A DNA stretch of 64,000 bases from Oscillatoria princeps RMCB-10. GTDB taxonomy: Bacteria; Cyanobacteriota; Cyanobacteriia; Cyanobacteriales; Oscillatoriaceae. Below, piece after piece: positions 1 through 64,000 of this stretch (position 1 is the first letter of the stretch; each line of letters starts with the position of its first letter). The notes under the pieces were generated by a model. It made no database searches and was not told the DNA's origin. It worked only from the letters and a program-made list of their open reading frames with translations. A program made the position numbers and the translations under genes. The stretch spans positions 372,001 through 436,000 of the forward strand of contig JAHHHT010000001.1 of NCBI GenBank assembly GCA_019359235.1, read 5' to 3'.

Positions 1-1257
1 AGAGGCGCTTACTGCGCTATAATCCCACCCCACCGGCGGCACGGGGGCGGTGGGGTTCCACTCGCCGGGACTGAACTGCTGGTAAGCCCGGAAGGCGTTG
101 AGATGTCCGGTTCCCATTTGGGCGTGCAGGGGGATAGCCGGGTCTTGGTAAGCGTCGGAAGCTAGCCAGTCGCGGCTGTCTTTGTCTGTAATGGTGCGGC
201 TCATGCCCAGGCGCAGCCCGTCGCCGCTGTCTTTGATTTTGTCAGCTGAGTTGAGCAAGACGGCTTTCATCACTTCGTGCTGGCGAGCGTCCAAGCTCCA
301 GTTGGGCTGCTTGCTGCGCAGCTGGCGGTCGCCAAATTCTTGCAGCAGGGCGACGGTTGCGGTGACGTGGGGGGCGGCGAAACTGGTGCCGGTGGCGCGG
401 GTGACGCTTCCGTCCAGGTTGAGCAGGGCGACGTCCCGACCGGGGGCTAGCAGGCAGACTGACCGGCGCGGACCGAGATTCCCTTCTACGCCAGCCAGCC
501 GGCGGGCGAATCCGGTGAATGTGCTGCCCAAGTTGGCAACGTCAACCCGAGAGAACATTCCCCCCTCTATACCGCTGAAGGCAATATTGACGCCGTTGAA
601 ATTGTCGGTGGGAATGGGGATGCCGCCTGTGCCCTGATTGCCGGCAATCACATACAGGACATTGTGGACGCGGGCTGACCAGTCGATGCACTGGGTCAGT
701 GGGGCGTTGCCATCCAAGACCGGCTCGGGGCGGGGATCGAGGCTGAGGGGTTCGCCAAAGCTGAAGTTAATCGCTCGCACGTCGCCGCCGTTTTGCAGGG
801 CGACGTGCTGGGTGGCCAAACACTCCAGCGCCTGCCGGTTTTTGCTGCGGCTGCTGGTGGCGGATGAAGCGTACAGCCGAGCTCCGGGTGCGACTCCCCG
901 CAGGGCTTTGTCGGCGCTGATCATCACGGAAGCCACGTTTTGGGCGTGGGGATCGACGTTGGTGTTGGACTTGGGTGGGTTGTCGCCTTGGAACACCCGC
1001 GTCACCGCGACTGCCAGATCGTGGTCAACCGCTTTGTCCACACCAAACTGTCCGGGCCGGCCTATTTCTATCTGGCCAATCGCGATCTTGCGACCGAGCA
1101 AGTTATAAGGAGGCTGCTGCAACCTGAGGGCGTCGATGCCGGCAGCTCCCACAGAGGTGTCCAGGGCCCAGACCGCCACCGGCAGTCCCGCCAAGCCCGC
1201 AACCGCAACAAACCCTGCCAGTTTTTTAACAATTCTCAGCTGATTCAAGGCTACCAT
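1..1257 (-). CDS. S8 family (subtilisin-like) serine peptidase, partial
   Basis: Subtilase whose 3' end runs off the left edge; 419 codons are visible from an ATG at 1257. The N-terminus (about residues 1-32) is hydrophobic and ends in VAVWALD, so export through the inner membrane is likely. The catalytic His region is DPHAQNVASVM (His104), the oxyanion Asn lies in IAGNQG (about 207), and the nucleophile is in ATGTSFAAPHV (Ser292). The usual Asp motif (VAVIDTG) is replaced by IAIGQIEIG at residues 58-66, so the triad Asp is absent at its expected place, with Gln62 or Glu64 there instead. Known in the family: a D-H-S triad. Inferred: a divergent or Glu-using subtilase, or an inactive one. A secreted or periplasmic place is likely; the substrate is unknown. 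It is divergent from rpe. Confidence 0.85.
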   Translation of the reverse strand, partial: MVALNQLRIVKKLAGFVAVAGLAGLPVAVWALDTSVGAAGIDALRLQQPPYNLLGRKIAIGQIEIGRPGQFGVDKAVDHDLAVAVTRVFQGDNPPKSNTNVDPHAQNVASVMISADKALRGVAPGARLYASSATSSRSKNRQALECLATQHVALQNGGDVRAINFSFGEPLSLDPRPEPVLDGNAPLTQCIDWSARVHNVLYVIAGNQGTGGIPIPTDNFNGVNIAFSGIEGGMFSRVDVANLGSTFTGFARRLAGVEGNLGPRRSVCLLAPGRDVALLNLDGSVTRATGTSFAAPHVTATVALLQEFGDRQLRSKQPNWSLDARQHEVMKAVLLNSADKIKDSGDGLRLGMSRTITDKDSRDWLASDAYQDPAIPLHAQMGTGHLNAFRAYQQFSPGEWNPTAPVPPVGWDYSAVSAS

Positions 1258-1358
1258 CTTCCTAAATTTGCCAATCAGGCGTGCGCGGGTTACTTTAAAG
1301 AACTATAAATATTTTGTTAAACTGATTGCGAAACGTGACGCAGGAGACACCGCCAACC

Positions 1359-2066
1359 ATGACACCAGCACCATCCCGAAAGCCTATAGTTATTGCTCCA
1401 TCTATCTTATCAGCGGATTTCAGCCGTCTGGGAGAAGAGATTCGCGCCGTGGACTCTGCTGGCGCAGACTGGATACACGTCGATGTCATGGACGGTCGCT
1501 TTGTCCCCAATATAACGATTGGGCCGCTGATTGTGGAAGCCATACGCCCGGTGACCAAGAAGCCGCTGGATGTCCACCTGATGATTGTGGAGCCGGAAAA
1601 GTACGTTGAGGACTTTGCTAAGGCGGGGGCTGATATGATCTCGGTTCACGCCGAACACAACGCTTCGCCGCACCTGCACCGCACTCTCTGCCAGATTCGG
1701 GAACTGGGCAAGCTTGCCGGTGTGGTTCTCAACCCTTCCACTCCTCTGGAACTGATTGACTATGTGCTGGAAGTCTGCGATTTGGTGCTGATCATGAGTG
1801 TCAACCCGGGCTTCGGCGGGCAGAGCTTTATCCCGGCAGTGGTGCCCAAAATCCGCAAGCTGCGCCAGATGTGCGACGAGCGCGGACTCGACCCCTGGAT
1901 TGAGGTGGATGGCGGCTTGAAGGGGAACAATACCTGGCAAGTCCTGGAAGCCGGTGCCAATGCTATTGTGGCCGGCTCCGCTGTGTTCAAGGCCAAGAGC
2001 TACGCTGAGGCGATTGAAGGCATTCGCAACAGCAAGCGCCCCACACCGGAATTAGCCACGGTTTAA
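1359..2066 (+). CDS. rpe: Ribulose-phosphate 3-epimerase
   Basis: Interconverts D-ribulose 5-phosphate and D-xylulose 5-phosphate in the Calvin cycle and the pentose phosphate pathway; cytosolic. The protein is a complete TIM barrel of about 235 residues. It has the family signatures APSILSADF near the N-terminus, [34 protein letters not shown] and WIEVDGG, which hold the metal-binding His and Asp and the phosphate-binding Gly loops. A longer frame could begin at a TTG at 1326. I chose the ATG at 1359 because GGAG lies 12 nt upstream and homologues begin just before the [13 protein letters not shown] segment. It is transcribed alone, away from the subtilase gene, with repeat DNA downstream. 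Confidence 0.96.
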
Positions 2067-2109
2067 CGGTGCCGTCTGCCCCACACCCCTGACTTTCTCG
2101 CGGCGTTGC

Positions 2110-2337
2110 AGAATGCAGGGATGAAACTGCAACGGGTTTTCCCCCCGCGACCGCCCCGCAACGATCGGAGGGCGGGCACGGGGGCCCGCCCCTGCATACA
2201 TGAACTCCAGTATGACTCGTTCCCAGGCAGAGCCTGGGAATGCATGTCTTCAGGCTCTGCCTCTAATTGGGCTTGGGGAGGCAGAGCCTCCCAGCTCTCG
2301 CTCCCAGGCGGAGCCGGGGAGCTGGGCGCGGGCATTT
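2110..2337. repeat. Dispersed palindromic repeats (GGCAGAGCC and GGGCGGGC families)
   Basis: The intergenic stretch after rpe holds no convincing gene. It contains short palindromes such as TCCCAGGCAGAGCCTGGGA (about 2220-2239), GGAGGCAGAGCCTCC (about 2278-2292) and GGGCGGGCACGGGGGCCCGCCC (about 2170-2191). The GGCAGAGCC family recurs near 5125 with the companion GGAGCCTGGGAACGAG, repeated twice at about 5158-5194. These look like cyanobacterial intergenic hairpin repeats. Confidence 0.6.
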
Positions 2338-3165
2338 TCACTTGCCTGCAGCTGGAGCTCCAGCGCGGACTCGCTCTAGAGTTTTCTCCATCTCAGAGAG
2401 TTCGATAGCGCCGCTGAGGGTTTCGCCGTTGAGGGTGAAGAAGGGGGTGCCATTAATCCCCAAGCTCTCAGCCAGCTGAATGTCTTTCTGAATGGCAGCC
2501 TCCGCCGCCGCCCCACTGCGATCCCGGTTGAACCGAGTCATGTCTAGTTTGAGCCCTTCGGCAGTGGCGACGTACAGCGGCTCGCCCAGCTTTTCTTGCT
2601 GGCTGAACAGGGCTTCTTGATACTCCCAGAATTTCCCCTGCTGCTGGGCAGCCCACGCCGCTTTGGCCGCCGGCAGCGCCTCTTGATGAATCTGAGTCAG
2701 CGGCAAATGCTTGTAGGTCAGGGTGACTTTATCTTTATATTTGTCCATGAACTGCTTGACCGTCTTGTGAGCTTTGGCGCAAAACGGACACTGAAAGTCG
2801 GAGAACTCGACTAGGACAATCTTGCGCTCAGCTGCGCCGGTGGCGGGGGAGTCGCCAATCACTGAGCCGGGATTGGCGATCATTTGCTGCAAAAATGACC
2901 GGCGCGCCTGCTGGAGCTGTTGCTGCTGTTGCTGCTGGTACGCCTGTACTGACTCCACAATCACTTGCGGATTTTCGCGAACGATCTGCAAAACTTGCGC
3001 TTTTAATTCTGGACTCACTGGTTTGGAGCTGGCTGACTGACTGGGCGCGGCGCAGCTGCTCACTGTTATGGCAATTGCCAGCAGTGCGGCTACCCAGAAG
3101 GCGTGCTGGGGGCGGATGCGATAGATGGCTTGGGGTGGGCGTAACCGGCGCATAGATGAACTCAT
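2338..3165 (-). CDS. DsbA-like thioredoxin-fold lipoprotein
   Basis: Predicted periplasmic thiol-disulfide oxidoreductase of the DsbA/DsbG type, anchored as a lipoprotein. Residues 20-38 form a hydrophobic signal ending in the lipobox-like VSSC (Cys38). A Gln-rich helix follows (QQQQQQQLQQ, about 77-86), resembling the spacer seen in cyanobacterial and alphaproteobacterial DsbA-like proteins. The thioredoxin domain starts at about residue 115 with FSDFQCPFCAKAHK (active site C126-P-F-C129). It carries the cis-proline loop NGTPFFTLNG at about 234-243. Length of 275 residues fits. It is probably monocistronic. The partner thiol oxidase or reductase is not in the window. The fold assignment is firm; the direction of catalysis (oxidase or isomerase) cannot be told. 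Confidence 0.9.
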   Translation of the reverse strand: MSSSMRRLRPPQAIYRIRPQHAFWVAALLAIAITVSSCAAPSQSASSKPVSPELKAQVLQIVRENPQVIVESVQAYQQQQQQQLQQARRSFLQQMIANPGSVIGDSPATGAAERKIVLVEFSDFQCPFCAKAHKTVKQFMDKYKDKVTLTYKHLPLTQIHQEALPAAKAAWAAQQQGKFWEYQEALFSQQEKLGEPLYVATAEGLKLDMTRFNRDRSGAAAEAAIQKDIQLAESLGINGTPFFTLNGETLSGAIELSEMEKTLERVRAGAPAAGK

Positions 3166-3240
3166 AAAATTTGACGGTCGGCAGATGGCAATACTACAGG
3201 CAGTTGTGAGCCGCTTCGAGCGACACGGCTTGCCGGTGCT

Positions 3241-3276
3241 ATCTATTTTAGATTTTAGATTTTAGATTTGAGATTG
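3241..3276. repeat. Heptamer short tandem repeat (TTTTAGA)
   Basis: Tandem 7-bp units of the form ATTTTAG lie upstream of the DsbA-like gene. Related heptamer runs occur near 5200-5222, 17967-17998 and 21985-22049, always between genes. This is the pattern known in cyanobacteria as short tandemly repeated repetitive sequences. Confidence 0.6.
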
Positions 3277-3342
3277 TGGGATATCTGGTAAGATACCGGC
3301 AAGAGCGTGAACTTTCAGGGGCCGGCGATTCCCAAAAGTAAA

Positions 3343-4353
3343 TTAATCAGCCGGATGGGAGAGGATTTGGATTTGGGAAAGGATGTCCGTGCCGAAGGAA
3401 TTTTCAAGGCGTTTCAGAATTAGGCTGACGCTCCTCGAATTGATGTCCGCACCTATCCACTGCCGGTTGAGGCGCTGAGCGACGGCTAAGGTAGTCCCGC
3501 AACCGCAGTAAGCGTCCAGTACCACATCGCCTTCATTGCTGCTGACTTTGACGATCCGCTCTAAGAGGGCTTCCGGTTTCTGGGTGGGATAACCCGATCG
3601 CTCTCTGTCTGTTCGGTTTAAGGTTTCAATGTCTGTCCAGTAATCTTCAGCGATTTTTCCGTCCTCCAGGTAATACTTGTAAACTTTGCCGGTTTTTCGG
3701 TCGGTTTTTTCTTGATATTGCTTTCCTTCTGAGTCGGTTCTGACTTTCATGTGAGAGGTGGGTTTTCTGGGAATGGCGGCGGCTTGATGATTGAAGGTGT
3801 AGTTTTTACCGGCTTTCGTGTAGAAGAAGATTGTATCGTGTTTTCGGGCGAAGCGGTGGCGACTTTTCCCGCCGATTGAATAGCACCAGATGATTTCATT
3901 TTGAAACTCGCCTCCCCGGGGGCAGAAGAGGGCATCTAGCACTAATTTTAGATAGTGGCTGGCGGTGGGGTTGCAGTGCAGGTAGAAACTGCCGGTTGGC
4001 GTTAGGATGCGGTGAATTTCAGCGATGCGGAGGGTGAGGCTGACCAAATAGGCGAGCGAGCTGCCTTTGCCCAAGACTTTGGATAAGCCGGCAATCAGGT
4101 CAGTGGTTTGGCGGGTGAATCTGCCCTCGCTGCTGCCGGTTATCTCAGAAAAGCCGGTTTCGGCTGTGTCATCCCATTTCCAGGTGTCAGCAAAGGCTTT
4201 TGCTTTCGTTTCTTTGCCAAGATCGTTACAGATTTGGTAGTAGTTGCGCTGGGAGTTGAAGGGCGGGTCTATATAGCATAAATCTACCGATTCGTCAAGG
4301 ATGTATTGGCGCATAATTTCGAGGTTGTCGCCGCAGAATAGCTGGTTAGTCAT
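3343..4353 (-). CDS. Beta-class DNA methyltransferase (N6-adenine or N4-cytosine)
   Basis: SAM-dependent DNA amino-methyltransferase of the D12/N6_N4_MTase family, 336 residues. The catalytic motif IV is IDPPF (residues 28-32). It comes before the SAM-binding motif I, VVLDAYCGCGTTLAVA (about 278-293), which is the permuted order of the beta class. LLERIVKVSSNEGDVVLD is the typical lead into motif I. The start ATG at 4353 begins MTNQLFCGDN, matching the usual beginning of the family. No restriction endonuclease gene adjoins it, so it looks like a solitary methyltransferase. Whether it relates to the phosphorothioation island 38 kb away is unknown. Target base and recognition site cannot be read from sequence. 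Confidence 0.92.
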   Translation of the reverse strand: MTNQLFCGDNLEIMRQYILDESVDLCYIDPPFNSQRNYYQICNDLGKETKAKAFADTWKWDDTAETGFSEITGSSEGRFTRQTTDLIAGLSKVLGKGSSLAYLVSLTLRIAEIHRILTPTGSFYLHCNPTASHYLKLVLDALFCPRGGEFQNEIIWCYSIGGKSRHRFARKHDTIFFYTKAGKNYTFNHQAAAIPRKPTSHMKVRTDSEGKQYQEKTDRKTGKVYKYYLEDGKIAEDYWTDIETLNRTDRERSGYPTQKPEALLERIVKVSSNEGDVVLDAYCGCGTTLAVAQRLNRQWIGADINSRSVSLILKRLENSFGTDILSQIQILSHPAD

Positions 4354-5226
4354 GGAATTGGCGGTGCCGGCGCTGATACGCGGGGGTGAGAAACCGGGTT
4401 GATGCCGGCTGTTAGCTGTGCTCTAGCAATGGACAGTCAGTTTAGGACACGGACGGAACGATCTCACTTCCGGAGATTGGGACAGGCAAGATGCCTGTCC
4501 TACAAGATATATCCGTAGGTACGGCGTTAGCGTAAGCGGCGCGTTAGCGCTACGCCCTAGCCTCAATGTTTAATGTCCTAACCAATTTGGCTAGTGCTAT
4601 TTTAGCGCATCCCCCCGCCCCCGTAAAAAAGGGGAGAGAAAGCCTGTTTTTCCAGGGAAGGGGATGTCAGGTTTAATTTTGTCTGTTTGTTTAGATTAGC
4701 CAGTGCTGCTAGTATAAGACGGAAGGGAGCAAGCCGGTGCGAGAAGTTGGGGTGAGAGCGCTATTGGAGGGTAGGGCTGCCGGTGCTGCTGGGGATTTTA
4801 GGCAATCTATCGGGCACGCAAGGGTGTAAGATCGTGTCAGGTTGATTGACCGCAGTCCCCTCACCCCCCAACCCCCTCTCCCACAAGGGGAGAGGGGGAG
4901 TAAGACAAAGACTGGATTTTTTCTCCTCTCTGCCATTTTGGGTATCGGGATGGAGGTGAGGGTCTTTTTTCAGGTCAGTTCACCGGCTATGATATAAGAT
5001 ATTGGCAGCGGTGTGCGTGAAGCGAGAGCGCAAGCGAATCGCATCCTTTAAGCCACGCCAGATAAGCGGGAGGCAGCAGCTTGTGTTCCTGGCATCCCGG
5101 GCAGCTTGCTGCCCAGGGGAAGGGGAGGCAGAGCCTCCTTTAGGCATCTCCCATAAGGAGCCTGGGAACGAGAATAAGGAGCCTGGGAACGAGTAAAAAA
5201 TCTACAATCTACAATCTAAAATCGAT
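4354..5226. other. Repeat-rich intergenic region
   Basis: No credible gene is seen in this 870-bp gap. It holds the first copy of a dispersed element (about 4475-4606, see the second copy near 24370), a copy of the GTGGGAGAGGGGGTTGGGGG repeat in inverted orientation (about 4855-4903), GGCAGAGCC-type palindromes (about 5120-5140), two tandem GGAGCCTGGGAACGAG units (about 5158-5194), and heptamers just before the kinase remnant. Confidence 0.6.
4475..4606. repeat. Dispersed repeat, copy 1 (GACAGGC...CTATTTTAGCG)
   Basis: A roughly 130-bp sequence begins with the palindrome GGACAGGCAAGATGCCTGTCC, then AAGATATAT, GTACGGCGT, CCTCAATGT and TAATGTCCTAA, and ends in GCTATTTTAGCG. The same order of blocks occurs at about 24368-24527, where the middle part is longer. 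It has no coding potential. It could be a MITE or a composite of intergenic hairpins. Confidence 0.6.
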
Positions 5227-6023
5227 ATGAGTCTGTGCGTCAATCCCCGCTGCCTAAAACCTGACAGTCCTGATAACCGCTTGTTTTGCCCCGCTTGTGG
5301 CTCGGAATTGCTGCTGTCAGGGCGCTATCGGGTGAGCCGGCTGATGGGACAGGGTGGCTTTGGCAAAACTTATGAGGTGGCTCACACCGGCACGAGCAAG
5401 GTGTTGAAGATTCTCCAGCTGGATAAGGATAAAAATATTCCCTCTCAAAGTAGAGCCAAGGTACTGTACCTGTTTCAGCAAGAGGCGAGAGTTTTGATGC
5501 AGCTGAATCATCCAGGAGTTCCCAAGGGAGATGGATATTTCGAGTTTTGGCCAAGAAACGCTCAAGAGCCGCTGCACTGTCTGGTGATGGAGAAGATTGA
5601 GGGTGCCGACTTGCACAAGTACATCAGCCGGCGGAGACGCCCTATCGACCAGGATTTGGCAGTGAAATGGCTTTATGAGCTAACGGCTATTTTGGAGCGG
5701 GTGCATGGAGAGAATTTCTTCCACCGGGATATCAAACCGCACCTTCTGTCGCGTGGGAAAATGCCCTGCTAGAGTACACCCTTAAGGGGCATTCTGACTG
5801 CGTTTATTCGGTTGCTATAAGTCCGGATGGCAAGACGTTAGCCAGTGGCAGTCGGGACAAGACTGTTAAGCTGTGGGATCTAAGAACCGGCCAATAACTC
5901 CGCACTTTTGGAACTGGGTTTTTAAACGGTTCTATTTATTCCGTTGTTTTCTGTGGGGATGGCGAGACTATTGCCAATGCTCCAAAAATGGTGCGCCCGA
6001 TTTTTGTTGAAAAAGCTACATAA
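5227..6023 (+). pseudogene. Ser/Thr kinase-WD40 gene with internal deletion and nonsense codon
   Basis: Remnant of a cyanobacterial four-cysteine Ser/Thr protein kinase with C-terminal WD40 repeats. The open part (5227-5772) has a zinc-ribbon-like start (Cys4, 9, 21, 24), the glycine loop MGQGGFGKTYEV (40-51), the ATP-binding Lys61 and HRDIKP (166-171). It breaks right after the catalytic loop: the following residues are junk and a TAG ends the frame. In the neighbouring frame, from about 5745, a clear WD40 repeat follows ([20 protein letters not shown] ... [17 protein letters not shown]). A TAA then stands where homologues have a second Gln codon (CAA to TAA is a single transition), and a second degenerate WD40 blade runs to 6023. 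The join implies loss of the C-lobe and the linker. No functional kinase can be made. Confidence 0.85.
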
Positions 6024-6072
6024 ATCCTGGTCATAACTGTCTACACCTACTACTTCTAAAGGAGATATTTCC

Positions 6073-6324
6073 ATGAAAATAAGCTACGACGCCGAAGTAG
6101 ATGCTCTCAGCATTACCTTCCGAGAAACAACTGTGACAGCGCAGCACATAGCTGAAGGAATCTCTGCCGATTATGATGCGGAGGGTAAATTGGCCGGCAT
6201 CGAAATCTTGGATGCAGTAAAGCGCTTTGGCGGGCAAGAAACGCTTCGCCAGGTTGTCATAGAGGGGGTTGGTTTTTCGATGATTGCTGAGGGGAGGGAG
6301 ATTCCAGAAAAAGCAAGCCGGTGA
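6073..6324 (+). CDS. DUF2283 family small protein
   Basis: An 83-residue protein with the DUF2283 pattern MKISYDAEVDALSITF near the N-terminus and GISADYDAEGKLAGIEILDA in the middle. The ATG at 6073 has a strong ribosome-binding site (AAAGGAGAT, about 8 nt upstream). The function of the family is unknown; its members are often found near toxin-antitoxin or stress genes. It follows the dead kinase gene and precedes a strong hairpin. It is probably a single-gene transcript. Confidence 0.85.
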   Translation: MKISYDAEVDALSITFRETTVTAQHIAEGISADYDAEGKLAGIEILDAVKRFGGQETLRQVVIEGVGFSMIAEGREIPEKASR

Positions 6325-6336
6325 TAAAATGAGATC

Positions 6337-6374
6337 CAAGAAACCTGGTTTCTTTAAGAAACCAGGTTTCTTAA
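6337..6374. terminator. Hairpin pair AAGAAACCTGGTTTCTT
   Basis: Two adjacent copies of the palindrome AAGAAACCTGGTTTCTT lie between the DUF2283 gene and the convergent NRP-repeat gene. They can fold on both strands and may end transcription from both sides. The AGAAACC(T/C)GGTTTCT family recurs at about 11575-11625, 25687-25722, 27427-27443, 31807-31826 and 55812-55848. Confidence 0.5.
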
Positions 6375-6400
6375 CCTTCAGTGGAACGCGCGTTTCCGAT

Positions 6401-6835
6401 CTAGTCCAAGAACCCCATAAGACTCTCAGGATCGTCAATCTCATTCGAGGCGACGGGGCGGTTACCCATCACGGAGAAGCTCTCACTAATCTGGAGGGTA
6501 CTGGCGAAGATCGGGCGATTCCCAGAAACGGTGATGCTATCGCTAATCTTAAGGTTGCTGGCGAAAATTGGGCGGTTCCCGGAGAAAGTATCCATAACCT
6601 TAATCTTACTGGAGCTGACCGGGCGGTTCGCAACAATGGCGAATATCTCACTAATCTCTGGATTCGCACGCCCGATGGGGCGATTCTCAGGTAGGGGGGC
6701 TGACTTGTAGACCTGAATGGCACTAGGCTTGGATTTTTCTGGCGATTCGATCTGCACCGGCAGAGCCTCACTGCTGCTCTCGAGGCTTTTTGGAATCGGC
6801 TGGCTGTTGGCTGTGACAGTAGTGCTGGTAGTCAT
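6401..6835 (-). CDS. Cyanobacterial NRP-repeat protein of unknown function
   Basis: A 144-residue protein with no signal peptide and no recognisable enzyme domain. The first 60 residues are rich in Thr, Ser and Pro (MTTSTTVTANSQPIPK...). The rest is built of five repeats starting with NRP(I/V) at spacings of about 17-19 residues, such as GNRPIFASNLKISDSITVS, and it ends in the acidic tail EIDDPESLMGFLD. I recall similar proteins with this tail only from cyanobacteria; that is from memory. The frame stays open upstream to 7258, but the upstream residues do not look coding. The ATG at 6835, which precedes the conserved start, is preferred; its ribosome-binding site is weak. The repeats could form a short beta-solenoid (inference). 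Confidence 0.7.
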   Translation of the reverse strand: MTTSTTVTANSQPIPKSLESSSEALPVQIESPEKSKPSAIQVYKSAPLPENRPIGRANPEISEIFAIVANRPVSSSKIKVMDTFSGNRPIFASNLKISDSITVSGNRPIFASTLQISESFSVMGNRPVASNEIDDPESLMGFLD

Positions 6836-7348
6836 TACCCTTATACCGTTGGATTTTGCTAACTGGATTTGCCCATCAGTAGGAGGGAGAATCACAAGTT
6901 TTTGGCCCGCGACTCCCGATCTCACTCTGAGTCTTAAAAAAATATTATAAAGTATAGCGAGTCTTAAGGAAAGGGACGCGACCGCTACAGGGATGTAAAG
7001 AATTGCAAAGGACTGGGACAAGCGATGCTGGCTCCAGGCAGCTCTGGCTGATTTTGTCCTGCAAGGGGCCTTTTGAACCCACCGGCGACTTGTCCCGAAG
7101 GAGCCGGCGCTTGAGATCGCATCCGGGTGTGTGGCCAAAAAAACTAACCCCCCAGCCGGCTTCCCTGTAAGGGAAGGGGGGGCAGGGGGAAATTTGTTTA
7201 GATTAATCAACCGGAGATTAAAGCAGGCGCTCTGAAAGCCGGTGCGGCGATCGCGCAACTGGAGCGCAAAAAAGAAAAAGGGCGAGAACTAGCGATCGCC
7301 CCTTACTACCCAGAGAACACACTTTGCCGGCAGCGCCTCAAGGGGTGC

Positions 7349-7861
7349 CTACTTGCGACCCGTCAGCCACTTGAGCGCAATCCCTCCGACGATGGCAGCC
7401 ACAATCGGATTGCCGAGAAATTTCATCAAATCCGGTTTATCAGCTAATACGTCTCGGAAAATATCGGGGTGAGCGTGATAGCTGAAGGAGGCCAGCTTGC
7501 TAACGTCGTCAGCAGTCATGCGGTTGGGGTTGTGAGTCGAAAGCCCCAGCTGTTGCTCCAGCTGCGTTTCGCTCAGTCCTCTTTCCTTCAATTTCTTAAA
7601 GAATTCCTTGGCCACATCATGCCGCTGATTCGGCTGGATCTGCGAGATCGCTCTTTGCAGTTCTGGCTCCATCTGGCTGGGCGGGATGTTATCGTGATGG
7701 AGAGTCTGGCCAAATAGCTGGCGGCGCTGTTGGGGGGATGAGCGCCGAGCGAAGTCGTCAAAGTCTGTGTAATCCTCCGCCGGCGTATCGGGCATCATTT
7801 CCTTATCGCCCTGAGCCAAATCGCTCATTACTTGTCGCCTGTATTCTTCAGAGTGAGTCAC
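7349..7861 (-). CDS. Conserved hypothetical protein
   Basis: A 170-residue soluble, charged protein of unknown function. It contains a PAEDYTDFDDFARRSSPQQR segment, a Gln-rich middle and a helical region LKERGLSETQLEQQLGLSTH that resembles small helical bundles. The C-terminal segment FLGNPIVAAIVGGIALKWLT is hydrophobic and could be a membrane anchor (about residues 147-166). The GTG at 7861 is favoured because AGGAGG lies 9 nt upstream. Similar proteins occur in cyanobacteria next to CsbD-like stress proteins (from memory). It is the first of four small minus-strand genes (7.3-9.2 kb), each with its own strong ribosome-binding site. Confidence 0.65.
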   Translation of the reverse strand: MTHSEEYRRQVMSDLAQGDKEMMPDTPAEDYTDFDDFARRSSPQQRRQLFGQTLHHDNIPPSQMEPELQRAISQIQPNQRHDVAKEFFKKLKERGLSETQLEQQLGLSTHNPNRMTADDVSKLASFSYHAHPDIFRDVLADKPDLMKFLGNPIVAAIVGGIALKWLTGRK

Positions 7862-7942
7862 TTGATTGACCTCCTAATTCAAATCTATTGCACCCAAACT
7901 CCCACGGCTCCATGAATCGCGGGAAATCTCTTTTCAACTTGC

Positions 7943-8392
7943 CTAGCCCTGCGCTGCTTTATATTCAATCTGGTTGGACTGCTGGTCGTACTTAGCGGTC
8001 AAAATCAGTTGCTTGTCAGGGGCGTACATCAAAACCGTTAAGTCCTGATTTGGGAAATTCTTGTGAAAGCCTTGGGCTAGGGATTTTGCCAGGGTCTTCA
8101 CTTCGTTAGGGCGAACTTGCGGCGAAATCACAACTCCCAACTTGTTGTTATCGCGCACATAAGCATCTTGAATCAGTCCCTTAGCAGTTTGGAGCGCCCA
8201 GCTGCCAAAATCTTGACCGGCTGGGGTGTTGCCGCGTTCCAGCTGCGCGTAACTGCCGCTGCTGGCAATGGCAGGTGGATTGGCCGGTCTTTGGGCTGCC
8301 GGTGCTCCCCCACAGGCTGTCGCCACACTCAGGACTAATACCAGGATGAGGGCGGTCAAACCTTTGCGAATCTGCTGAAGTAAACTCACCAT
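7943..8392 (-). CDS. Small predicted lipoprotein
   Basis: A 149-residue exported protein. It has a basic start (LLQQIRKG), a hydrophobic core LTALILVLVLSVATAC and a lipobox ending at Cys27, followed by GGAPAAQRPANPP, a typical flexible linker. The mature part has mixed alpha/beta character and no recognised catalytic motif; it ends TAKYDQQSNQIEYKAAQG. AGGAGG lies only 2 nt before the ATG at 8392 but 5 nt before the GTG at 8389, so translation may start at the second codon. Function unknown; probably attached to the plasma or outer membrane. Confidence 0.7.
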   Translation of the reverse strand: MVSLLQQIRKGLTALILVLVLSVATACGGAPAAQRPANPPAIASSGSYAQLERGNTPAGQDFGSWALQTAKGLIQDAYVRDNNKLGVVISPQVRPNEVKTLAKSLAQGFHKNFPNQDLTVLMYAPDKQLILTAKYDQQSNQIEYKAAQG

Positions 8393-8427
8393 TACCTCCT
8401 CGAAAAAAGCTAATTAAGTTGGCGAAA

Positions 8428-8453
8428 CGTAGAGACGCGACATGTCTCGTCTC
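8428..8453. repeat. Palindrome AGAGACGCGACATGTCTCGTCTCT
   Basis: An imperfect palindrome of the GTAGAGACGCGACATGTCGCGTCTCTAC family, common between cyanobacterial genes. A second copy lies at about 60961-60983. Confidence 0.6.
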
Positions 8454-8655
8454 TGCAAATATACCGGGCCTTGAAATTTTAAGCCTTTAGCCCACTTTTA
8501 TAAATTTGTCTGAAACGTGCTGAAGTGTTGAAGAGGACTATCTCGCACCCAGTGCCAGCACCAGGGAAGCCCCAAGCGGGCCAGCCGGCGGATGCGAGAT
8601 GTCAGGGAGAGGAACTAGATAGGGAATCAGCTACCCAGCCCCTCCTAAAAAAGTA

Positions 8656-8844
8656 TTAAGCCCGGTCAATTATTTTCTTGACCCTATCTTTCACGTCTTC
8701 TTTAGCGTGGCGAGCTTCGGCTTCAGCTTGCTTCGCTTGACCTTCCACTTTATCTTCCGGATCGCCCGTCACGTCTCCCATCATTTCTTTTGCTTTGCCT
8801 TCGATGTTCTTAGCCGTGGCTTTTGCCCGTTCTTCAAGGCTCAT
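8656..8844 (-). CDS. CsbD family stress protein
   Basis: A 62-residue, highly charged, mostly helical protein of the CsbD family: MSLEERAKATAKNIEGKAKE, then a Gly-Asp turn (MGDVTGDPEDKVEGQAKQAE) and a basic C-terminus. CsbD proteins are general stress proteins in bacteria (sigma-B dependent in Bacillus) without a known enzymatic activity. AGGAGG stands about 8 nt before the ATG. It is followed on the same strand by the lipoprotein gene; the next gene upstream, at 9041, is a paralogue. Confidence 0.88.
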   Translation of the reverse strand: MSLEERAKATAKNIEGKAKEMMGDVTGDPEDKVEGQAKQAEAEARHAKEDVKDRVKKIIDRA

Positions 8845-9040
8845 TTTTCCCTCCTATTTTTTTGTATCTATCATCTTATTTCAGAATAGCAACCGGCTTT
8901 ACCCCAGCCATCTGCCTGAAGGTATATGAAAGGGAGAACGCTGCTCTATCCCTTGGAAGAGTGCCGGTAAGGGCGAGTTTTGGGGTCAGCTTGCCTGGTC
9001 ACTGAGCAGGCCCAACTCACCTTCCTAAACCAGCCCGCGC

Positions 9041-9223
9041 CTAGTCCAGCTTGCTGTCGATCTCTTCTTTCAATTCTTCGGCAGCCTTGCGGGTGTCTGC
9101 TTCCCCTTGCTTAGCTCGATCTTCGGCTTTTTTCTCGGGAGTGCGGGTCAGCTTACCCCCTGTTTCTGCGGCTTGGCCTTCAAAGTTACCGGCAGCGGCT
9201 TTTGCTTTTTTTTGGACGCTCAT
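9041..9223 (-). CDS. CsbD family stress protein, second paralogue
   Basis: A 60-residue helical protein, MSVQKKAKAAAGNFEGQAAE, followed by TGGKLTRTPEKKAEDRAKQG, with the same layout as the CsbD protein at 8656. A longer frame starts at 9283, but AAGGAG lies 7 nt before the ATG at 9223, and only from there does the protein align with the family. It likely arose by gene duplication with the neighbour about 200 bp away. Sequence divergence between the two is considerable, so the duplication is not recent. Confidence 0.8.
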   Translation of the reverse strand: MSVQKKAKAAAGNFEGQAAETGGKLTRTPEKKAEDRAKQGEADTRKAAEELKEEIDSKLD

Positions 9224-9420
9224 ACCGTTTCTCCTTGTTGATGACAGCATTGAGGTGTAAAAAAATGACCCCCCAAAGTGCACTTGACTTTTATTTTAGA
9301 GAAAAGAGTTGAGCGAGCCATCTGCCTGAGGGCAGATTGAAGGTCTAAATTTGGGCGGAAGCCGGCAATCGCAGTTGGCAGTACAATGGGGGTGATGGGG
9401 GAGGGAGAGCCTGCAGCAGT

Positions 9421-9478
9421 TTGTAGTTGGGCTTTAGCCCAACAGCGAGTTTGTAGTTGGGCTAAAGCCCAACAGCAG
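9421..9478. repeat. Two GTTGGGCTWWAGCCCAAC palindromes
   Basis: Two tandem copies of TTTGTAGTTGGGCTTTAGCC(CAAC) type palindromes lie in the leader of uvrB. The same family (GGGGCTAAAGCCCAACT) forms a cluster at about 42023-42247. They would form hairpins in the uvrB 5' leader and end about 90 nt before the start codon. Confidence 0.65.
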
Positions 9479-9568
9479 GGGGCTGTTGAAAATAATCCTG
9501 TTTTGCCTCCCGATTCTGGGGCTGCCGGTGCTATCATTTATTGTGGCAGCACAGCTAGCGCGTATCTC

Positions 9569-11566
9569 ATGGTGCAATTTAATCTGGAAGCTCCCTTTAA
9601 ACCCACCGGCGATCAGCCGCAAGCTATCGCCCAACTCGCCACCGGCATTTCTGCCGGCTATCGCTATCAAACCCTGCTGGGAGCCACCGGCACCGGCAAG
9701 ACTTTCTCAATAAGTGCAGTTATTGAGAAAACCGGCAAACCGGCACTGGTTCTGGCTCACAACAAAACCCTCGCCGCGCAACTGTGCAACGAGTTGCGGG
9801 AATTCTTTCCCCACAACGCAGTAGAATACTTCATCAGCTACTACGACTACTACCAGCCAGAAGCCTACATCCCCGTCACCGACACCTATATCGAAAAAAC
9901 CGCCGCAATTAACGACGAGATAGACATGCTGCGACACTCGGCGACGCGCTCGCTTTTTGAGCGCCGGGATGTCATCGTTGTCGCTTCCATCAGCTGCATT
10001 TACGGCTTGGGCATTCCTTCCGAATACCTGAAAGCCTCTATCCCCTTGCGCGTGGGAGAAGAGTTCAACCAGCGCCAGCTGTTGCGAGATTTAGCCTCTG
10101 TGCAATACAGCCGCAACGATCTAGAATTGACTCGGGGGCGCTTCCGCGTTAAAGGCGATGTTCTGGAAATTGGCCCCGCCTACGAAGACCGGATTATCCG
10201 AGTGGAATTCTTTGGGGATGAAATCGACGCGATTCGCTATATTGACCCCGTAACCGGCAGCATTCTCCAAAGTGTGACTGCGCTGAATATCTACCCAGCC
10301 CGTCACTTTGTCACGCCAGAAGACCGGCTCCAAGAAGCGTGCGAAGCCATTCGGGAAGAACTGGAAGAGCGCCTCGAAGAGTTGCGCCGAGAGGGAAAAT
10401 TGCTAGAAGCGCAGCGACTGGAACAGCGCACCCGCTACGATTTAGAAATGCTGCAGGAAGTCGGGTACTGCAACGGCGTGGAAAACTATTCGCGCCACTT
10501 GGCGGGGCGAAAAGCCGGTGAGCCGCCGGAGTGTCTGATTGATTATTTCCCCAAAGATTGGCTGCTGGTAATAGATGAATCCCACGTTACTGTGCCGCAA
10601 ATTCGCGGCATGTACAATGGCGACCAATCCCGCAAAAAAGTGCTGGTAGACCACGGATTTCGCTTGCCGAGCGCTGCTGACAATCGCCCTTTGAAGGCGG
10701 AGGAATTCTGGCAGAAGGTGAATCAGTGCATCTTTGTTTCCGCTACGCCGGGAGATTGGGAATTAGAAATTTCAGAGGGGCGCATCGCTGAGCAGATTAT
10801 CCGTCCCACCGGCGTGGTTGACCCAGAAATCTTCGTGCGCCCGACAGACGGTCAAATTGATGATTTGCTGGGGGAAATTAAGGAGCGGGCGATCCGGGGA
10901 GAGCGAGCGCTGGTGACGACCTTAACGAAGCGCATGGCGGAAGACCTCACCGAATACTTGCAAGAGCGGGGGATTCGGGTGCGCTACCTGCACTCTGACA
11001 TTCAATCGATTGAGCGGATTGAGATTCTCCAAGCTTTGCGAGAAGGGGACTTCGATGTGCTGATTGGGGTGAATTTGTTGCGGGAAGGGCTGGATTTGCC
11101 AGAGGTGTCTCTGGTGGCGATTTTGGATGCGGATAAGGAGGGGTTTTTGCGGGCGGAGCGCTCGCTGATTCAAACGATTGGACGCGCGGCGCGTCACGTT
11201 CGCGGTCAAGCTATTCTGTATGCTGACAATTTGACGGACAGCATGAGGAAAGCAATTGATGAAACTGACCGGCGGCGCGGGATTCAGATGGCGCACAACC
11301 GCCTGCACGGGATTACGCCTAAGTCGGTTGTGAAGAAATCGAGCAATGCGATTTTGGCGTTTTTGGATGTGTCGCGCCGGTTGAACGCACAGCAGCTGGA
11401 AACGGTTTACGAGGAGGCGGACGAGCTTTCTCTGGAGCAGATTCCGGAGTTGATTGCGCAGCTAGAAGTGCAGATGAAGGAGGCGGCGAAGAAGTTGGAA
11501 TTTGAGAAGGCGGCTGAGTACCGCGACCGGATTAAGCAGTTGCGGGACAAGTTAGTGGGGCGCTAG
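9569..11566 (+). CDS. uvrB: Excinuclease ABC subunit B
   Basis: Damage-verifying helicase-like subunit of nucleotide excision repair, acting with UvrA and UvrC in the cytosol. At 665 residues it matches the usual length. It has the Walker A loop [10 protein letters not shown] (38-47), the beta-hairpin [12 protein letters not shown], the DESH box of motif II ([13 protein letters not shown]), motif [11 protein letters not shown], and a C-terminal UVR domain ([20 protein letters not shown]) for contact with UvrC. The frame is open from 9386, but the added residues come from palindromic repeats. The ATG at 9569 begins [18 protein letters not shown], as in homologues. uvrA and uvrC are not in the window. 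Confidence 0.97.
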
Positions 11567-11640
11567 GATTTGGGAGAAACCGGGTTTCTGGGAGAAACCC
11601 GGTTTTTTCAAGAAACCGGGTTTCTGAGACTCGCATTTAA
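11567..11640. terminator. Hairpins after uvrB (GGAGAAACCCGGTTTTTT)
   Basis: Three overlapping AGAAACC(C)GGGTTTCT palindromes follow the uvrB stop codon. One is followed by TTTTTT (about 11600-11608), so it could act as an intrinsic terminator for uvrB; the convergent ATPase gene ends just beyond. Confidence 0.55.
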
Positions 11641-11652
11641 GAATGCCGCATT

Positions 11653-14316
11653 TCAAGTTCTCTGCTTAGCAGCGCGGCGTGCTAGAGCCATAACTTTAGG
11701 ACGCCAACCAGCAGTAAGTGAAAAGCCCAATCCCAAACGGAAGATTTCGGGCATATAATACTCATCTTCTTCTCGAATGACTGCACCATTATCTTCCAAG
11801 GTTTTCATCTCTTCTATAGAGAGAGCCAGTTCGTCGCGCGTGAAAGGAATTTTCCTCTTTTCTTGAGGCTGACTGCGCAACTTAGTGAAAACCTTTTTCA
11901 AGGCTGTGTTTTCTAGCTCAATCTCCTCAATTTTATTCCGGCTGCATTCAGGCAAAGCACCCCTAATTGCAGTAGGGACAAGTATCCGATCTGTCCAGCC
12001 GCTATTATTTACAGACGCTTGTGCCGCTAGGTAGAGAAGACGTACCAAGTCCCGTGACTGGATTTGTCCCCTGAAGTCGGAAAGTGCGGCAATGACCCAT
12101 CCCGCAGAAAATGCTTGCCGGGAGCCCTCGCCGCCGAGTTTTTTCCCCCATAGGGGTATTAAAGCCTCGGTCAGTTCCTCTTCACGCATATCCTCAAGTT
12201 TCTCAACCTCCAGCTTGGGAAGAATATCAGCCTTCCTGGTGACCCAAGCAACAAGTCGGAGAGCTTCTTCCGGATTCCACTTGAGGGCATAAGGCTCGTA
12301 GCGGGCCATCATTTGAGCAGCATTTTGGCGCACAGCAGCAAGCACCAGATCGCGCCGCACAAAAATGACAATACCCAAAGGGCGACCGGGCTGCTGTCCG
12401 AGCCACTCGGGCACATCCTGCAGTAAAACTCGGAGAGCGGTCTGTTGAGCTTCGTCACTGGTAAGGTTTTGAAAAAGGTCTTCAAGACCATCGATAACGA
12501 CAGCCAGTTGCTGTTGGCTCTCAGCCAGATGAGCGGTCAAGGCTCGACCGGCACCCTCTGTTTGAGGTTGAAACCCAGCACCCCAGGCGATTACATCTAA
12601 CCACCGTTCTCGCCACTGTCCTTCAGAAAGTTTCAGCGGATAACCATTGCTGATATGGTCGCGAATAGCAAGCCCATCTAGAGGCTCACCAAATTTCAAC
12701 GCCTGTGCCGTTTTCAGCCTCACATCCCGCACCAGCTGCTGTGCGGCAGAGTCTAAGTTTTTGGAGGCCAAAACTGGGCAAATGAAAGCCTTAACCAGGA
12801 CTTCAGTAGCGCCGGCATCTCGAGCAAAAGTTTGCCAGTTTTCTCGGCGAATAATCTGCAGGAAGGTGTAAGTCTTTCCGGAACCTTTCGCGCCGATAGC
12901 CACCGCAATCGGGACTTTATTTTGGTTATCTGATGCCAAACGGCGCAGGGGAATAGTAGCCAAAAAATCCTCGGCTTCTGCCGTCTCGGCGTACACCAGT
13001 TTTTTAGCTATCTCTCCGAGCCGTTCTCTTTGCGACTGTAAACTCGGAAGGCTTTGCTCAATCTCGGGACTGGGCTTACCTGGCAACCACTCCTGTAACC
13101 TGCGCACCTCCTCGACAATTTCCGAACGCTGCAGCAGAGTGATTACATCTTCCCAATTTGCGGGCAAAACCTGCAAACTATCAGCAAAAAAAGTGATAAC
13201 TCGCAAAGGTTCACGGTCTTCTCCTAGAAAAGGTCTGGCAGCCTCAAGCAGTTTCTCTTCAGCTTCTTCTAGCAAATCACTGTCCCGGTAATTTTTGGGA
13301 ACCTGGCCAATAATCAGTGCGGGTAAGGGTTCAGTATCCCGTCTGGAAGGTGCCCGCTCTCCAAGAAGCTCTAGGAGTCGGGCTGTTCCTGAAATAGACT
13401 GCCCGCTCAGCGTAGTCACAAATACCCGGTAGACTCGCGGATCTAAAATCAGACCCGTGGCGAGTTCGGAAAGTCCAGCCCGAAGGTCTACGATCGCAAC
13501 ATCTGCACCTACCGCTTTGCCCAGTCTTGCTAAAATTTCGGTCAGCAGAAAAGGATTTTTAGAACCTTCGATGAGATGCTCAGGTCGGATTTTCAAGGTG
13601 GTAAATCCAGATTGCGAGCGGAATGAAGGCAAGACATAAATCCCGTCAATCAGGGCACTCTGCAGCCGGTCGGCTACTAATTGAACTGCGTTGTTAGCCT
13701 CAGGCGATGGATCGCCATGCGCGAGAGCGATAAGGTCAGCAACACAGACGGGGGGACTGGGCAACCGGCGCTCCAAGAGCCAACTGATTCCGGGCGCTTC
13801 CATGTCCCCATCCACCAGCAGCACCCGCTGCTTGTCTCTTGCAATAGTCTGTGCCAGTGCAAGTGCGTGAGTTGTCCGTCCCACGCCTCCTTTGAAGGAA
13901 TGGAAAGCGACTACTGGGGGCAAATCTGATGGTAAAGCTGGAATTTCGATAACCGAGCGGGGAGGCCAAAGAACTGTCGGCCTGGACAAACTCGGTTTCA
14001 GTCTGGGGATAGCGGGTTCTTCCTCCGTTTCCTCGAATAAAACTGGCAGCCTGCATTCATTTCCCGGCAGACTTTCTAAAATAATCCAACCGTCTGCCAT
14101 CTCCTCTTTCGAATCAATTCGGAAGCGAGGATCGTAAACTTCTCGCAGCCAATTTTTTGCTGTCTCTTGTGTGCCAGGGCGAATGCCCATCGTTAACTCG
14201 TCCCAGTAAGCTCTCGCCCAAACCAGCCATTCTGGCCAGTTATTCAGAGCTTGCATTCGCAGCAAGACCTCTTCTACGTCAACCCAAGTGTAAAGACGAA
14301 TATCTGAGGGTATCAT
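11653..14316 (-). CDS. Two-P-loop ATPase: KGGVGR-variant ParA/MinD domain plus STAND-like NTPase
   Basis: An 887-residue cytosolic multidomain protein. Residues 1-130 form an uncharacterised helical N-terminal domain (MIPSDIRLYTWVDVEEVLLR start). A ParA/MinD-type domain follows with the deviant Walker A FKGGVGRTTHA (141-151), VLLVDGDMEAPG (165-176) and the Walker-B-like ADVAIVDLRAG (271-281). A second NTPase module has AIGAKGSGKTYT (473-484), LAVVIDGLEDL (604-614) as Walker B, and a sensor-like arginine region IVIFVRRD (649-656). The C-terminus looks like a winged helix (about 830-875). Known: KGGVGR-variant ATPases occur in NTP-dependent bacterial conflict systems. Here it is the last gene of a three-gene operon: the HEPN-like gene ends 3 nt before it, and GGAG of its ribosome site lies inside that gene. 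The function in defence is inferred. Confidence 0.8.
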   Translation of the reverse strand: MIPSDIRLYTWVDVEEVLLRMQALNNWPEWLVWARAYWDELTMGIRPGTQETAKNWLREVYDPRFRIDSKEEMADGWIILESLPGNECRLPVLFEETEEEPAIPRLKPSLSRPTVLWPPRSVIEIPALPSDLPPVVAFHSFKGGVGRTTHALALAQTIARDKQRVLLVDGDMEAPGISWLLERRLPSPPVCVADLIALAHGDPSPEANNAVQLVADRLQSALIDGIYVLPSFRSQSGFTTLKIRPEHLIEGSKNPFLLTEILARLGKAVGADVAIVDLRAGLSELATGLILDPRVYRVFVTTLSGQSISGTARLLELLGERAPSRRDTEPLPALIIGQVPKNYRDSDLLEEAEEKLLEAARPFLGEDREPLRVITFFADSLQVLPANWEDVITLLQRSEIVEEVRRLQEWLPGKPSPEIEQSLPSLQSQRERLGEIAKKLVYAETAEAEDFLATIPLRRLASDNQNKVPIAVAIGAKGSGKTYTFLQIIRRENWQTFARDAGATEVLVKAFICPVLASKNLDSAAQQLVRDVRLKTAQALKFGEPLDGLAIRDHISNGYPLKLSEGQWRERWLDVIAWGAGFQPQTEGAGRALTAHLAESQQQLAVVIDGLEDLFQNLTSDEAQQTALRVLLQDVPEWLGQQPGRPLGIVIFVRRDLVLAAVRQNAAQMMARYEPYALKWNPEEALRLVAWVTRKADILPKLEVEKLEDMREEELTEALIPLWGKKLGGEGSRQAFSAGWVIAALSDFRGQIQSRDLVRLLYLAAQASVNNSGWTDRILVPTAIRGALPECSRNKIEEIELENTALKKVFTKLRSQPQEKRKIPFTRDELALSIEEMKTLEDNGAVIREEDEYYMPEIFRLGLGFSLTAGWRPKVMALARRAAKQRT

Positions 14317-14319
14317 TCG

Positions 14320-14757
14320 TTAAATGTTCTCCTTAATCCAATTGCAAATTTTGTTCAACCATTCAACCAAGTCTTTTTCGTCTTCAGTGTTCAGACCAAT
14401 CCCATATCGCCATGCCTGGTGAGCTTTTCCTATATCGAACTGCGCTTTCTTCGCTTTATCACGGCCCAGACTGAAACGGGGAGCCTTCCTAACTGCGCTA
14501 TCCTCCATCAGTTTTATTTCAATGAGTTTTACTCTCCATGTCTCTAAATTATGGCCGTGTCCAGATAGGAGTGTTTCGTCGAAAATCTGCTCGGTTGTCT
14601 TGAAGCTTTTTCGGCTAAGCCAGATAGTCTTCATTCCGCACTCTGCTGCGTAAAAGAGCAGCAGGTAAGAGGGACCGGGATGGTTTTTTATTTTTTCATA
14701 GGCTGCTAGATGAGCGTAAAAGGCGTTTCGTAATTCCTTAACACTGGCGTGAATCAT
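14320..14757 (-). CDS. HEPN-like helical protein
   Basis: A 145-residue, mostly helical protein. The first helix pair (ELRNAFYAHLAAYEKIKN ... YLLLFYAAECGMKTIWL) and the GHNLETW segment (about residues 92-98) resemble HEPN domains, where a conserved His-(D/N)-Leu stands between helices. A later AHQAWRYGIG could be the fourth helix. The nuclease motif R-X4-6-H of toxic HEPN RNases is not seen, so this may be a non-catalytic HEPN used for binding (inference). It starts 1 nt after the stop of the 59-residue upstream gene and ends 3 nt before the ATPase gene, so all three are surely co-transcribed. It could instead be an unrelated helical adaptor. Confidence 0.55.
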   Translation of the reverse strand: MIHASVKELRNAFYAHLAAYEKIKNHPGPSYLLLFYAAECGMKTIWLSRKSFKTTEQIFDETLLSGHGHNLETWRVKLIEIKLMEDSAVRKAPRFSLGRDKAKKAQFDIGKAHQAWRYGIGLNTEDEKDLVEWLNKICNWIKENI

Positions 14758-14758
14758 C

Positions 14759-14938
14759 TTAGGGGACTATCTCGTTTTTCCTCTTGTACAAATCATCGAC
14801 CGCCTTTGGGTTTTTCCCTGGGTCGATGAGCGACTCGATGGAACGAGTAACTTCTTCATCACCTTTAGGGTTCGTAAGTTGGAGTTCAGTCCTGAAAGGT
14901 CTAAATTTGGCAGCGAGTCTGGCATGGTGGCTTCCCAT
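14759..14938 (-). CDS. Small protein, first gene of the KGGVGR operon
   Basis: A 59-residue open frame, MGSHHARLAAKFRPFRTELQ to RKNEIVP, with in-frame stops just upstream of its ATG. It ends TAA one base before the ATG of the HEPN-like gene. The protein is basic at the N-terminus, acidic in the middle (KGDEEVTRSIESLIDPGKNP) and has no domain I recognise. No clear Shine-Dalgarno is seen. The tight coupling is the main support for its being a gene. It might be a sensor, an antitoxin-like partner or the remnant of a longer first gene. Confidence 0.5.
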   Translation of the reverse strand: MGSHHARLAAKFRPFRTELQLTNPKGDEEVTRSIESLIDPGKNPKAVDDLYKRKNEIVP

Positions 14939-15413
14939 GTAGGGCTATCATGGCTGGGCGTTGCACATGAGTGGTATGAACCCCTCCCCCAACACCTTTA
15001 CCATGCACGGGGAGGGGGATTTGGGGCGCAAAGCGCCTCTCTGGGGTTGGGGTCAGGGGTTTTGGATGAATGCAAAAAGTTTCACTCATCATTCTAGTGT
15101 ACAGCGTCGATAGCTGCGCTGTCAAGCCCCAGCGGCAAAAAGTTTAGTGAATTCTTCTGTGGCTGAGCAGCCAACACCAACTTTGTCATCCATTTTATCC
15201 CAAATCTGCCTCCCTAATCGATTTTATCACCCACCGGCTAGAAGTCAAGGCTCCACCGGCTGCACGCCCACTTTCTCCATCTGTGGGAAAAAGACTCAGC
15301 CGGTTCTGTGGAGCAAGGAGCAGGCGGTCAAGTAGCGCCGGCTCCTCAAACACCGGCACCCCAAACCCCTCGCTCCTGACTCGACCTCTCTATCTTAAGA
15401 CATCAACCCCCTC
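14939..15413. other. Intergenic region with repeats
   Basis: About 470 bp without a convincing gene. It holds a GGGGAGGGG/CCCCTCCCC inverted block (about 14983-15022) and CCGGC-rich DNA upstream of the dienelactone hydrolase terminus. The promoter of the KGGVGR operon should lie in its left part, but I cannot place it. Confidence 0.5.
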
Positions 15414-16247
15414 TCACACAACCCCATACTTCTTAAACCAATCCTGCAAACGCTTCCACCCTTCCATTGCTTCCTCCTTGCGATAAGTGGGGCGGTAGTC
15501 CGCATAAAAACCGTGCGGCGCATCTGGATAAAGCACAATTTCCGAACCGCTGCTCCCCGCCTTCAGCGCCTCGCGCATCCGCTCAACCGTCTCATTAGGA
15601 ATGTACTCATCCTTACCCCCATAAAGCCCCAAAACCGGCACCTTCAACTCCCCAGCAATATCAATCGGATTCTTCGGCGTTAAAGGCGCGGGCTCGTCCA
15701 CCAAACGCCCGTACCAAGCAACACCAGCTTTCACCTTGGGATTGTGCGCCGCATACAGCCAAACCGTCCGCCCGCCCCAGCAAAAGCCGGTGATTCCCAA
15801 CTTGCCGGTGTTCCCCTTCCCTGACTCTTTCGCCCAAACCACCGTAGCGTCCAAATCCGACATCACTTGCTCATCTGGAACTTTAGACACAATCTTCCTG
15901 ATTTCTGGAATCTCCGTGAGTTTGGAAACATCCCCCTGACGGGCAAACAGTTCAGGGGCTATCGCTAAATAACCCAGCTTGGCAAACCGGCGGCAGACAT
16001 CCTGGATGTGCGCGTGCACGCCAAAGATTTCCTGCACCACCAGCACCACCGGGAAATCCTTCCCGACAGCCGGCATCGCCCTGTATGCCGGTATTTCCCC
16101 ATCCTTTACAGGAATCTTCACCTCTCCCGCCACCAAGTCTCGATCGTCTGTAGTGATGACTTGTGCCGAAATCGGGTGAGCAGCCAGCGCAAAAGAAGCC
16201 GCCAGCGTCGTAACAGCCATAAATTTCCGGCGCGTTAAATCACCCAC
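15414..16247 (-). CDS. Dienelactone hydrolase family protein, Tat-exported
   Basis: Alpha/beta hydrolase of the carboxymethylenebutenolidase type, 277 residues. The N-terminus [19 protein letters not shown] carries a twin-arginine motif and a hydrophobic stretch ending AHPISAQ, so it is likely exported folded into the periplasm. The nucleophile is Cys156 in GFCWGGR. The acid is in GGKDEYIP and the His in [10 protein letters not shown], giving the Cys-Asp-His triad of the family. The GTG start at 16247 has GGAGG 9 nt upstream. Dienelactone itself is probably not the substrate in a cyanobacterium; the true substrate is unknown. It is a single gene flanked by repeat DNA. Confidence 0.9.
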
Positions 16248-16274
16248 GAGCTATTTCCTCCAGACACTACATAA

Positions 16275-16414
16275 CCTAAGTTGCTACTTATACGTCCAAA
16301 CATCCAGATCGCCCCAAACCCCCCTTAAAAAGGAGGGCTTTCAGATTTCCCCCCCTTTTTTAGGGGGGGCTAGGGGGGGATCGCCCCTGACTCACTTGTA
16401 AGTAGCAACTTGGG
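16275..16414. mobile_element. MITE-like element with 16-bp terminal inverted repeats
   Basis: A 140-bp segment bounded by CCTAAGTTGCTACTTA (16275-16290) and its complement TAAGTAGCAACTTGGG (16399-16414), 15 of 16 positions matching. TAA stands on both sides (16272-16274 and 16415-16417) as a possible target duplication. Inside are CCCCCCTTAAAAAGGAGGG and a second CCCCCCTTTTTT/AGGGGGG hairpin. No open frame. It looks like a non-autonomous element lying between two genes. Confidence 0.5.
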
Positions 16415-16845
16415 TAACACAAACAATTCTACCCTTAAGGCGGATTCTGGGGAAATAGCAGTAGGATGCGTTCCCAACCAGCAACTTCTGCTCCAGACAA
16501 GGGCGAATTGGGAACGCACCCCAGGGAGCATCCCATTTTTGTAAACCCATCTCTTGTAGGACAGGCATCTTGCCTGCCCTTGCGAGCTTTTTTTTGGCAC
16601 AGGCGAGACGCCTGTGCTACAGAAAATGAATAGACTTACAAAATCGGGGCGCTCCCCGCACCCTACCTCTGGAAACTAGGGAAAACACCGGCTCGCCGGT
16701 CATATCTTTACGAAACAGCGACCAACTTTACAGACTCTTCACACGTTTGCAGTGTTAAAACCCCTGCAAATCCGGGATAACTGTAATATGCCGGTCTTCT
16801 GCTTGAGATGACCAGTGCCCCTAATTCTCTCAGCCCTCTGCGCGT
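16415..16845. other. Intergenic region with hairpin repeats
   Basis: About 430 bp without a gene. It contains a GGATGCGTTCCCAA ... TTGGGAACGCACCC inverted pair (about 16464-16522) and two GACAGGC/GCCTGTC palindromes (about 16557-16580 and 16600-16620). The promoter of the aminotransferase gene should lie after 16700. Confidence 0.5.
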
Positions 16846-17988
16846 ATGACTAGCACCCCTGTCAAGGTTCCTTTTGTTGACCTCACCCTGCAACACCAGC
16901 CCGTACAAGCTCAGATAGAACAGGCAATCCAGACGGTGCTGCAGCGGGGAGATTTCGTTTTGGGCCAAGCCCTGGCTGAGTTTGAAGCGGCATTTGCCAG
17001 CGCCTGCGGCGTCAGCAGCGGCGTCGGCGTTGCCTGCGGCACCGATGCGATCGCCCTCGGACTGCAAGCGATTGGCATTCGCCCCGGCGATGAGATTATT
17101 TTACCCGCCAACACCTTCGTCGCTACCCTGATAGGCGTACTGCGTGCCGGCGCTACCCCCGTGCTTGTCGATTGCGATCCGCAAACCGCCTTGATTGACC
17201 TCGCCGCCGCAGAAAAAGCCATCACCCCCAAAACGCGGGCCATCGTGCCGGTGCATCTTTATGGCCAGATGGTTGACCCGCAACCGCTGCTGGACTTTGC
17301 CGGCACCCACAACCTGCTGATTTTTGAAGACGCCGCCCAAGCTCACCTGGCTTTTCGAGATGGCTATCGCGCTGGATCGGTTGGTATTGCAGCCGCCTTC
17401 AGCTTCTACCCCAGCAAAAATCTCGGAGGGTTCGGGGATGGGGGTATGGTCGTCACCGGCGATCCAGATGTGGCGAAAAAAATGCGAATGCTGCGCAATT
17501 ACGGCGCTCCCCAGAAATACCTGCACACCGAACTCGGCACCAACAGCCGGCTCGACACTATACAGGCAGCGGTGCTAAATGTCAAGCTCCCCCACCTGGC
17601 CGGCTGGAACAAAGCCCGCAACTGCGCCGCTCAGCTGTACGACACCTTGCTGAGCAATAATCAAAGCACTGTCCCCATCCAAAACCAGAGTGGAGCCGGT
17701 CACGTTTACCATCTCTATGTTGTCCGCGTCACCGATAAGTCTCCCGCCAAGCGCAACACCATCCAGGAAAAGCTCAGCCATGCCGGCATTCAAACCGGCA
17801 TCCACTACCCCATCCCCTGCCACCTCCAGCCGGCTTACCGGCATTTAGGCTACAATATGGGCGACTTTCCCCACGCCGAAACCCTCTGCGAGGAAATTCT
17901 ATCCTTGCCCATGTATCCAGGGCTGAGTGACGATCAAATCCATCAAGTCGTTGCTGAGATTCAGTCGATTTTAGATTTTAGAGTTTAG
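16846..17988 (+). CDS. DegT/DnrJ/EryC1/StrS family sugar aminotransferase
   Basis: PLP-dependent transaminase acting on nucleotide-linked keto-sugars, typically with glutamate as amino donor, for polysaccharide or glycan precursors. The 380-residue length is typical. Seen: the N-terminal VPFVDLTLQH, the substrate loop VACGTDAIALGLQAIGI, PANTFVATL, the PLP-contacting EDAAQAHLA, and the Schiff-base lysine in SFYPSKNLGGFGDGG (Lys191). The C-terminus has the usual HYPIPCHLQPAY. It is followed by cyanoexosortase B and exopolysaccharide export genes on the same strand, so it probably supplies an amino sugar for envelope glycans (inference). Confidence 0.92.
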   Translation: MTSTPVKVPFVDLTLQHQPVQAQIEQAIQTVLQRGDFVLGQALAEFEAAFASACGVSSGVGVACGTDAIALGLQAIGIRPGDEIILPANTFVATLIGVLRAGATPVLVDCDPQTALIDLAAAEKAITPKTRAIVPVHLYGQMVDPQPLLDFAGTHNLLIFEDAAQAHLAFRDGYRAGSVGIAAAFSFYPSKNLGGFGDGGMVVTGDPDVAKKMRMLRNYGAPQKYLHTELGTNSRLDTIQAAVLNVKLPHLAGWNKARNCAAQLYDTLLSNNQSTVPIQNQSGAGHVYHLYVVRVTDKSPAKRNTIQEKLSHAGIQTGIHYPIPCHLQPAYRHLGYNMGDFPHAETLCEEILSLPMYPGLSDDQIHQVVAEIQSILDFRV

Positions 17989-18053
17989 AGTTTAGATTGA
18001 GCCGGCAATCTGGGCATTATAGCATACGGGAGCCAAAATTTTCAAGGAAAACC

Positions 18054-19007
18054 ATGCAAACCGAGCGCAAAATTCCCTTTGACATCCAGCCATACCTGTT
18101 CACCGGCACCATCCTGGGGCTGCTAGCCATCCTGTACGCTCCCCTGCTAGCACACTGGTATTATGGCTGGCTGAAAATCACTAAAATCAGCATCGAGCAC
18201 GAATATTACAGCCACGGTTTGATTGGGTTGCCCTTTGCCGCCTACATCTGCTGGCTCAACCGGCACGCCTGGGGCAAATTGCCTGACGCCGCCCATCCCC
18301 TGGGAGCCGCCTTGCTGGGATTGGGCGGCGCATTTTACCTCAGCGGTTTGCCAGATTTGGTGAATTTGTCCTTTCCGGCGGCGCTCGCCGGCATCTGCCT
18401 GTGGCTGAAAGGCGTTCCCGGCTTCAAGCTTCAGGGATTCGCGCTGCTTTTAGTCTTGCTGGCGACCCCCACAGAAGTTCCCTACTTGATCGCCCCTTAC
18501 ACCTTGCCCCTGCAAAGCTTCATCGCTGCGTTTGCCGGCTTTATTCTCAAGCAGTTTGGCATGGATGTTACGGTTTCGCACATTAACCTCTTCGTCGGGG
18601 GGCGGATTGTTGAGGTGGCTCCCCACTGTGCCGGTCTGAAGATGTTATTCACCAGTCTCTATGTTGCCTTAATGCTGCTGTACTGGACGGGGAACTGGCG
18701 GTCGCGCCCGTTCGTCCTGCTGTTTTTAGCCAGTACCGTTGCCGTCAGCGTCACGGCCAATATCATCCGCAACACCCTGCTGACTCTATTTCACGGCACC
18801 GGTCAAGAGCATGCGTTTGAGTGGCTGCACGAAGGGTGGGGGGGAGACTTTTATTCAGCCTGCATGCTGGGACTGCTGGTGCTGTTAATCAATGGGTTTG
18901 AAACACTCGGCGAGTATTTTTCTGGCGAGCCGGAGCTATCAGAAGAGCAGCCCCAAGAGTTAGGAGTGGAACAGCCAAAACAGTTAGAAATTATCGAGGA
19001 TGACTGA
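18054..19007 (+). CDS. crtB: Cyanoexosortase B
   Basis: Integral membrane cysteine protease-transpeptidase of the exosortase family, in the form found in cyanobacteria. 317 residues with about eight hydrophobic segments. The catalytic Cys192 sits in VAPHCAGLKML, the Arg239 in NIIRNTLL and the His259 in WLHEGWGGD, the family triad Cys-Arg-His. The start at ATG 18054 has AAGGAAA close upstream; a longer frame from 17997 adds a non-homologous tail. It acts at the plasma membrane on proteins with a PEP-CTERM-like sorting signal, normally linked with exopolysaccharide genes, as here. No obvious substrate with a sorting tail is found in the window. The symbol follows the family naming for cyanoexosortase B and is unrelated to phytoene synthase. 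Confidence 0.9.
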   Translation: MQTERKIPFDIQPYLFTGTILGLLAILYAPLLAHWYYGWLKITKISIEHEYYSHGLIGLPFAAYICWLNRHAWGKLPDAAHPLGAALLGLGGAFYLSGLPDLVNLSFPAALAGICLWLKGVPGFKLQGFALLLVLLATPTEVPYLIAPYTLPLQSFIAAFAGFILKQFGMDVTVSHINLFVGGRIVEVAPHCAGLKMLFTSLYVALMLLYWTGNWRSRPFVLLFLASTVAVSVTANIIRNTLLTLFHGTGQEHAFEWLHEGWGGDFYSACMLGLLVLLINGFETLGEYFSGEPELSEEQPQELGVEQPKQLEIIEDD

Positions 19008-19039
19008 TAAAGTTGTGATAAATTATATCTCAAGTAGGG

Positions 19040-19160
19040 GGCGTCGATTTTATAGACTTGTAGGGGCGGGTTTATCTTGGTAGGGGCGGGTTCACCCGAG
19101 ATGTCTGTCGGAAAGAAACGATCTCTATAAACCCGCCCCTACTGCCGGTGGCTTAAAATC
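19040..19160. repeat. GTAGGGGCGGGTTTA inverted repeats
   Basis: Copies of GTAGGGGCGGGTT(T/C)A and the complement TAAACCCGCCCCTAC lie between the exosortase gene and its partner (about 19060-19142), with GAGATGTCTGT in between. The same family forms the arms of the large inverted repeat at 27394-27582 and 31594-31857. Confidence 0.6.
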
Positions 19161-19207
19161 AGGCCAAATATGTTACCCGTTAAATTTCTTCCATCCCCCC
19201 TCTAGCC

Positions 19208-19912
19208 ATGCTCCCGCATAAATTCCCGCACCCCTACCCACTGCCCAGAGTCGTCTTGCTGCTATTTCTGCTGGTTCCAGCCGCCATAGGGGCAGTTCCC
19301 GGTTACCTGACGGGAAAATGGCGCTGGGCGCAGCCACCGGAAGTCAAAGCGCTCGACCGGCTCAGACAGTTGCGGAAAACCGGCGTTGCGATTGCCGGCT
19401 GGAAAACCCTCAGCCAGGAACCCGCCTTGATTGGCAATCACGAATGGTTGCAGCAGGAAATTGAGAGACTGCAGCCTGAAGGCAGTCCGGGTTCGCGCCC
19501 CCAAAAGGCAATCGTCCTGCTGCTGACCCAAAATGACCGCGCCGACCAGCCTCAGGTCGAGTGGACAGACATCAATGGCTGGCAGCAGTGGCAGACAGAT
19601 TCCGACCGCTGGGCGAAGTTTGCGGCGGGCCAAACCGCAGCCGAAGTGGAAGCCCGTTTCTTTCGCGGGTGGACTAACCAGCAAACCTATGCGGTTTTGC
19701 AATGGTACGCCGTCCCCAACGGTGGCCACCCGGCACCGAGCCGGTGGTTTTGGGCCGACCGCTGGGCCCAGCTGTCCGACCGGCGCGTCCCCTGGGTAGC
19801 TGTGAGCGTCCTGATTCCGGTGGAGCCTTTGGGCGACATCGAGAAATCGAGACAGCTGGCTGAATCCTTAGGCCAAAGCGTCCAAGCCGCCGTGATCGCC
19901 GGCATCTTGTAG
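19208..19912 (+). CDS. Cyanoexosortase B system-associated protein
   Basis: A 234-residue protein with one N-terminal membrane segment (VVLLLFLLVPAAIGAVPGYL, about residues 15-34) and a periplasmic part. It has the features of the partner family found next to cyanoexosortase B: GKWRWAQPPEV, WQQWQTDSDRW and the C-terminal WVAVSVLIPVEP. I place it by these features and by its position 200 bp after the exosortase on the same strand. It probably helps the exosortase handle its substrate (inference). No catalytic motif is seen. Its transcription with the exosortase is likely, although a hairpin repeat lies between them. Confidence 0.85.
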   Translation: MLPHKFPHPYPLPRVVLLLFLLVPAAIGAVPGYLTGKWRWAQPPEVKALDRLRQLRKTGVAIAGWKTLSQEPALIGNHEWLQQEIERLQPEGSPGSRPQKAIVLLLTQNDRADQPQVEWTDINGWQQWQTDSDRWAKFAAGQTAAEVEARFFRGWTNQQTYAVLQWYAVPNGGHPAPSRWFWADRWAQLSDRRVPWVAVSVLIPVEPLGDIEKSRQLAESLGQSVQAAVIAGIL

Positions 19913-20095
19913 AGACAAGGGTTTAGCGCGTCTGGGAATTCTGGTTCCGGATGCCGGCAGACAGCAAAAATTAATTTTATTGGTATTAATCCCAACTGAT
20001 AAAATGTTAGATTCTAAACTAAAACGTGGGTGCGCACGCACGTTAATCCCAAATCCACAATCCAGGCACTGACTAGCCTGTTGATACATCTGCCC

Positions 20096-21949
20096 ATGTC
20101 GCAAGCGCCACGAAACCCCGCTCACCGGCTGACAGCCCTCTCACTCGCCAGTTTGCACACCGGCATTCCCCTGCTGTGTGCCGGTTTGTTGTGGGGCAAC
20201 GACTTCCGAGGCAACCCAGCCCGAGCCCAGAGCCAAACGCCACCCGCCCCACCCGCCCGCCGAGATAGCCCGCCACCGCCACCCCCCACCCAGAGCGCAC
20301 CCGGCACCAACCTTAATGCCAGTCCGGCTGAGAAGTTCAGAACCTACCGCCTCGGACCGGGGGATCAGATTTTTGTTGACGTGCAGCGCTTTCCTTCCGC
20401 CAGTTTCAACGGCGCAATCAGCCCGGAAGGGAAAATTGTCATGCCGCTGATCGGAACTGTGTTTCTGCAAGGGCTGACCCTGGAGCAAGCGCGGGCAGAA
20501 ATTCGCACGCTGCTAAATAAGTATGTTGTCGATCCAGTTGTCTCAGTAGAGCTGCTGGTTCAGCGCCCCGTCACCGTCACCGTCACCGGAGAAGTGGCCC
20601 GACCGGGCTTCTACCCCCTGCAGCCCGGTGTGTCTCGCGTCTCTGACGCCTTGCAAATTGCCGGAGGAGCCACGCCGGCTAGCGACCTGCGCTCGCTGCG
20701 GGTGCGCCGCACCAGTGCCGGTGGCAGCACCGCCGAACAAACCCTCGACCTCTTGACACCCTTGCAAACAGGTGGTATAATGCCAGATTTTCGTCTGGAG
20801 GATGGCGATGTGATTGTCGTGCCCAGACAGGACATCAGCACGGCGCAGTATTATGACGGCGCTACGCTAGCACGCTCCAGCTTGGCTTCCATTGCGCCGG
20901 TGGCGGTGACCGTGACGGGAGAAGTGGGCAGACCGGGTTTCTATCCCCTGTCGCCTTTAGCCTCTCGCGTTTCCGACGCCTTGCTGGCGGCGCTGGGCGT
21001 TACCCCCGCCAGCGACCTGCGAGCGGTGCGGGTGCGCCGCACTCTGGGGAATGGCTCTGTAATGGAGCAAACTGTTGACCTGCTGACGCCTTTGGAAACC
21101 GGCGGCTCCTTACCCAACGTGCGCCTGGCGGATGGGGATATCATATTTGTGCCCAAACGGCAAGTAAGCTCGGCAGGTGACGAGCAGAGCGGTATCATCG
21201 CTCGCTCCACCTTGGCTTCCACCGCGCCGGTGGCGATAACCATCACCGGCGAAGTGGTCAAACCGGGCTACTATCCTCTGAATGCGGGATCGTATCGCGT
21301 CTCCGATGTCTTGCTTTTCGCCGGCGGCACAACCCTGAATGCGGACTTGCGAGCGGTGCGGGTGCGCCGAGCTCTGGGGAACGGGCAGTTCAGCGAGGAA
21401 ACGCTGGACTTGTTCACGCCTTTGCAAACTTCCGGCACTTTACCCGATTTGCGCTTGGCTACCGGAGATACGGTGGTTGTGCCCAGACTGGAACCGGGAT
21501 CGGATCGGGGGTATGACCGGCGGCTGGTTGCCCGCTCTACCTTGGCGAAGCCCCAGATCAACGTCCGCGTTTTGAACTACGCTGGAGGGGCGGCGGGCAC
21601 GCTTCCCCTTCCCAATGGCAGTAGCTTTGCCGATGCCCTTAACGGCGTCCCCCTCGACACCGCCAACCTGGGAAAAATTGCCCTGATTCGGTTTGACCAA
21701 GAGCAAGGCAAGGCGGTGACTCTGGAACTCGACGGTAAAGCGGCGCTCAAAGGCGACCCCTCTCAAAATCTCCTGCTCCAAGATAATGATGTGATTGTCA
21801 TCGGTCGCAACCTGATTGCTCGCATTGGTAACGCCCTCAATAGGTTTACCCAGCCCTTCCGAGATGTTCTGGGATTCCTCCTGTTCTTTGATTCCTTGAG
21901 AAACAGTGCCGACAATCTTTTCGGGCCTGGGGGCAATAATAACCGGTGA
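20096..21949 (+). CDS. Polysaccharide export protein with SLBB repeats (Wza-like)
   Basis: Outer-membrane polysaccharide export component. About 617 residues: a signal region ending AQSQ after about 40 residues, a Pro-rich linker (PPPPPPTQ), the Poly_export domain (FRTYRLGPGDQIFVDVQRFP ... VMPLIGTVFLQG), then three tandem SLBB domains that each begin V(T/A)(V/I)T(V/I)TGEV and end in a GD-(V/I/T)-(I/V)-(I/F/V)-VP(R/K) block, and a fourth divergent one. The repeats are similar in DNA as well, so the gene grew by internal duplication. The start ATG at 20096 removes a 22-residue lead from an unlikely GTG. It works with the Wzc-like protein that follows. Confidence 0.9.
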   Translation: MSQAPRNPAHRLTALSLASLHTGIPLLCAGLLWGNDFRGNPARAQSQTPPAPPARRDSPPPPPPTQSAPGTNLNASPAEKFRTYRLGPGDQIFVDVQRFPSASFNGAISPEGKIVMPLIGTVFLQGLTLEQARAEIRTLLNKYVVDPVVSVELLVQRPVTVTVTGEVARPGFYPLQPGVSRVSDALQIAGGATPASDLRSLRVRRTSAGGSTAEQTLDLLTPLQTGGIMPDFRLEDGDVIVVPRQDISTAQYYDGATLARSSLASIAPVAVTVTGEVGRPGFYPLSPLASRVSDALLAALGVTPASDLRAVRVRRTLGNGSVMEQTVDLLTPLETGGSLPNVRLADGDIIFVPKRQVSSAGDEQSGIIARSTLASTAPVAITITGEVVKPGYYPLNAGSYRVSDVLLFAGGTTLNADLRAVRVRRALGNGQFSEETLDLFTPLQTSGTLPDLRLATGDTVVVPRLEPGSDRGYDRRLVARSTLAKPQINVRVLNYAGGAAGTLPLPNGSSFADALNGVPLDTANLGKIALIRFDQEQGKAVTLELDGKAALKGDPSQNLLLQDNDVIVIGRNLIARIGNALNRFTQPFRDVLGFLLFFDSLRNSADNLFGPGGNNNR

Positions 21950-22053
21950 TTCAACTTAATTTGGGATTTTGGATGGGAGGAGTTGGGCTTAATTAGGAAT
22001 CTAAAATCTCAAATATCAAATCTCAAACCTAAAATCTAAAGTCTAAAAGTGCT

Positions 22054-24291
22054 ATGCTACCATCAATTGTTAAGCGCTATCTCATCGCTGTAGGGAAATA
22101 CAAATGGTTTGGAATAGTCACTTTTGTGGCTGTTTTAGGGGCGGCTGGATTCGTGGCTCTCAAGCAAAAGCCTCCTGAGAAAATGTTCCAAGCAGAAGGG
22201 GCGCTCAGCTACTCTCTGCCGAAGACGGGATTTTCTAATACGGCTCCGCAAATTCAAGAGCAGGGAAAGGCGCTGTCGAAGCCGATGCTGCTGTCAGAAA
22301 AGGTGATCAAAGCAGTGGAGGAGCGACTGCGAAAAGAGCTGGGATGGAACGAAGATTGGCAGAAAATTGTCAAGAATGCCGACGCAGCGGTGCCTCAACC
22401 GATAGAGCCCACGTCTACAATTAAAGTGATATATAAAAATCCCGACCAGAAAAAAGCGCAATTGACGCTGATAGCGATGATGGAGGCAATGGTCGAGTAC
22501 AGCCGTTCTATTAACGCTGAAAGATTGGTGATGACTGGGAAACAACTCAGTGAGCGCCTGACGCCGGTGAAACAGGATCTGGAGAAAGCTGAAAAACAAC
22601 TGGAACAGTTCGATCGGGTTGAAGGGGCTGTACTGTCGGTGGCTCGGATTGGGGCGCTGCCAACCGCTATTGCCACCGCTCAAGAGCAGCAACGGCAGCT
22701 GGCAATGGCTATTCAGGGGCTTGACGCGCAAATTCGCAGTTTGTCTGAGCGCCTCGGGCTGACGCCGGATCAGGCTTATGTGTCTCAAGCGCTCAGTGCT
22801 GACCCAATTATTGCCAACCTGCGAGCGCAGCTCCATGACACTGAGTCGCAAATTCAACTTTACGAGCAGTCTCTGCGAGAGGATCACCCGCAGATGGTTG
22901 AGTTGCGCCAGCGGCAAACAGCTTTGCAGGAGCTCCTCCAGCAGCGCACCTCTGAGGTGATCGGCGGCAATGGGGTGGCAGCACCGATGATGAGCGACTT
23001 TCAAATCCGCCACAACAGCAGTTTGGACCCGGTGCGGCAGCAGCAGGCTACTACTCTAATGGGTTTGCAAACTCAGCGGGAAAACCTGCAGCAGCAACTG
23101 CAAGCGGCTGCCCAAACTGAGCAGCAACTCCGGCGCGAGTATGCCAGTATTCCTAACAAGCAGCTGGAGCGCTCTCAAAAGGAACAGCAGGTGCTGATTC
23201 AAAAAACGCTCTACGATAAAATACAAGCGGCGCTAGCGGATGCAAAGACTGCAGAAGCGGAAACGGGAAGCAGTTTGAATATTCTGTCTGTACAGCCAAA
23301 ACCTGCAGACCTGTCTCAGTCAAACCCTTCTATAGTGCTGATTTTGGGAGGCGGTGGTTTGTTAGGAGCAGTTGTGGGCGGGGCGCTGATCTTCTTGCTG
23401 TCGCTGCTGGAAGGAAAGTTCTACACGGAGGAGGAGGTGCGCTCAGCTTTTGAGGAGCGGGAGGTGGAAGTCCTCGGGACATTGCCGGCTTTTATGGTGT
23501 TCGATCTGAAGCCCGACTTTATGCCGGTGATGGTGGAGCCGGATTCTCCTTATCTGGAATTTTACGAGCGGCTGCGCACGAATCTGCGCCGTGCCGGTGA
23601 CAAGCAGGTGAAGGTGCTGTTGCTCACCAGTGCCGGCATTGGGGAGGGCAAGACTTTCTGCGCGTACAATCTGGCGATCTCATCGGCGCGAGCCGGCAAG
23701 CGCACTCTGCTGATTGAGGCTGACTTGCGCTCGCCTTCTCGCGTGCAGTGCCTAAAAATGACTGCCGATCCGGAAAACTCGCTTGAACCCCTGCTCTATT
23801 ACGGGCAGCTGAATAACTGCATTCGCTTAGTTCCGGAAATTGAGAACTTGTATGTGGTGCCGTCTCCGGGGCCAGTGCGCCAGCCGGGCGGGATTCTGGA
23901 ATCGAATGAAATGCTGAGGTTATTAAAGGATGTCCGGCAGCGCTTTGATTTTGTCGTTTTGGACGCACCGGCGCTCAGTGCCGGCAACGACGCCCTGATG
24001 CTGGAACCCCACACCGATGGGATAATATTCGTGGCTCGCCCGCTTCACTCGCAACAGGGTATGGTGGCGGAGTATCTTGATTCGCTGACGGAATCGGAAG
24101 ATATCACACTGTTGGGAGGTGTGATTAATGGGGCTGAGACGCCGGTGGAGGCGCACAGCACCTACCCTGAGCCCGAGCCGCCGGTGGAGTTTCCCGCACC
24201 GCCCGATGAGCCGGCGCAAACAGGTAGACTCCCACCTCTGCCATACCCAGAACAAGCTGAACTGCCTCAAACTGCTCGCCGGCGGGCTTAG
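22054..24291 (+). CDS. Wzc/GumC-like polysaccharide copolymerase with tyrosine-kinase-like domain
   Basis: A 745-residue inner-membrane protein that spans the periplasm and controls exopolysaccharide chain length. Two membrane segments (about residues 19-38 and 425-450) flank a long coiled-coil periplasmic domain rich in Gln and Glu. The cytosolic part resembles BY-kinases: a Walker A VLLLTSAGIGEGKTFCAYNL (A' LLIEADLRSPS), and FVVLDAPAL for Walker B. Two deviations are plain: SAGIGEGKT replaces the usual SxxPGEGKS, and the A' motif has Glu-Ala-Asp for Asp-Ala-Asp. The C-terminus is Pro/Glu-rich with few tyrosines, so the Tyr cluster for autophosphorylation is missing. It lies 100 bp after the SLBB gene, with heptamer repeats between them. 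Confidence 0.9.
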   Translation: MLPSIVKRYLIAVGKYKWFGIVTFVAVLGAAGFVALKQKPPEKMFQAEGALSYSLPKTGFSNTAPQIQEQGKALSKPMLLSEKVIKAVEERLRKELGWNEDWQKIVKNADAAVPQPIEPTSTIKVIYKNPDQKKAQLTLIAMMEAMVEYSRSINAERLVMTGKQLSERLTPVKQDLEKAEKQLEQFDRVEGAVLSVARIGALPTAIATAQEQQRQLAMAIQGLDAQIRSLSERLGLTPDQAYVSQALSADPIIANLRAQLHDTESQIQLYEQSLREDHPQMVELRQRQTALQELLQQRTSEVIGGNGVAAPMMSDFQIRHNSSLDPVRQQQATTLMGLQTQRENLQQQLQAAAQTEQQLRREYASIPNKQLERSQKEQQVLIQKTLYDKIQAALADAKTAEAETGSSLNILSVQPKPADLSQSNPSIVLILGGGGLLGAVVGGALIFLLSLLEGKFYTEEEVRSAFEEREVEVLGTLPAFMVFDLKPDFMPVMVEPDSPYLEFYERLRTNLRRAGDKQVKVLLLTSAGIGEGKTFCAYNLAISSARAGKRTLLIEADLRSPSRVQCLKMTADPENSLEPLLYYGQLNNCIRLVPEIENLYVVPSPGPVRQPGGILESNEMLRLLKDVRQRFDFVVLDAPALSAGNDALMLEPHTDGIIFVARPLHSQQGMVAEYLDSLTESEDITLLGGVINGAETPVEAHSTYPEPEPPVEFPAPPDEPAQTGRLPPLPYPEQAELPQTARRRA

Positions 24292-24367
24292 TCCAGAACC
24301 CCACCCCCCTACCATACCCTGACGCGGGGAGGGGGAAAGACTTTTCCTCGCTCCGCGTGCGCTTACG

Positions 24368-24527
24368 GATATTGGGACAGGCGAGACGCCTGTCCTACGA
24401 GATATATCTGTGGGTACGGCGTAGCGCTTACGCGCCGCTCCGCTATAGACGCGAAGCGGCTTCCCGCAGGGTACGCCGGGCCTCAATGTATAATGTCCTA
24501 AACAATTTGCCTATTGCTATAATAGCG
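24368..24527. repeat. Dispersed repeat, copy 2
   Basis: Second copy of the element at 4475-4606: GGGACAGGCGAGACGCCTGT, GAGATATAT, GTACGGCGTAGCG, then a longer middle with TAGCGCTTACGCGCCGCT, then CCTCAATGTATAATGTCCTA and TTGCTATAATAGCG. It fills most of the gap (24292-24627) between the Wzc-like gene and the rhomboid gene; no gene is seen there. Confidence 0.6.
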
Positions 24528-24627
24528 GCTACTATCTGCGTTCATATGCGTGCGTCTGCGGTTTAAATAAAGATGTCGGAAGGGCTGAGCCAATAGCCCG
24601 CGCCAATTCGCAATCCGGGGGTGCAAT

Positions 24628-25332
24628 TTAATATTCGTCTCCCGAGCTAAACAAGCCCATCAGCGGGCCTAAGATGGCTCCGAAAACAAATCCGCCGGCA
24701 TGCGCCCAGTAGGCTATGCCACCCCCTTCCATGCCGGTGGAAGCCGGCACGTTGAGGCTGGCGACGCTGTTGAAGGCTTGCTGCACAAACCAAAACCCCA
24801 GGAAGAAAAAGGCGGGAATGCGAGTGATTGTGGAGAAAATGCCCAGGGGAACCCAGGTGAGGACTTCTGCGCGAGGATATCTCAGGATGTAGGCTCCCAT
24901 GACACCGGCAATCGCCCCACTGGCACCCAGAGAAGGGACAAGAGAGCCGGCGGAAAAATACCACTGAGTTAAGGCTGCTAGTATACCACACGCCAGGTAA
25001 AAAATCAAGTATTTAATGTGACCGAGGCAGTCTTCTACGTTGTTGCCAAAAATCCAGAGGAACAGCATATTGCCGGCGATGTGTGTGAAACCGCCGTGCA
25101 GGAATTGGGAAGTAATTAGGGTTGTCCACTCTGGCACCGGCGAAGCGAGCGCTACTCCTTGAAAGCTGAGTGTTAATTCCCTAGGAACTACAGCCCAAGT
25201 CTGGAAAAATTGTTGTAGCAGGGGAGGCGGTAATGTCAGTTCATGGAGAAATACTAAGATGTTGGCGACAATCAGCGCGTAGGTGACGTATGGGGTGATG
25301 CGTGTTGGTATGTCATCGCGCAGGGGAACCAC
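24628..25332 (-). CDS. Rhomboid family intramembrane serine protease
   Basis: Membrane protease that cuts transmembrane substrates inside the bilayer. 234 residues with six or seven hydrophobic helices. The nucleophile is Ser138 in SLGASGAIAGVMGAY, and the His of the dyad is His211 in AYWAHAGGFVFG. The L1-loop WTTLITSQFLHGGFTHIAGNML matches the rhomboid pattern of His and Asn in the second helix. The start ATG at 25332 reads MVPLRDDIPT, typical for bacterial rhomboids. It is a single gene; the substrate is unknown. Confidence 0.95.
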   Translation of the reverse strand: MVPLRDDIPTRITPYVTYALIVANILVFLHELTLPPPLLQQFFQTWAVVPRELTLSFQGVALASPVPEWTTLITSQFLHGGFTHIAGNMLFLWIFGNNVEDCLGHIKYLIFYLACGILAALTQWYFSAGSLVPSLGASGAIAGVMGAYILRYPRAEVLTWVPLGIFSTITRIPAFFFLGFWFVQQAFNSVASLNVPASTGMEGGGIAYWAHAGGFVFGAILGPLMGLFSSGDEY

Positions 25333-25946
25333 GGTGTTTTTCCTCAGGATTACAAAGTTGTCTTTAGGATAGCGTATTTTTTCTGGGGATGTCTGTCTGC
25401 CGGCAGATTGTGTTGTAGGTTTGAGGGCTTATGGTTAAAAATGAGGCGTTTGTCGATTTGCCACAAAGTTTTTCCCCCTCCCCCTCACCGCCCGCACTTT
25501 GGGGCTTCGTTTATACACAAATCCCCAGTCATGCCAATTTTCCATGTTTCGCCGGGGGTAGGGTGCGTTCCCTCGCGAGGGAACGCACCCTACGAGTTAC
25601 ACGCTGTCGCCCGTGCCCAAGATGTGTATCAACGGTAGCCCACTTTGGGGTGAGGGGGAACAGAGATTTGTGCCGGCTCGCCGGCAGCAGAAACCGGGGC
25701 TGTTTAAGAAAGCCGGTTTCTTGAGTTTCTTGATGTTTGTTCAGGTTCGGTTTGTTTGGCAGGGTTTGCTGTAGTGCGGTGGGAGATCCGGCGTTCGGTG
25801 AGTCTCGCCGTCCGCTCTCAAGCGGAATGTGCTATAATGCCAGCATAGAGAATATTCGTTCTGGCTTCTGGCTTCAGACGCCTAAATTATTAAAGAGTGC
25901 CCCTGTTGGGTCAAGATTTCATATCCTCTTAGCAGGCTTCTCCGTT
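25333..25946. other. Intergenic region with a perfect 36-bp palindrome
   Basis: No reliable gene between rhomboid and Uma2. At about 25557-25592 lies a perfect palindrome, GTAGGGTGCGTTCCCTCG and its exact complement. At about 25687-25722 are AGAAACCGGGG/GAAAGCCGGTTTCTT remnants. The GTGCGTTCC family recurs at 16464, 39656, 40691-40720 and 48024-48057. Confidence 0.6.
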
Positions 25947-26618
25947 ATGACTCATTCAACTCCCACCGGCATCCGCCCGATACTTGATGCCCCCTTGCCA
26001 CAATGGCAACCGGCAACATGGAAAGATTACTTGGCTTGTTGCGACGATCCAGCCTTGGAACAAGCTAGGCTTTTTTTCAATCAGGGATACCTTTTGATAT
26101 ATCTGGGTAATGAAGGAATTAACCACGCCAGATTCAATAGCCTGCTGACAATGCTGTTTTTAAGCTGGTTCGCCCAGAAAGGCCAAAGTTTTGACGAGCT
26201 GGGCGGGTGTGTGATTGAGAAGCCGAAGAGACAAGCCGCCTCGCCAGATAAAATTGTGTATATAGGGGAAGGATCGCCGCGATGGAAAGAGGGGGAACCG
26301 CGCCGGATTAATCTAACTCAGTGGCGCGTTCCTGACTTAGTGGGTGAAGTTGCTGACACGACTCTGGCGACTGATTTGGATGAGAAAAAGGAACTCTATG
26401 CCGCTCTGGAAATTCCGGAATACTGGGTTGTAGATATCAGGGGGGAAAGGGTGCTGGCGTTTCGGTTGCAGGAGGATGGCAAGTACCAGCAGTGCGAAGA
26501 TTCTGTGGCGCTGGAGGGGTTGCCAATTTCTCTGATAGAGCGGACTTTAGCGCAGTTGAATCAGGGAAATAATGGCAGTGCGGCTTTCTGGTTTGCCCAA
26601 CAGATTGCCAATCTGTAG
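25947..26618 (+). CDS. Uma2 family endonuclease
   Basis: A 223-residue protein of the Uma2 (DUF820) family, a PD-(D/E)XK-fold nuclease group greatly expanded in cyanobacteria. Seen: PATWKDYLACCDDP at the start, the loop FFNQGYLLIYLGNEGINHARF, then RVPDLVGEVADTTLATDLDEKKELYAALEIPEYWVVD with the acidic and lysine residues of the active site. An open frame extends upstream to 25737, but the family begins near the ATG at 25947. The biological role of the family is unsettled; nuclease activity is assumed from the fold. It lies upstream of a toxin-antitoxin pair. Confidence 0.85.
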   Translation: MTHSTPTGIRPILDAPLPQWQPATWKDYLACCDDPALEQARLFFNQGYLLIYLGNEGINHARFNSLLTMLFLSWFAQKGQSFDELGGCVIEKPKRQAASPDKIVYIGEGSPRWKEGEPRRINLTQWRVPDLVGEVADTTLATDLDEKKELYAALEIPEYWVVDIRGERVLAFRLQEDGKYQQCEDSVALEGLPISLIERTLAQLNQGNNGSAAFWFAQQIANL

Positions 26619-26759
26619 GGGTCTGGGGGAGGGCGAGCCGGTGTTTGATTGCGTGGGGGAATTGCTTCACCGGCATCCCGCACCGGCAGTGCCGGTAAAT
26701 CCTGCCACTTTTGTTCGGGGATGTGCTAAAATAAACGTGAGAGATTGGCAGGAGGGAGG

Positions 26760-27050
26760 ATGAAAAGGGACGATGTACTGGCAATTTTGGCGGCGCACCG
26801 GCAAGAATTAAAAGCCTTGGGGGTGAAGTCGCTCGATCTGTTTGGCTCCGTGGCGCGGGATGAAGCACGCCCCGACAGTGATGTAGACTTTTTAGTGGAG
26901 TTTGCTGAACCTGGCGGGCTATTTCAACTTTTACGAGTGCAGCACTACTTAGAGGATATCTTGGGGTGTTCTGTAGATTTGGGAACCGAGAACGCTTTGA
27001 GGAAACATTTGCGGGAACCCGTTCTCAAGGAGGCTATCCGTGCCCTCTAG
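26760..27050 (+). CDS. mntA: MntA-type nucleotidyltransferase antitoxin
   Basis: A 96-residue minimal nucleotidyltransferase. The catalytic motif is LDLFGSVARDEARPDSDVDF (about residues 25-44), the GSX10DXD pattern that binds metal and NTP. In known MntA/HepT systems this protein adds AMP units to a tyrosine of the HEPN toxin and so silences it. The start at ATG 26760 has GGAGGGA directly upstream. Its stop codon overlaps the start of the HepT gene by 11 nt. Confidence 0.9.
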   Translation: MKRDDVLAILAAHRQELKALGVKSLDLFGSVARDEARPDSDVDFLVEFAEPGGLFQLLRVQHYLEDILGCSVDLGTENALRKHLREPVLKEAIRAL

Positions 27051-27396
27051 AGAATAGCCACTGCGGATTCAGGATATCTTGCAAGCGATTGAGCGAATTC
27101 AGCAAACTACCGCTGGGATGACTTTTGAGGACTTCGCCAGACTGGAAGAAATTGTGACGCAAGGGATTCTGTATAATTTTCTCATCATCGGTGAAGCCGC
27201 GATAAATGTGCCGGTGGAAATTCAGTCGCGGTATCGCCAGATTCCCTGGCGTCAGATGGGTGACATGAGGAATGTAATGGCTCACGAATACTTTCAAATA
27301 GATCCAGAAAGACTTTGGAGAACCATCCGCGATGATTTACCTCCCCTAGTGCCGGTGTTGCAGGAATTATTGCAACGCGAGGTTAGAGGAGGTTAG
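27040..27396 (+). pseudogene. hepT: HepT-like HEPN toxin with in-frame nonsense codon near the start
   Basis: DUF86/HepT-type HEPN RNase. The natural frame starts at the GTG at 27040, inside the end of mntA, and reads VPSRE-stop-PLRIQDILQAIERIQQ. The TAG at 27055-27057 stands where homologues have Trp (TGG), a one-base change. From 27058 on, the reading frame is intact to 27396. It includes RNVMAHEYF, that is the R-X4-H nuclease motif and the HXY tyrosine that MntA modifies. A restart at the TTG of 27079 would make a 105-residue protein lacking about 13 residues of helix 1. So the toxin is either dead or N-terminally shortened. Confidence 0.75.
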
Positions 27397-27582
27397 AGGT
27401 TATTTATAAATAAAAAGTGAAGCAAGAAGAAACCGGGTTTCTTGTGCTGGGTAAGCCAGAAGTAGGGGCGGGTTTACTAACATCTGGGAAAACCCAGAGA
27501 CATCTGGGGTGAACCCGCCCCTACAACTGCAGCAAGATTCCCGGTTTCTGCCCACCCTCGACGCTTAACAATTACTTTATAA
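27394..27582. repeat. Left arm of a 190-260 bp inverted repeat
   Basis: Reverse complement of the segment at 31594-31857. Matching blocks in order are TTATTTATAAATAAAAAGTG, GAAACCGGGTTTCTTGTG, GGGGCGGGTTTACT, GGGAAAACCCAGAGACATCT, GCCCCTACAACTGCAGCAAG, ATTCCCGGTTTCTG and TTAACAATTACTTTATAA. The arms lie about 4.0 kb apart and enclose 27.6-31.6 kb. Confidence 0.75.
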
Positions 27583-27718
27583 GTCAGCTGTTAGTTTTTT
27601 GGGTGGGGGAAGCTGGGAGCGCCGGTGGGATTTGCGGGAGGGAGAGGGGAGGAGGGAGCGCCCCTCCCACAGCCTTAGTTGCTACAGCGGTTACAGCTGG
27701 AGCAGCAAAAAAACCCAT

Positions 27719-28132
27719 CTAATGGTATTCTGGGCCGGTTAACTCATTATCAAGAACATAAATCGCTTCTAGCTTAGAAGACGGTACAGTCGAGGCAATC
27801 GGCAAATCACGATTGTTAATAGATGGGACTTCATACCCTCTTTCTTCCCGTTTTGTATGTGTGTCATACAGCCATATCTTTAGCTGCCTAAAGTTACAGT
27901 CGCGGACACGAATACTTAAACCAAATAAGGTGCCAACAAGTAAAGAATCGAAAAAGCGCTGCGTTTTCTCAGGAACAACACATCGACCGTTCTTCAGTCT
28001 AAGTCCAGGTACGCCAACCAGTTCAATCGTTCTCAAACTCCCTTCACGGTAAGGTGAGCGAAAATCAACAACAGTATAGATAATTTCCGATTCCGGGTTC
28101 CGTAGCTTTTCAGGTTCTGAGTTGCGGGGCAT
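27719..28132 (-). CDS. Hypothetical protein
   Basis: A 137-residue protein that I do not recognise. It starts MPRNSEPEKLRNPESEIIYT. It has a mixed beta-rich composition (LRTIELVGVPGLRLKNGRCV, LFGLSIRVRDCNFRQLKIWL) and lacks membrane segments or known catalytic motifs. Coding character (no stop for 137 codons, codon use like its neighbours) is the main support. It stands alone between the left repeat arm and the membrane protein pair. Confidence 0.5.
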   Translation of the reverse strand: MPRNSEPEKLRNPESEIIYTVVDFRSPYREGSLRTIELVGVPGLRLKNGRCVVPEKTQRFFDSLLVGTLFGLSIRVRDCNFRQLKIWLYDTHTKREERGYEVPSINNRDLPIASTVPSSKLEAIYVLDNELTGPEYH

Positions 28133-28232
28133 AGTTCAATCCTAATGCGTGATTTATGGGGCTGGAAGCGTGAGATTAATACTGGATATTTGTCCCAGCC
28201 ATTATTTTTGTCACTTGCAACCGCTGCTAGGG

Positions 28233-28520
28233 CTAGGGAGTATTCGCAGGCGGTCGCTTAACGCTGAAAAACTTTGACGGGTTTTTGGCTCTTTTGGGGG
28301 GCAAAACTTCCCTGAAAGTTTCAGTGATAATTGCTCCTGCGTAAAAAATAGCATATAAGATAACTGCCAGTCCAAATGCTGCAATCAAAACGCCGACTAT
28401 CACCGAGTAACAAACTGCTTGTATGCTGTAAAATAAAGCTCTCACAAAAGCAGCCACGGCTCGTTCCAGCCAGTTTATTAACTGCTCTAATAGACCGCAA
28501 AACCATGCGAAAAAGCCCAT
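28233..28520 (-). CDS. Small membrane protein of unknown function
   Basis: A 95-residue protein with an amphipathic start (MGFFAWFCGLLEQLINWLER) and two hydrophobic helices (about residues 27-65, VCYSVIVGVLIAAFGLAVIL at their centre), then a basic tail (PPKRAKNPSKFFSVKR). GGAGG stands 8 nt before the ATG at 28520, which is preferred over the longer frame to 28535. It follows the 28545 gene by about 25 nt on the same strand, so the two are probably one operon. Confidence 0.6.
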   Translation of the reverse strand: MGFFAWFCGLLEQLINWLERAVAAFVRALFYSIQAVCYSVIVGVLIAAFGLAVILYAIFYAGAIITETFREVLPPKRAKNPSKFFSVKRPPANTP

Positions 28521-28544
28521 TAAAGTTACCTCCAAACTTGCTTA

Positions 28545-28973
28545 CTATACCGTCAGTTTAGTGACCATTGGGTTCTGCACTGGCGGTAACTGAACGCCTT
28601 CCTGCTGATTCACCGGCCTCACTGACATTACAAAAGGCTCGCGATACGTTTGCCTTGGGTCTACGAATGCGAGAATGGTATCCAGACCATCCTGGAAAAC
28701 AGCCAGCAGCCACTCCCTACTATAACCCAACTCTTGGCGCAGATAGGATTCAATTTCTGGCCAATTATTGTCTAAAAACTGAGCTATCAACGCCAGATAA
28801 TATTTGGTTGCTTCTGTTACATATCCCCAAATCTCCTTAACTGCTGCAACCAGGTTCTCCCATAACCTAGCAAAAGCTCTTGATAAAGCCTCGACGATCG
28901 CAGCGAAAGCATAACCGGCTGCTGCACCCAGGACAAAAGCTGCAGCGGCTTGCAGCAGAATATCCCAAACCAT
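28545..28973 (-). CDS. Hypothetical protein with N-terminal hydrophobic helix
   Basis: A 142-residue protein. The N-terminal helix MVWDILLQAAAAFVLGAAAG is small-residue rich and could insert in a membrane. Helical segments rich in Trp and Glu follow (ARLWENLVAAVKEIWGYVTE), and the polar tail ends PPVQNPMVTKLTV. AAGGAG is found about 8 nt upstream of the ATG. It is the likely first gene of an operon with the next membrane protein, and divergent from the HTH-like gene at 29315. No known family. Confidence 0.55.
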   Translation of the reverse strand: MVWDILLQAAAAFVLGAAAGYAFAAIVEALSRAFARLWENLVAAVKEIWGYVTEATKYYLALIAQFLDNNWPEIESYLRQELGYSREWLLAVFQDGLDTILAFVDPRQTYREPFVMSVRPVNQQEGVQLPPVQNPMVTKLTV

Positions 28974-29314
28974 TTGTATGGACTCCTTGTGGGCTATCCC
29001 CCCTTCCCCCCTAAATTGGAGGACTGAGAGGAGAGGGCTTTGGCACCTGTACTTTGATGAAGAAGCTAAAGGTTAATTGGGGTGCCGGTCGTCTCACGAT
29101 CCAATCGTAAGCCCTACCGCGCTCTTGGCGGGTACATGCGTATTTCTGCTCTGCAAGCCGGCCAGCCTGCTTCCTCAACCTTATCGCTTATACCGATAAT
29201 AAACTCCCTATCTCTAACAAGCAACTAACGGAGGCTATAATTTTTAGTTAGGCTCACGTTACCAATTTCCCGGCACTGCAATGGCACATAATAAGGAGGA
29301 GATGTTCGCGCCCG
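28974..29314. other. Divergent intergenic region
   Basis: About 340 bp between two divergent transcription units, with no gene seen. It should hold both promoters; AAGGAGGAG at 29293-29301 is the likely ribosome site for the rightward gene. Confidence 0.45.
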
Positions 29315-29815
29315 GTGGTTCATTACTGGGACTTAGAAAGGCTGTACCAAGCCCTGGCCGAGGCCAAGCGGCAACTGGCCCCTCGCGCCAGAAAGGGACT
29401 GACAAACACGGAAAAGCTGTACCTGCGAGGGCTGCTGTGCGGTAACAGCCCCGCTGAAATGGCCCGCAAACTCCTCCAGAGTCCCAAGGGAGTTGAGGTT
29501 TTTTTGTGTAAAACTTTATACCAATACTTTAAAAAGATGGCCAATTCCCCAGATGAACCAATAGGAAATTGGCGAAATATCAATACCTGGCTAGAGTCAG
29601 CCGGATATAAAACTCAGTCGCCTTCAGGGTTTCAATTAAATAATGGTTGGCCAGAGGACTTAGCAGTAAAGATATTAAATGTAAGTATTGATAGAAATCC
29701 AATAACAATCGAAAAAAACACAATAACAATTACCATCAATATCCAACTCGCATCCGCCTCCCCTTCAGAATCCCCAAATACAGAAGACCCAGACTCCGGC
29801 GAACACCCCAAGTGA
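29315..29815 (+). CDS. Protein with HTH-like N-terminal domain of the vWA-MoxR/conflict-system type
   Basis: A 166-residue protein. Residues 1-105 look like the helix-turn-helix domain found at the N-terminus of cyanobacterial STAND and caspase-type conflict proteins: LTNTEKLYLRGLLCGNSPAE, MARKLLQSPKGVEVFLCKTL, then IGNWRNINTWLESAGYK. In homologues known to me this part is fused to an effector or NTPase; here it ends in a short tail (ITIEKNTITITINIQLASAS, then Ser/Pro/Glu-rich) with no effector. The GTG at 29315 is the only reasonable start in frame. It may be a free-standing regulator of a conflict system, or a truncated one. The assignment is tentative. Confidence 0.5.
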   Translation: MVHYWDLERLYQALAEAKRQLAPRARKGLTNTEKLYLRGLLCGNSPAEMARKLLQSPKGVEVFLCKTLYQYFKKMANSPDEPIGNWRNINTWLESAGYKTQSPSGFQLNNGWPEDLAVKILNVSIDRNPITIEKNTITITINIQLASASPSESPNTEDPDSGEHPK

Positions 29816-30327
29816 TGATTGCCGGGAACCCACCACGCGCCAATTCACAGCGCACCCTCTCCCCTCCCACCGGCAACCCCGCGCCCAGCTTCCCAAATTT
29901 GTGTCCGACTAGCAGTTTTTCTAACAAAACTCATCAAGCCTTGCAATGCCGGCAGGCTTATTCCCCCGCAGCAACTCCCGCCTCACCTCGCAATCTGCGT
30001 TACTCATCCAGGACATATTATAGCCCTTTTTCAGCCAAGATTCCACCGATAGTGCGAAGCATTCGCTGATAAAAATTTGAAATAATTTGCAATTTTTTCC
30101 TAATGTTTCGCCAATAATTATCATTGTTTGGTAAATAGGGGTCAATTTGAAAGCCGGTCTTCATCTAATGCCGGGGGCAGAAATTCAAACGTCTCTCGCG
30201 CCTCCTCTTCGTCTCCCTCCCCTGCCCACTTGCGATAGCATTCCATCAGAGCTTTATTCCTCTGCATCTGTTCCACCGGCATTCTTTGGGGAAGCACACA
30301 ACAACCCGACGGATTCTTTGAGCCCCT
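29816..30327. other. Intergenic region, no gene seen
   Basis: About 510 bp between the HTH-like gene and the minisatellite. Several small open frames exist on both strands, but none has a ribosome site or a composition like a protein. A and T rich from 30060 to 30140. Confidence 0.45.
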
Positions 30328-30515
30328 CCCGACGTAGGACAGGCGTTCCCTCCGACCCCCGCCTGTCCACCCGCCTGTCCACCCGCCTGTCCACCCGCCT
30401 GTCCCCCCGCCTGTCCACTCGCCTGTCCACTCGCCTGTCCACCCGCCTGTCCCCCCGCCTGTCCCCCCGCCTGTCCCCCCATCCCGACGTAGGACAGGCG
30501 TTCCCTCCGACCCCC
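30328..30515. repeat. 12-bp minisatellite between 33-bp direct repeats
   Basis: Exactly ten tandem 12-bp units GCCTGTCC(A/C)C(C/T)C occupy 30361-30480, differing only at two positions. On both sides stands the same 33-bp sequence starting CCCGACGTAGGACAGGCGTT (30328-30360 and 30483-30515). Both the unit and the flanks share the GACAGGCG core with the dispersed GGACAGGCGTCTCGCCTGTC palindromes, so the array probably expanded by slippage from such a palindrome. Open frames on both strands through it are artefacts of the 12-bp period. Confidence 0.85.
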
Positions 30516-30542
30516 ACCTGTCCAACCGGCACCCCCCAAAAC

Positions 30543-30568
30543 AAAAAAACCTCCAGACAGGCTGGAGG
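30543..30568 (-). terminator. Intrinsic terminator of petJ
   Basis: On the minus strand CCTCCAG, a 5-nt loop, CTGGAGG and then seven T residues follow. The 7-bp stem and T run lie about 70 nt after the cytochrome c6 stop codon. Confidence 0.8.
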
Positions 30569-30637
30569 ATTATAGTCTTAACCTATCATTTTGTCAACCC
30601 CATTCAGTGGGTTGCCGGTACAGTCGTTCAGAGGGCC

Positions 30638-30979
30638 CTATTTCCACTCTTTTGCCGATTTGTCTAAAACGTAAGCGGCAACGTTCTCGATTTGCGTGGG
30701 ATTCAGACGACCCTTAAACGCCGGCATGGCATTTTTGCCGTTCGTCACCTGCGTGATAATTGCCTCTGCAGAGTTCATCTTGTACAGCTCCAGAGCCTCC
30801 TTCTTCAGGGTCTTCTTGGCCATAACTACGTTGCCGCCGCCCGCGTGGCAAGCAGCACAGTTGGCGCTAAAAACCTTGGCACCGGCGGCGGCGTCTCCAT
30901 CAGCTAGCGCCGGCTGACCCATGAAAACGGTTAGCGCTGCGAACGCGATTAGGACAGCGGATAAGAGTCTCTTCAACAT
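30638..30979 (-). CDS. petJ: Cytochrome c6
   Basis: Soluble heme protein of the thylakoid lumen that carries electrons from the cytochrome b6f complex to photosystem I or terminal oxidase, as an alternative to plastocyanin. 113 residues with a signal peptide ending LA about residue 26, then [20 protein letters not shown] with the heme site C41-A-A-C44-H45. The axial Met is in [11 protein letters not shown]. The C-terminal [13 protein letters not shown] is typical for the family. It is a single gene with its own terminator; a copper-dependent promoter would be expected, but I cannot recognise one. Confidence 0.96.
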
Positions 30980-31593
30980 AGTGCTCCTCTACTAAACACA
31001 GGAAATTTTTCTAAGACCTCATTTTATCCGCTTCGCTGACACAAAACGCGACACGATGCTGCGCAACACCCGCAAGCCGGCAAAAAGCCCACTTCTTAAC
31101 CCAGGCGAGAGGGGGAAAGGGGGAAAATCTATTACTCCTTTTAAAACTGTTACCTATATCAAATTCTGTCGCATCTTGTCAATACTCCCTCGAAAAAACC
31201 CTTAGGGTCGCAACCATTGGCTCGCTCTCAGCCCTGATGCTCTTTCCCCGTCTCAATCGGGCCGCAGATTCCACCCCCAGCCGATTTTACGTTTAATTAC
31301 TTTAACTATGATCGGTGGTGAGAGTCGGAGAGGGAGAGTAAGTAAGAAAATTAATCAAACAGATTATATGCCGTTTCCTGCGATCGCGCCTGGGCGCGGG
31401 AGTTCCGCCAAGGGGAGAGTGGCGTGGAGGCGAGCCGGCATCGCGAGAGGCTCTCCGGATGGTTGCATAAGGTAAGCGCCGGGGGGGTGGCTGCAGGGTG
31501 AGTGCGAACGCCCCAGCTGGAAAAATGCTGGGTCAGCCGCTCAGCCCCCATCCTGCGGGGGGGCGAAGGGCGGTCAGCAGGGCTGAGAGCGGC
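30980..31593. other. Intergenic region upstream of petJ
   Basis: About 610 bp with no convincing gene. The petJ promoter lies here. The ORF-like stretches (31350-31550) lack coding character. Confidence 0.45.
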
Positions 31594-31857
31594 TTTATAA
31601 AGTAATTGTTAAGATAGCACCGGGGCCAGAAACCGGGAATCTTGCTGCAGTTGTAGGGGCCGGTTCACCCAAGATGTCTCTGGGTTTTCCCGGATGTGAG
31701 TAAACCCGCCCCTGCTGATCGCTGACTCACTAGAAGAAACCCCCAAGATGTCTCTGGGTTTTCCCGGATGTGAGTAAACCCGCCCCTACTGACCGCTGAC
31801 CGACCACAAGAAACCCGGTTTCTTGTGACTTCACTTTTTATTTATCAATCACCTCTC
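31594..31857. repeat. Right arm of the large inverted repeat, with internal tandem duplication
   Basis: Inverted copy of 27394-27582. This arm is longer because a unit of about 74 bp starting AAGATGTCTCTGGGTTTTCC is present twice (from 31671 and from 31745). It ends in TTTTTATTTATCAATCACCT, matching the outer end of the left arm. Confidence 0.75.
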
Positions 31858-31867
31858 AGGCCAAGTT

Positions 31868-32185
31868 ATGGTGGCAGAAGACAGCCCAAACAGTGGAAAA
31901 GTCCCTCTCAATCCATTCAAAATCTTCAGCTCTAGGGAGAGCGCCGCGCGGTTCCGTGCAGTGCTAGCTATGCTAGCTCAGAGCGACTGCGACATCGCCT
32001 TAATGGATTGCCAGAGGCCGGTGCCAGATGGCAGTTGGCTACCAGCTCGGGATCAAGTCCCCAGAGGGAAGGACGCGCTTTGCGTCCCGCAACGCTTGCG
32101 CCGGCATCTCTATCCCACCGGGGGGACGGCGCAGAGTTTTGGATTGAGAAGGCCAGCCGGAAGAGCTATGAAGCTTCCCGAATGA
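31868..32185 (+). pseudogene. Degenerate response-regulator receiver domain fragment
   Basis: The frame starts MVAEDSPNSGKVPLNPFKIF and continues with VLAMLAQSDCDIALMDCQRP, then VPDGSW. This resembles the receiver domain of hybrid histidine kinases (acidic pair, then LMD-x-Q-MP-x-MDG around the phosphorylated Asp). The middle and the part after DG have lost similarity, and the rest reads as low-complexity out-of-frame sequence. I see it as a remnant of a hybrid kinase or regulator, just before an intact REC-GGDEF gene. Confidence 0.55.
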
Positions 32186-32268
32186 AAGCTATCATATTAA
32201 TATATAAAACTCCCAGCGTCGCCTTGTTTGTAACAATTTTTTAAAATTTAACAGGGCTGCCACATCTC

Positions 32269-33315
32269 ATGTCACACATTCTGATTGTTGATGATGATTC
32301 GGCCACTCGGTTGCTGCTCAAAAAAACCCTGCAAACGGAAGGGTATCGGGTAACAGTGGCCAGAAACGGCGAAGAGGGTCTGGCGCTGGCGCGGCAACTG
32401 CATCCGGACTTAATAATTTGCGATTGGATGATGCCGGTGATGGATGGATTGGAGCTGTGCCGGCGGCTGAAGGCGGATGAGCAGCTGGCAACCGCGTTCT
32501 TTATTTTGCTGACTTGGCGAAACAGCGTCGGCGACCGGGTGGAGGGGCTCGATTCTGGCGCTGACGAGTTTTTGTGGAAACCCATTGATATGAATGAATT
32601 GCAAGCGCGGGTGCGAGCTGGACTGCGCGTGGGAGGGTTAATGCAGCAGCTGAGTGCTGCCAATCGGGAACTGAAGGCGGCCAACCAGAAACTCACAGCT
32701 CGCAACGAACTGCTAGAATCTCTTTCCCTCACCGACCCGCTGACCGGCTTGCTGAACCGGCGGGCTCTGGAGCAAACCCTGCCCCATCTGCTGCAGCAAG
32801 TGGGCTGCCGTCAAGCCGGCGCTCGCTACCGGTATTTATGCGCCTTCGTGATTGATGTGGATCATTTCAAGCTGGTGAACGATAACCACGGTCACCTGGC
32901 GGGAGACTGGGTATTGCGGGCCCTGGCGGGACGCTTGCAAGGCAGCATTCGCCCTAGCAGTTTTTTATATCGCTACGGCGGGGAAGAATTCATCTGCATT
33001 GCTCCAGGAATCAGCCCAAACAGCGCCTGGGCCTATGGTGAGAGCTTGTGTGCGGCGATCGCCAGTAACCCCATCCAGGTATCTGAAGATTTAGCGATCC
33101 CGGTCACCATCAGCATAGGGGGCGCAATCGCCAGCGAATCCAACATGCTGAACAGTCAAGACTTATTGCACCAGGCGGACAGAGCCCTGTACCAAGCCAA
33201 ACGGATGGGTCGCAATTGCCTGCAAATGGCCCCGGCACCGGCATTTTTGATCGGGGAAACCCACTGCTTACAGCCCCGGGTTGAGAAACCTCTCGGCAGT
33301 CTCAACCAGCTGTAA
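32269..33315 (+). CDS. Response regulator with GGDEF domain (PleD-like diguanylate cyclase)
   Basis: Two-component output protein of 348 residues. The N-terminal receiver domain has the acidic pocket VDDD (7-10), phospho-acceptor Asp52 in ICDWMMPVMDG and the Lys of LWKPID. A coiled-coil linker (QQLSAANRELKAANQKLTAR) leads to a GGDEF domain with SLTDPLTGLLNRR and the active site YRYGGEEFIC (about 239-248), which makes cyclic di-GMP from GTP. The RXXD product-inhibition site five residues before GGEEF is absent (RPSS there), so feedback inhibition is not expected. The partner kinase is not adjacent. Confidence 0.93.
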   Translation: MSHILIVDDDSATRLLLKKTLQTEGYRVTVARNGEEGLALARQLHPDLIICDWMMPVMDGLELCRRLKADEQLATAFFILLTWRNSVGDRVEGLDSGADEFLWKPIDMNELQARVRAGLRVGGLMQQLSAANRELKAANQKLTARNELLESLSLTDPLTGLLNRRALEQTLPHLLQQVGCRQAGARYRYLCAFVIDVDHFKLVNDNHGHLAGDWVLRALAGRLQGSIRPSSFLYRYGGEEFICIAPGISPNSAWAYGESLCAAIASNPIQVSEDLAIPVTISIGGAIASESNMLNSQDLLHQADRALYQAKRMGRNCLQMAPAPAFLIGETHCLQPRVEKPLGSLNQL

Positions 33316-33447
33316 GAAGTGAGTTAGCTCCCGAGATCGCACAGAATTTTTTTTACGGAAATGGGCAGTTATAGCGATGGCATTCAAGCCATAAGCCTAG
33401 TTTTTCCAGACCTTATCGCCAATCGTTATTTTGTTGATTCCGGTAAA

Positions 33448-33948
33448 TTAATCAAACTTTTGCGTCCCCCATCCCGGGGCGGTTTGCGCCGCTCTCAAAA
33501 CAAAAGCCGCTAAATTTTCTACCTCCTGCAGGGAGAGCCAACTTTCCGGCACCTGACGGCACCAAAAGGTGGTGTCGCTGCCGTCATAAGTCATGGGCTG
33601 GCGCAAATAGGCGACCAAAGCGTTAATATTGTCGCGCGGAGGCGTCGCCCCTTTGAGAGTGTTCAAGGACAGAGACACGCTCGGATCGGGCAAAGTCGCT
33701 CCCCCGACATGGCAGTTGATGCAGCTCTCCTCAAACAGGCGTTTGCCAGCAGACAAGTCCGAAGCCGAAAACAGGCGAGTCTGCCCCTGTGCGTCCATTT
33801 CCACCGGCACCGGCTCGCGAGCTTTCAAGTACCGGAACACATAGGGGTCCACACCGGCAGCCCAAGCCGGCCTTGTGGCCACCATCACCGCAAGCAAAGC
33901 AGCTAAAACCGTTAACAGACCGCGAACTGAGAACAATCGGCGCAGCAT
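33448..33948 (-). CDS. psbV2: Cytochrome c-550-like protein PsbV2
   Basis: Paralogue of the photosystem II extrinsic cytochrome c-550, 166 residues. The signal peptide ends AWA about residue 30 (lumenal). The heme site is ESCINCHVGG (C76, C79, H80). The region that gives the second axial His in PsbV reads FWCRQVPESWL here: the His is replaced by Cys, which fits the unusual His/Cys axial ligation known for PsbV2 of thermophilic cyanobacteria. It follows psbV on the same strand with about 110 bp between them. Its role in electron transfer or assembly is not settled. Confidence 0.9.
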   Translation of the reverse strand: MLRRLFSVRGLLTVLAALLAVMVATRPAWAAGVDPYVFRYLKAREPVPVEMDAQGQTRLFSASDLSAGKRLFEESCINCHVGGATLPDPSVSLSLNTLKGATPPRDNINALVAYLRQPMTYDGSDTTFWCRQVPESWLSLQEVENLAAFVLRAAQTAPGWGTQKFD

Positions 33949-33959
33949 TGGATGTCAAC

Positions 33960-34055
33960 CTCTTCTGATGCCAGTAAAAAGTAAAAAGGCAAAAGACCCA
34001 GTAAATCATTTGACTTTTTACCTTTTACCTTTTACTTTTTACTTTTTTGTGGCAG
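33960..34055. repeat. AAAAGTAAAAAGG inverted/heptamer repeat
   Basis: Between psbV and psbV2, GTAAAAAGTAAAAAGGCAAA is followed after a short spacer by CTTTTTACCTTTTACCTTTT. It can form a long A-T rich hairpin and may dampen read-through from psbV to psbV2. Confidence 0.5.
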
Positions 34056-34059
34056 AGCC

Positions 34060-34551
34060 TTAATTGTAGACCTTGCCGCCTCCCCACGCTGGGCCAATAA
34101 TCTTAGGCTGGAGGAGAATGTGACCGGCGATGGCATACAGGTCATCTTCCGAGAGATTTCTCATCTCCGGGAAAATATCAGCGCTTTCGATGCTGGGGTG
34201 CACCTCAGCAATGTTGGTAAACCCATCATAGGTTGTGGGGCTCTTCATGTAATCCACCAGCGCTTCAATATTGTCGCGAGCCGGGGTTGCTCCAGCCAGA
34301 TCCTTTGTTGACAGACCCACATTGAAGTCTGTTTTCGTTTTGCCCCCCGCATGACATTGAGAGCAAGTATCGTTAAACAGGCGTTTGCCTTTTTCGACTT
34401 CTTTCAAGCTCAACACAACAGTTTTCCCCTCGGCGTTCAGCGGCAGCGTGCGGGTCGCTTCATCCAGCTGCACCGCACTAGCCCCACCCACAAACATCTG
34501 AAACGCCAAAAATACAGTAGCCACAGCAAGCCAGATGTACCTTTTCAACAT
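34060..34551 (-). CDS. psbV: Photosystem II cytochrome c-550
   Basis: Extrinsic lumenal subunit that stabilises the oxygen-evolving manganese cluster. 163 residues from the ATG at 34551 (MLKRYIWLAV); a longer frame adds only MRET. The signal peptide ends ASA at about residue 26. The heme is attached at NDTCSQCHAGG (C63, C66, H67), and the second axial His is in IAEVHPSIESADIFP. GPAWGGGKVY at the C-terminus is typical. It is the first gene of a psbV-psbV2 pair. Confidence 0.97.
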   Translation of the reverse strand: MLKRYIWLAVATVFLAFQMFVGGASAVQLDEATRTLPLNAEGKTVVLSLKEVEKGKRLFNDTCSQCHAGGKTKTDFNVGLSTKDLAGATPARDNIEALVDYMKSPTTYDGFTNIAEVHPSIESADIFPEMRNLSEDDLYAIAGHILLQPKIIGPAWGGGKVYN

Positions 34552-34751
34552 GGTTTCCCTCAAAAAAATGGCCGGAGTTATTGGACGCTCAACACAGCTT
34601 TAGAACAGTGGGATCTACTCCTGTTCTGGCAACCCCGCACGCGGAGGAGCCGCCGAACAGAACTGAGCAGCACACCTGCCATCTCGGGCTTGACAGAGAT
34701 GTCACCAGACATTATCTGAAGCAGAACTTTTCAGCAAGGCATTGCTGGGGT

Positions 34752-34943
34752 TTACCCATCAGAACCGCTCTCCTGGCGTTGAGCCATGATGTAAGCCATA
34801 ATTGCCTTGGCATCCTCCAAAGCCAGACGGGTCTGAGGGTGTTTGTAGGCAATGCCCAACCGGTCGCACATCCGGCACACCTCCTCTGCAGGAAGGTTGT
34901 AATCGGAGGCGATTTCTGCTATAGACAAATCGGCAAACCCCAT
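34752..34943 (-). CDS. Small conserved cyanobacterial protein (IF2-N/HTH-like)
   Basis: A 63-residue protein, MGFADLSIAEIASDYNLPAE then EVCRMCDRLGIAYKHPQTRL and ALEDAKAIMAYIMAQ. The sequence forms three helices and resembles the IF2 N-terminal subdomain (a small helical module) and the small proteins annotated in cyanobacteria as translation-factor-like. No metal site is apparent despite two Cys. A nucleic-acid-binding role is possible. It lies 200 bp upstream of psbV on the same strand. Confidence 0.65.
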   Translation of the reverse strand: MGFADLSIAEIASDYNLPAEEVCRMCDRLGIAYKHPQTRLALEDAKAIMAYIMAQRQESGSDG

Positions 34944-35286
34944 AATGATGACGGTTAGCTGAAAGGAGTTGATAGAGCCACGTCAATAATCATGCCACCT
35001 TCGATGCACCTTTCTCAAATTTCAATCCCGCAAGCGGGATTCACTCGCACCGCTGACATCCCGAGTCAGATTTTTGCACCCCAGACTCACCGGCAGCCCG
35101 TTCCGCTGCCAGAGCGCAATACCACACCAGGGGGTCAAAGTCAAGCAAGCCGGCGCGGAAAGCTGTCAGAGAGTTCCTTGACCGCCCCTAATGCGGTTTG
35201 TGGATTTTATCGGGCTGGCCGGCATAACAAGCTGTGTCCAGTTGAACCGTAGCTCACAACAGGGCAGCCCAGTTGACTCTCACCGC
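34944..35286. other. Intergenic region between accD and the small IF2-N-like gene
   Basis: About 340 bp with no gene. TTCAATCCCGCAAGCGGGATTCA (about 35021-35043) is a hairpin, possibly ending accD transcription on the minus strand or a member of a dispersed repeat. Confidence 0.45.
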
Positions 35287-36231
35287 TCAGCGGTCACTTG
35301 TGACTTTTTCAGTCCGGCTGTCTTCGAGGGGGATAGCTTGGGGGATTTGCAGCCGGTGGGCTGCCGGTGGCAGGGGAGTCAAATGCAGGCAAATCAGCTT
35401 GGCCAGGGTTGGCTTCAGCTGGGTGCGGGGCACAATCGCGTCCACAAAGCCGTGCTTGAGCAAGTCCTCAGCGCTCTGAAAATCGTCCGGCAGCTTTTCG
35501 CGCAGAGTTTGCTCGATCACCCGGCGACCGGCAAACCCGATAGTGGCCTTTGGCTCAGCCAGAATGATGTCTCCCAACATAGCAAAGCTGGCAGTCACCC
35601 CGCCGGTCGTCGGGTCAGTCAAAACCGGCATGTAGAGCAGACCGGCTCTGCGGTGGCGCTCCAGAGCCCCAGAGATTTTGGCCATTTGCATCAGGCTCAG
35701 CATCCCCTCCTGCATGCGGGCACCGCCAGAGGCGCAGACAATTATCGCCGGCAAGCCCATCTTTGTGGCGTGCTCTATCAAACGGGTGAGTTTTTCCCCC
35801 ACAACCGAGCCCATACTGCCGCCCATGAACCGGAAGTCCATAGCGCCGAGGGCCACGGTTAGCCCGTCCAGTTGCCCCACCCCAGTCTGCACCGCATCTG
35901 CAAGGCGGGTTTTTTCCTGGTACTCGCGCAGGCGCTCCCCATAGGACTTGCGGTCGTAAAACTTCAGCGGGTCAGTCGGGCGCAGTTCCTCGTTCAGGGG
36001 CGTCCAGGTGTTGGCGTCTATCAGCTGGCGGATGCGCTCCTCGCTGAACACCCGGTTGTGATGGCCGCACTCCAGGCAGACCATTTGGTTCGCCCGCAGG
36101 TCTTTGGTGTAGGAGAGCACCCCACAAGCCTCGCATTTATTCCAAAGACCGTCGGCAATCTCGCGCTCCTGTCGGTCTTTACTAATGGGGCCAGATTTCC
36201 GTCGATTCGCAAACCAATCAAATAGAGACAT
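35287..36231 (-). CDS. accD: Acetyl-CoA carboxylase carboxyltransferase subunit beta
   Basis: Beta subunit of the carboxyltransferase that, with AccA, moves the carboxyl group from biotin to acetyl-CoA to make malonyl-CoA for fatty acids. 314 residues. The N-terminal four-Cys zinc domain (Cys33, 36, 52, 55 in [20 protein letters not shown] and LECGHH) is followed by the crotonase-like fold, with [40 protein letters not shown] and [18 protein letters not shown]. Start [10 protein letters not shown] is typical. It is complete and monocistronic in the window. Confidence 0.97.
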
Positions 36232-36293
36232 GAAAGCGGTTAATTCCTTACTAGACGCATGCAGTTCCCCTGCCGGTCAAACCCTTAGACTTT

Positions 36294-36548
36294 CTATCCT
36301 ATACCCGGAAAGCGACAGATGGTCATTCTGGCCAGTCTGACTCTTCCGCCCCCACTGGACTGAGGAGGAGCAGGGCTGTCCAGCGGTCTTCTGAACTTGC
36401 CTTGCAACGCCGCTGGACTGCCGGCACCCAAATAAGACCCCGCCCCCAAGTCTATAATCCGGGTGGGTATCTCGTGAGCGGCCAGCACTTGCTGCATTAA
36501 TTCAGCTTCCCAGCGGCTGCCAGTAGTTCTGAGCGTAATCCAACACAC
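36294..36548 (-). pseudogene. DUF2007-like small protein with a frameshift
   Basis: Starts at a GTG (MCWITLRTTGSRWEAELMQQ), then VLAAHEIPTRIIDLGAGSYL and GAGSPAALQ, which matches small cyanobacterial signal-transducing-like (DUF2007) proteins. After AALQ the frame continues to 36294 with unrelated residues. A shift by one base restores the expected end ASSEDRWTALLLLSPVGAEE and stops at 36323. The break is in the ttgcaaggc stretch at about 36400. Either the gene is broken or one base is wrong in the assembly. Function unknown. Confidence 0.6.
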
Positions 36549-36950
36549 GACTTTATTTTATCAAGCGACTGGGAAAATCAGCTCTCACGGTGTACTGCCC
36601 TTGCCCAATAGTAAGCTACCAGCTTTTCAGGTGGCAGTGCGTTTGAAGACTCCTGCGCCTTGACTCGCGCTGCTATCGGGCACCGGCATGCCCAACCAGG
36701 CTGACGCTCTCCCCTCTGGCCACACCGGCAACGGCCTGTGCGGCTGTACCCTGCGAATATTGAGCTAAATCACAGCAGGCTGTTACAAAACGTTAAACAA
36801 TAAAATTACAAATCTCAAGCATCTACCCCGGCTTGGGAGCAATGGGACAAACTGAAATTAATCAGCAAGCGGGATACCCTGCTGCTGACTTGCTAAAATC
36901 TGTTGCCCGCGCAGCCGCCTACTCCCAACTCGCCTCCCGATGGCACAACT
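36549..36950. other. Intergenic region upstream of the sensor kinase
   Basis: About 400 bp with no gene. It is the likely promoter region of the sensor kinase gene, but I cannot assign elements. Confidence 0.4.
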
Positions 36951-38732
36951 ATGACTTTTCAGCCTGACCCAACAAAAACTCAGCCTACTTGCAACGATGT
37001 GTTAGCCCGGTCATCTGAGGACTCAGGCTGGCTCAACCGGCAGGTGCGCCGCCTCAAGATTGGAAGCAAAATTAGCCTCGGCTACGCCCTCAGCTTTGGG
37101 ATTGCCGCTGCCGGCATCTCAGCTGGGCTGCTGCTGGGAGAGTATTACAGCCAAATCGCCTATAACCGAGAAAAACAAACCGACGAACAAGTCAGGCTTT
37201 TCACGCGCTTGCAAACCGCTGTACTGGAGTCCCGCCGGCACCAGCAGCGGCTCATTCCTCAAGCAGAACAGCCGCAAAAGTTGCAGCAAGAATACTCCCA
37301 GTTTCTCACTCATGCCGCTGAAGTCAAGCAGCTGTGGGCGCAAGTCCAATCCTTAGGGCAAAAGAGGAGTTTTCTAACTGAGGTAGATGCCGAGGCTCTA
37401 CCAGTATTCCTGCGAAACTACGAAGGGGTGCCGCAGGCATACTTTCAGGAACTCGATAAACTCATCGGGCAAATCAATGCGCCTTCTTTGAAGCCAACCG
37501 AGAGCTTGGCTGCGCAAAAGCGCCTGCTACAGTTCACCACTAGCCCTGTTGCGCTGCAGTTTGATGGCATTTCGGATGCCCTAACTGATATAATTGAGGT
37601 GGGGCGCGAGCTGGAAAAACAGCGGGATGCTGCTTTGATGGCTGCTCAGAGCGTCAAAAATGGGATTGTTGCCGCCGGCATCCTCTTGTCAGGGGGAGTG
37701 GCGTTCCTTTTGGCTAGCTACACCCGCCGCGCTATTGTTCGCCCCCTGGAAGATGCCATCGGTGTCGCTCAGCAAGTCACCCGCGAATCTAACTTTTACC
37801 TGCAAGTGCCGGTGACTTCTTCTGATGAAGTGGGCGTCTTAGCCACTTCTCTCAACCAACTCATTGTTAGGGTAAGGCAGTTGCTGGCAGAATTGGAAGC
37901 GGAAAAAGAAGCCCAGCTGTTCCAGAGTGAGAAAATGGCCAGCCTCGGGCGCACACTTGCCGATGTGGCGCACGAACTCAACAATCCTATCAACTTCATC
38001 TATGGCAACTTAGACCCAGCCAAGGACTACATCTTGGATATTTTAGCGCTGCTGGAAACTTACGAAGCTGAGATATCAAACCCACCGGCTCCTGTTCGAG
38101 AGCACTCAGACGAAATAGATCTGGATTTTGTGAAAGAAGACTTGCCGAAACTTGTGCACTCGATGAAAGTCGGTGCCGAACGCGCCCGGGATATTATCCT
38201 GACGTTGAAAAATTTCTCCCGCCTGGATGACAGCGCCCCCCACCCTGTAGATTTGCACGAATGTATTGAGAGTAGCCTGATGATTCTCAACAACCGGCTC
38301 AAAAAGGATATTAAGTTGGTGCGCAAGTACGGGGAAATCCCAGCTGTTGAAGGGTACATGGGTTTGCTCTACCAGGTGTTTATGAATATCCTCAGCAATG
38401 CGATCGATGCCTTAGAGGAAAAACCGGCATCTCAAGACGGCAAGCAGATTGCGATCTCCACTGAACTCGACAGTGACTGGGTGGTGGTGCGCATTGCGGA
38501 CAATGGTGCTGGCATTGCGCCGGACAAGCAAGACAATATCTTTAATACCTTTTTTACTACGAAACCGAGAGGTGTGGGCACCGGCTTGGGTTTGTCTATT
38601 AGCCGCCAGATTGTGGAAAAGAAACATGGCGGCAGAATTACTTTTCGCTCCTCCCCGGGCGCGGGTACGGAGTTTGCCATCGGGCTGCCGGTGAAACAGC
38701 CCACTGGCACTGATTCATCCCTTAAGGGGTGA
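36951..38732 (+). CDS. Membrane sensor histidine kinase
   Basis: Transmembrane two-component sensor, about 593 residues. One membrane helix lies near residues 40-62 (LGYALSFGIAAAGISAGLLL), a 170-residue sensing part rich in helices follows, then a second membrane helix (VKNGIVAAGILLSGGVAFLL), a HAMP domain (RRAIVRPLEDAIGVAQQVT), a coiled coil, the phosphorylated His in LADVAHELNNPINFIYGNLD, and the ATP-binding domain with NILSNAIDAL (N box), VRIADNGAGI (G1) and RGVGTGLGLSI (G2). This is the class often found with cyanobacterial hybrid systems. The start ATG at 36951 is chosen; the frame is open 16 codons further up. No cognate regulator adjoins it. Confidence 0.92.
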   Translation: MTFQPDPTKTQPTCNDVLARSSEDSGWLNRQVRRLKIGSKISLGYALSFGIAAAGISAGLLLGEYYSQIAYNREKQTDEQVRLFTRLQTAVLESRRHQQRLIPQAEQPQKLQQEYSQFLTHAAEVKQLWAQVQSLGQKRSFLTEVDAEALPVFLRNYEGVPQAYFQELDKLIGQINAPSLKPTESLAAQKRLLQFTTSPVALQFDGISDALTDIIEVGRELEKQRDAALMAAQSVKNGIVAAGILLSGGVAFLLASYTRRAIVRPLEDAIGVAQQVTRESNFYLQVPVTSSDEVGVLATSLNQLIVRVRQLLAELEAEKEAQLFQSEKMASLGRTLADVAHELNNPINFIYGNLDPAKDYILDILALLETYEAEISNPPAPVREHSDEIDLDFVKEDLPKLVHSMKVGAERARDIILTLKNFSRLDDSAPHPVDLHECIESSLMILNNRLKKDIKLVRKYGEIPAVEGYMGLLYQVFMNILSNAIDALEEKPASQDGKQIAISTELDSDWVVVRIADNGAGIAPDKQDNIFNTFFTTKPRGVGTGLGLSISRQIVEKKHGGRITFRSSPGAGTEFAIGLPVKQPTGTDSSLKG

Positions 38733-38740
38733 GGGGTTAA

Positions 38741-38781
38741 CCCTGTTTCCCCTCGTTGCGGGGGGAAACAGGATTAACTGA
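38741..38781. terminator. Bidirectional hairpin between convergent genes
   Basis: TTAACCCTGTTTCCCC and GGGGAAACAGGATTAA form a 15-16 bp stem around a short GC-rich loop between the kinase stop and the prepilin peptidase stop. It is placed to end transcription from both sides, though no long T run follows. Confidence 0.6.
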
Positions 38782-39595
38782 GGGGGAAAAATAGCCGCAG
38801 GTAGGTGGAGAGAATCGCTTCGCCCCAAAGGGCTGCGATGCCGGCACCGATGGCCAGAAAGGGGCCAAAGGGCATGGGCTTGCTGCGCTCCAGCCAGCCG
38901 AGGGCGATTGCGCCGCCACCGGCAAAGGCACCGATGGCGCAGGCGAGGAAGCAGGCGATCAGCAAATACTTCCACCCCAACCACGCTCCCATCATGGCTG
39001 CCAGTTTGGCGTCTCCCGCACCCATTGCGGTTCGCCCAAAGGCGAGGGAGCCAAGGAAGGCGATGATGTCGAGCAGCCAGATTCCCAGAACTGCGCCGAT
39101 AATGCCTGACATCAGCTGTTTGATGGCACCGTCACCGGCGAGTGCCGGCAGAAAACCGGCGGTGGCTTGAAAGGCTAAACCGGCAGCCAATCCCGATTGT
39201 GTGAGAGGATTGGGCAGGGTCATGGTATCGAAGTCGATCAGGGAGAGTGCCAGCAGCCAGCTGAAGAACGCCCAGCAGCCGGCGGTTTGCCAAGACAGCC
39301 CAAATTGCCAGAAAACCAGCAAGAACAGGGTGCCGGTGGCGGCTTCCACGAGGGGGTAGCGCGGGGAAATGGGACTGCGGCAGTGCCGGCAGCGCCCCCG
39401 CAGGCACAGCCAGCCGAACACCGGCACGTTTTCACGAGCGCCGAGCCGGTTCAGGCATTTGGGGCAGCGAGACGGTGGCCACAGGAGGGACAGTCCCGCC
39501 GGCAGCCGGTAGACAACCACATTCAGGAAGCTGCCAATAGAAGCTCCCAAGGCGAAGACAATCAAGCCGGCGGCAAAGGTGACGAGCGTGTCCAC
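38774..39595 (-). CDS. pilD: Prepilin peptidase / type IV leader peptidase
   Basis: Integral membrane aspartic protease that cleaves and N-methylates type IV pilin precursors, needed for motility and DNA uptake. 273 residues with seven to eight membrane helices. The N-terminal cytosolic loop has the zinc-binding Cys pairs RCPKCLNRL and CRHCRSPISP. The catalytic aspartates are in SLIDFDTMTLPN and GAGDAKLAAMMG. The GTG start (MDTLVTFAAG) at 39595 is the only sensible one. Pilin genes are not nearby. Confidence 0.94.
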   Translation of the reverse strand: MDTLVTFAAGLIVFALGASIGSFLNVVVYRLPAGLSLLWPPSRCPKCLNRLGARENVPVFGWLCLRGRCRHCRSPISPRYPLVEAATGTLFLLVFWQFGLSWQTAGCWAFFSWLLALSLIDFDTMTLPNPLTQSGLAAGLAFQATAGFLPALAGDGAIKQLMSGIIGAVLGIWLLDIIAFLGSLAFGRTAMGAGDAKLAAMMGAWLGWKYLLIACFLACAIGAFAGGGAIALGWLERSKPMPFGPFLAIGAGIAALWGEAILSTYLRLFFPLS

Positions 39596-39604
39596 TTATG
39601 TAGA

Positions 39605-39730
39605 AGTGTGAAGTGTGCGGTGTGGGGTGGGCGATGTGGGGTGGGCGATGTGGGGTGCGTTCCGGGGCGGATGTGGGGTGTTCGTGCCGGTGTGTGCCAT
39701 GCGCCATGCCCCATGCGCCATGCCCTGTGC
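39605..39730. repeat. GATGTGGGGTGGGC tandem and GCGCCATGCC repeats
   Basis: Just upstream of pilD, the 14-bp unit GATGTGGGGTGGGC occurs in tandem with degenerate neighbours (39620-39680), followed by GCGCCATGCCCCATGCGCCA (39703-39722). Open frames through this region are low complexity and not genes. Confidence 0.6.
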
Positions 39731-39732
39731 CC

Positions 39733-39993
39733 TTAATAGAGTTCCGATTCAATCTGCTCAAAAGGCACAAAAGATTCGTTCGGCAACAAGATTGGCTTGC
39801 GGGATAGAATCATTTGGCCCCGATAAGTCAGCCGGTCGATGACCACACCGAGGGGGCGCTGAAGACGAGCGGCATGAACTTCCTGGTAGGTACGATAGAT
39901 TTTCCGCGCTGCTCTGAGCAATGCGGGATCGAGCAACTTGGGGAAATCTGCACTATCTGGCCCTTGCTCTGGCCTTTTCTGTGAAGCGTACAC
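39733..39993 (-). CDS. Hypothetical protein
   Basis: An 86-residue protein from a GTG (MYASQKRPEQGPDSADFPKL). The C-terminal half has alternating hydrophobic pattern, KIYRTYQEVHAARLQRPLGV and VIDRLTYRGQMILSRKPILL. No known domain and no ATG in frame. It lies upstream of pilD with repeat DNA between them. Moderately likely to be real because of protein-like composition and good codon use. Confidence 0.45.
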   Translation of the reverse strand: MYASQKRPEQGPDSADFPKLLDPALLRAARKIYRTYQEVHAARLQRPLGVVIDRLTYRGQMILSRKPILLPNESFVPFEQIESELY

Positions 39994-40210
39994 TACGCTT
40001 ACCCCTATTTTTTCGCGTGAGTTTAGCCCTTCTTCTGTGACTATAGCAGGGGATTGACCAAATGTTTAGGGGATTTACCCCCCCGTGGGCAGAGGGGGGA
40101 CGCCTGTCCAAAGTCTGGGAGGGGGGTTTTTGGGACAGGCGGGACGCCTGTCCTACGTCTGCGAGGGCTGGCAACAGCAGGTGATTTGCGTTCCATCTTC
40201 CAATCTATGC
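39994..40210. other. Gene-free region with a GACAGGCG palindrome
   Basis: No gene seen. GGGACAGGCGGGACGCCTGTCC at about 40132-40153 is another copy of the dispersed palindrome. Confidence 0.5.
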
Positions 40211-40216
40211 TATAAT
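40186..40216 (+). promoter_or_regulatory. Sigma-70-like promoter for the candidate ncRNA
   Basis: TTGCGT at 40186-40191 and a perfect TATAAT at 40211-40216 stand 19 bp apart. No protein gene follows on this strand, but the tandem structured sequence does. Confidence 0.5.
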
Positions 40217-40218
40217 TT

Positions 40219-40400
40219 ACTCAAGACAGGCACCAGAACCTGAGAACCAAAGGCGGTGGCTGCGCCCTAAAGCTCAAGACACTCACCTAGACCTGAGAAC
40301 CATGCAGCGGGTGGCTGTCCCGGAAACTGCCACAAAGCCTGAAACTCTAAAGGATGAGTGGCCTTCAAGCTAGTTCAAGTGACTTCTTCTTAAAAGAAGG
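40219..40400 (+). ncRNA. Candidate structured ncRNA with two 54-nt tandem units
   Basis: Two imperfect direct copies of a 54-nt sequence follow the TATAAT box: each starts CTCAAGACA, then has ACCTGAGAACCA, then GCGG(G)TGGCTG (40219-40272 and 40273-40326). CTCA...TGAG can pair within each unit; GTGGC...GCCAC pairs in the second. A hairpin ACTTCTTCTTAAAAGAAGGT (about 40380-40400) may mark the 3' end. No open frame fits. It does not match tmRNA, RNase P RNA or the riboswitches I can recall. Size and the lack of a downstream gene argue for a stand-alone RNA; it could also be 6S-like RNA. Existence of a transcript is inferred. Confidence 0.4.
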
Positions 40401-40552
40401 TGGCCAACATCATGAACTTGGCTGTTGAGATCGCGGGATTTGACTGTGGGCATTGGTTGATACGCCTTGGTTGAGAGAATCTCTCAGCTTATGTATTTGT
40501 TGGCAACTGTTAAAGGTTGTTAGCAAAAATGTATCGGCTAGGTTTAAGACCG

Positions 40553-40678
40553 GCTGCAAAGCCAAGTTGACCGGCTGCAAAGCCAAGTTGACCGGCTGCA
40601 AAGCCAAGTTGACCGGCAACATTGTCAAGTGAGCCGGCTGCAAAGCCAAGTTGACCGGCAACATTGTCAAGTGAGCCG
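40553..40678. repeat. 21-bp tandem repeat (ACCGGCTGCAAAGCCAAGTTG)
   Basis: Three tandem copies of a 21-bp unit are followed by two alternating blocks with ACCGGCAACATTGTCAAGTG and GAGCCGGCTGCAAAGCCAAG. On the minus strand the unit would read NLALQPV, but no ribosome site or homologue supports a protein. It lies about 60 bp from the tRNA gene. Confidence 0.7.
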
Positions 40679-40689
40679 TCGGCAAAAGT

Positions 40690-40720
40690 TGGGTGCGTTC
40701 CCCCAAAGGGGAACGCACCC
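40690..40720. repeat. GGGTGCGTTCC palindrome
   Basis: GGGTGCGTTCCCCCAAAGGG then GAACGCACCC form an 11-bp-stem hairpin of the GTGCGTTCC family, just downstream of the tRNA on its own strand, so it might act as its terminator. Confidence 0.6.
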
Positions 40721-40736
40721 AATACAGTTATTCAAG

Positions 40737-40808
40737 TGGGCGATACTGGGCTCGAACCAGTGACCTCTTCCGTGTGAAGGAAGCGCGCTACCACTGTGCT
40801 AATCGCCC
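40737..40808 (-). tRNA. tRNA-Val (CAC)
   Basis: On the minus strand a cloverleaf can be read: acceptor GGGCGAT with ATCGCCC, D arm AGCACAGTGGTAGCGC-like, anticodon stem CTTCC/GGAAG with loop TTCACAC giving anticodon CAC, T arm ACTGGTTCGAGCCCAGT, discriminator A. No CCA is encoded. It decodes GTG as valine. Confidence 0.92.
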
Positions 40809-40872
40809 TCGACTTCATTAATATAGCACAGGCAGCGGAAAAAAAACAAGTAAAGTTTTGTTTCAATTCCGG

Positions 40873-40956
40873 AAGGCGTAGGACAGGCGTCTCGCCTGTC
40901 CCCCTGTCCCCCTGTCCCCCTCAAGGCGTAGGACAGGCGTCTCGCCTGTCCCCCTC
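40873..40956. repeat. Two direct copies of AAGGCGTAGGACAGGCGTCT
   Basis: The same 33-bp sequence, containing the GACAGGCGTCTCGCCTGTC palindrome, occurs at about 40873 and 40923, 50 bp apart, with CCCCCTGT runs between. Located at the radC terminus. Confidence 0.65.
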
Positions 40957-40979
40957 GCGGGCGCACTCCCTCCTCCCGA

Positions 40980-41711
40980 TTAATCCCCCTGGGGGTACTC
41001 GTCCCACAGGGTTGTGATTTGGCGCAAGCTCTGGTGATTGCCACAGCCCAAAATCAGGTGATCCAGCAGGGGAATGGCCAGGAATTGGGCACCGGCAAGC
41101 AGCTGGCGGGTGAGGGCGATGTCTTCTGGGCTGGGCTCGACATTCCCGGAAGGGTGGTTGTGGGCGACAATCAGGCGGGTGGCTCCCTGGCGGATCGCTT
41201 CCCGGAATATCTCGCGGGGGTGGGCCAGGGTTTCGGTGGCGGTGCCAATGGTGATCACTTGGGTGCCCAGCAGGCGGTTTTTCACATCCAGCAGCAAAAC
41301 CGCAAATCGCTCTTGCGACTGCCACATTAAATCGTGGCTGAGGGCGGCGGCGGCGGCGGCGGGACTGTCTATTTCTTTGCGCTCTGGGGGGCGGGATTGA
41401 AACACTCGTTTGCCGAGTTCAACGGCGGCTAGAATAGTTGTTGCTTTCGCCGGCCCAATTCCGTGAATTTGTGTCAGCTCTTGCACGCTGATATCGCGCA
41501 AGACTTCCAGCGGATCGCGCTGGTGTTCGCTCAATTTCTGCAAGATGTACTGCCCGAGTCCGAGTGCGGAAAGCTTTCCCTGCCCTTGGCCGGTGCCTAG
41601 CAAGATGGCGATCAGTTCGGCTGTGGCCAGATTTTTTGGCCCTTGCGCCATCAATCGCTCGCGAGGGCGTTCGCTAACGGGGATGTCTGCAACTCTGAGG
41701 CAGTAGGTCAT
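40980..41711 (-). CDS. radC: RadC family JAB-domain protein
   Basis: 243-residue member of the RadC (YeeS) family. N-terminal helix-hairpin-helix-like region ([20 protein letters not shown]) and a C-terminal JAMM/MPN domain with the zinc motif E...H-N-H-P-S-G ([18 protein letters not shown]). Despite its name the family has no proven DNA repair role; a metalloprotease-like or DNA-related activity is possible. Complete gene starting [10 protein letters not shown]. It stands next to tRNA-Val and repeat DNA. Confidence 0.93.
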
Positions 41712-42022
41712 AGATGCACCGGCAGATTTTCAAGCGAGAACGGATTTTTTTCAGTTATCTCCTATCACCCCCCTTGCATGGCATCTGCACTACACAATCT
41801 TTAATGTTTCAATTCGGCTTCTGGGATTGACTCTCGCGCCGGTTTTGGGGGATAGGAATTTTTACTCGCTGTGCCGGTGGCCTGCATACAGCGCTCGGGG
41901 GCGGCCACGGGGGGCCGCCCCTACAGATATCAAACGGCAATTGTGCCTAAAGGAGCAAAGGGCAGTGGCAGCCGGTGGTGTGCCATCTTGGAGATTCGCC
42001 CAATCAAGGGGGTGCGACGGGT

Positions 42023-42247
42023 GGGGCTAAAGCCCAACTGCGAACGGGGGCTAAAGCCCAACTACTTTCGGGGGCTAAAGCCCAACTACTTTCGGGGGGT
42101 ACACAGCTGGGGCTAAAGCCCACAGGACTTACGCAGCGACCTTAATTGTGGGGTGGGTTACGCTAGCGCTAACCCACCCTACAGATAGAGGGTTTGCGTA
42201 AGTCCTGGCCCAACTGCGAACGGTGGGCTAAAGCCCAACTGCGAACG
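42023..42247. repeat. Cluster of GGGCTAAAGCCCAACT palindromes
   Basis: Five or more copies of GGGGCTAAAGCCCAACT(G/A) separated by GCGAACGG or ACTTTCGG lie before the dnd island. One copy is interrupted by the 85-bp element at 42123-42207. The rest of the gap 41712-42022 has a CGGCCACGGGGGGCCGCCCC hairpin (about 41901) and no gene. Confidence 0.75.
42123..42207. mobile_element. 85-bp MITE-like element with perfect TSD
   Basis: Bounded by CAGGACTTACGCA (42123-42135) and its exact complement TGCGTAAGTCCTG (42195-42207). The 5-bp target GCCCA is duplicated on both sides (42118-42122 and 42208-42212). Inside is the near-palindrome GGGTGGGTTACGCTAGCGCT(AACCCACCC). It has split one copy of the GGGCTAAAGCCCAACT palindrome, which dates the insertion after that repeat. 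No coding capacity, so it was moved by a transposase elsewhere. Confidence 0.85.
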
Positions 42248-42331
42248 GCCACTGTTGGGCGTGGCGGCTGCCGGCTAAAATTATTCTGACCCGTTTATTT
42301 TCAGGAAAGCTAGCATCTGAGCGCACCAGAG

Positions 42332-43723
42332 GTGAATCTACTAACAGTAAATCAGCCGCCGGTGGGATGCCCCGAAATGCCACCGTCTCTACAGTTGCGG
42401 CAGTATCAGAAACAAGCGGTAAACAGCTGGTTTGCTAACAAGGGGCGGGGCACTCTCAAGATGGCCACCGGCAGCGGCAAGACGATTACAGCTCTGGCTC
42501 TGGTGACAGAACTCTACCAGAAAATCGGCTTGCAGGCGTTGCTGGTGGTGTGCCCTTTCCGGCATCTGGTAATGCAGTGGGCGCGAGAGTGCGATAAATT
42601 TGGACTGCAGCCAATTTTAGCTTTTGAAAATGTGCACAGCTGGCAGCGCCAACTCTCAAGCCAGCTTTACAGTGTGCGTGCCGGCAGTCAACCTTTTCTG
42701 ACGGTTATTACGACAAATGCTACGCTGATCAAAGATGGGTTGCAGTCGCAGCTTAAGTATTTCCCAGATAAAACTTTAATTGTGGGCGATGAGGCTCACA
42801 ATCTGGGAGCGCCGCGATTGGAGGAGAGTTTGCCTCGCAAAATCGGGCTGCGGTTGGCTTTGTCTGCGACGCCGGAGCGGTATTTTGACGAGCGGGGTAC
42901 TGAGGTTTTGTTTGATTATTTTGGGCCGGTGTTGCAGCCTGAACTCACTCTGGGAGATGCGATTCGGCTGGGGGCGCTTGTCCGCTACGTTTACTATCCC
43001 ATTCTGGTGCCTTTGACTGAATCGGAAAGTCTCGTTTATGGGAGGTTGACTACAAGAATTGGCTGGGCGCTTAAAAAGAATGAAAAGGCTGATTTTGAGG
43101 AGTGTTTAAAGGCTTTATTGATTAAGCGTGCTCGGTTAATTGGGGCGGCGGCGAATAAGTTAAATGCCCTGCAGCAGTTAATGGTAAGCCGTCTTAAAAC
43201 TGGGCACACTCTGTTTTATTGTGGGGACGGTTCGGTGGAGGGGGCGGTGAGTAAGGAAAGCAGCCGCCAGCTGGCAGAAACTGCCCGGATTCTGGGGGCT
43301 GAACTGGGCTATCGGGTTAATACTTATACGGCGGAGACGCCTTTGACAGAACGAGAGGTTTTGCGCCGGCAATTTGAGTCGGGCGAGTTGCAGGGTTTGG
43401 TGGCAATTCGCTGTTTGGATGAGGGGGTGGATATCCCGGCAATTCAGACGGCTGTGATTCTGGCCAGCAGCAGCAATCCGCGCCAGTTTATTCAGCGCCG
43501 GGGGCGAATTTTGCGCCCTCACCCCAGCAAGCAGCGGGCTACTCTGTTTGATATGATTGTGATGCCTCCGGATTTGGGGCGGGATACTTTGGATGTGGAG
43601 CGCAGTTTGATGCGCAAGGAGTTGCGGCGGTTCTTGGAGTTTGCTGATTTGGCTGAGAATGCCGGTGAAGCTCGGCTGAAATTATTGGAGCTTCAAACGA
43701 GATACGGGCTGTTAGATATTTGA
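42332..43723 (+). CDS. DEAD-type helicase of the dnd-associated restriction family
   Basis: Superfamily 2 helicase of 463 residues. Motif I is KMATGSGKTITAL (43-55), motif II GDEAHN (152-157), motif III LALSATPERY, and motif VI QFIQRRGRILRP (about 388-399). The family is listed as the DNA phosphorothioation system restriction enzyme (dnd_restrict_1), which is found next to dnd genes. No separate nuclease domain is seen in this chain. It is the first plus-strand gene of the island. The GTG at 42332 is the longest start; MPPSLQLRQYQ a little later is an alternative. It probably acts on DNA that lacks the sulfur mark (inference). Confidence 0.85.
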   Translation: MNLLTVNQPPVGCPEMPPSLQLRQYQKQAVNSWFANKGRGTLKMATGSGKTITALALVTELYQKIGLQALLVVCPFRHLVMQWARECDKFGLQPILAFENVHSWQRQLSSQLYSVRAGSQPFLTVITTNATLIKDGLQSQLKYFPDKTLIVGDEAHNLGAPRLEESLPRKIGLRLALSATPERYFDERGTEVLFDYFGPVLQPELTLGDAIRLGALVRYVYYPILVPLTESESLVYGRLTTRIGWALKKNEKADFEECLKALLIKRARLIGAAANKLNALQQLMVSRLKTGHTLFYCGDGSVEGAVSKESSRQLAETARILGAELGYRVNTYTAETPLTEREVLRRQFESGELQGLVAIRCLDEGVDIPAIQTAVILASSSNPRQFIQRRGRILRPHPSKQRATLFDMIVMPPDLGRDTLDVERSLMRKELRRFLEFADLAENAGEARLKLLELQTRYGLLDI

Positions 43724-44043
43724 GGTTAAGTAGGTGGACATTTCTCGTGACGGGCGACCGCAAGGGTGGCTGGGCGACCGCAAGGGTGGCCGTTTGCCCC
43801 TACTGGGAACGAGAAATCAGAGGCAGAGCAGCTGGCGGCGGTAAAATTTTGTAAAGATGTCGTGCCGGCAGAACGCGGTATGATGTTTAATAATGGGACA
43901 GTTTCGCTTTTTTCGCGTCCGCACGGATTCCGATTATTAAGGGAACCTATCCTGTTACTGCAATTCTATCACATCCCAGAAAAAAAGCGCTGGCAAAAAA
44001 CTTTACAATTTGATAAAATAGATTGGACTTAGGGTGCGGACAG
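43724..44043. other. Intergenic region inside the dnd island
   Basis: No credible gene. A 20-bp direct repeat GGGCGACCGCAAGGGTGGC(T/C) is found twice at about 43754-43794. The open frame at 43766-44032 has no coding character. Confidence 0.45.
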
Positions 44044-44217
44044 ATGAGTGACGAAGCGAGTATGAATGACATTCAGGAGCCGATTGCGAGCGCTCCTCCG
44101 GAGATCCGGGAAATTATTGAGCGGGTGTTGCAGGCTGAGAAGGACAAGCTCTATATGAAGATTCCCCGCAACATTAATGATGACATCCTGAAAATTATCA
44201 AGGAAGCCATACAATGA
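44044..44217 (+). CDS. Small dnd-system-associated protein
   Basis: A 57-residue acidic helical protein, MSDEASMNDIQEPIASAPPE then IREIIERVLQAEKDKLYMKI and a C-terminal NINDDILKIIKEAIQ. It matches the layout of the small proteins that accompany SMC-like ATPases in DNA modification islands. Its stop overlaps the ATPase start (ATGA), so the two are translationally coupled and probably form a complex (inference). The start is at the ATG of 44044; MNDIQ is an alternative six codons on. Confidence 0.7.
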   Translation: MSDEASMNDIQEPIASAPPEIREIIERVLQAEKDKLYMKIPRNINDDILKIIKEAIQ

Positions 44218-46286
44218 AGATAATTTCAATTAAGCTCTGCAACTTTCGGCAGTTTTACGGCAAGACGCCAGAGATTATTATTGCGTGGGGGGAGCGGAAT
44301 ACGACGGTTATTCACGGAAACAACGGTGCCGGGAAGACGACGCTGATGAATGCGTTTACTTGGGTGCTGTACGAGAGATTCACGGCGGCTTTTGCTGCGG
44401 AGGAGCAGCTGGTGAATAAGCGGGCGATTAGCGAAGCTGAACCAGGGAAAGCGGTGCCGTGCTGGGTGGAGGTTGTATTTGAACATGACAGCAAGCGCTA
44501 CCAGGTTAAGCGCTTGAGCCGCGCCTACAGGAATGAAGCCGGCATTTCTCATGGCAAAAGTGAGCTGTACATGATGATAGCGGGGGATGAGGGGCGCTGG
44601 TTGCCACCGCCGCCGCTGCAACAGCCGGTGGATATAATTAATCGGATTTTGCCGGATAGCTTGCACAAATACTTTTTCTTTGATGGGGAGCGGATTGAGC
44701 ACATTGTCCGGGATGAAAAGAAGGCTGAAATTGCTGAAGCTACCAAAGAGCTGCTGGGGGTGGAGGTTTTAGAGCGAGCCATCCGGCATTTGGGGGAGGC
44801 GAAGAAATCTCTGGAAACTGATTTGAGAGGGATTGGCGATCCTGCGACTAAAAAGCTGCTGCGCGAGAAGCAAAAGCTAGAGCAAGAGAGGGAGCAACTC
44901 GCTAAGCGTCAGGGTGAGATTGAGCAGGAGTTGCAGAACCAAGCGGAGTTGAAAAAGACGATTAGCAGCCGGTTGCTAGAGCTGGGGGGTGCGGAGCAGT
45001 TGCAATCTTTGCGGAACGAACTGGAAACCCAGAGAGAGTCAATCCGGGAGCAGTTGAAACAGGCGAATGAAGTTTTGAAGCGAGCGATTTCAGCGCGAGG
45101 CTATACGGTTTTGCTGTCGCAGGCGATGGCGGAATTCCGAGGGATTGTTGATGGGTTGCGGGAGAGAGGGGAGCTGCCGGCAGGAATTAAGCGGCAATTT
45201 GTGGGAGAGCTGCTGGAAAGGAAGCGCTGTATTTGCGGTGCGGAACTGACAGAGGGTACGCACGCTCACGCACTGGTGCACGCTTGGATGGATAAAGCGG
45301 GAATGGCTGATGTGGAGGAAACGGCTATTCGCATGAGTACGCAGGTGGATGAAGTTGAAAAGCAGGTGCCTGAATTTTGGGGGGAGGTTGACCGGCAGCA
45401 AGCGAATATCAATCAGTGGAGAGCGGAAATTTCCCGGATTGAGACGCAGCTGGACGACACTAAGAAAAAGTTGAGGAATTATCCGGATGAGGATGTCAGC
45501 CAGTTGCAGACGCGCTTGGATGAGATTGAGAGTAAGAGCAGTGAGTTGAACCGGGAAGCCGGCTCGAACAAGCTGCAAGGTGAGAGCCTAAAAGCTGAGA
45601 TTGAAGGCTTGGGAAAGCAAATTGACAAGCAGAGGATGAATGAGTTACGGCAAGCTTTGGCTCAGCGGCGCATTGCGGCTACCCAGGAGGCGGTGGAGCG
45701 GTTGACGGAAGTGAAAAGTCGGCTGGAAAAACAGTTCCGCTTGCAGCTGGAAAAGCGGGTGCAGGAGATATTCAGCGAAATTTCGTTCACTCCGTATGTT
45801 CCTAAGCTGAATGAGAAATACGAGCTGTCGCTGGTGGAGAATACGGCGGGGGTTGATGCGCCGGTGGCGGCTTCTACCGGCGAGAATCAAATCCTGAGTT
45901 TGTCGTTTATTGCCGGGATTATCGATCGGGTGCGCGAGTGGAGTAAAAAGAATGCGCTGATGGGCCCGGATAGCAGTACGTTCCCGATTGTGATGGATTC
46001 TCCGTTTGGCAGTTTGGATGAAATATCCCGGCGGCGGGTGGCGAGATCGATTCCCCGGTTGGCGAATCAGCTGGTGGTTTTGGTGACTAAGACTCAGTGG
46101 CGGGGGGAGGTTGCTGAGGAGATGGCGGATTGCATTGATAGGGAATATGTGCTGGTCTACAATTCTCCTAAGCCGGATTGTGAGGAGGATGGGATTGAGT
46201 TGAATGGCGAGCGCTATCCTTTGGTGCGGCAGAGTCCAAATGAGTTTGAGTACACGGAGATTATAGAGGTGGGTTATGGTTTCTAG
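44214..46286 (+). CDS. SMC/Rad50-like ATPase, DndD-like
   Basis: A 690-residue ABC-type ATPase with a coiled-coil arm. The N-terminal P-loop is VIHGNNGAGKTTLMNAFTW (32-50). A hook-like Cys pair RCICGAEL (Cys339 and 341) lies amid coiled coils rich in Glu, Lys and Arg (about 215-330 and 375-520). The signature STGENQILSLSFIAGI (about 554-569) and the Walker B FPIVMDSPFGSLDE (about 593-606) follow. It is a paralogue of DndD (see 53285) and shares the FFFDGERIEHI segment with it. It is coupled to the small protein upstream and overlaps the Uma2 gene downstream. Probable role: DNA-dependent ATPase that positions or activates a nuclease (inference). Confidence 0.85.
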   Translation: MKIISIKLCNFRQFYGKTPEIIIAWGERNTTVIHGNNGAGKTTLMNAFTWVLYERFTAAFAAEEQLVNKRAISEAEPGKAVPCWVEVVFEHDSKRYQVKRLSRAYRNEAGISHGKSELYMMIAGDEGRWLPPPPLQQPVDIINRILPDSLHKYFFFDGERIEHIVRDEKKAEIAEATKELLGVEVLERAIRHLGEAKKSLETDLRGIGDPATKKLLREKQKLEQEREQLAKRQGEIEQELQNQAELKKTISSRLLELGGAEQLQSLRNELETQRESIREQLKQANEVLKRAISARGYTVLLSQAMAEFRGIVDGLRERGELPAGIKRQFVGELLERKRCICGAELTEGTHAHALVHAWMDKAGMADVEETAIRMSTQVDEVEKQVPEFWGEVDRQQANINQWRAEISRIETQLDDTKKKLRNYPDEDVSQLQTRLDEIESKSSELNREAGSNKLQGESLKAEIEGLGKQIDKQRMNELRQALAQRRIAATQEAVERLTEVKSRLEKQFRLQLEKRVQEIFSEISFTPYVPKLNEKYELSLVENTAGVDAPVAASTGENQILSLSFIAGIIDRVREWSKKNALMGPDSSTFPIVMDSPFGSLDEISRRRVARSIPRLANQLVVLVTKTQWRGEVAEEMADCIDREYVLVYNSPKPDCEEDGIELNGERYPLVRQSPNEFEYTEIIEVGYGF

Positions 46287-46932
46287 TCGGGAGCCGGTGT
46301 TGCGGGATGCGGTGACGGATACCTGGTGTGCGGCGAGCTGGGAAGATTTTCTGGCGCTGGCTGATGACCCCGCTTATGAGAGGGGCAGATTTTATTACCA
46401 TCAAGGCTATATGAGGATTGAAATGGCAGCAGTTGGCCCGCGTCACGGTCGTCTGAATTCGATTGTTCCCTATGTGGTTGTTCTTTTCGCTGCTCTCAAG
46501 AACATCCCAATTTTACAGTTGGCTAATACCAGTTTCAGGAAAGCCGATTTACAGGAATTTCAACCTGACTTGGCTTTCTACATCGGTTCTGAGTTGAGGG
46601 TGCCTCCTGAAAGCAATTCACCCGTTGATTTGAATGAGTACGATCCGCCGGCACTTGTGGTGGAAGTTGGAGCGACTTCTATCAGTGATGATTTGGGGCG
46701 AAAGCGGTTACTCTACGAACGGGCGGGAGTGCGGGAATATTGGGTGGTTGATGCGAATGCGCGGGAGGCGATTGCTTTTGAGATTTCTCAGGGGCGCAGT
46801 GGTGAAATTCAGGAGTCGCTGGTGCTTCCCGGGTTAGGGATCGCACGGGTTGAAGAAGCCCTAACACGCAGCCAAACTCAGGATGATGGGGAGATTAATC
46901 GCTGGCTGCTGCAAACATTTATGGGAAATTAG
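46276..46932 (+). CDS. Uma2 family endonuclease coupled to the SMC-like ATPase
   Basis: A 218-residue PD-(D/E)XK-type protein: SWEDFLALADDPAYERGRFY, then YHQGYMRIEMAAVGPRHGRL, and the active-site region PALVVEVGATSISDDLGRKR, LLYERAGVREYWVVD. Its ATG at 46276 overlaps the last codons of the ATPase gene by 11 bp, a coupling that most stand-alone Uma2 genes lack. This suggests that it is the nuclease partner of that ATPase (inference). It differs in sequence from the Uma2 protein at 25947. The family activity as a nuclease is deduced from the fold only. Confidence 0.8.
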   Translation: MVSSREPVLRDAVTDTWCAASWEDFLALADDPAYERGRFYYHQGYMRIEMAAVGPRHGRLNSIVPYVVVLFAALKNIPILQLANTSFRKADLQEFQPDLAFYIGSELRVPPESNSPVDLNEYDPPALVVEVGATSISDDLGRKRLLYERAGVREYWVVDANAREAIAFEISQGRSGEIQESLVLPGLGIARVEEALTRSQTQDDGEINRWLLQTFMGN

Positions 46933-47407
46933 ACTTGTTGCGCCAAGTAGCCGGCACCCGCTGGGTGAGGTTGTAGAACGCGCTCGCGTCTCTATAAGTC
47001 CAAAATCAGTCTGTGACGCCATTCTACCCCTTCACCCCCTTGCCTTCCGACGAGCCCTCCCTGCCCCCCCTAAAAAAGGGGGGGTGAAGAGAGGGAAAAG
47101 AAGTTTGTGCCACCGGCTTAATTTTGTAATGATTTTGTAATGCCCTTGAAATGCGGTAAAATAGAGTAGAGTGGGGAGAGCGTCCGCGACGCCGGCAGCT
47201 CACAAGGGAGCATCCCTTTTTTGCAAAGATTTTCACGCCCTCACCCCCCAAGGCACCCCTCTCCCTTCATGGGAGAGGGGGGAAAAAATCAATAATTCTC
47301 CGCTCTCCCCTTGTGGGAGAGGGGTTGGGGGTGAAGGGGAGTACAAAAATGGGATGCTCCCACTCACAGCATTGAATTAAGAGTCCGCCAAACCTGATAT
47401 CAAACAA
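46933..47407. other. Intergenic region with long repeats
   Basis: No gene. It contains a CCCCCCTAAAAAAGGGGGGG hairpin (about 47068-47087), an AT-rich stretch, then AGGGAGCATCCC(TTT) with TTTTTTGCAAAGATT and CACCCCCCAAGGCACCCCTC (47205-47285), a copy of the sequence at 55267-55345. GTGGGAGAGGGGTTGGGGGT follows near 47310. Confidence 0.6.
47205..47285. repeat. 80-bp direct repeat, copy 1 (partner at 55267)
   Basis: GGGAGCATCCC, TTTTGCAAAGATT(T/G)TCAC, CCTCACCCCCCAAGGCACCC and CTCTCCC...GGGAGAGGGG. The second copy follows dndD. Between them lie the assoc-4, DGQHR, dndB, dndC and dndD genes. Confidence 0.7.
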
Positions 47408-47878
47408 ATGGGTGCGCATAGAATTAGAATTGCTAAAGATAAGGCAGAGTTAGTGAAAGCCCTAACCTCCTCAGAGGGCAGCAAAGCCGGCCCTTTTCCG
47501 ACTTATGCTGATGTGATATTGTTTGCGGCAGCTTTGGGGGCGAGGCATAAAAAGCGCTTGCCGGTCGGGGAAATCTCTAAAAGAGAGCCGGGTCCCATTG
47601 AGGAAGATATTTTTGTGGCTAGGGGCTACGATATGGTTATCAAATTGCTGGCTATTGTTGATAATAAAGATGCCCAAATAATCTCTTCCGAGGTAAAATA
47701 TAGCGAGAGACGCATCCATATTTTTGAAGAGTATGCGAATGGGGGGCTTGAGATTTTGCGCGATGAGCTGCGGGGGGCGGTAGACTATACAGAGCGACTT
47801 CTCTTGATGCTCATGTCTGAACGGGTGAAGGATGCGCATTCAGAAGAGGAGTTTGATTTAAGCCGGTTTCTGTCTTGA
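47408..47878 (+). CDS. DNA phosphorothioation-associated protein 4
   Basis: A 156-residue protein matching the dnd-associated family 4: MGAHRIRIAKDKAELVKALT, the loop FPTYADVILFAAALGARHKK, and GGLEILRDELRGAVDYTERL. It is mostly helical and acidic, with no known activity. The start at ATG 47408 lies 470 bp after the Uma2 gene. Its linkage with dnd genes in many genomes suggests a regulatory or structural role; details are unknown. Confidence 0.78.
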   Translation: MGAHRIRIAKDKAELVKALTSSEGSKAGPFPTYADVILFAAALGARHKKRLPVGEISKREPGPIEEDIFVARGYDMVIKLLAIVDNKDAQIISSEVKYSERRIHIFEEYANGGLEILRDELRGAVDYTERLLLMLMSERVKDAHSEEEFDLSRFLS

Positions 47879-47934
47879 AAGGGGGCTTGGGGCGGGAGGT
47901 CCCTGGCGATTAGAAATTCACTGCGACAAACAAA

Positions 47935-47955
47935 GCCCGCCTGCGCGGGCTAAGA
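47935..47955 (+). terminator. Hairpin after the assoc-4 gene
   Basis: AGCCCGC, loop CTGC, GCGGGCT: a perfect 7-bp stem about 60 nt after the stop codon. No T run follows, so the strength is uncertain. A GTTCGTTCTGCGGAACGCAC hairpin lies further on at about 48028-48047. Confidence 0.5.
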
Positions 47956-48068
47956 GAAGAGCGAGACTCTCAAAATCTGCGCGGTTTGTTTCTCGATCCA
48001 GGCTTTGGCTGGGAACGCCTGAAGCTTTGGGTTCGTTCTGCGGAACGCACCCTACTTATTGCAAGCTG

Positions 48069-49670
48069 CTAGTTGAGGATAGGTGGAAGTCCGACTTGCT
48101 TCGGCTCAACAAATTTGCCGTTAAATCCGACTGCTTTGCCTTCAATGGTTCTCGCTTCAGCAAGCTCCAGGCGGATTTCCGCACGCTCCATGCCATCCTG
48201 AATTCCGCCCAGGATATACACTAGCAACCTCGCCGCTAAATCCCTTCCAGAAACTAGGACTCGCTTTTTATTGGGGTCATACAAAACTCCATACCAGAGA
48301 GATTCGGGATATTCCATTCCACTGAATCCGCCGTCTACATCGTACTTGCGAAGTTTATCGAAAATGGCTTTGAGGGATAGCTTTTTCTTGAAGACCAGAA
48401 TTCCCATCGCCTGCGCGAAGGCTACTTGCCCAACTGGACGGAAAAGCATATTTCCTTCGCCCCCATTTTTCTCAAAGCAAAACCGGCGCAAGTCGGGCGT
48501 TTCTTCCCCATGAGCGATCCTCTGATAGCTTGGCAGGGTGGCTAAATGGTCGAAAAGTTTGTTAAATTCGTCAATTCCTTCCTGCAGTTCCTCATCTTCT
48601 GGGCGCATGGGAATGAGATTCTTTTTATCCAGGGGTTTCCAGTGGGGGAATTTTGGCCCCAAGTACCGCTCGGACATTTCTTTGAGCGCTTGAAGGGTGG
48701 TTAAGACGGTGGACTTTGCCGCAACAGTGGCGCTGTCCCAATTGACGCGGGGATTGCGACCTTTGATATCTTTTAATAAGGGGTGTGTGACGGAAATTTT
48801 TCTGGCTACAATGGAAAAGCCGTCATCTTCATTGAGTGCGGCGAGCTGTCCCTGGCTCAAGTTTACAGCCATGAGGTTGACGTGCACAAAGATGGATCTC
48901 ACCCGCCGCCGCGCTTCTTCGCGGGTTTCTCCTTTCAGGACTGCTGGGATAAATTCGATGCCTATTTTCTCTTTGGCTAAGCTTTGCAAGTGAGCGGTAT
49001 CGACTTGGTACTGCTCTCGGATGTCTGCGACTGTAATTGCTGCGCCCACCGGTTTTTTGGTTTTGCTGTATCGCTGGAGTCTGCCGGTTTTGATCAGCGC
49101 CATTAAACCCTGGACTCCCATCAGCCGGTGCTGTCCGTCCAGGGCGAAAAGGGAAACAGTTTCTGAGACATCCAAAAGCCCTACTGTGCGGTTTTTGTCC
49201 AGGGGGGTGAAATCGGCGGCTGACTTGAGCGCCTGTCCGTTTTTATCCCATTCTGGTGCTTTTGGGGCGTCCACCCAGGGAGGGCTTTGCACGACCAAAA
49301 CTGCTGGGAATTTGTGGGAGTTCCGCGCCGCTAAATACAGGGCTAAAGGTGCCTGACGCGACCAATCAAGGGGGCGCTGGACAATTTCGTCGATGGTTTC
49401 TTCGGTTCTTATAACGTTGCCGGTGTCGGAGTCGAATTTTTGCCGGAAAAGGGGCAGTTGGGAGGCGAAGCGAATGCGGCTGTCCAGCCATTCTAAGGTG
49501 ACTGAGCCAATGAATGCTTCGGTGTTGCCCATCTGGGTTTTCTGAACGAGAATTTTGTCGTTTCTGAGCAGATATCTGTCCAGCAGCAGGGCGAGCGCTT
49601 GCCGGTCTCGGTTTTCCTGTTCCAGGATTTGGCTGGCTATGTCAGCCGGCGGGTTGGATGGGCTGTTCAT
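48069..49670 (-). CDS. DGQHR-domain protein, DndB-like
   Basis: A 533-residue protein with the DGQHR motif in LFALDGQHRLMGVQGL (residues 178-182). DGQHR is the signature of DndB, the regulator of dnd operons, and of related proteins in modification islands. This protein is 140 residues longer than the DndB at 50310, with little similarity outside the motif region. Further segments: VQKTQMGNTEAFIGSVTLEW near the N-terminus, RRRVRSIFVHVNLMAVNLSQ, and RVLVSGRDLAARLLVYILGG near the end. It has a promoter at 49730-49757. Role inferred: a second regulator or a DNA-binding part of the system. Confidence 0.75.
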   Translation of the reverse strand: MNSPSNPPADIASQILEQENRDRQALALLLDRYLLRNDKILVQKTQMGNTEAFIGSVTLEWLDSRIRFASQLPLFRQKFDSDTGNVIRTEETIDEIVQRPLDWSRQAPLALYLAARNSHKFPAVLVVQSPPWVDAPKAPEWDKNGQALKSAADFTPLDKNRTVGLLDVSETVSLFALDGQHRLMGVQGLMALIKTGRLQRYSKTKKPVGAAITVADIREQYQVDTAHLQSLAKEKIGIEFIPAVLKGETREEARRRVRSIFVHVNLMAVNLSQGQLAALNEDDGFSIVARKISVTHPLLKDIKGRNPRVNWDSATVAAKSTVLTTLQALKEMSERYLGPKFPHWKPLDKKNLIPMRPEDEELQEGIDEFNKLFDHLATLPSYQRIAHGEETPDLRRFCFEKNGGEGNMLFRPVGQVAFAQAMGILVFKKKLSLKAIFDKLRKYDVDGGFSGMEYPESLWYGVLYDPNKKRVLVSGRDLAARLLVYILGGIQDGMERAEIRLELAEARTIEGKAVGFNGKFVEPKQVGLPPILN

Positions 49671-49729
49671 GGGGTGCGGGTTTTAGGCTCTGGGGCTAGT
49701 TTTTAAAAATTATCACTAAAATGTGTTAA

Positions 49730-49757
49730 AGTATAGTTAAGTTTTTTAAAAGTCCAA
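49730..49757 (-). promoter_or_regulatory. Sigma-70-like promoter of the DGQHR gene
   Basis: On the minus strand TTGGAC (49757-49752) and TATACT (49735-49730) are 16 bp apart, in an A/T-rich window. The start codon of the DGQHR gene is about 60 nt downstream. Confidence 0.55.
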
Positions 49758-49759
49758 AC

Positions 49760-50309
49760 TGTGCGATAATGAGATTGTCGGACGGCTAGGAGAGCCGGTG
49801 CTTATCATATAATGTCTGTGCTGTCAACTATCTTGGGAAAGGAAAATTCTGCCGGTGGGTGGCCACACCCAGCCCCAGAGCTGTTTTATTCTCGCTTCGG
49901 GGCAATCCCCTCGTGGTTGCCCCGATCCCGAAAACGCCTAACAGCTCGTGGGTGGCCACACCCAGGGGGGGCGCGGGTGCCGGTTCCCTACAACATCCTG
50001 ATGTTTCTGGGAATGAAACAGCCCCACCCCCAGGCCCACCCCGTCAGCGGGGCGAGCCGGTGGGCAATGCTGTCCCTTCGAGCGTGGGAATTTATTCCTT
50101 ATATTCTCTTCGCGAGTGGGGGGTAGCCGCGAACCGAGAGGGGTTAGACCCCACAATTGTTTGATTTGATGCGCCGTACCGTATCATAGAAGTGCTACTC
50201 TGTCAAGAAGATGGTAAACCACAGAATATATAAGGGAGAAAACCATGACACACACGAGCGCCGAGTCAGTGCCGGTGAGAGAGGGAGGCAACTGCCAATT
50301 TGTCAAGGT
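49760..50309. other. Intergenic region between two DGQHR genes
   Basis: About 550 bp. It holds two copies of GTGGGTGGCCACACCCAG (about 49855 and 49950) and other G/C-rich palindromes. A short plus-strand frame with a good ribosome site starts at 50245 but runs antisense into dndB, and I do not accept it. Confidence 0.5.
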
Positions 50310-51482
50310 TTACCATCCCAGATTGGCTTTGGCCCTAGTGACTGCTATTCTTACTGGATTGGCACCGGCTGATATTTTGTATGGTTTAGCCGTATTTTTG
50401 GGGTTAGGGCTAGATAAAACAACATTTCCCTCCCAAAGATCGCTGCTCCTTGACCAATCGAGTTGAGCCATCTCTGAGACTTTCTCAGCGTCAAAAGACT
50501 CGCTCTCTTTGTCATAAGTGCAGTAGAGCAAGCGCCCTAAAATTTCCAGTCCCACACTCATGCCTAAGAGACAGTTTTCCTTAAATGCACGTACTTTATC
50601 AACTGTCAAGTCGTCTTTAGAGATTTCAAAAATATGTCGAGTCTGGCTGCATTCCGAGAAAAACTGATTCAGACAACTAACCAGAGCTTCCGAGGATGTG
50701 TCAACATCAAAATCTTTAAGCTCATCATCTGGAGCGTCCGCAAAAGCGCAGCTGACAGCCCTAGCTATGTAATTGGTTGTGTAAATCAATTTCTTTTTAA
50801 TGTCGGGAGTTCCTTTAATCTTCTCTGTCTTGCCATAAAACATTGGGACTCGATATACCAAGTTTTTAGTGATGCCAACCCGACCTTCAAACTCGCCGAA
50901 GGACAGAAGCAAGGATTTATCCAGCTGTCGGGTTTGCGCCATATCTCGGAAATCAGTCTGGCACTGGTTAAAGTCTCCTTCTAAAACCAGCGTAATTGGA
51001 AAATCATCCTGCCCAATTAACTCGCCTTCAGGACTTTCAATCAATTCGTGAATCGCACGCTTGCGATGCTGTCCGTCAGTAATGTCTAGTTTAACGCCGC
51101 GAGGAATGGCCACTAAGCAAATGCCCCGACCCAATTCGATAATCTCAATCTTGTTTGGAGCGATATTCGCCGTCAGTGTCCCCAGAATCCAGGGGTGGCC
51201 ATTGCTGGCGCGTTTCAGAATATATTGCTTGATTTCCGCCGCATGACCCTGCACCTCTGGGCGATTTTTGCCAGAATCGGGATCGTTGCCGGTGGAGGGT
51301 TTGGCCTGGAGAAGGGTGGGCAAGTCATGGGCGGGGACATTGATTTGCACCATTTGGCGCTGACCCTGCTGGAAAATCAGCCCGGGATAGCACTTCTGCC
51401 GGTGATACTTGGCGAAGTATGGATCGAGCAAGTCATCAAGTTGCTGGCTCGGTTCAGGCTGGGGGCGGTTGTCTTCTGACAT
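50310..51482 (-). CDS. dndB: DNA phosphorothioation regulator DndB
   Basis: A 390-residue protein with the DGQHR signature in DITDGQHRKRAI (residues about 133-144). DndB proteins repress the dnd operon and influence the frequency of sulfur modification; they bind the promoter region. It also has ELIGQDDFPITLVLEGDFNQ after the motif and a C-terminal KISAGANPVRIAVTRAKANL. The ATG at 51482 is chosen over a TTG three codons up. It is divergent from dndC, with 180 bp between them that should hold the shared regulatory region. The C-terminal end faces the DGQHR gene in the same orientation. Confidence 0.88.
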   Translation of the reverse strand: MSEDNRPQPEPSQQLDDLLDPYFAKYHRQKCYPGLIFQQGQRQMVQINVPAHDLPTLLQAKPSTGNDPDSGKNRPEVQGHAAEIKQYILKRASNGHPWILGTLTANIAPNKIEIIELGRGICLVAIPRGVKLDITDGQHRKRAIHELIESPEGELIGQDDFPITLVLEGDFNQCQTDFRDMAQTRQLDKSLLLSFGEFEGRVGITKNLVYRVPMFYGKTEKIKGTPDIKKKLIYTTNYIARAVSCAFADAPDDELKDFDVDTSSEALVSCLNQFFSECSQTRHIFEISKDDLTVDKVRAFKENCLLGMSVGLEILGRLLYCTYDKESESFDAEKVSEMAQLDWSRSSDLWEGNVVLSSPNPKNTAKPYKISAGANPVRIAVTRAKANLGW

Positions 51483-51660
51483 GTAAAGCAATAAAATGGG
51501 AGAGAAATCTATGCAGGGATTATAACCGATCTCAGGGGGTGTAAACTAGGAATGGTATTTTTCCAAGAAGCAAGCGACCAAGGCCAAACGCCTCGGGCCT
51601 AGCAGGGATGTCACAAGCGGAACAAAAGCCAGAAAACTAGCCATACAGGAGGGTGCAGAG
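51483..51660. promoter_or_regulatory. Divergent dndB-dndC regulatory region
   Basis: Both dndB and dndC must be expressed from this 178-bp region. AGGAGGG stands about 8 nt before the dndC ATG. I cannot point to an operator; the TACTCCCT-like direct elements are not clear. Confidence 0.45.
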
Positions 51661-53214
51661 ATGACAGAAGAGATCCAGCTATCACTATTCCCACCGCGCA
51701 CCGTTGCGGAGCTAGTGGAAGACATACAAATGCTAACTAAGGAAATCCAAGAGTTATACTGTCTGGACGAGATACCCTGGGCGATCGGATATAGTGGGGG
51801 GAAGGATTCAACGGCTGCTTTGCAGCTTGTTTGGAATGCGATTTCCGAATTACCACTCGAAAAACGAACAAAAACAATTTATGTTATTACAAATGATACA
51901 CTCGTAGAGAATCCAATCGTTTCCGCTTGGGTGCGCAATTCTCTGGAACGGATGAAGGTTGCTTCCCAAGAGCAAGGAATGCCCATCGAACCGCACCTTA
52001 CTTATCCTGCAGTAAAAGACACGTTCTGGGTGTGCTTAATTGGGAAGGGCTATCCAGCACCTAGAAACCGCTTTAGGTGGTGTACAGAACGCCTAAAAAT
52101 TAAACCAGCTGACTCTTTTATTCGGGACGTAATTAGAACTAAGGGTGAAGTGATTCTTGTTTTGGGGACTCGCAAGGCTGAAAGTATTCAGCGGGCCAAA
52201 AATATGGCTAAACATAGAGAGTGGCGGCTCCGCGATCGCCTAAACACGAATCCAAGCCGCCCTAACTCCCTGATTTACCTCCCGATTGAAGACTGGCGTA
52301 CTGATGAAGTTTGGATTTACTTAAATCAGTGGCCAAACCCTTGGGGAAACAGCAACAAAGACTTACTTACGATGTATCGGGGCGCTACTGCTGATAATGA
52401 ATGCCCTCTAGTGATTGATACCTCGACTCCAAGCTGTGGCGATTCTCGCTTTGGGTGCTGGGTTTGCACAATGGTCAGTAAAGATAAATCTATGGAGGCA
52501 ATGATTCAGAATGACGAGGACAAAGAATGGATGCAGCCTTTGCTGGATATCCGAAATGAATTGGATATTGAGGACGATCGCGTCAAGAGAGACTTTCGCC
52601 GCATTTACGGGAAGGTCGAACTTTTTGAGCGCAATGTGGATGGCAAGATATCCGTAGAACCGATGCCAGGGCCCTATACTAAAGAATGGCGGGAAAAATG
52701 GCTGAGGAAAGTTCTCGCCGCTCAAACACAAATCCGCAGCACCGGCCCAGAAGAAATGCGGGACATCACGCTGATTACCCTGGAGGAACTGAGCGAAATT
52801 CGCCGCATCTGGCTAGAGGAAAAACACGAATTTGATGACAGCTTGCCCAAAATATACAAGGAAGTCACAGGCGTTGAGTTCCAAGATCCCCGCCCGGGTG
52901 CGGACAGGAGTCTGCTGGGCAGCGATGAGTGGGAGGTGCTCGAAGAAATCTGCACCGGCGATGCCATGCACCTGGAACTGATGGCGAAGCTGCTCAACAC
53001 AGAACGCCAGTTTTACATGAAAGCTCGCCGCACCGGCATATACGACTCCCTGGAGAAGTGCTTTGAAACCAGCTCTCGCTCCAAGGAGGAAGCGATTAAG
53101 AACGCCCACTACAAGCGGGACTTGAAAACGGCTGCCGGTGAGGGCAACATTGCCACCGTTAAACAGCTGACTTGGGCTAGTCTGAAATTCTCAACCAAGG
53201 ATGCAGCTGAGTAG
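51661..53214 (+). CDS. dndC: DNA phosphorothioation sulfurtransferase DndC
   Basis: Iron-sulfur ATP pyrophosphatase of the PAPS reductase family that activates DNA for sulfur insertion, 517 residues. The PP-loop is SGGKDST (45-51). RFRWCTERLKIKP (Cys141) is the second conserved part. The cluster ligands are Cys248, Cys259, Cys266 and Cys269 (PSCGDSRFGCWVC at 257-269), the C-X10-C-X6-C-X2-C arrangement expected for DndC. The C-terminal half is less conserved. The start ATG has a strong ribosome site. It is followed by dndD and dndE on the same strand. Confidence 0.95.
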   Translation: MTEEIQLSLFPPRTVAELVEDIQMLTKEIQELYCLDEIPWAIGYSGGKDSTAALQLVWNAISELPLEKRTKTIYVITNDTLVENPIVSAWVRNSLERMKVASQEQGMPIEPHLTYPAVKDTFWVCLIGKGYPAPRNRFRWCTERLKIKPADSFIRDVIRTKGEVILVLGTRKAESIQRAKNMAKHREWRLRDRLNTNPSRPNSLIYLPIEDWRTDEVWIYLNQWPNPWGNSNKDLLTMYRGATADNECPLVIDTSTPSCGDSRFGCWVCTMVSKDKSMEAMIQNDEDKEWMQPLLDIRNELDIEDDRVKRDFRRIYGKVELFERNVDGKISVEPMPGPYTKEWREKWLRKVLAAQTQIRSTGPEEMRDITLITLEELSEIRRIWLEEKHEFDDSLPKIYKEVTGVEFQDPRPGADRSLLGSDEWEVLEEICTGDAMHLELMAKLLNTERQFYMKARRTGIYDSLEKCFETSSRSKEEAIKNAHYKRDLKTAAGEGNIATVKQLTWASLKFSTKDAAE

Positions 53215-53284
53215 CGCCCCCTCACCCCCTCACCGCCCGCACAAAGGGAGGGGGGAACACTAAATGACGATCTGAGGCAGAACC

Positions 53285-55267
53285 TTGATATTTCTCGAAC
53301 TCGTACTGGAAAACTTTGGCCCCTATCTGGGGCGTCAAGTCATCAACCTCCGTCCGGAAAAGGATGGCAATCCGCGCCCGATTATCCTATTTGGCGGCAT
53401 GAATGGTGGCGGTAAAACCACCCTGATGGATGCAATTCGCCTCGCTCTTTACGGGCAGCGGGCCCAGTGTTCCACCCGTGGCAATTTGAGCTATAGCGAG
53501 TTTCTCACGCAGTCGGTTAACAAGCACACGCCACCCGTTGAGAAAACCCGCATTGAGCTGGTTGTTGAGCATATCGTGGAAAACCAACTGACTGAGTTAA
53601 AAATTGTCCGCTATTGGACACCAAATCCGAAAGACGGCAAAGATACCTTGGGGATTCTGGAGGGGGATTGGCCGGTCACTCACCTGGTTAATACCTGGGA
53701 TGAGTATATTGAAAATCTCCTGCCTCTGGGAATTTCTAATTTGTTCCTGTTTGATGGGGAGCAGGTCAAGGAACTGGCGGAACAGGATACGCCGCCTCCG
53801 GAAGTGGTTGAGGCGATTCAGTCGCTGCTGGGGCTGGAACTCGCGGAACGCCTGTCAGAGGATTTGGATATTCTCGTCAGCCGCAAGCGCAAGGCGATCG
53901 CCAATACCAAGGAACTCGCCAGTTTGGAGGAAATTGAAAAAAAGCTGTCTTCTCAGCAAGCGCAACATGAGGAAGCAAGGCAAGAGATAGGAGCCCTGCA
54001 AAATAAGTTAGACCTAGCCCGCAAGAAGCTGCGGGAAGCTTCGACCAAGTTCACGTTGGAAGGGGGCAAAATTGCGGCGGAACGCAAGCATCTAGAAAAA
54101 CAAAAGGGCGATTTTGAGGCGGATGCCGCCCGCTCGCGTCAGGATATGGTAGAATTAGCTTCTGGCAGTTTGCCGCTCGTTTTGATTGAGCACCTGCTTT
54201 CGCAGGCGGAGGCGCAAGCTGAGAAAGAAACGAAACGGGAACAGGCTACAATGGCGCGAGATATTTTGACGGTGCGCGACGATCGCCTGCTGGAGCGAAT
54301 CGGAGGGATGGGGCTCAGCCCGGAACAAGTTGAGAAAATTAAGTTGTTTCTCGACGAACAGAATCGAGAGCTGGAGCGTGAGATTGGCTGGGATGAAGAC
54401 TCGTGGCTAGGCGCTGATGAGGAAATCAAAGACACCATCGCTAATCTGCTTCGCTACGAGCTGCCGCATCGGGTTAAGATGGCGCAAGAAAAGCAGGTTT
54501 ATCTCAAAAATAAGGAAGAGGAGATTCTCTCAATCGAGAAACAGCTAGCGGGGGCGGCGTCTCCGGAGGTTTACGAACAGTTACAGGAGGCGGTTAACCG
54601 GGCGCAAGCTGATCTGGCGAGCAGTCAAGGAAGCTACGACGCGGGGAAGCGCCGGTGTGATGAATTGCAGGCGGCGATTGCCAAAACAAAAAAAGACCTG
54701 GAAGCGTACAGCGAGAAAAGTATTGAGCGCCAAAATGACGAGCATATCATTGCGGCTTCGGCTAAAGTCCAAGAAACCCTCAAACTTTTCCGGGAGCGAC
54801 TGACTCGCCGAAAACTGAATAAATTAGAGGTGGATGTGACGGAGTGTTTCCGCTATCTCCTGCACAAGTCTGATTTAGTGCACCGGATTGCTATTGACAT
54901 CCATATCTTCAGCCTTTCCCTGTACGATCCTCAGGGGCACCCCGTGCCAAAACACCGGCTTTCTGCGGGGGAGAAACAGCTGCTAGCGATTGCTTTTTTA
55001 TGGTCATTAGCTCGCGTGTCTGGGCGCAACTTGCCGGTGGCTATTGATACCCCCTTGGGGCGCTTGGATTCTTCCCACCGGCAGAATCTGGTAGAGCGCT
55101 ACTTCCCCGCTGCTAGCCATCAGGTGATACTGCTGTCTACAGATACGGAGATTGGGGAATCTGAAGTGGAACGGCTGCGGCTACAGGAGGCTATTGCGCG
55201 GGAATATCTGCTAAAATATCACTCAGCTGAGCGCCAGACAATCGTAGAACCCGGTTATTTCTGGTAG
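53285..55267 (+). CDS. dndD: DNA phosphorothioation ATPase DndD
   Basis: SMC-like ATPase of 660 residues, thought to provide the conformational or nicking step for sulfur insertion. P-loop LFGGMNGGGKTTLMDAIRL (35-53), the FDGEQVKELAEQ segment, a coiled-coil arm with Glu/Lys/Arg repeats, the ABC signature LSAGEKQLLAIAF (about 559-571) and the Walker B VAIDTPLGRLDSS. The start is a TTG at 53285 with GAGG 9 nt upstream; the N-terminus MIFLELVLENFGPY agrees with the family. It stands 70 bp after dndC. Confidence 0.93.
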   Translation: MIFLELVLENFGPYLGRQVINLRPEKDGNPRPIILFGGMNGGGKTTLMDAIRLALYGQRAQCSTRGNLSYSEFLTQSVNKHTPPVEKTRIELVVEHIVENQLTELKIVRYWTPNPKDGKDTLGILEGDWPVTHLVNTWDEYIENLLPLGISNLFLFDGEQVKELAEQDTPPPEVVEAIQSLLGLELAERLSEDLDILVSRKRKAIANTKELASLEEIEKKLSSQQAQHEEARQEIGALQNKLDLARKKLREASTKFTLEGGKIAAERKHLEKQKGDFEADAARSRQDMVELASGSLPLVLIEHLLSQAEAQAEKETKREQATMARDILTVRDDRLLERIGGMGLSPEQVEKIKLFLDEQNRELEREIGWDEDSWLGADEEIKDTIANLLRYELPHRVKMAQEKQVYLKNKEEEILSIEKQLAGAASPEVYEQLQEAVNRAQADLASSQGSYDAGKRRCDELQAAIAKTKKDLEAYSEKSIERQNDEHIIAASAKVQETLKLFRERLTRRKLNKLEVDVTECFRYLLHKSDLVHRIAIDIHIFSLSLYDPQGHPVPKHRLSAGEKQLLAIAFLWSLARVSGRNLPVAIDTPLGRLDSSHRQNLVERYFPAASHQVILLSTDTEIGESEVERLRLQEAIAREYLLKYHSAERQTIVEPGYFW

Positions 55268-55350
55268 GGAGCATCCCATTTTTGCAAAGATTGTCACCCC
55301 CTCACCCCCCAAGGCACCCCTCTCCCAGGGCGGGAGAGGGGGGAAGAATA
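55268..55350. repeat. 80-bp direct repeat, copy 2 (partner at 47205)
   Basis: GGGAGCATCCCATTTTTGCA, AAGATTGTCACCCCCTCACC, CCCCAAGGCACCCCTCTCCC and GGGAGAGGGGGG, in the same orientation as copy 1. Confidence 0.7.
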
Positions 55351-55393
55351 AAGAATGGACATTGAATGGTAATAATTCACCGGATTTGATATT

Positions 55394-55789
55394 ATGGAAC
55401 CGCCAGTAGACCGAATTCGCCTCTCTCAAACTGCTAAGGATCAGCTGACTAAACTGAAGCGGGTCACGAAAATTGACCAGTGGAATATTCTGTGCCGGTG
55501 GGCGTTTTGTCGCTCGCTCGCTGAGCCAACTATCCCTTCGCCGGTGCCGGTTCCTGCTGACAGTAATGTCGAGATGACTTGGCGCGTTTTTGGGGGAGAC
55601 ATGTCTGATCTCCTGACAGTAGCGCTGAAACAGCGCTGCTACAATGACGGCTTGGGCACTGACAGGGAAACTCTCGCCACTCAATTTCGCCTCCACCTGC
55701 ATCGCGGCATTGGCTATCTCGCCGGCGATCCGAATATCAAGAAGATTGAGGATTTGGTAGATGTGGCGGTGCCGGTTCAATCCCCGTGA
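55394..55789 (+). CDS. dndE: DNA phosphorothioation protein DndE
   Basis: Small helical protein of 131 residues that binds nicked DNA; the fifth gene of the classic dnd set. Seen: DRIRLSQTAKDQLTKLKRVT, NILCRWAFCRSLAEPTIPSP, VFGGDMSDLLTVALKQRCYN, FRLHLHRGIGYLAGDP and the tail KIEDLVDVAVPVQSP. The order dndC-dndD-dndE agrees with known loci. Confidence 0.93.
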   Translation: MEPPVDRIRLSQTAKDQLTKLKRVTKIDQWNILCRWAFCRSLAEPTIPSPVPVPADSNVEMTWRVFGGDMSDLLTVALKQRCYNDGLGTDRETLATQFRLHLHRGIGYLAGDPNIKKIEDLVDVAVPVQSP

Positions 55790-55944
55790 CGGAGCAGGCA
55801 CCGCCACACGGCTGAGAAACCTGGTTTCTTAAAGCAGCCAGGTTTCTGAATTTTCGCCGGCACGTCAGCGCTCCCCTTTGCTGGTATAATTAAGGTAAAG
55901 AGCAATTGCCCTTCCTTGTACTGTCCTGAATCCAGAGGTCATCC

Positions 55945-56466
55945 GTGCAAAAATTAGTCCGACTTAAATTCCTAACACTCTTCTTTTCTTTGCTATTGGC
56001 CACCGGCTGCTGGTTTGGGCAGACTCTTCCTGCTTTTGCCCAGCCGTCCTCGCCGGCACTTATCGCCAGCATTTTCTCTTTTTCAGGGAAACCTCCCGCG
56101 AATTTGGGGGTAAAGGAAGGCCATCTCGCGGAGTGCCCAAAAACTCCTAATTGCGTGTCCAGCCAGAGTGCCGACGAGGCGCACAAGATTGAGCCGCTGG
56201 CGTTTGATGCTGAACCGGCAGAGGCTTTGTCTAAACTCAAGGCAGTTCTCCAAAGTCAGAATAATGCTAAAATCATTGCTGAGGGCGAGAATTACCTCTA
56301 TGCGGAGTTTACCAGTCCGATAATGGGGTTTGTTGATGATGTGGAATTTTATCTGGATGAGGGGGCAAAAGCGATTCAGGTTCGCTCAGCCTCTCGTCTG
56401 GGAGAGTCGGATTTGGGAGTGAACCGGCAAAGAATAGAGGCAATCAAAACCCAATTCCATGCTTAG
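55945..56466 (+). CDS. DUF1499 family predicted lipoprotein
   Basis: A 173-residue exported protein. The N-terminus MQKLVRLKFLTLFFSLLLAT ends in a lipobox-like GC (ATGC, Cys22) or in a signal peptidase site after AFA. The DUF1499 pattern is LAECPKTPNCVSSQSADEAH, then LYAEFTSPIMGFVDDVEFYL and IQVRSASRLGESDLGVNRQR. Function unknown; its role in the island is doubtful, because DUF1499 genes are common elsewhere in cyanobacteria. The start is a GTG at 55945 with GAGG upstream. Confidence 0.82.
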   Translation: MQKLVRLKFLTLFFSLLLATGCWFGQTLPAFAQPSSPALIASIFSFSGKPPANLGVKEGHLAECPKTPNCVSSQSADEAHKIEPLAFDAEPAEALSKLKAVLQSQNNAKIIAEGENYLYAEFTSPIMGFVDDVEFYLDEGAKAIQVRSASRLGESDLGVNRQRIEAIKTQFHA

Positions 56467-56819
56467 GTTGATTTGAGAGTTCGGCAAGTTTTCGCTTCGC
56501 TGGGAGGGCGGTTGCCCTCTCAGCTGCGTCTTTTTACAATTGCCGGAACCGGCTGCGGCCAAACTAATAATGCCGGTGCGAGCTACAGCTTGTCCCACTC
56601 TTTCGTGATATTACTAGCTCCCTAAGGGATACAGTCAGCACGGGTTGGCTTTCTCTTTCGGGGTGGGAAAAGTCTGCCGGCTGCATCCGAAATATTTGGC
56701 TCGCCCCGGTACAGCCCACCCACTCCCCAACCAATCCCGCGAGATTTTCAGCCTGGGGGAGCACTTTTATGGTATGCAAGAATCTGTCCCTCTGTTTGCG
56801 CCTACCCCGTCAAACGACT
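56467..56819. other. Intergenic region upstream of the methyltransferase-like gene
   Basis: About 350 bp without a gene. CGGTTGCCCTCTCAGCTGCG and other GC-rich parts only; no clear terminator or promoter. Confidence 0.4.
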
Positions 56820-59768
56820 ATGGCTGATGATTCCATTCCTCTGCCCCCAGAAAGCCCTCCCCCCTCTCGCCCTGTGCTACTCGCCCAGGAAGCCGGCATC
56901 CTCAACCAAGATACCACCTTCCTCGACTGTTCTGGCGACGGGAACACCCCCCGCACCCCTGCAGATATCGTCAACCTCAGCTACACCCTCAACCTCATCA
57001 AATCCCCAGATGAGCGCCGAAACACCTTGCGGCAAGCTTGGGCGCTGGCACGCCAAGTCTTAATCGTTGCCGAAAAAGTTCTCATAGATGACAGAGAAAG
57101 CGGCAAAGTTGTCTTCGGAGATGGCACTTTCACTCCTTGCACTGCCGGCGAGAAATATTTCCAGCACCGGCAGCTCAAAACCTACACCGACAGAGTCCTG
57201 CAAACTGACGCCGTACCGACAGGATTGGGCGTCTATTTCGTATTTCGAGACTCCAGCCAAGCCGAAACCTTTCGCATCTCCCGCTTCCGCTCCCCCATCC
57301 CCATCCCGGCAGCTCGCACCGGCATCCAGCAATTTGAAGAAAACCGCCAACTCCTCACCCCCTTAATGGCATTTTTCAGCGAGCGCGGGCGTCTCCCCAT
57401 CGCCGGCGAACTCCCCCAAGAACCGGAACTGATTGCCAAATTCGGCACCCTGCAAGACGCCTTCCAACTCATCTCGCAAGCCACCGGCTCCCAACAGTGG
57501 GATGCCATTACCGACAAACGCCGGCAAGATATCCTAGTCTACCTTGCCTGCACGCGCCGCCCGATAGAAACCCTGCCCTCTCAAATCCAAAACGACATCA
57601 GCGCCCTGTTCGACAGCCGCCAGCAAGCCGGTGAAACAGTGGGGGAAATGCTCTTGAGTTTGAGCGACACGAATATAATAACAGCCTGCTGCCAAAACAG
57701 CCCAACCGGCAAAAAACTGCCCGGTGCCCTCTACGTCCATATTTCCGCCCTCCCAGCACTCAACCCCTTGCTGAGGATATACGAAGGATTCGCCAGCGCC
57801 ACCACTGGACGCATTGACGGTGCAACCCTCGTTAAATTCAGCACCGACAAACCCAAAATCTCTTATCTATTCTACCCCGACTTCGACACAAACCCCCATC
57901 CAGCATTGCTGGCTAGCATACAAATTGACCTCCCGGATCTGCGGATCGCCTATCGCGACTATAGCGCCTCCGACAATCCGCCGGTGCTGCACCGAAAAGA
58001 TGCCTTCGTCACCCCCGACTACCCGCAGTACGAAACATTTGCCCAACTCACCCGCCAAGAAGAAGCCTTGGGGCTTTTAGATCCCGCCCGCGCCATTGGA
58101 ACTCGTCAGGTTTGGCTGCGATGCTTGCAAGACGACGGTTTAGAAATAGAAGGACATCGCGTTGTTCGCCGGCTTGAAGGCGTGCCGGTGGAAGCTGGAG
58201 ACGCGCCCGATGGTTCAACAAATTCTTTGGTGCCCAAAATAGAGCGCCACAAAGCCGCCATTGTCCGCAGCGAACTCTCTCGCCCCGTGCGCCTCGCCCT
58301 GGAAGCCGGTCTTTTTAGCGAGAATACCACCTTTTTTGACTACGGTTGCGGGTATGGCGGAGATGTTCAGCGCATCGCACAGCAAGGGCACTGTGCAGCA
58401 GGCTGGGACCCCTACTATTTCCCCAACAATTCCCGCACCCCCGCTGATATTGTCAATATAGGCTACGTCATCAATGTCATCGAAATCCCGGAAGAGCGCC
58501 GCGAAGCCCTCATCAAAGCGTGGGAACTCACCGGCAGAGTTTTGCTCGTCGCCGCCCAAGTTCTGATTGATGACGGAAACAGCGGACAAATTGCCTACGG
58601 TGACGGCGTAATTACCCGCCGCAACACCTTCCAGAAATATTACGAACAGGAAGAGCTTAAAATCTACATCGACCGAATCATAGGCACTGACGCAATTCCA
58701 GCGGCGCTGGGGATTTATTTTGTCTTCCGCGACAGTGCGGAAGCCGAAATATTCCGGATGTCGCGCTTCCGCTCCCGCGCCATCACGCCGAGAGTGCGAA
58801 TCCCCAGCAAGCGCTTTGAAGATTATCAGGAATTGCTGCAACCGCTGATGGCTTTTGTTACCGAGCGCGGAAGGCTGCCGGTGAAAGGCGAACTTGCCGG
58901 TGAGGCGGAATTGCTGGCGGAATTTGGCTATTTTCGCCGCGCTTTTCAGACGATTTTACAAGTAACTGACCCTCAAGAGTGGGAAGCGATTGCAGCTCGC
59001 CGCCGGCAAGACACCTTGGTTTATCTCGCCCTCAAACAAATCAGTCTGGGCGAAGACCGATCGCTCGCCTATCCCAAATACCACGCCCCCGAAATCCAAA
59101 ACGACATCAAAGGACTTTTCGGCACCTACCAAGAAGCGTGCGACACCGCTAGCGCACTGCTCCACAGCACAGGCATTCTCAGCATAATCGCTAAACTTTG
59201 TCAAACCAGCACAATCGGTCAGCAACTCCCCAACGCCCTCTGCGTTCACGTTTGCGCCCTGCAAGAACTCCACGCCATCCTGAGGATTTACGAAGGCGTG
59301 GTTTGCAGCACAATTGGGCGCATGGATGAAGCCACTCTGGTAAAATTCCACACCGACGCGCTGAAAATCTCCTACCTCTTTTATCCCGACTTCGACACAG
59401 ACGCCCATCCAGCCTTGCACACCAGCATGCAGATAGATTTGAAACACCGGCGCGTCACCTACCGGGATTACGACACCTCCGACGAGCCGCCGGTACTGCA
59501 CCGCAAAGACGCTTGCGTCACTCCCGACTACCCGCTTTACAAGACCTTCGCCCAACTCACCCGCCAGGAAGAAAACTGGGGGCTTCTCGATGATTTGAGT
59601 GCCATTCGCACGCGCAAGGGGTGGCTGAAATGTTTGCAAGAACACTGCGCGGAAATTCGCAACCATAAGGTTTATTGGCGCAAAGATGCTGACCCCTACC
59701 GCGTTAAATATTTGCGTTCGGCTAGGGAGGCGCGTCGGAAAAACCGGGAAGCGGGAGAGATCAATTAG
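56820..59768 (+). CDS. Tandemly duplicated dnd-associated methyltransferase-like protein
   Basis: A 982-residue protein of two similar units of about 480 residues. Unit 2 (about 470-982) has NTTFFDYGCGYGGDVQRIAQ (motif I GCGYGGD, 509-515), GWDPYYFPNN (acidic residue Asp530) and RTPADIVNIGYVINVIEIPE, which fit the dnd-associated putative methyltransferase family. Unit 1 (about 1-465) reads DTTFLDCSGDGNTPRTPADI, so 23 residues with motif I and the acidic loop are missing, while the rest is well conserved (for example RQAWALARQVLIVAEKVLID and GLGVYFVFRDSSQAETFRIS). Usual members are about 480 residues. Unit 1 can hardly bind SAM and may be a regulatory pseudo-domain; unit 2 is probably active. 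Start at ATG 56820, not 56769. Confidence 0.88.
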   Translation: MADDSIPLPPESPPPSRPVLLAQEAGILNQDTTFLDCSGDGNTPRTPADIVNLSYTLNLIKSPDERRNTLRQAWALARQVLIVAEKVLIDDRESGKVVFGDGTFTPCTAGEKYFQHRQLKTYTDRVLQTDAVPTGLGVYFVFRDSSQAETFRISRFRSPIPIPAARTGIQQFEENRQLLTPLMAFFSERGRLPIAGELPQEPELIAKFGTLQDAFQLISQATGSQQWDAITDKRRQDILVYLACTRRPIETLPSQIQNDISALFDSRQQAGETVGEMLLSLSDTNIITACCQNSPTGKKLPGALYVHISALPALNPLLRIYEGFASATTGRIDGATLVKFSTDKPKISYLFYPDFDTNPHPALLASIQIDLPDLRIAYRDYSASDNPPVLHRKDAFVTPDYPQYETFAQLTRQEEALGLLDPARAIGTRQVWLRCLQDDGLEIEGHRVVRRLEGVPVEAGDAPDGSTNSLVPKIERHKAAIVRSELSRPVRLALEAGLFSENTTFFDYGCGYGGDVQRIAQQGHCAAGWDPYYFPNNSRTPADIVNIGYVINVIEIPEERREALIKAWELTGRVLLVAAQVLIDDGNSGQIAYGDGVITRRNTFQKYYEQEELKIYIDRIIGTDAIPAALGIYFVFRDSAEAEIFRMSRFRSRAITPRVRIPSKRFEDYQELLQPLMAFVTERGRLPVKGELAGEAELLAEFGYFRRAFQTILQVTDPQEWEAIAARRRQDTLVYLALKQISLGEDRSLAYPKYHAPEIQNDIKGLFGTYQEACDTASALLHSTGILSIIAKLCQTSTIGQQLPNALCVHVCALQELHAILRIYEGVVCSTIGRMDEATLVKFHTDALKISYLFYPDFDTDAHPALHTSMQIDLKHRRVTYRDYDTSDEPPVLHRKDACVTPDYPLYKTFAQLTRQEENWGLLDDLSAIRTRKGWLKCLQEHCAEIRNHKVYWRKDADPYRVKYLRSAREARRKNREAGEIN

Positions 59769-59776
59769 TTGAAATT

Positions 59777-59803
59777 ATCGTTACCGGGCGAGCGTCCGGT
59801 AAC
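59777..59803 (+). terminator. Hairpin after the methyltransferase gene
   Basis: GTTACCGG, loop GCGAGCGT, CCGGTAAC: an 8-bp perfect stem just after the stop codon (about 10 nt). There is no T run, so Rho-independent strength is unsure. Confidence 0.55.
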
Positions 59804-59860
59804 GAGTGTGTTATAATAGCCCCTAAGAACTAGCCTCGCATTCACTTGAAAAACCCAGAG

Positions 59861-60841
59861 ATGAACGTTCGCGCTTTTTACCGAGCCGCAAAAGTCCCGG
59901 CTGAGCCGCCTTACGACACCATTCACCTGAAAGTTTTCTATCCGGCGCGGATGTCGGGTAGCGAACTAGAACGAGATATGGGCATCGTGCCGGCTAACCC
60001 AGAACTGGCTCCCTTTCCGGTGGTGATTTTCTTCGGCGGCGTCAACTGCGGTTATGAAATGTACCAGTGGCTGGCGATTAAGCTGGCTGAGCGCGGGTTG
60101 GTTGCGGTTACATTTGCCTGGGTTGCAGAAAACCTGCCGGGGATAATTGCCCTCACCCCTGGCGTTGACATCGCTATGTCGAAACCCGGCACCTACGGTA
60201 CTGCTCCGACGGCTTCGGCACTGCCGGCACTTCTTGCCGAATTGGAGCGCTTGCAGGCGGAGGGAGTTCTCGCTGGATTGCTTGACCTGGAAAAAATCAT
60301 TTTGGGCGGACACTCTGCCGGTGGCAGACTGGCACTAGAAAACGCCGATACGCGCTTTTTTACCCAAGTGGCGGCGGCTTTTGCCTACGGCGCTCACACG
60401 GCTGCTGCTGTGATGCTGGGGTACGATGCCGGCACAATTTTGCCCCTATTTTCATCGCTGCCAATGCTGCTGATGGGGGGCACACGCGATGGGGTGATTG
60501 CTAAGAGCAGCTTTCGCTATGGCATCAGCCAAGGGGATGCCACCACCTCAGTAGTGCGGACGTTCAGGGAGGCGATTTCTGGGGGGCGAAATGACTGCTA
60601 TTTGATTCTAGTTGAGGGGGCGAATCACTTTTCCCTCGCTCACCCCTCCGACGGCACCACCGGCAGGCCATTTCTAGACTTCCCAGCTACCCAGCCAGAA
60701 GACGAAATCCGCTCTTTGGTAGCTGAAGCGATTGGTCTGTTTATTGACGCTCACGTTCGCCACCAGCCGGCAGCATTCCAAGCGCTGCACCAGCTGCTAG
60801 ATGCTGCCAATCCCCTGATTGCATCCTTCGAGCGCAAGTAA
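59861..60841 (+). CDS. Alpha/beta hydrolase family protein
   Basis: A 326-residue hydrolase of the dienelactone hydrolase/chlorophyllase-like group. The nucleophile elbow is LGGHSAGGRLAL, the oxyanion region VVIFFGGVNCGYEMYQWLAI, the acid is possibly in MGGTRDGV and the His in VEGANHFSL. No signal peptide. The ATG at 59861 is preferred over the TTG at 59846. Substrate unknown. It lies just after the dnd island and has no visible link to it. Confidence 0.85.
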   Translation: MNVRAFYRAAKVPAEPPYDTIHLKVFYPARMSGSELERDMGIVPANPELAPFPVVIFFGGVNCGYEMYQWLAIKLAERGLVAVTFAWVAENLPGIIALTPGVDIAMSKPGTYGTAPTASALPALLAELERLQAEGVLAGLLDLEKIILGGHSAGGRLALENADTRFFTQVAAAFAYGAHTAAAVMLGYDAGTILPLFSSLPMLLMGGTRDGVIAKSSFRYGISQGDATTSVVRTFREAISGGRNDCYLILVEGANHFSLAHPSDGTTGRPFLDFPATQPEDEIRSLVAEAIGLFIDAHVRHQPAAFQALHQLLDAANPLIASFERK

Positions 60842-60849
60842 TCACCGTT

Positions 60850-60985
60850 TGCAGTAAGGACTTTAGTCCTTTCTTATTCTTCTTACTCCCCCTCTCCCCT
60901 TGTGGGAGAGGGGGTTGGGGGTGAGGGGACTGCGGTAGTTCAAGGACATGATATAATGTGGAGACGCGACATATCGCGTCTCTAC
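60850..60985. repeat. AGGACTTTAGTCCT, GGGAGAGGGGGTTGGG and GAGACGCGACAT palindromes
   Basis: Three dispersed repeats in a row: AAGGACTTTAGTCCTTT (about 60856-60872, with a second copy GAGGACTTTAGTCCTC at 62887-62902), CCCCTTGTGGGAGAGGGGGTT (60895-60915, inverted partner at about 4870), and GAGACGCGACATATCGCGTCTC (60961-60982). Confidence 0.65.
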
Positions 60986-61557
60986 TGTTTGGCTAGCTCC
61001 ACCCAATGTTCGACTCCTTTTTTTGTTGGCTGTCCCTTGGCATTGAATGTCCAGATATCTCGCTTGTGCTGCGGGCCATAACTGACGTGCACCGGCCTGT
61101 CATCCCCATAAAAATATAGAGAGTCAAACGGCAATCTCTGGGCTAATACCCACTCCACAACCTGCCGGATGGACAGTCCGACAATCAAAAAATCGCACGC
61201 CGCGCCGAGTCTCTGGCAGTAATACTTGCCATTCTTATTGACCTCATGGGCCATGTGCTGGTCGAGTGCCGGCGCGACGCGACCATTTTTCTGACCTGTC
61301 TCTGGGTCTTTTTGCTCCAAATACCGCTTCAAATCTTTGGAGCAAAAGCCATAAGTCAGCCGGAAGCTGTCAAATCCGAACTGGTCAATAATCGGGTCTA
61401 GGATAAACTGGTTTAACTCTCGGAGGGCGGGAATCGTCTCCTCTAGGTTTTCTGGAAAGGGATTGATTTTGCCGGCATACTTTTGATAGGTCTGCGTGCA
61501 AGTGCAGAAATCCTCAAGGGTGAGGTATTTGCCCAGTTTGACTTCTTTCATAACCAT
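60982..61557 (-). CDS. Peptidase M15-like domain protein
   Basis: A 191-residue protein resembling the M15A (D,D-carboxypeptidase/endolysin-like) fold: LGKYLTLEDFCTCTQTYQKY, ALRELNQFILDPIIDQFGFD, SFRLTYGFCSKDLKRYLEQK, then YYCQRLGAACDFLIVGLSIR and PVHVSYGP. In active M15 proteins the second segment has His-X6-Asp; here the first position is a Gln (QRLGAACDF), so one zinc ligand seems lost. Such domains occur in phage lysins and in mobile islands. It may be inactive or use other ligands. The start is at the ATG of 61557 (MVMKEVKLG) or 61551. It lies directly upstream of the GH29 gene. Confidence 0.6.
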   Translation of the reverse strand: MVMKEVKLGKYLTLEDFCTCTQTYQKYAGKINPFPENLEETIPALRELNQFILDPIIDQFGFDSFRLTYGFCSKDLKRYLEQKDPETGQKNGRVAPALDQHMAHEVNKNGKYYCQRLGAACDFLIVGLSIRQVVEWVLAQRLPFDSLYFYGDDRPVHVSYGPQHKRDIWTFNAKGQPTKKGVEHWVELAKQ

Positions 61558-61587
61558 TGAACCGCACAAGTAGCGCTCCCTACTGCA

Positions 61588-62844
61588 TTACGCGCCGGCA
61601 TCTGCCGGTGCGAAGTAAATCGCAATCGCAGTGGCGTAAGGGTCAATTGCCGGTTCTGGCACCTGGATGGTTAACTCCCCCAGCGGATCGGGATTGAACG
61701 AGTCCATAATGGCGCACCGCGCCGTGTATTTCAGTTCCGTCCCAGTTGCCAGAACGCGCACCGATTGCACCCGCTTCACCGGCACCCCCCGCACCGAAAT
61801 AGTCTCATAAGGCTTCATCAGCAAATGCAGATAAACCCGGTCCCCCTTGCGGGTAGAAGGGCCATAAAATTGCCAGGGTTCCAGTCCGGGCTTTGTTCCA
61901 ATTATACTTTCCCCATTGCCGCTCATCCACCTTTCCACCTCAGCCAAACGCTCCAACAGCTCTGGCTGAATTTTGCCATCCCCCATAGGACTGACATTCA
62001 ACAGCAGGTTGCCGCCTTTACCGGCCACCTCACACAGCGCGTGAATTAACTGGCGAGGTGACTTGAAATGCTTGTCAGCTGGGTTGTAACCCCAGCTTTC
62101 GTTAACAGTCATGCAAGTTTCCCAAGCGCGAGCCGGCGGTTGGGGCGGAATGAACTGCTCCGGCGTGTCGAAATCCCCGCATTCTGGCAGCCGGTCGTTA
62201 ATCAGAATTTCTGGCTGCAACGAGCGAATCATCTCCTTTAGCTCCTGCGCCCGCCACTGTTCCGGGGTTCGCTCCCAGGTGCCATCAAACCAGATAATAT
62301 CAATTTTCCCATAGTTCGCCAGCAATTCCCGCACTTGAGCGAACATAAACTGAGTGAAGCGCTCCCACTGTTCAGGGGTTGGCTGGCGATACTCACCAAA
62401 AACGTAAGGCTTGTCCGCTTCAGTAAAAGCTGGGTAATCTGGGTGATGCCAGTCAATCAGCGAGAAATACAAGCCGGTGCGAATTCCTTCCGCACGCATG
62501 GCATCAACAAATTCCCGCACGATGTCTTTGCCCCAAGGGGAATGCTGAATCGAAAAGTCCGACTGTTTGGTGTGGAACATGGCAAAGCCGTCGTGGTGCT
62601 TAGCCGTCAAAATGGCATATTGCATCCCCAGACGCTTTGCCAGCTTTGCCCACTCGTGCGGCTTATAGTGCTGCGGGTTAAAGGTTCGCGCCGTGCTGTG
62701 ATATTCCTCAACGGGGATATTCTGGCAGTAGGGGAGGCTGAACACGCCGCCCACAAGTGGCCACGACAATTCGCAGCCGCGCTGGCTGCTATGTCCCCAG
62801 TGCACAAACATCCCAAAACGAGCGGTGTCAAACCAGTTTTTCAT
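61588..62844 (-). CDS. GH29 family alpha-L-fucosidase
   Basis: Glycoside hydrolase of 418 residues that removes alpha-L-fucose from glycans. MKNWFDTARFGMFVHWGHSS is the conserved start of the catalytic barrel, AKHHDGFAMF (81-90) holds the substrate-binding His pair, and the nucleophile is Asp187 in KIDIIWFDGTWE. GKGGNLLLNVSPMGDGKIQP is another family block, and the C-terminal 80 residues form a beta domain. No signal peptide, so the enzyme is cytosolic. Its substrate could be fucose from the cell's own polysaccharide. Complete gene. Confidence 0.93.
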   Translation of the reverse strand: MKNWFDTARFGMFVHWGHSSQRGCELSWPLVGGVFSLPYCQNIPVEEYHSTARTFNPQHYKPHEWAKLAKRLGMQYAILTAKHHDGFAMFHTKQSDFSIQHSPWGKDIVREFVDAMRAEGIRTGLYFSLIDWHHPDYPAFTEADKPYVFGEYRQPTPEQWERFTQFMFAQVRELLANYGKIDIIWFDGTWERTPEQWRAQELKEMIRSLQPEILINDRLPECGDFDTPEQFIPPQPPARAWETCMTVNESWGYNPADKHFKSPRQLIHALCEVAGKGGNLLLNVSPMGDGKIQPELLERLAEVERWMSGNGESIIGTKPGLEPWQFYGPSTRKGDRVYLHLLMKPYETISVRGVPVKRVQSVRVLATGTELKYTARCAIMDSFNPDPLGELTIQVPEPAIDPYATAIAIYFAPADAGA

Positions 62845-62999
62845 AACACAATTGTCCTGTTTAAATTAGTCCCTCTGTTTGTAGTGAGGACTTTAGTCCT
62901 CATTCCCAGACAAACCGATAAAAAACTCAAGTAAAAGAAGAGAGCGGCGGAATTAGTTAAAACCCCACCGTGCGTCCGCCTCCCTTTAATTTTTGAAAC

Positions 63000-63022
63000 C
63001 CGCGCAGGCGGGTTTCGTCTGT
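63000..63022. terminator. GAAACCCGC hairpin
   Basis: GAAACCCGC, loop GCAG, GCGGGTTTC: a 9-bp stem between the amidase stop and the GH29 start, located where the amidase transcript should end. No T run on that strand. Confidence 0.5.
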
Positions 63023-63092
63023 ATAGCCGCGATTTTAATCGCCAGGATATATTTGCCAAAACGGGATGCTCCCCAACAGTACCTTTATATCG

Positions 63093-64000
63093 CTATTCTG
63101 TCAAAGCTACCGGCGCTGACACAACCCCCATCGCTTCCAGCACACCGGCAACCCGCAGAATCAGCGCTTCATTATAAGGTGCTGCTACCAATTGCACCCC
63201 CACCGGCAGAGCGCCGGGGCGCTGAATTGGCACCGATAAAACCGGCAGCCCAATGAAAGATAAAGGCTGCGTAAATAACCCCAGATGGGGGCGCACTAAA
63301 ATCTCAACCCCATCCAAAATCATCTTTTGCTGCCCGATCGCCGGTGCTGGGCAAGGCGTAGTTGGAGCTAAAATCAAATCCACATCCTGAAACACCTCGC
63401 GCACGCGATCGCGAAACCAAGTGCGGAACCGCTGCGCCCCGATGTACCAGCTCGCAGGAATCAGGGCACCGGCAAGGAAGCGATCGCGCGTGGCGGGGTC
63501 AAAATCCTGCGGGCGCGATCGCAAGTCATCCAGATGCAAGGAAGCGCCCTCGCAAGCCGTAATCACAAACGCCGCCGCGCGGGCGCGGTGCGCCTCCGGC
63601 AATGTGACATACTGCGTTGCGCCCAGAGCGCGGGCGACTTGTCCCACCGCCTCCAGCGCTGCCGGTTCCGCACCTCTGGTGAAATAGTCGCCTGCGATCG
63701 CAATGCGAACACCGGCAATCTCTTGCAGAGACGAGACTAATTGCGTCTCCGCCACAGGGCGATCGCAGCAAACCGGGTCGCGATCGTCGCGCCCTTGCAG
63801 GATATCAAACGCCGTGGCAATATCGCGCACCGAGCGGGCGAACGGCCCGATGTGGTCTAAGCTGCCGGCAAACAGCACCGTGCCGGCACGCGACAGACGC
63901 CCGTAAGTCGGTTTCAGCCCGTACACCCCGCAAAAGGCAGCCGGCACGCGAATTGAGCCATTCGTGTCCGAACCCAGCGTCAGCGGAACCAGCCCACCGG
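63093..64000 (-). CDS. AtzE-like amidase, partial
   Basis: Member of the amidase signature family, cut by the right edge (its N-terminal part lies beyond 64000). The visible 302 codons begin in GGLVPLTLGSDTNGSIRVPA and continue AFCGVYGLKPTYGRLS; the nucleophile Ser lies in TNGSIRVP. The cis-Ser and Lys of the triad are outside the window. DTNGSI instead of DTGGSI is characteristic of the AtzE group (biuret/allophanate-type amidohydrolases and Glu-tRNA amidotransferase A relatives). VDLILAPTTPCPAPAIGQQK and LPVLSVPIQRPGALPVGVQL are further marks. HIP1 octamers are dense here (for example near 63386, 63480, 63515, 63697). Neighbour: GH29. Confidence 0.88.
   Translation of the reverse strand, partial: GGLVPLTLGSDTNGSIRVPAAFCGVYGLKPTYGRLSRAGTVLFAGSLDHIGPFARSVRDIATAFDILQGRDDRDPVCCDRPVAETQLVSSLQEIAGVRIAIAGDYFTRGAEPAALEAVGQVARALGATQYVTLPEAHRARAAAFVITACEGASLHLDDLRSRPQDFDPATRDRFLAGALIPASWYIGAQRFRTWFRDRVREVFQDVDLILAPTTPCPAPAIGQQKMILDGVEILVRPHLGLFTQPLSFIGLPVLSVPIQRPGALPVGVQLVAAPYNEALILRVAGVLEAMGVVSAPVALTE

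Follow-up and report, generated by a model that had tools for sequence, protein, structure and literature searches.

A gene in a DNA phosphorothioation (PT) locus of Oscillatoria princeps RMCB-10 encodes two copies of a putative methyltransferase joined in one chain, the first of which lacks its SAM-binding segment. We consider it probable that the protein goes back to an old in-frame duplication, after which the first copy lost the SAM segment and then more, with its C-terminal domain (CTD) retained, and that it represents an early stage of this course. At the level of sequence, we regard four points as demonstrated: the architecture, the deletion shared with relatives, the graded series that first units form, and the fact that first-copy CTDs group together. 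Throughout, the window denotes the whole stretch of 64,000 nucleotides that was analyzed (contig JAHHHT010000001.1, positions 372,001 to 436,000).

The window encodes a two-unit protein within a dnd locus

The gene is an uninterrupted open reading frame of 982 codons (56820..59768, +). An in-frame ATG at 56769 would give an alternative product of 999 amino acids; the 17 codons at 56769-56819 differ by one base between the window and G391, an assembly of a related species, and the protein may thus be 999 amino acids long. The NCBIfam model TIGR04096, named DNA phosphorothioation-associated putative methyltransferase (dnd_rel_methyl), matches the 982-residue protein twice, with 1130 bits in total against a cut-off of 150, and each unit exceeds the cut-off by itself (469 bits for unit 1 and 661 bits for unit 2). 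Unit 1 (residues 1-472) and unit 2 (residues 473-982) align over 473 columns with 51% identity (E 2e-167), which bears out the first-pass annotation of this DNA, where two aligned units in a single chain had been described.

All parts of the protein lie on the + strand. Unit 1 consists of a methyltransferase remnant (residues 1-155; 56820..57284), a middle part (57285..57692), and a CTD (57693..58169) that is kept in the two-unit relatives seen; a model of 57693-58172 reached a pLDDT of 92.0. The linker that joins the units (58170..58235, delimited by the unit alignment) carries no amino acid change in its 22 codons between G000 and G391. Unit 2, also delimited by the unit alignment, is composed of a methyltransferase domain with intact GCGYGGD and GWDP (58236..58766), a middle part (58767..59201), and a second CTD (59202..59672), the last defined by conserved columns as well. 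Pfam HNH_repeat had no match in the middle parts of the window's two units; the middle part of some relatives gave a weak match, below the cut-off.

Upstream of the two-unit gene and on the same strand are dndC (51661..53214, +; TIGR03183), dndD (53285..55267, +; TIGR03185), and dndE (55394..55789, +; TIGR03184), the end of dndE being 1.0 kb away. A dndB-like gene (50310..51491, -) is divergent from dndC-E; it matches Pfam PF14072 with 292 bits and TIGR03233 with 54 bits, below the cut-off of 328. With dndC, dndD, and dndE over their cut-offs, the earlier claim that an in-chain duplicate, its first copy devoid of a SAM site beside an intact copy, belongs to a real dnd locus was upheld. The same region codes for a DndD-like ATPase (44214-46286, +; PADLOC PbeC, 1113 bits), that is, a Pbe-type ATPase beside dnd genes, followed directly 3′ by a putative Uma2-family nuclease (46276-46932, +), and for a TIGR04062 dnd_assoc_4 protein (47408-47878, +) and a second DGQHR/DndB-like protein (48069-49670, -). 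Terminator-like hairpins flank the two-unit gene (56499-56524 and 59778-59805) and would fit a transcript of its own; seven such sites were counted, as compared to 6.7 expected in shuffles.

The window is colinear with G391 over 40701-56536 and 56684-59806, in blocks of 93 to 95% identity apart from one of 83% over 294 bp, and G391 carries a 94%-identical two-unit protein in a syntenic dnd locus. The fused protein is therefore present in two assemblies of two species, and an assembly error, the possibility that the first-pass annotation had raised against its own reading, finds no support in this comparison. In G391, ~5.4 kb (C4:627996-633442) intervene between the two-unit gene and the dnd genes where the window has 0.15 kb. 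Downstream, window positions 59806-60985 gave no blastn block in the matching G391 region; an open reading frame there (59846-60841, +) has a weak esterase match below the cut-off.

The first unit lacks the SAM-binding segment

Unit 2 carries the hallmarks of a class I SAM methyltransferase, namely, GCGYGGD as glycine motif I and GWDP with the acidic residue of strand 2. Ten residues in this region (D35, G37, C38, G39, G41, D43, G56, W57, D58, and P59) are invariant in 24 rows of main copies. Where unit 2 (58341..58442, +, with GCGYGGD at 58344-58364) and three single-unit relatives have 34 residues, unit 1 has 11 (56928..56960, +), which sit between the aspartate of the first strand and the conserved ADIV. 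The alignment thus confirmed the reported loss of 23 residues. Its extent had been given as GCGYGGD and an acidic loop; GCGYGGD is indeed gone, but the loss goes beyond a loop and also takes in the next helix and the acidic GWDP strand. With this segment, unit 1 is missing both glycine motif I and the strand-2 acidic residue.

We then assessed unit 1 at the columns that are at least 95% conserved among 82 main copies. Its CTD keeps 25 of 25 such columns and its middle part 20 of 21. In the methyltransferase domain, 5 of 24 are kept in the motif I-II region and 27 of 38 elsewhere. Conservation thus declines from 3′ to 5′. The structure model of unit 1 retains a class I methyltransferase fold; with this model as the sole query, the nearest folds were CmoB, Trm9, Hen1, and small-molecule methyltransferases. 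The catalytic motif of DNA amino-methyltransferases, given as [SDN]PP[FYW] after strand 4 in the sections of PMC10853773 considered here, was not found by eye in the consensus and invariant columns of 24 main copies. Judged by its primary structure, unit 1 is a genuine pseudo-enzyme.

The pseudo-methyltransferase is relaxed and the first-copy CTD is held more tightly

The Nei-Gojobori comparison of G000 with G391, which draws on few changes (~33 in the methyltransferase remnant), yielded dN/dS values for unit 1 of 0.69 in the methyltransferase remnant, 0.44 in the middle part, and 0.19 in the CTD; the corresponding values for unit 2 were 0.28, 0.11, and 0.34. In five pairs of family f18, the part before the CTD (methyltransferase and middle) had a dN/dS of 0.17 to 0.27 in unit 1 and 0.04 to 0.075 in unit 2, a 2.6- to 4.4-fold difference, and the CTD had 0.12 to 0.14 in unit 1 and 0.05 to 0.11 in unit 2. 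The pseudo-methyltransferase is relaxed yet still constrained. The unit-1 CTD is held more tightly than the rest of unit 1 and, in f18, somewhat less tightly than the unit-2 CTD. This comparison of the two units had been proposed in the first-pass annotation; the pseudo-methyltransferase turned out not to be the most constrained part (0.69 versus 0.19 for the unit-1 CTD in G000-G391).

The relaxed dN/dS of the methyltransferase remnant is also the one observation that would suit an assembly error or a decaying pseudogene. With 982 codons open, the same protein encoded at the syntenic locus of G391, and a unit-1 CTD under a dN/dS of 0.19, we regard this explanation as barely conceivable.

First units of relatives form a graded series

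The loss is not peculiar to the window protein, as the same segment is absent from the first units of 13 other genomes in two families. The 14 first units concerned (families f1 and f18, window included) have 8 to 11 residues at this site; the 12 genomes other than the window's and G391 have 8 or 9 residues as compared to 34. The frames of these first units are open in all 14 genomes, that of G525 running to the contig end. Twelve of the 14 retain the middle part, and two (G387 and G229) are without most of it. At one end of the series stands the first unit of G453 (family f47), where a 33-residue segment is still in place with its motif changed and where both units are nearly complete. Further along, the first unit begins only at about profile position 250-258 (L045-L047, L136, L157, L174, L197, L199, and L201), and in most other two-unit relatives seen the first copy is nothing but a CTD. 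Open frames are ~483 to 571 codons long for single-unit genes and mostly ~610 to 830 codons for two-unit genes, in which a first-copy CTD precedes the second copy. According to a profile built from long first units, combined with fetched sequences, at least 15 of the order's 388 genomes have a long first unit; G431 and G472 had four matches each to this profile among the matches listed, perhaps reflecting two gene copies.

Beyond cyanobacteria, all nine proteobacterial plasmid loci fetched have a first-copy CTD and have lost the rest of unit 1. In Sphingomonas, the first-copy CTD is a separate upstream open reading frame with a four-base overlap with the methyltransferase gene. Single units are found in Nonomuraea and, split between frames, in Arthrobacter. 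On a Rhizobium sp. plasmid (L095:2510-4292), the gene stops after the first CTD and the methyltransferase, and another open reading frame then carries the middle part and a portion of the second CTD. Matches to the methyltransferase domain only, ~34 to 42% identical, were seen in L040-L042 and in plasmid hits H28-H35 and are possibly stand-alone paralogues.

The first-pass annotation had suggested an asymmetric, obligate intramolecular dimer, in which unit 1 as a whole would be a required noncatalytic partner folding back on unit 2, after the manner of METTL3-METTL14. The methyltransferase fold of the unit-1 model, the open frames of segment-less first units in 14 genomes, and the dN/dS of 0.17 to 0.27 before the unit-1 CTD in f18, well under 1, are in keeping with such a role. 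However, the remnant evolves at a dN/dS of 0.69 in the window's genus and the f18 part at 2.6 to 4.4 times the value of unit 2, and 28 of 28 single-unit genomes carry a lone CTD without a second copy. Because most two-unit relatives seen have kept the CTD and lack the pseudo-methyltransferase, dimerization with a pseudo-enzyme cannot be obligatory in general, and we consider this explanation unlikely.

First-copy CTDs group together in trees

In a quick CTD tree of 168 rows (near-duplicates and L085_C left out), all 72 first-copy CTDs, including eight from Proteobacteria, fell on one side of a single branch with an SH-aLRT of 96. A careful CTD tree of 92 rows united 38 first copies (96/94); in an earlier one of 125 rows, L056, a single unit on a long branch, fell within a group of 50 first copies. 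In a tree of the 405 columns after the segment (51 rows), six long first units (99/97) and 29 second units (96/92) formed clades; single units lay outside both, partly in a grade and partly at that same fork, which was unresolved. Provided that the root is to be placed among the single units, one old duplication would be expected to leave this pattern. The 92-row and 51-row trees are picks from 169 units. For the part between segment and CTD (32 named rows left out, Proteobacteria among them), 12 long first units, including G453 and two of f7, did not come together as one clade when the tree was unconstrained, and a single clade was not rejected (p 0.30); nine loop-less first units clustered weakly (88/79), and the first unit of G453 floated. 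This result speaks against a single old duplication.

A rival explanation is that each lineage underwent a recent duplication of its own and lost the same segment by convergence. When the window genus's own first and second units were forced together, AU tests did not reject the arrangement either for the CTD (cost of 38.5 log-likelihood units, p 0.086) or for the 405 columns (12.65 units, p 0.256). These topology tests are compatible with a recent duplication in that genus. The nearly complete units of G453 point the same way, as does the identity of the window's first-copy CTD, which at 63.8% to its own second copy is as close to it as to most first copies (median 56.9% to other first copies and 60.6% to single units). 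On the other hand, the first-copy and second-copy groups are well supported, the forced pairing of f18's own units was rejected over the 405 columns (p 0.0002), and f1 and f18 share the position of the deletion. Repeated recent duplication is thus quite improbable in our view.

In some lineages, the second-copy CTD is worn in return

We compared CTDs by their scores against a profile of single-unit CTDs. In all eight proteobacterial pairs, the first-copy CTD outscored the second-copy CTD (medians of 91.9 versus 37.2). The cyanobacterial family f9 presented a similar picture in eight of eight fetched genomes, where the second-copy CTD breaks off at position 102-108 of 157 and the first-copy CTD is complete. 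In cyanobacteria, the first copy outscored the second in 23 of 64 pairs (medians of 216 versus 221), so the second CTD is not generally worn there. The 27 main copies classed as single-unit all extend to profile position 474 or beyond. With the second-copy CTD worn and the first-copy CTD complete, some lineages have thus moved toward a permuted order of first-copy CTD and second-copy methyltransferase. A viral open reading frame of 794 codons (L223:2644-5025) consists of a CTD followed by the methyltransferase, with neither a middle part nor a second CTD. A fully permuted, intact cellular gene was not found among the relatives examined. CTD-only proteins occur in an uncultured 485-kb phage genome and a viral contig (L217:2797-3366 and L220:2953-3465, respectively), with no TIGR04096-family methyltransferase among open reading frames of at least 60 codons within ~3 kb.

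In the explanation that we favor, a single-unit gene comprising a class I methyltransferase, a middle part, and a CTD would have undergone an in-frame duplication that put both copies in a single chain. Thereafter, the first copy would have lost the SAM-binding segment, and its methyltransferase and middle part would have been shed lineage by lineage as the CTD stayed, with the second-copy CTD lost or worn down in return in some lineages. The window protein would be an early stage, with little beyond the SAM segment gone. Unit 2 is most likely the sole SAM binder and catalyst. Unit 1 would be a noncatalytic half contributing a second CTD, its most constrained part. The CTDs may position a substrate or a partner protein, that of unit 1 probably being a recognition or docking module for a substrate of the PT system, and the dead methyltransferase would be a scaffold at most, on its way out.

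The graded series, the CTD trees, the tree of the 405 columns, the complementary loss, the dN/dS values, the separable CTD, and the PT link described below all argue for this stepwise loss. Arguing against it are the unrejected pairing of the window's own units, the failure of the 12 long first units to unite between segment and CTD, the placement of L056, the lack of a fully permuted, intact cellular gene among the relatives examined, the 63.8% identity to the own copy, the 23 of 64 cyanobacterial pairs, and the distance from dndC of 62 of 67 two-unit genes.

Comparison with known proteins

The TIGR04096 family itself accounts for part of what we describe, as both window units score over its cut-off and the gene lies by dndC, dndD, and dndE. 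The model, however, is one unit of 478 positions, and its name and length are silent on the first-copy CTD, the dead first unit, and the complementary loss. METTL3-METTL14 is a pair of an active and an inactive methyltransferase formed by two chains. It resembles the window protein in combining an active methyltransferase with a dead paralogue; here, by contrast, both are in one chain, and most relatives seen are without the dead methyltransferase part. Circular permutation by duplication in DNA methyltransferases was reportedly treated by Jeltsch in 1999 and Bujnicki in 2002.

In the sections of PMC3320104 considered here, permutation by duplication is set out as a model with documented intermediates in DNA methyltransferases. 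Its in-frame tandem duplicate with 5′-truncated first and 3′-truncated second copies is matched by the present family, in which we found the whole in-frame tandem duplicate and intermediates with a 5′-truncated first copy; 3′ truncation of the second copy was seen in f9 and Proteobacteria and not in most cyanobacterial pairs. Unlike the process described in those sections, whole domains (methyltransferase and CTD) swap order here, and several stages coexist in related genomes. According to the relevant sections of PMC10853773, DndH, a PT-related protein, contains an inactive methyltransferase of comparable fold with an eroded SAM loop. That domain is of the DAM type and part of a restriction protein with nuclease and FtsK domains, and its likeness to unit 1 is one of description. 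The two-unit TIGR04096 protein does not appear in the examined parts of PMC10853773 and PMC8569181, and the word methyltransferase is absent from the main text of the latter. Our literature searches found no paper devoted to the TIGR04096 family and nothing on its substrate or function.

Permutation by duplication is usually deduced from its end points. In this PT-linked family, living genomes hold several successive steps, namely, a near-complete duplicate, a dead first copy, a stripped first copy, and a worn second copy. Each can be expressed and assayed, which opens a direct way to learn which of the intermediates are functional and for what reason the first half is given up. In addition, the CTD rather than the dead methyltransferase is singled out as the part to study.

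TIGR04096 proteins accompany PT genes across cyanobacterial genomes

Among 386 cyanobacterial genomes, TIGR04096 was over its cut-off in 104 (G159 and G385 being counted from partial matches over the cut-off) and DndC in 94. Ninety-two of these 94 also had TIGR04096; 12 genomes had TIGR04096 alone and 280 had neither. Physical proximity differed between the two gene types: 19 of 25 single-unit genes (open frame of up to 575 amino acids) lay within 15 kb of dndC, as compared to 5 of 67 two-unit genes. Two of these 92 genes come from G197, whose single-unit gene is near dndC (C94) and whose two-unit gene is at another site (C48).

A neighbor survey of 80 named loci, with flanks of up to 6 kb and many contigs shorter than that, comprised 48 loci with a CTD-only first copy and 27 classed as single, the remainder being three intermediate and two long loci. 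One of the 27, L168, is truly a split two-unit gene with its first-copy CTD in another frame; the first CTD is split in L150 and L173 as well. Within these flanks, the neighbors sought were absent from 29 of the 48 CTD-type loci and from all three intermediate and both long ones. The dndD gene of G391 lies 6.9 kb from its two-unit gene, outside the surveyed flank. Two loci may belong to another sulfur-modification system, as the TIGR04096 gene is found beside DUF4007, a 3.5-kb gene, and a PAPS-reductase-family gene in L084 and beside DUF4007, an ATP-binding protein, and a cysteine desulfurase in L089.
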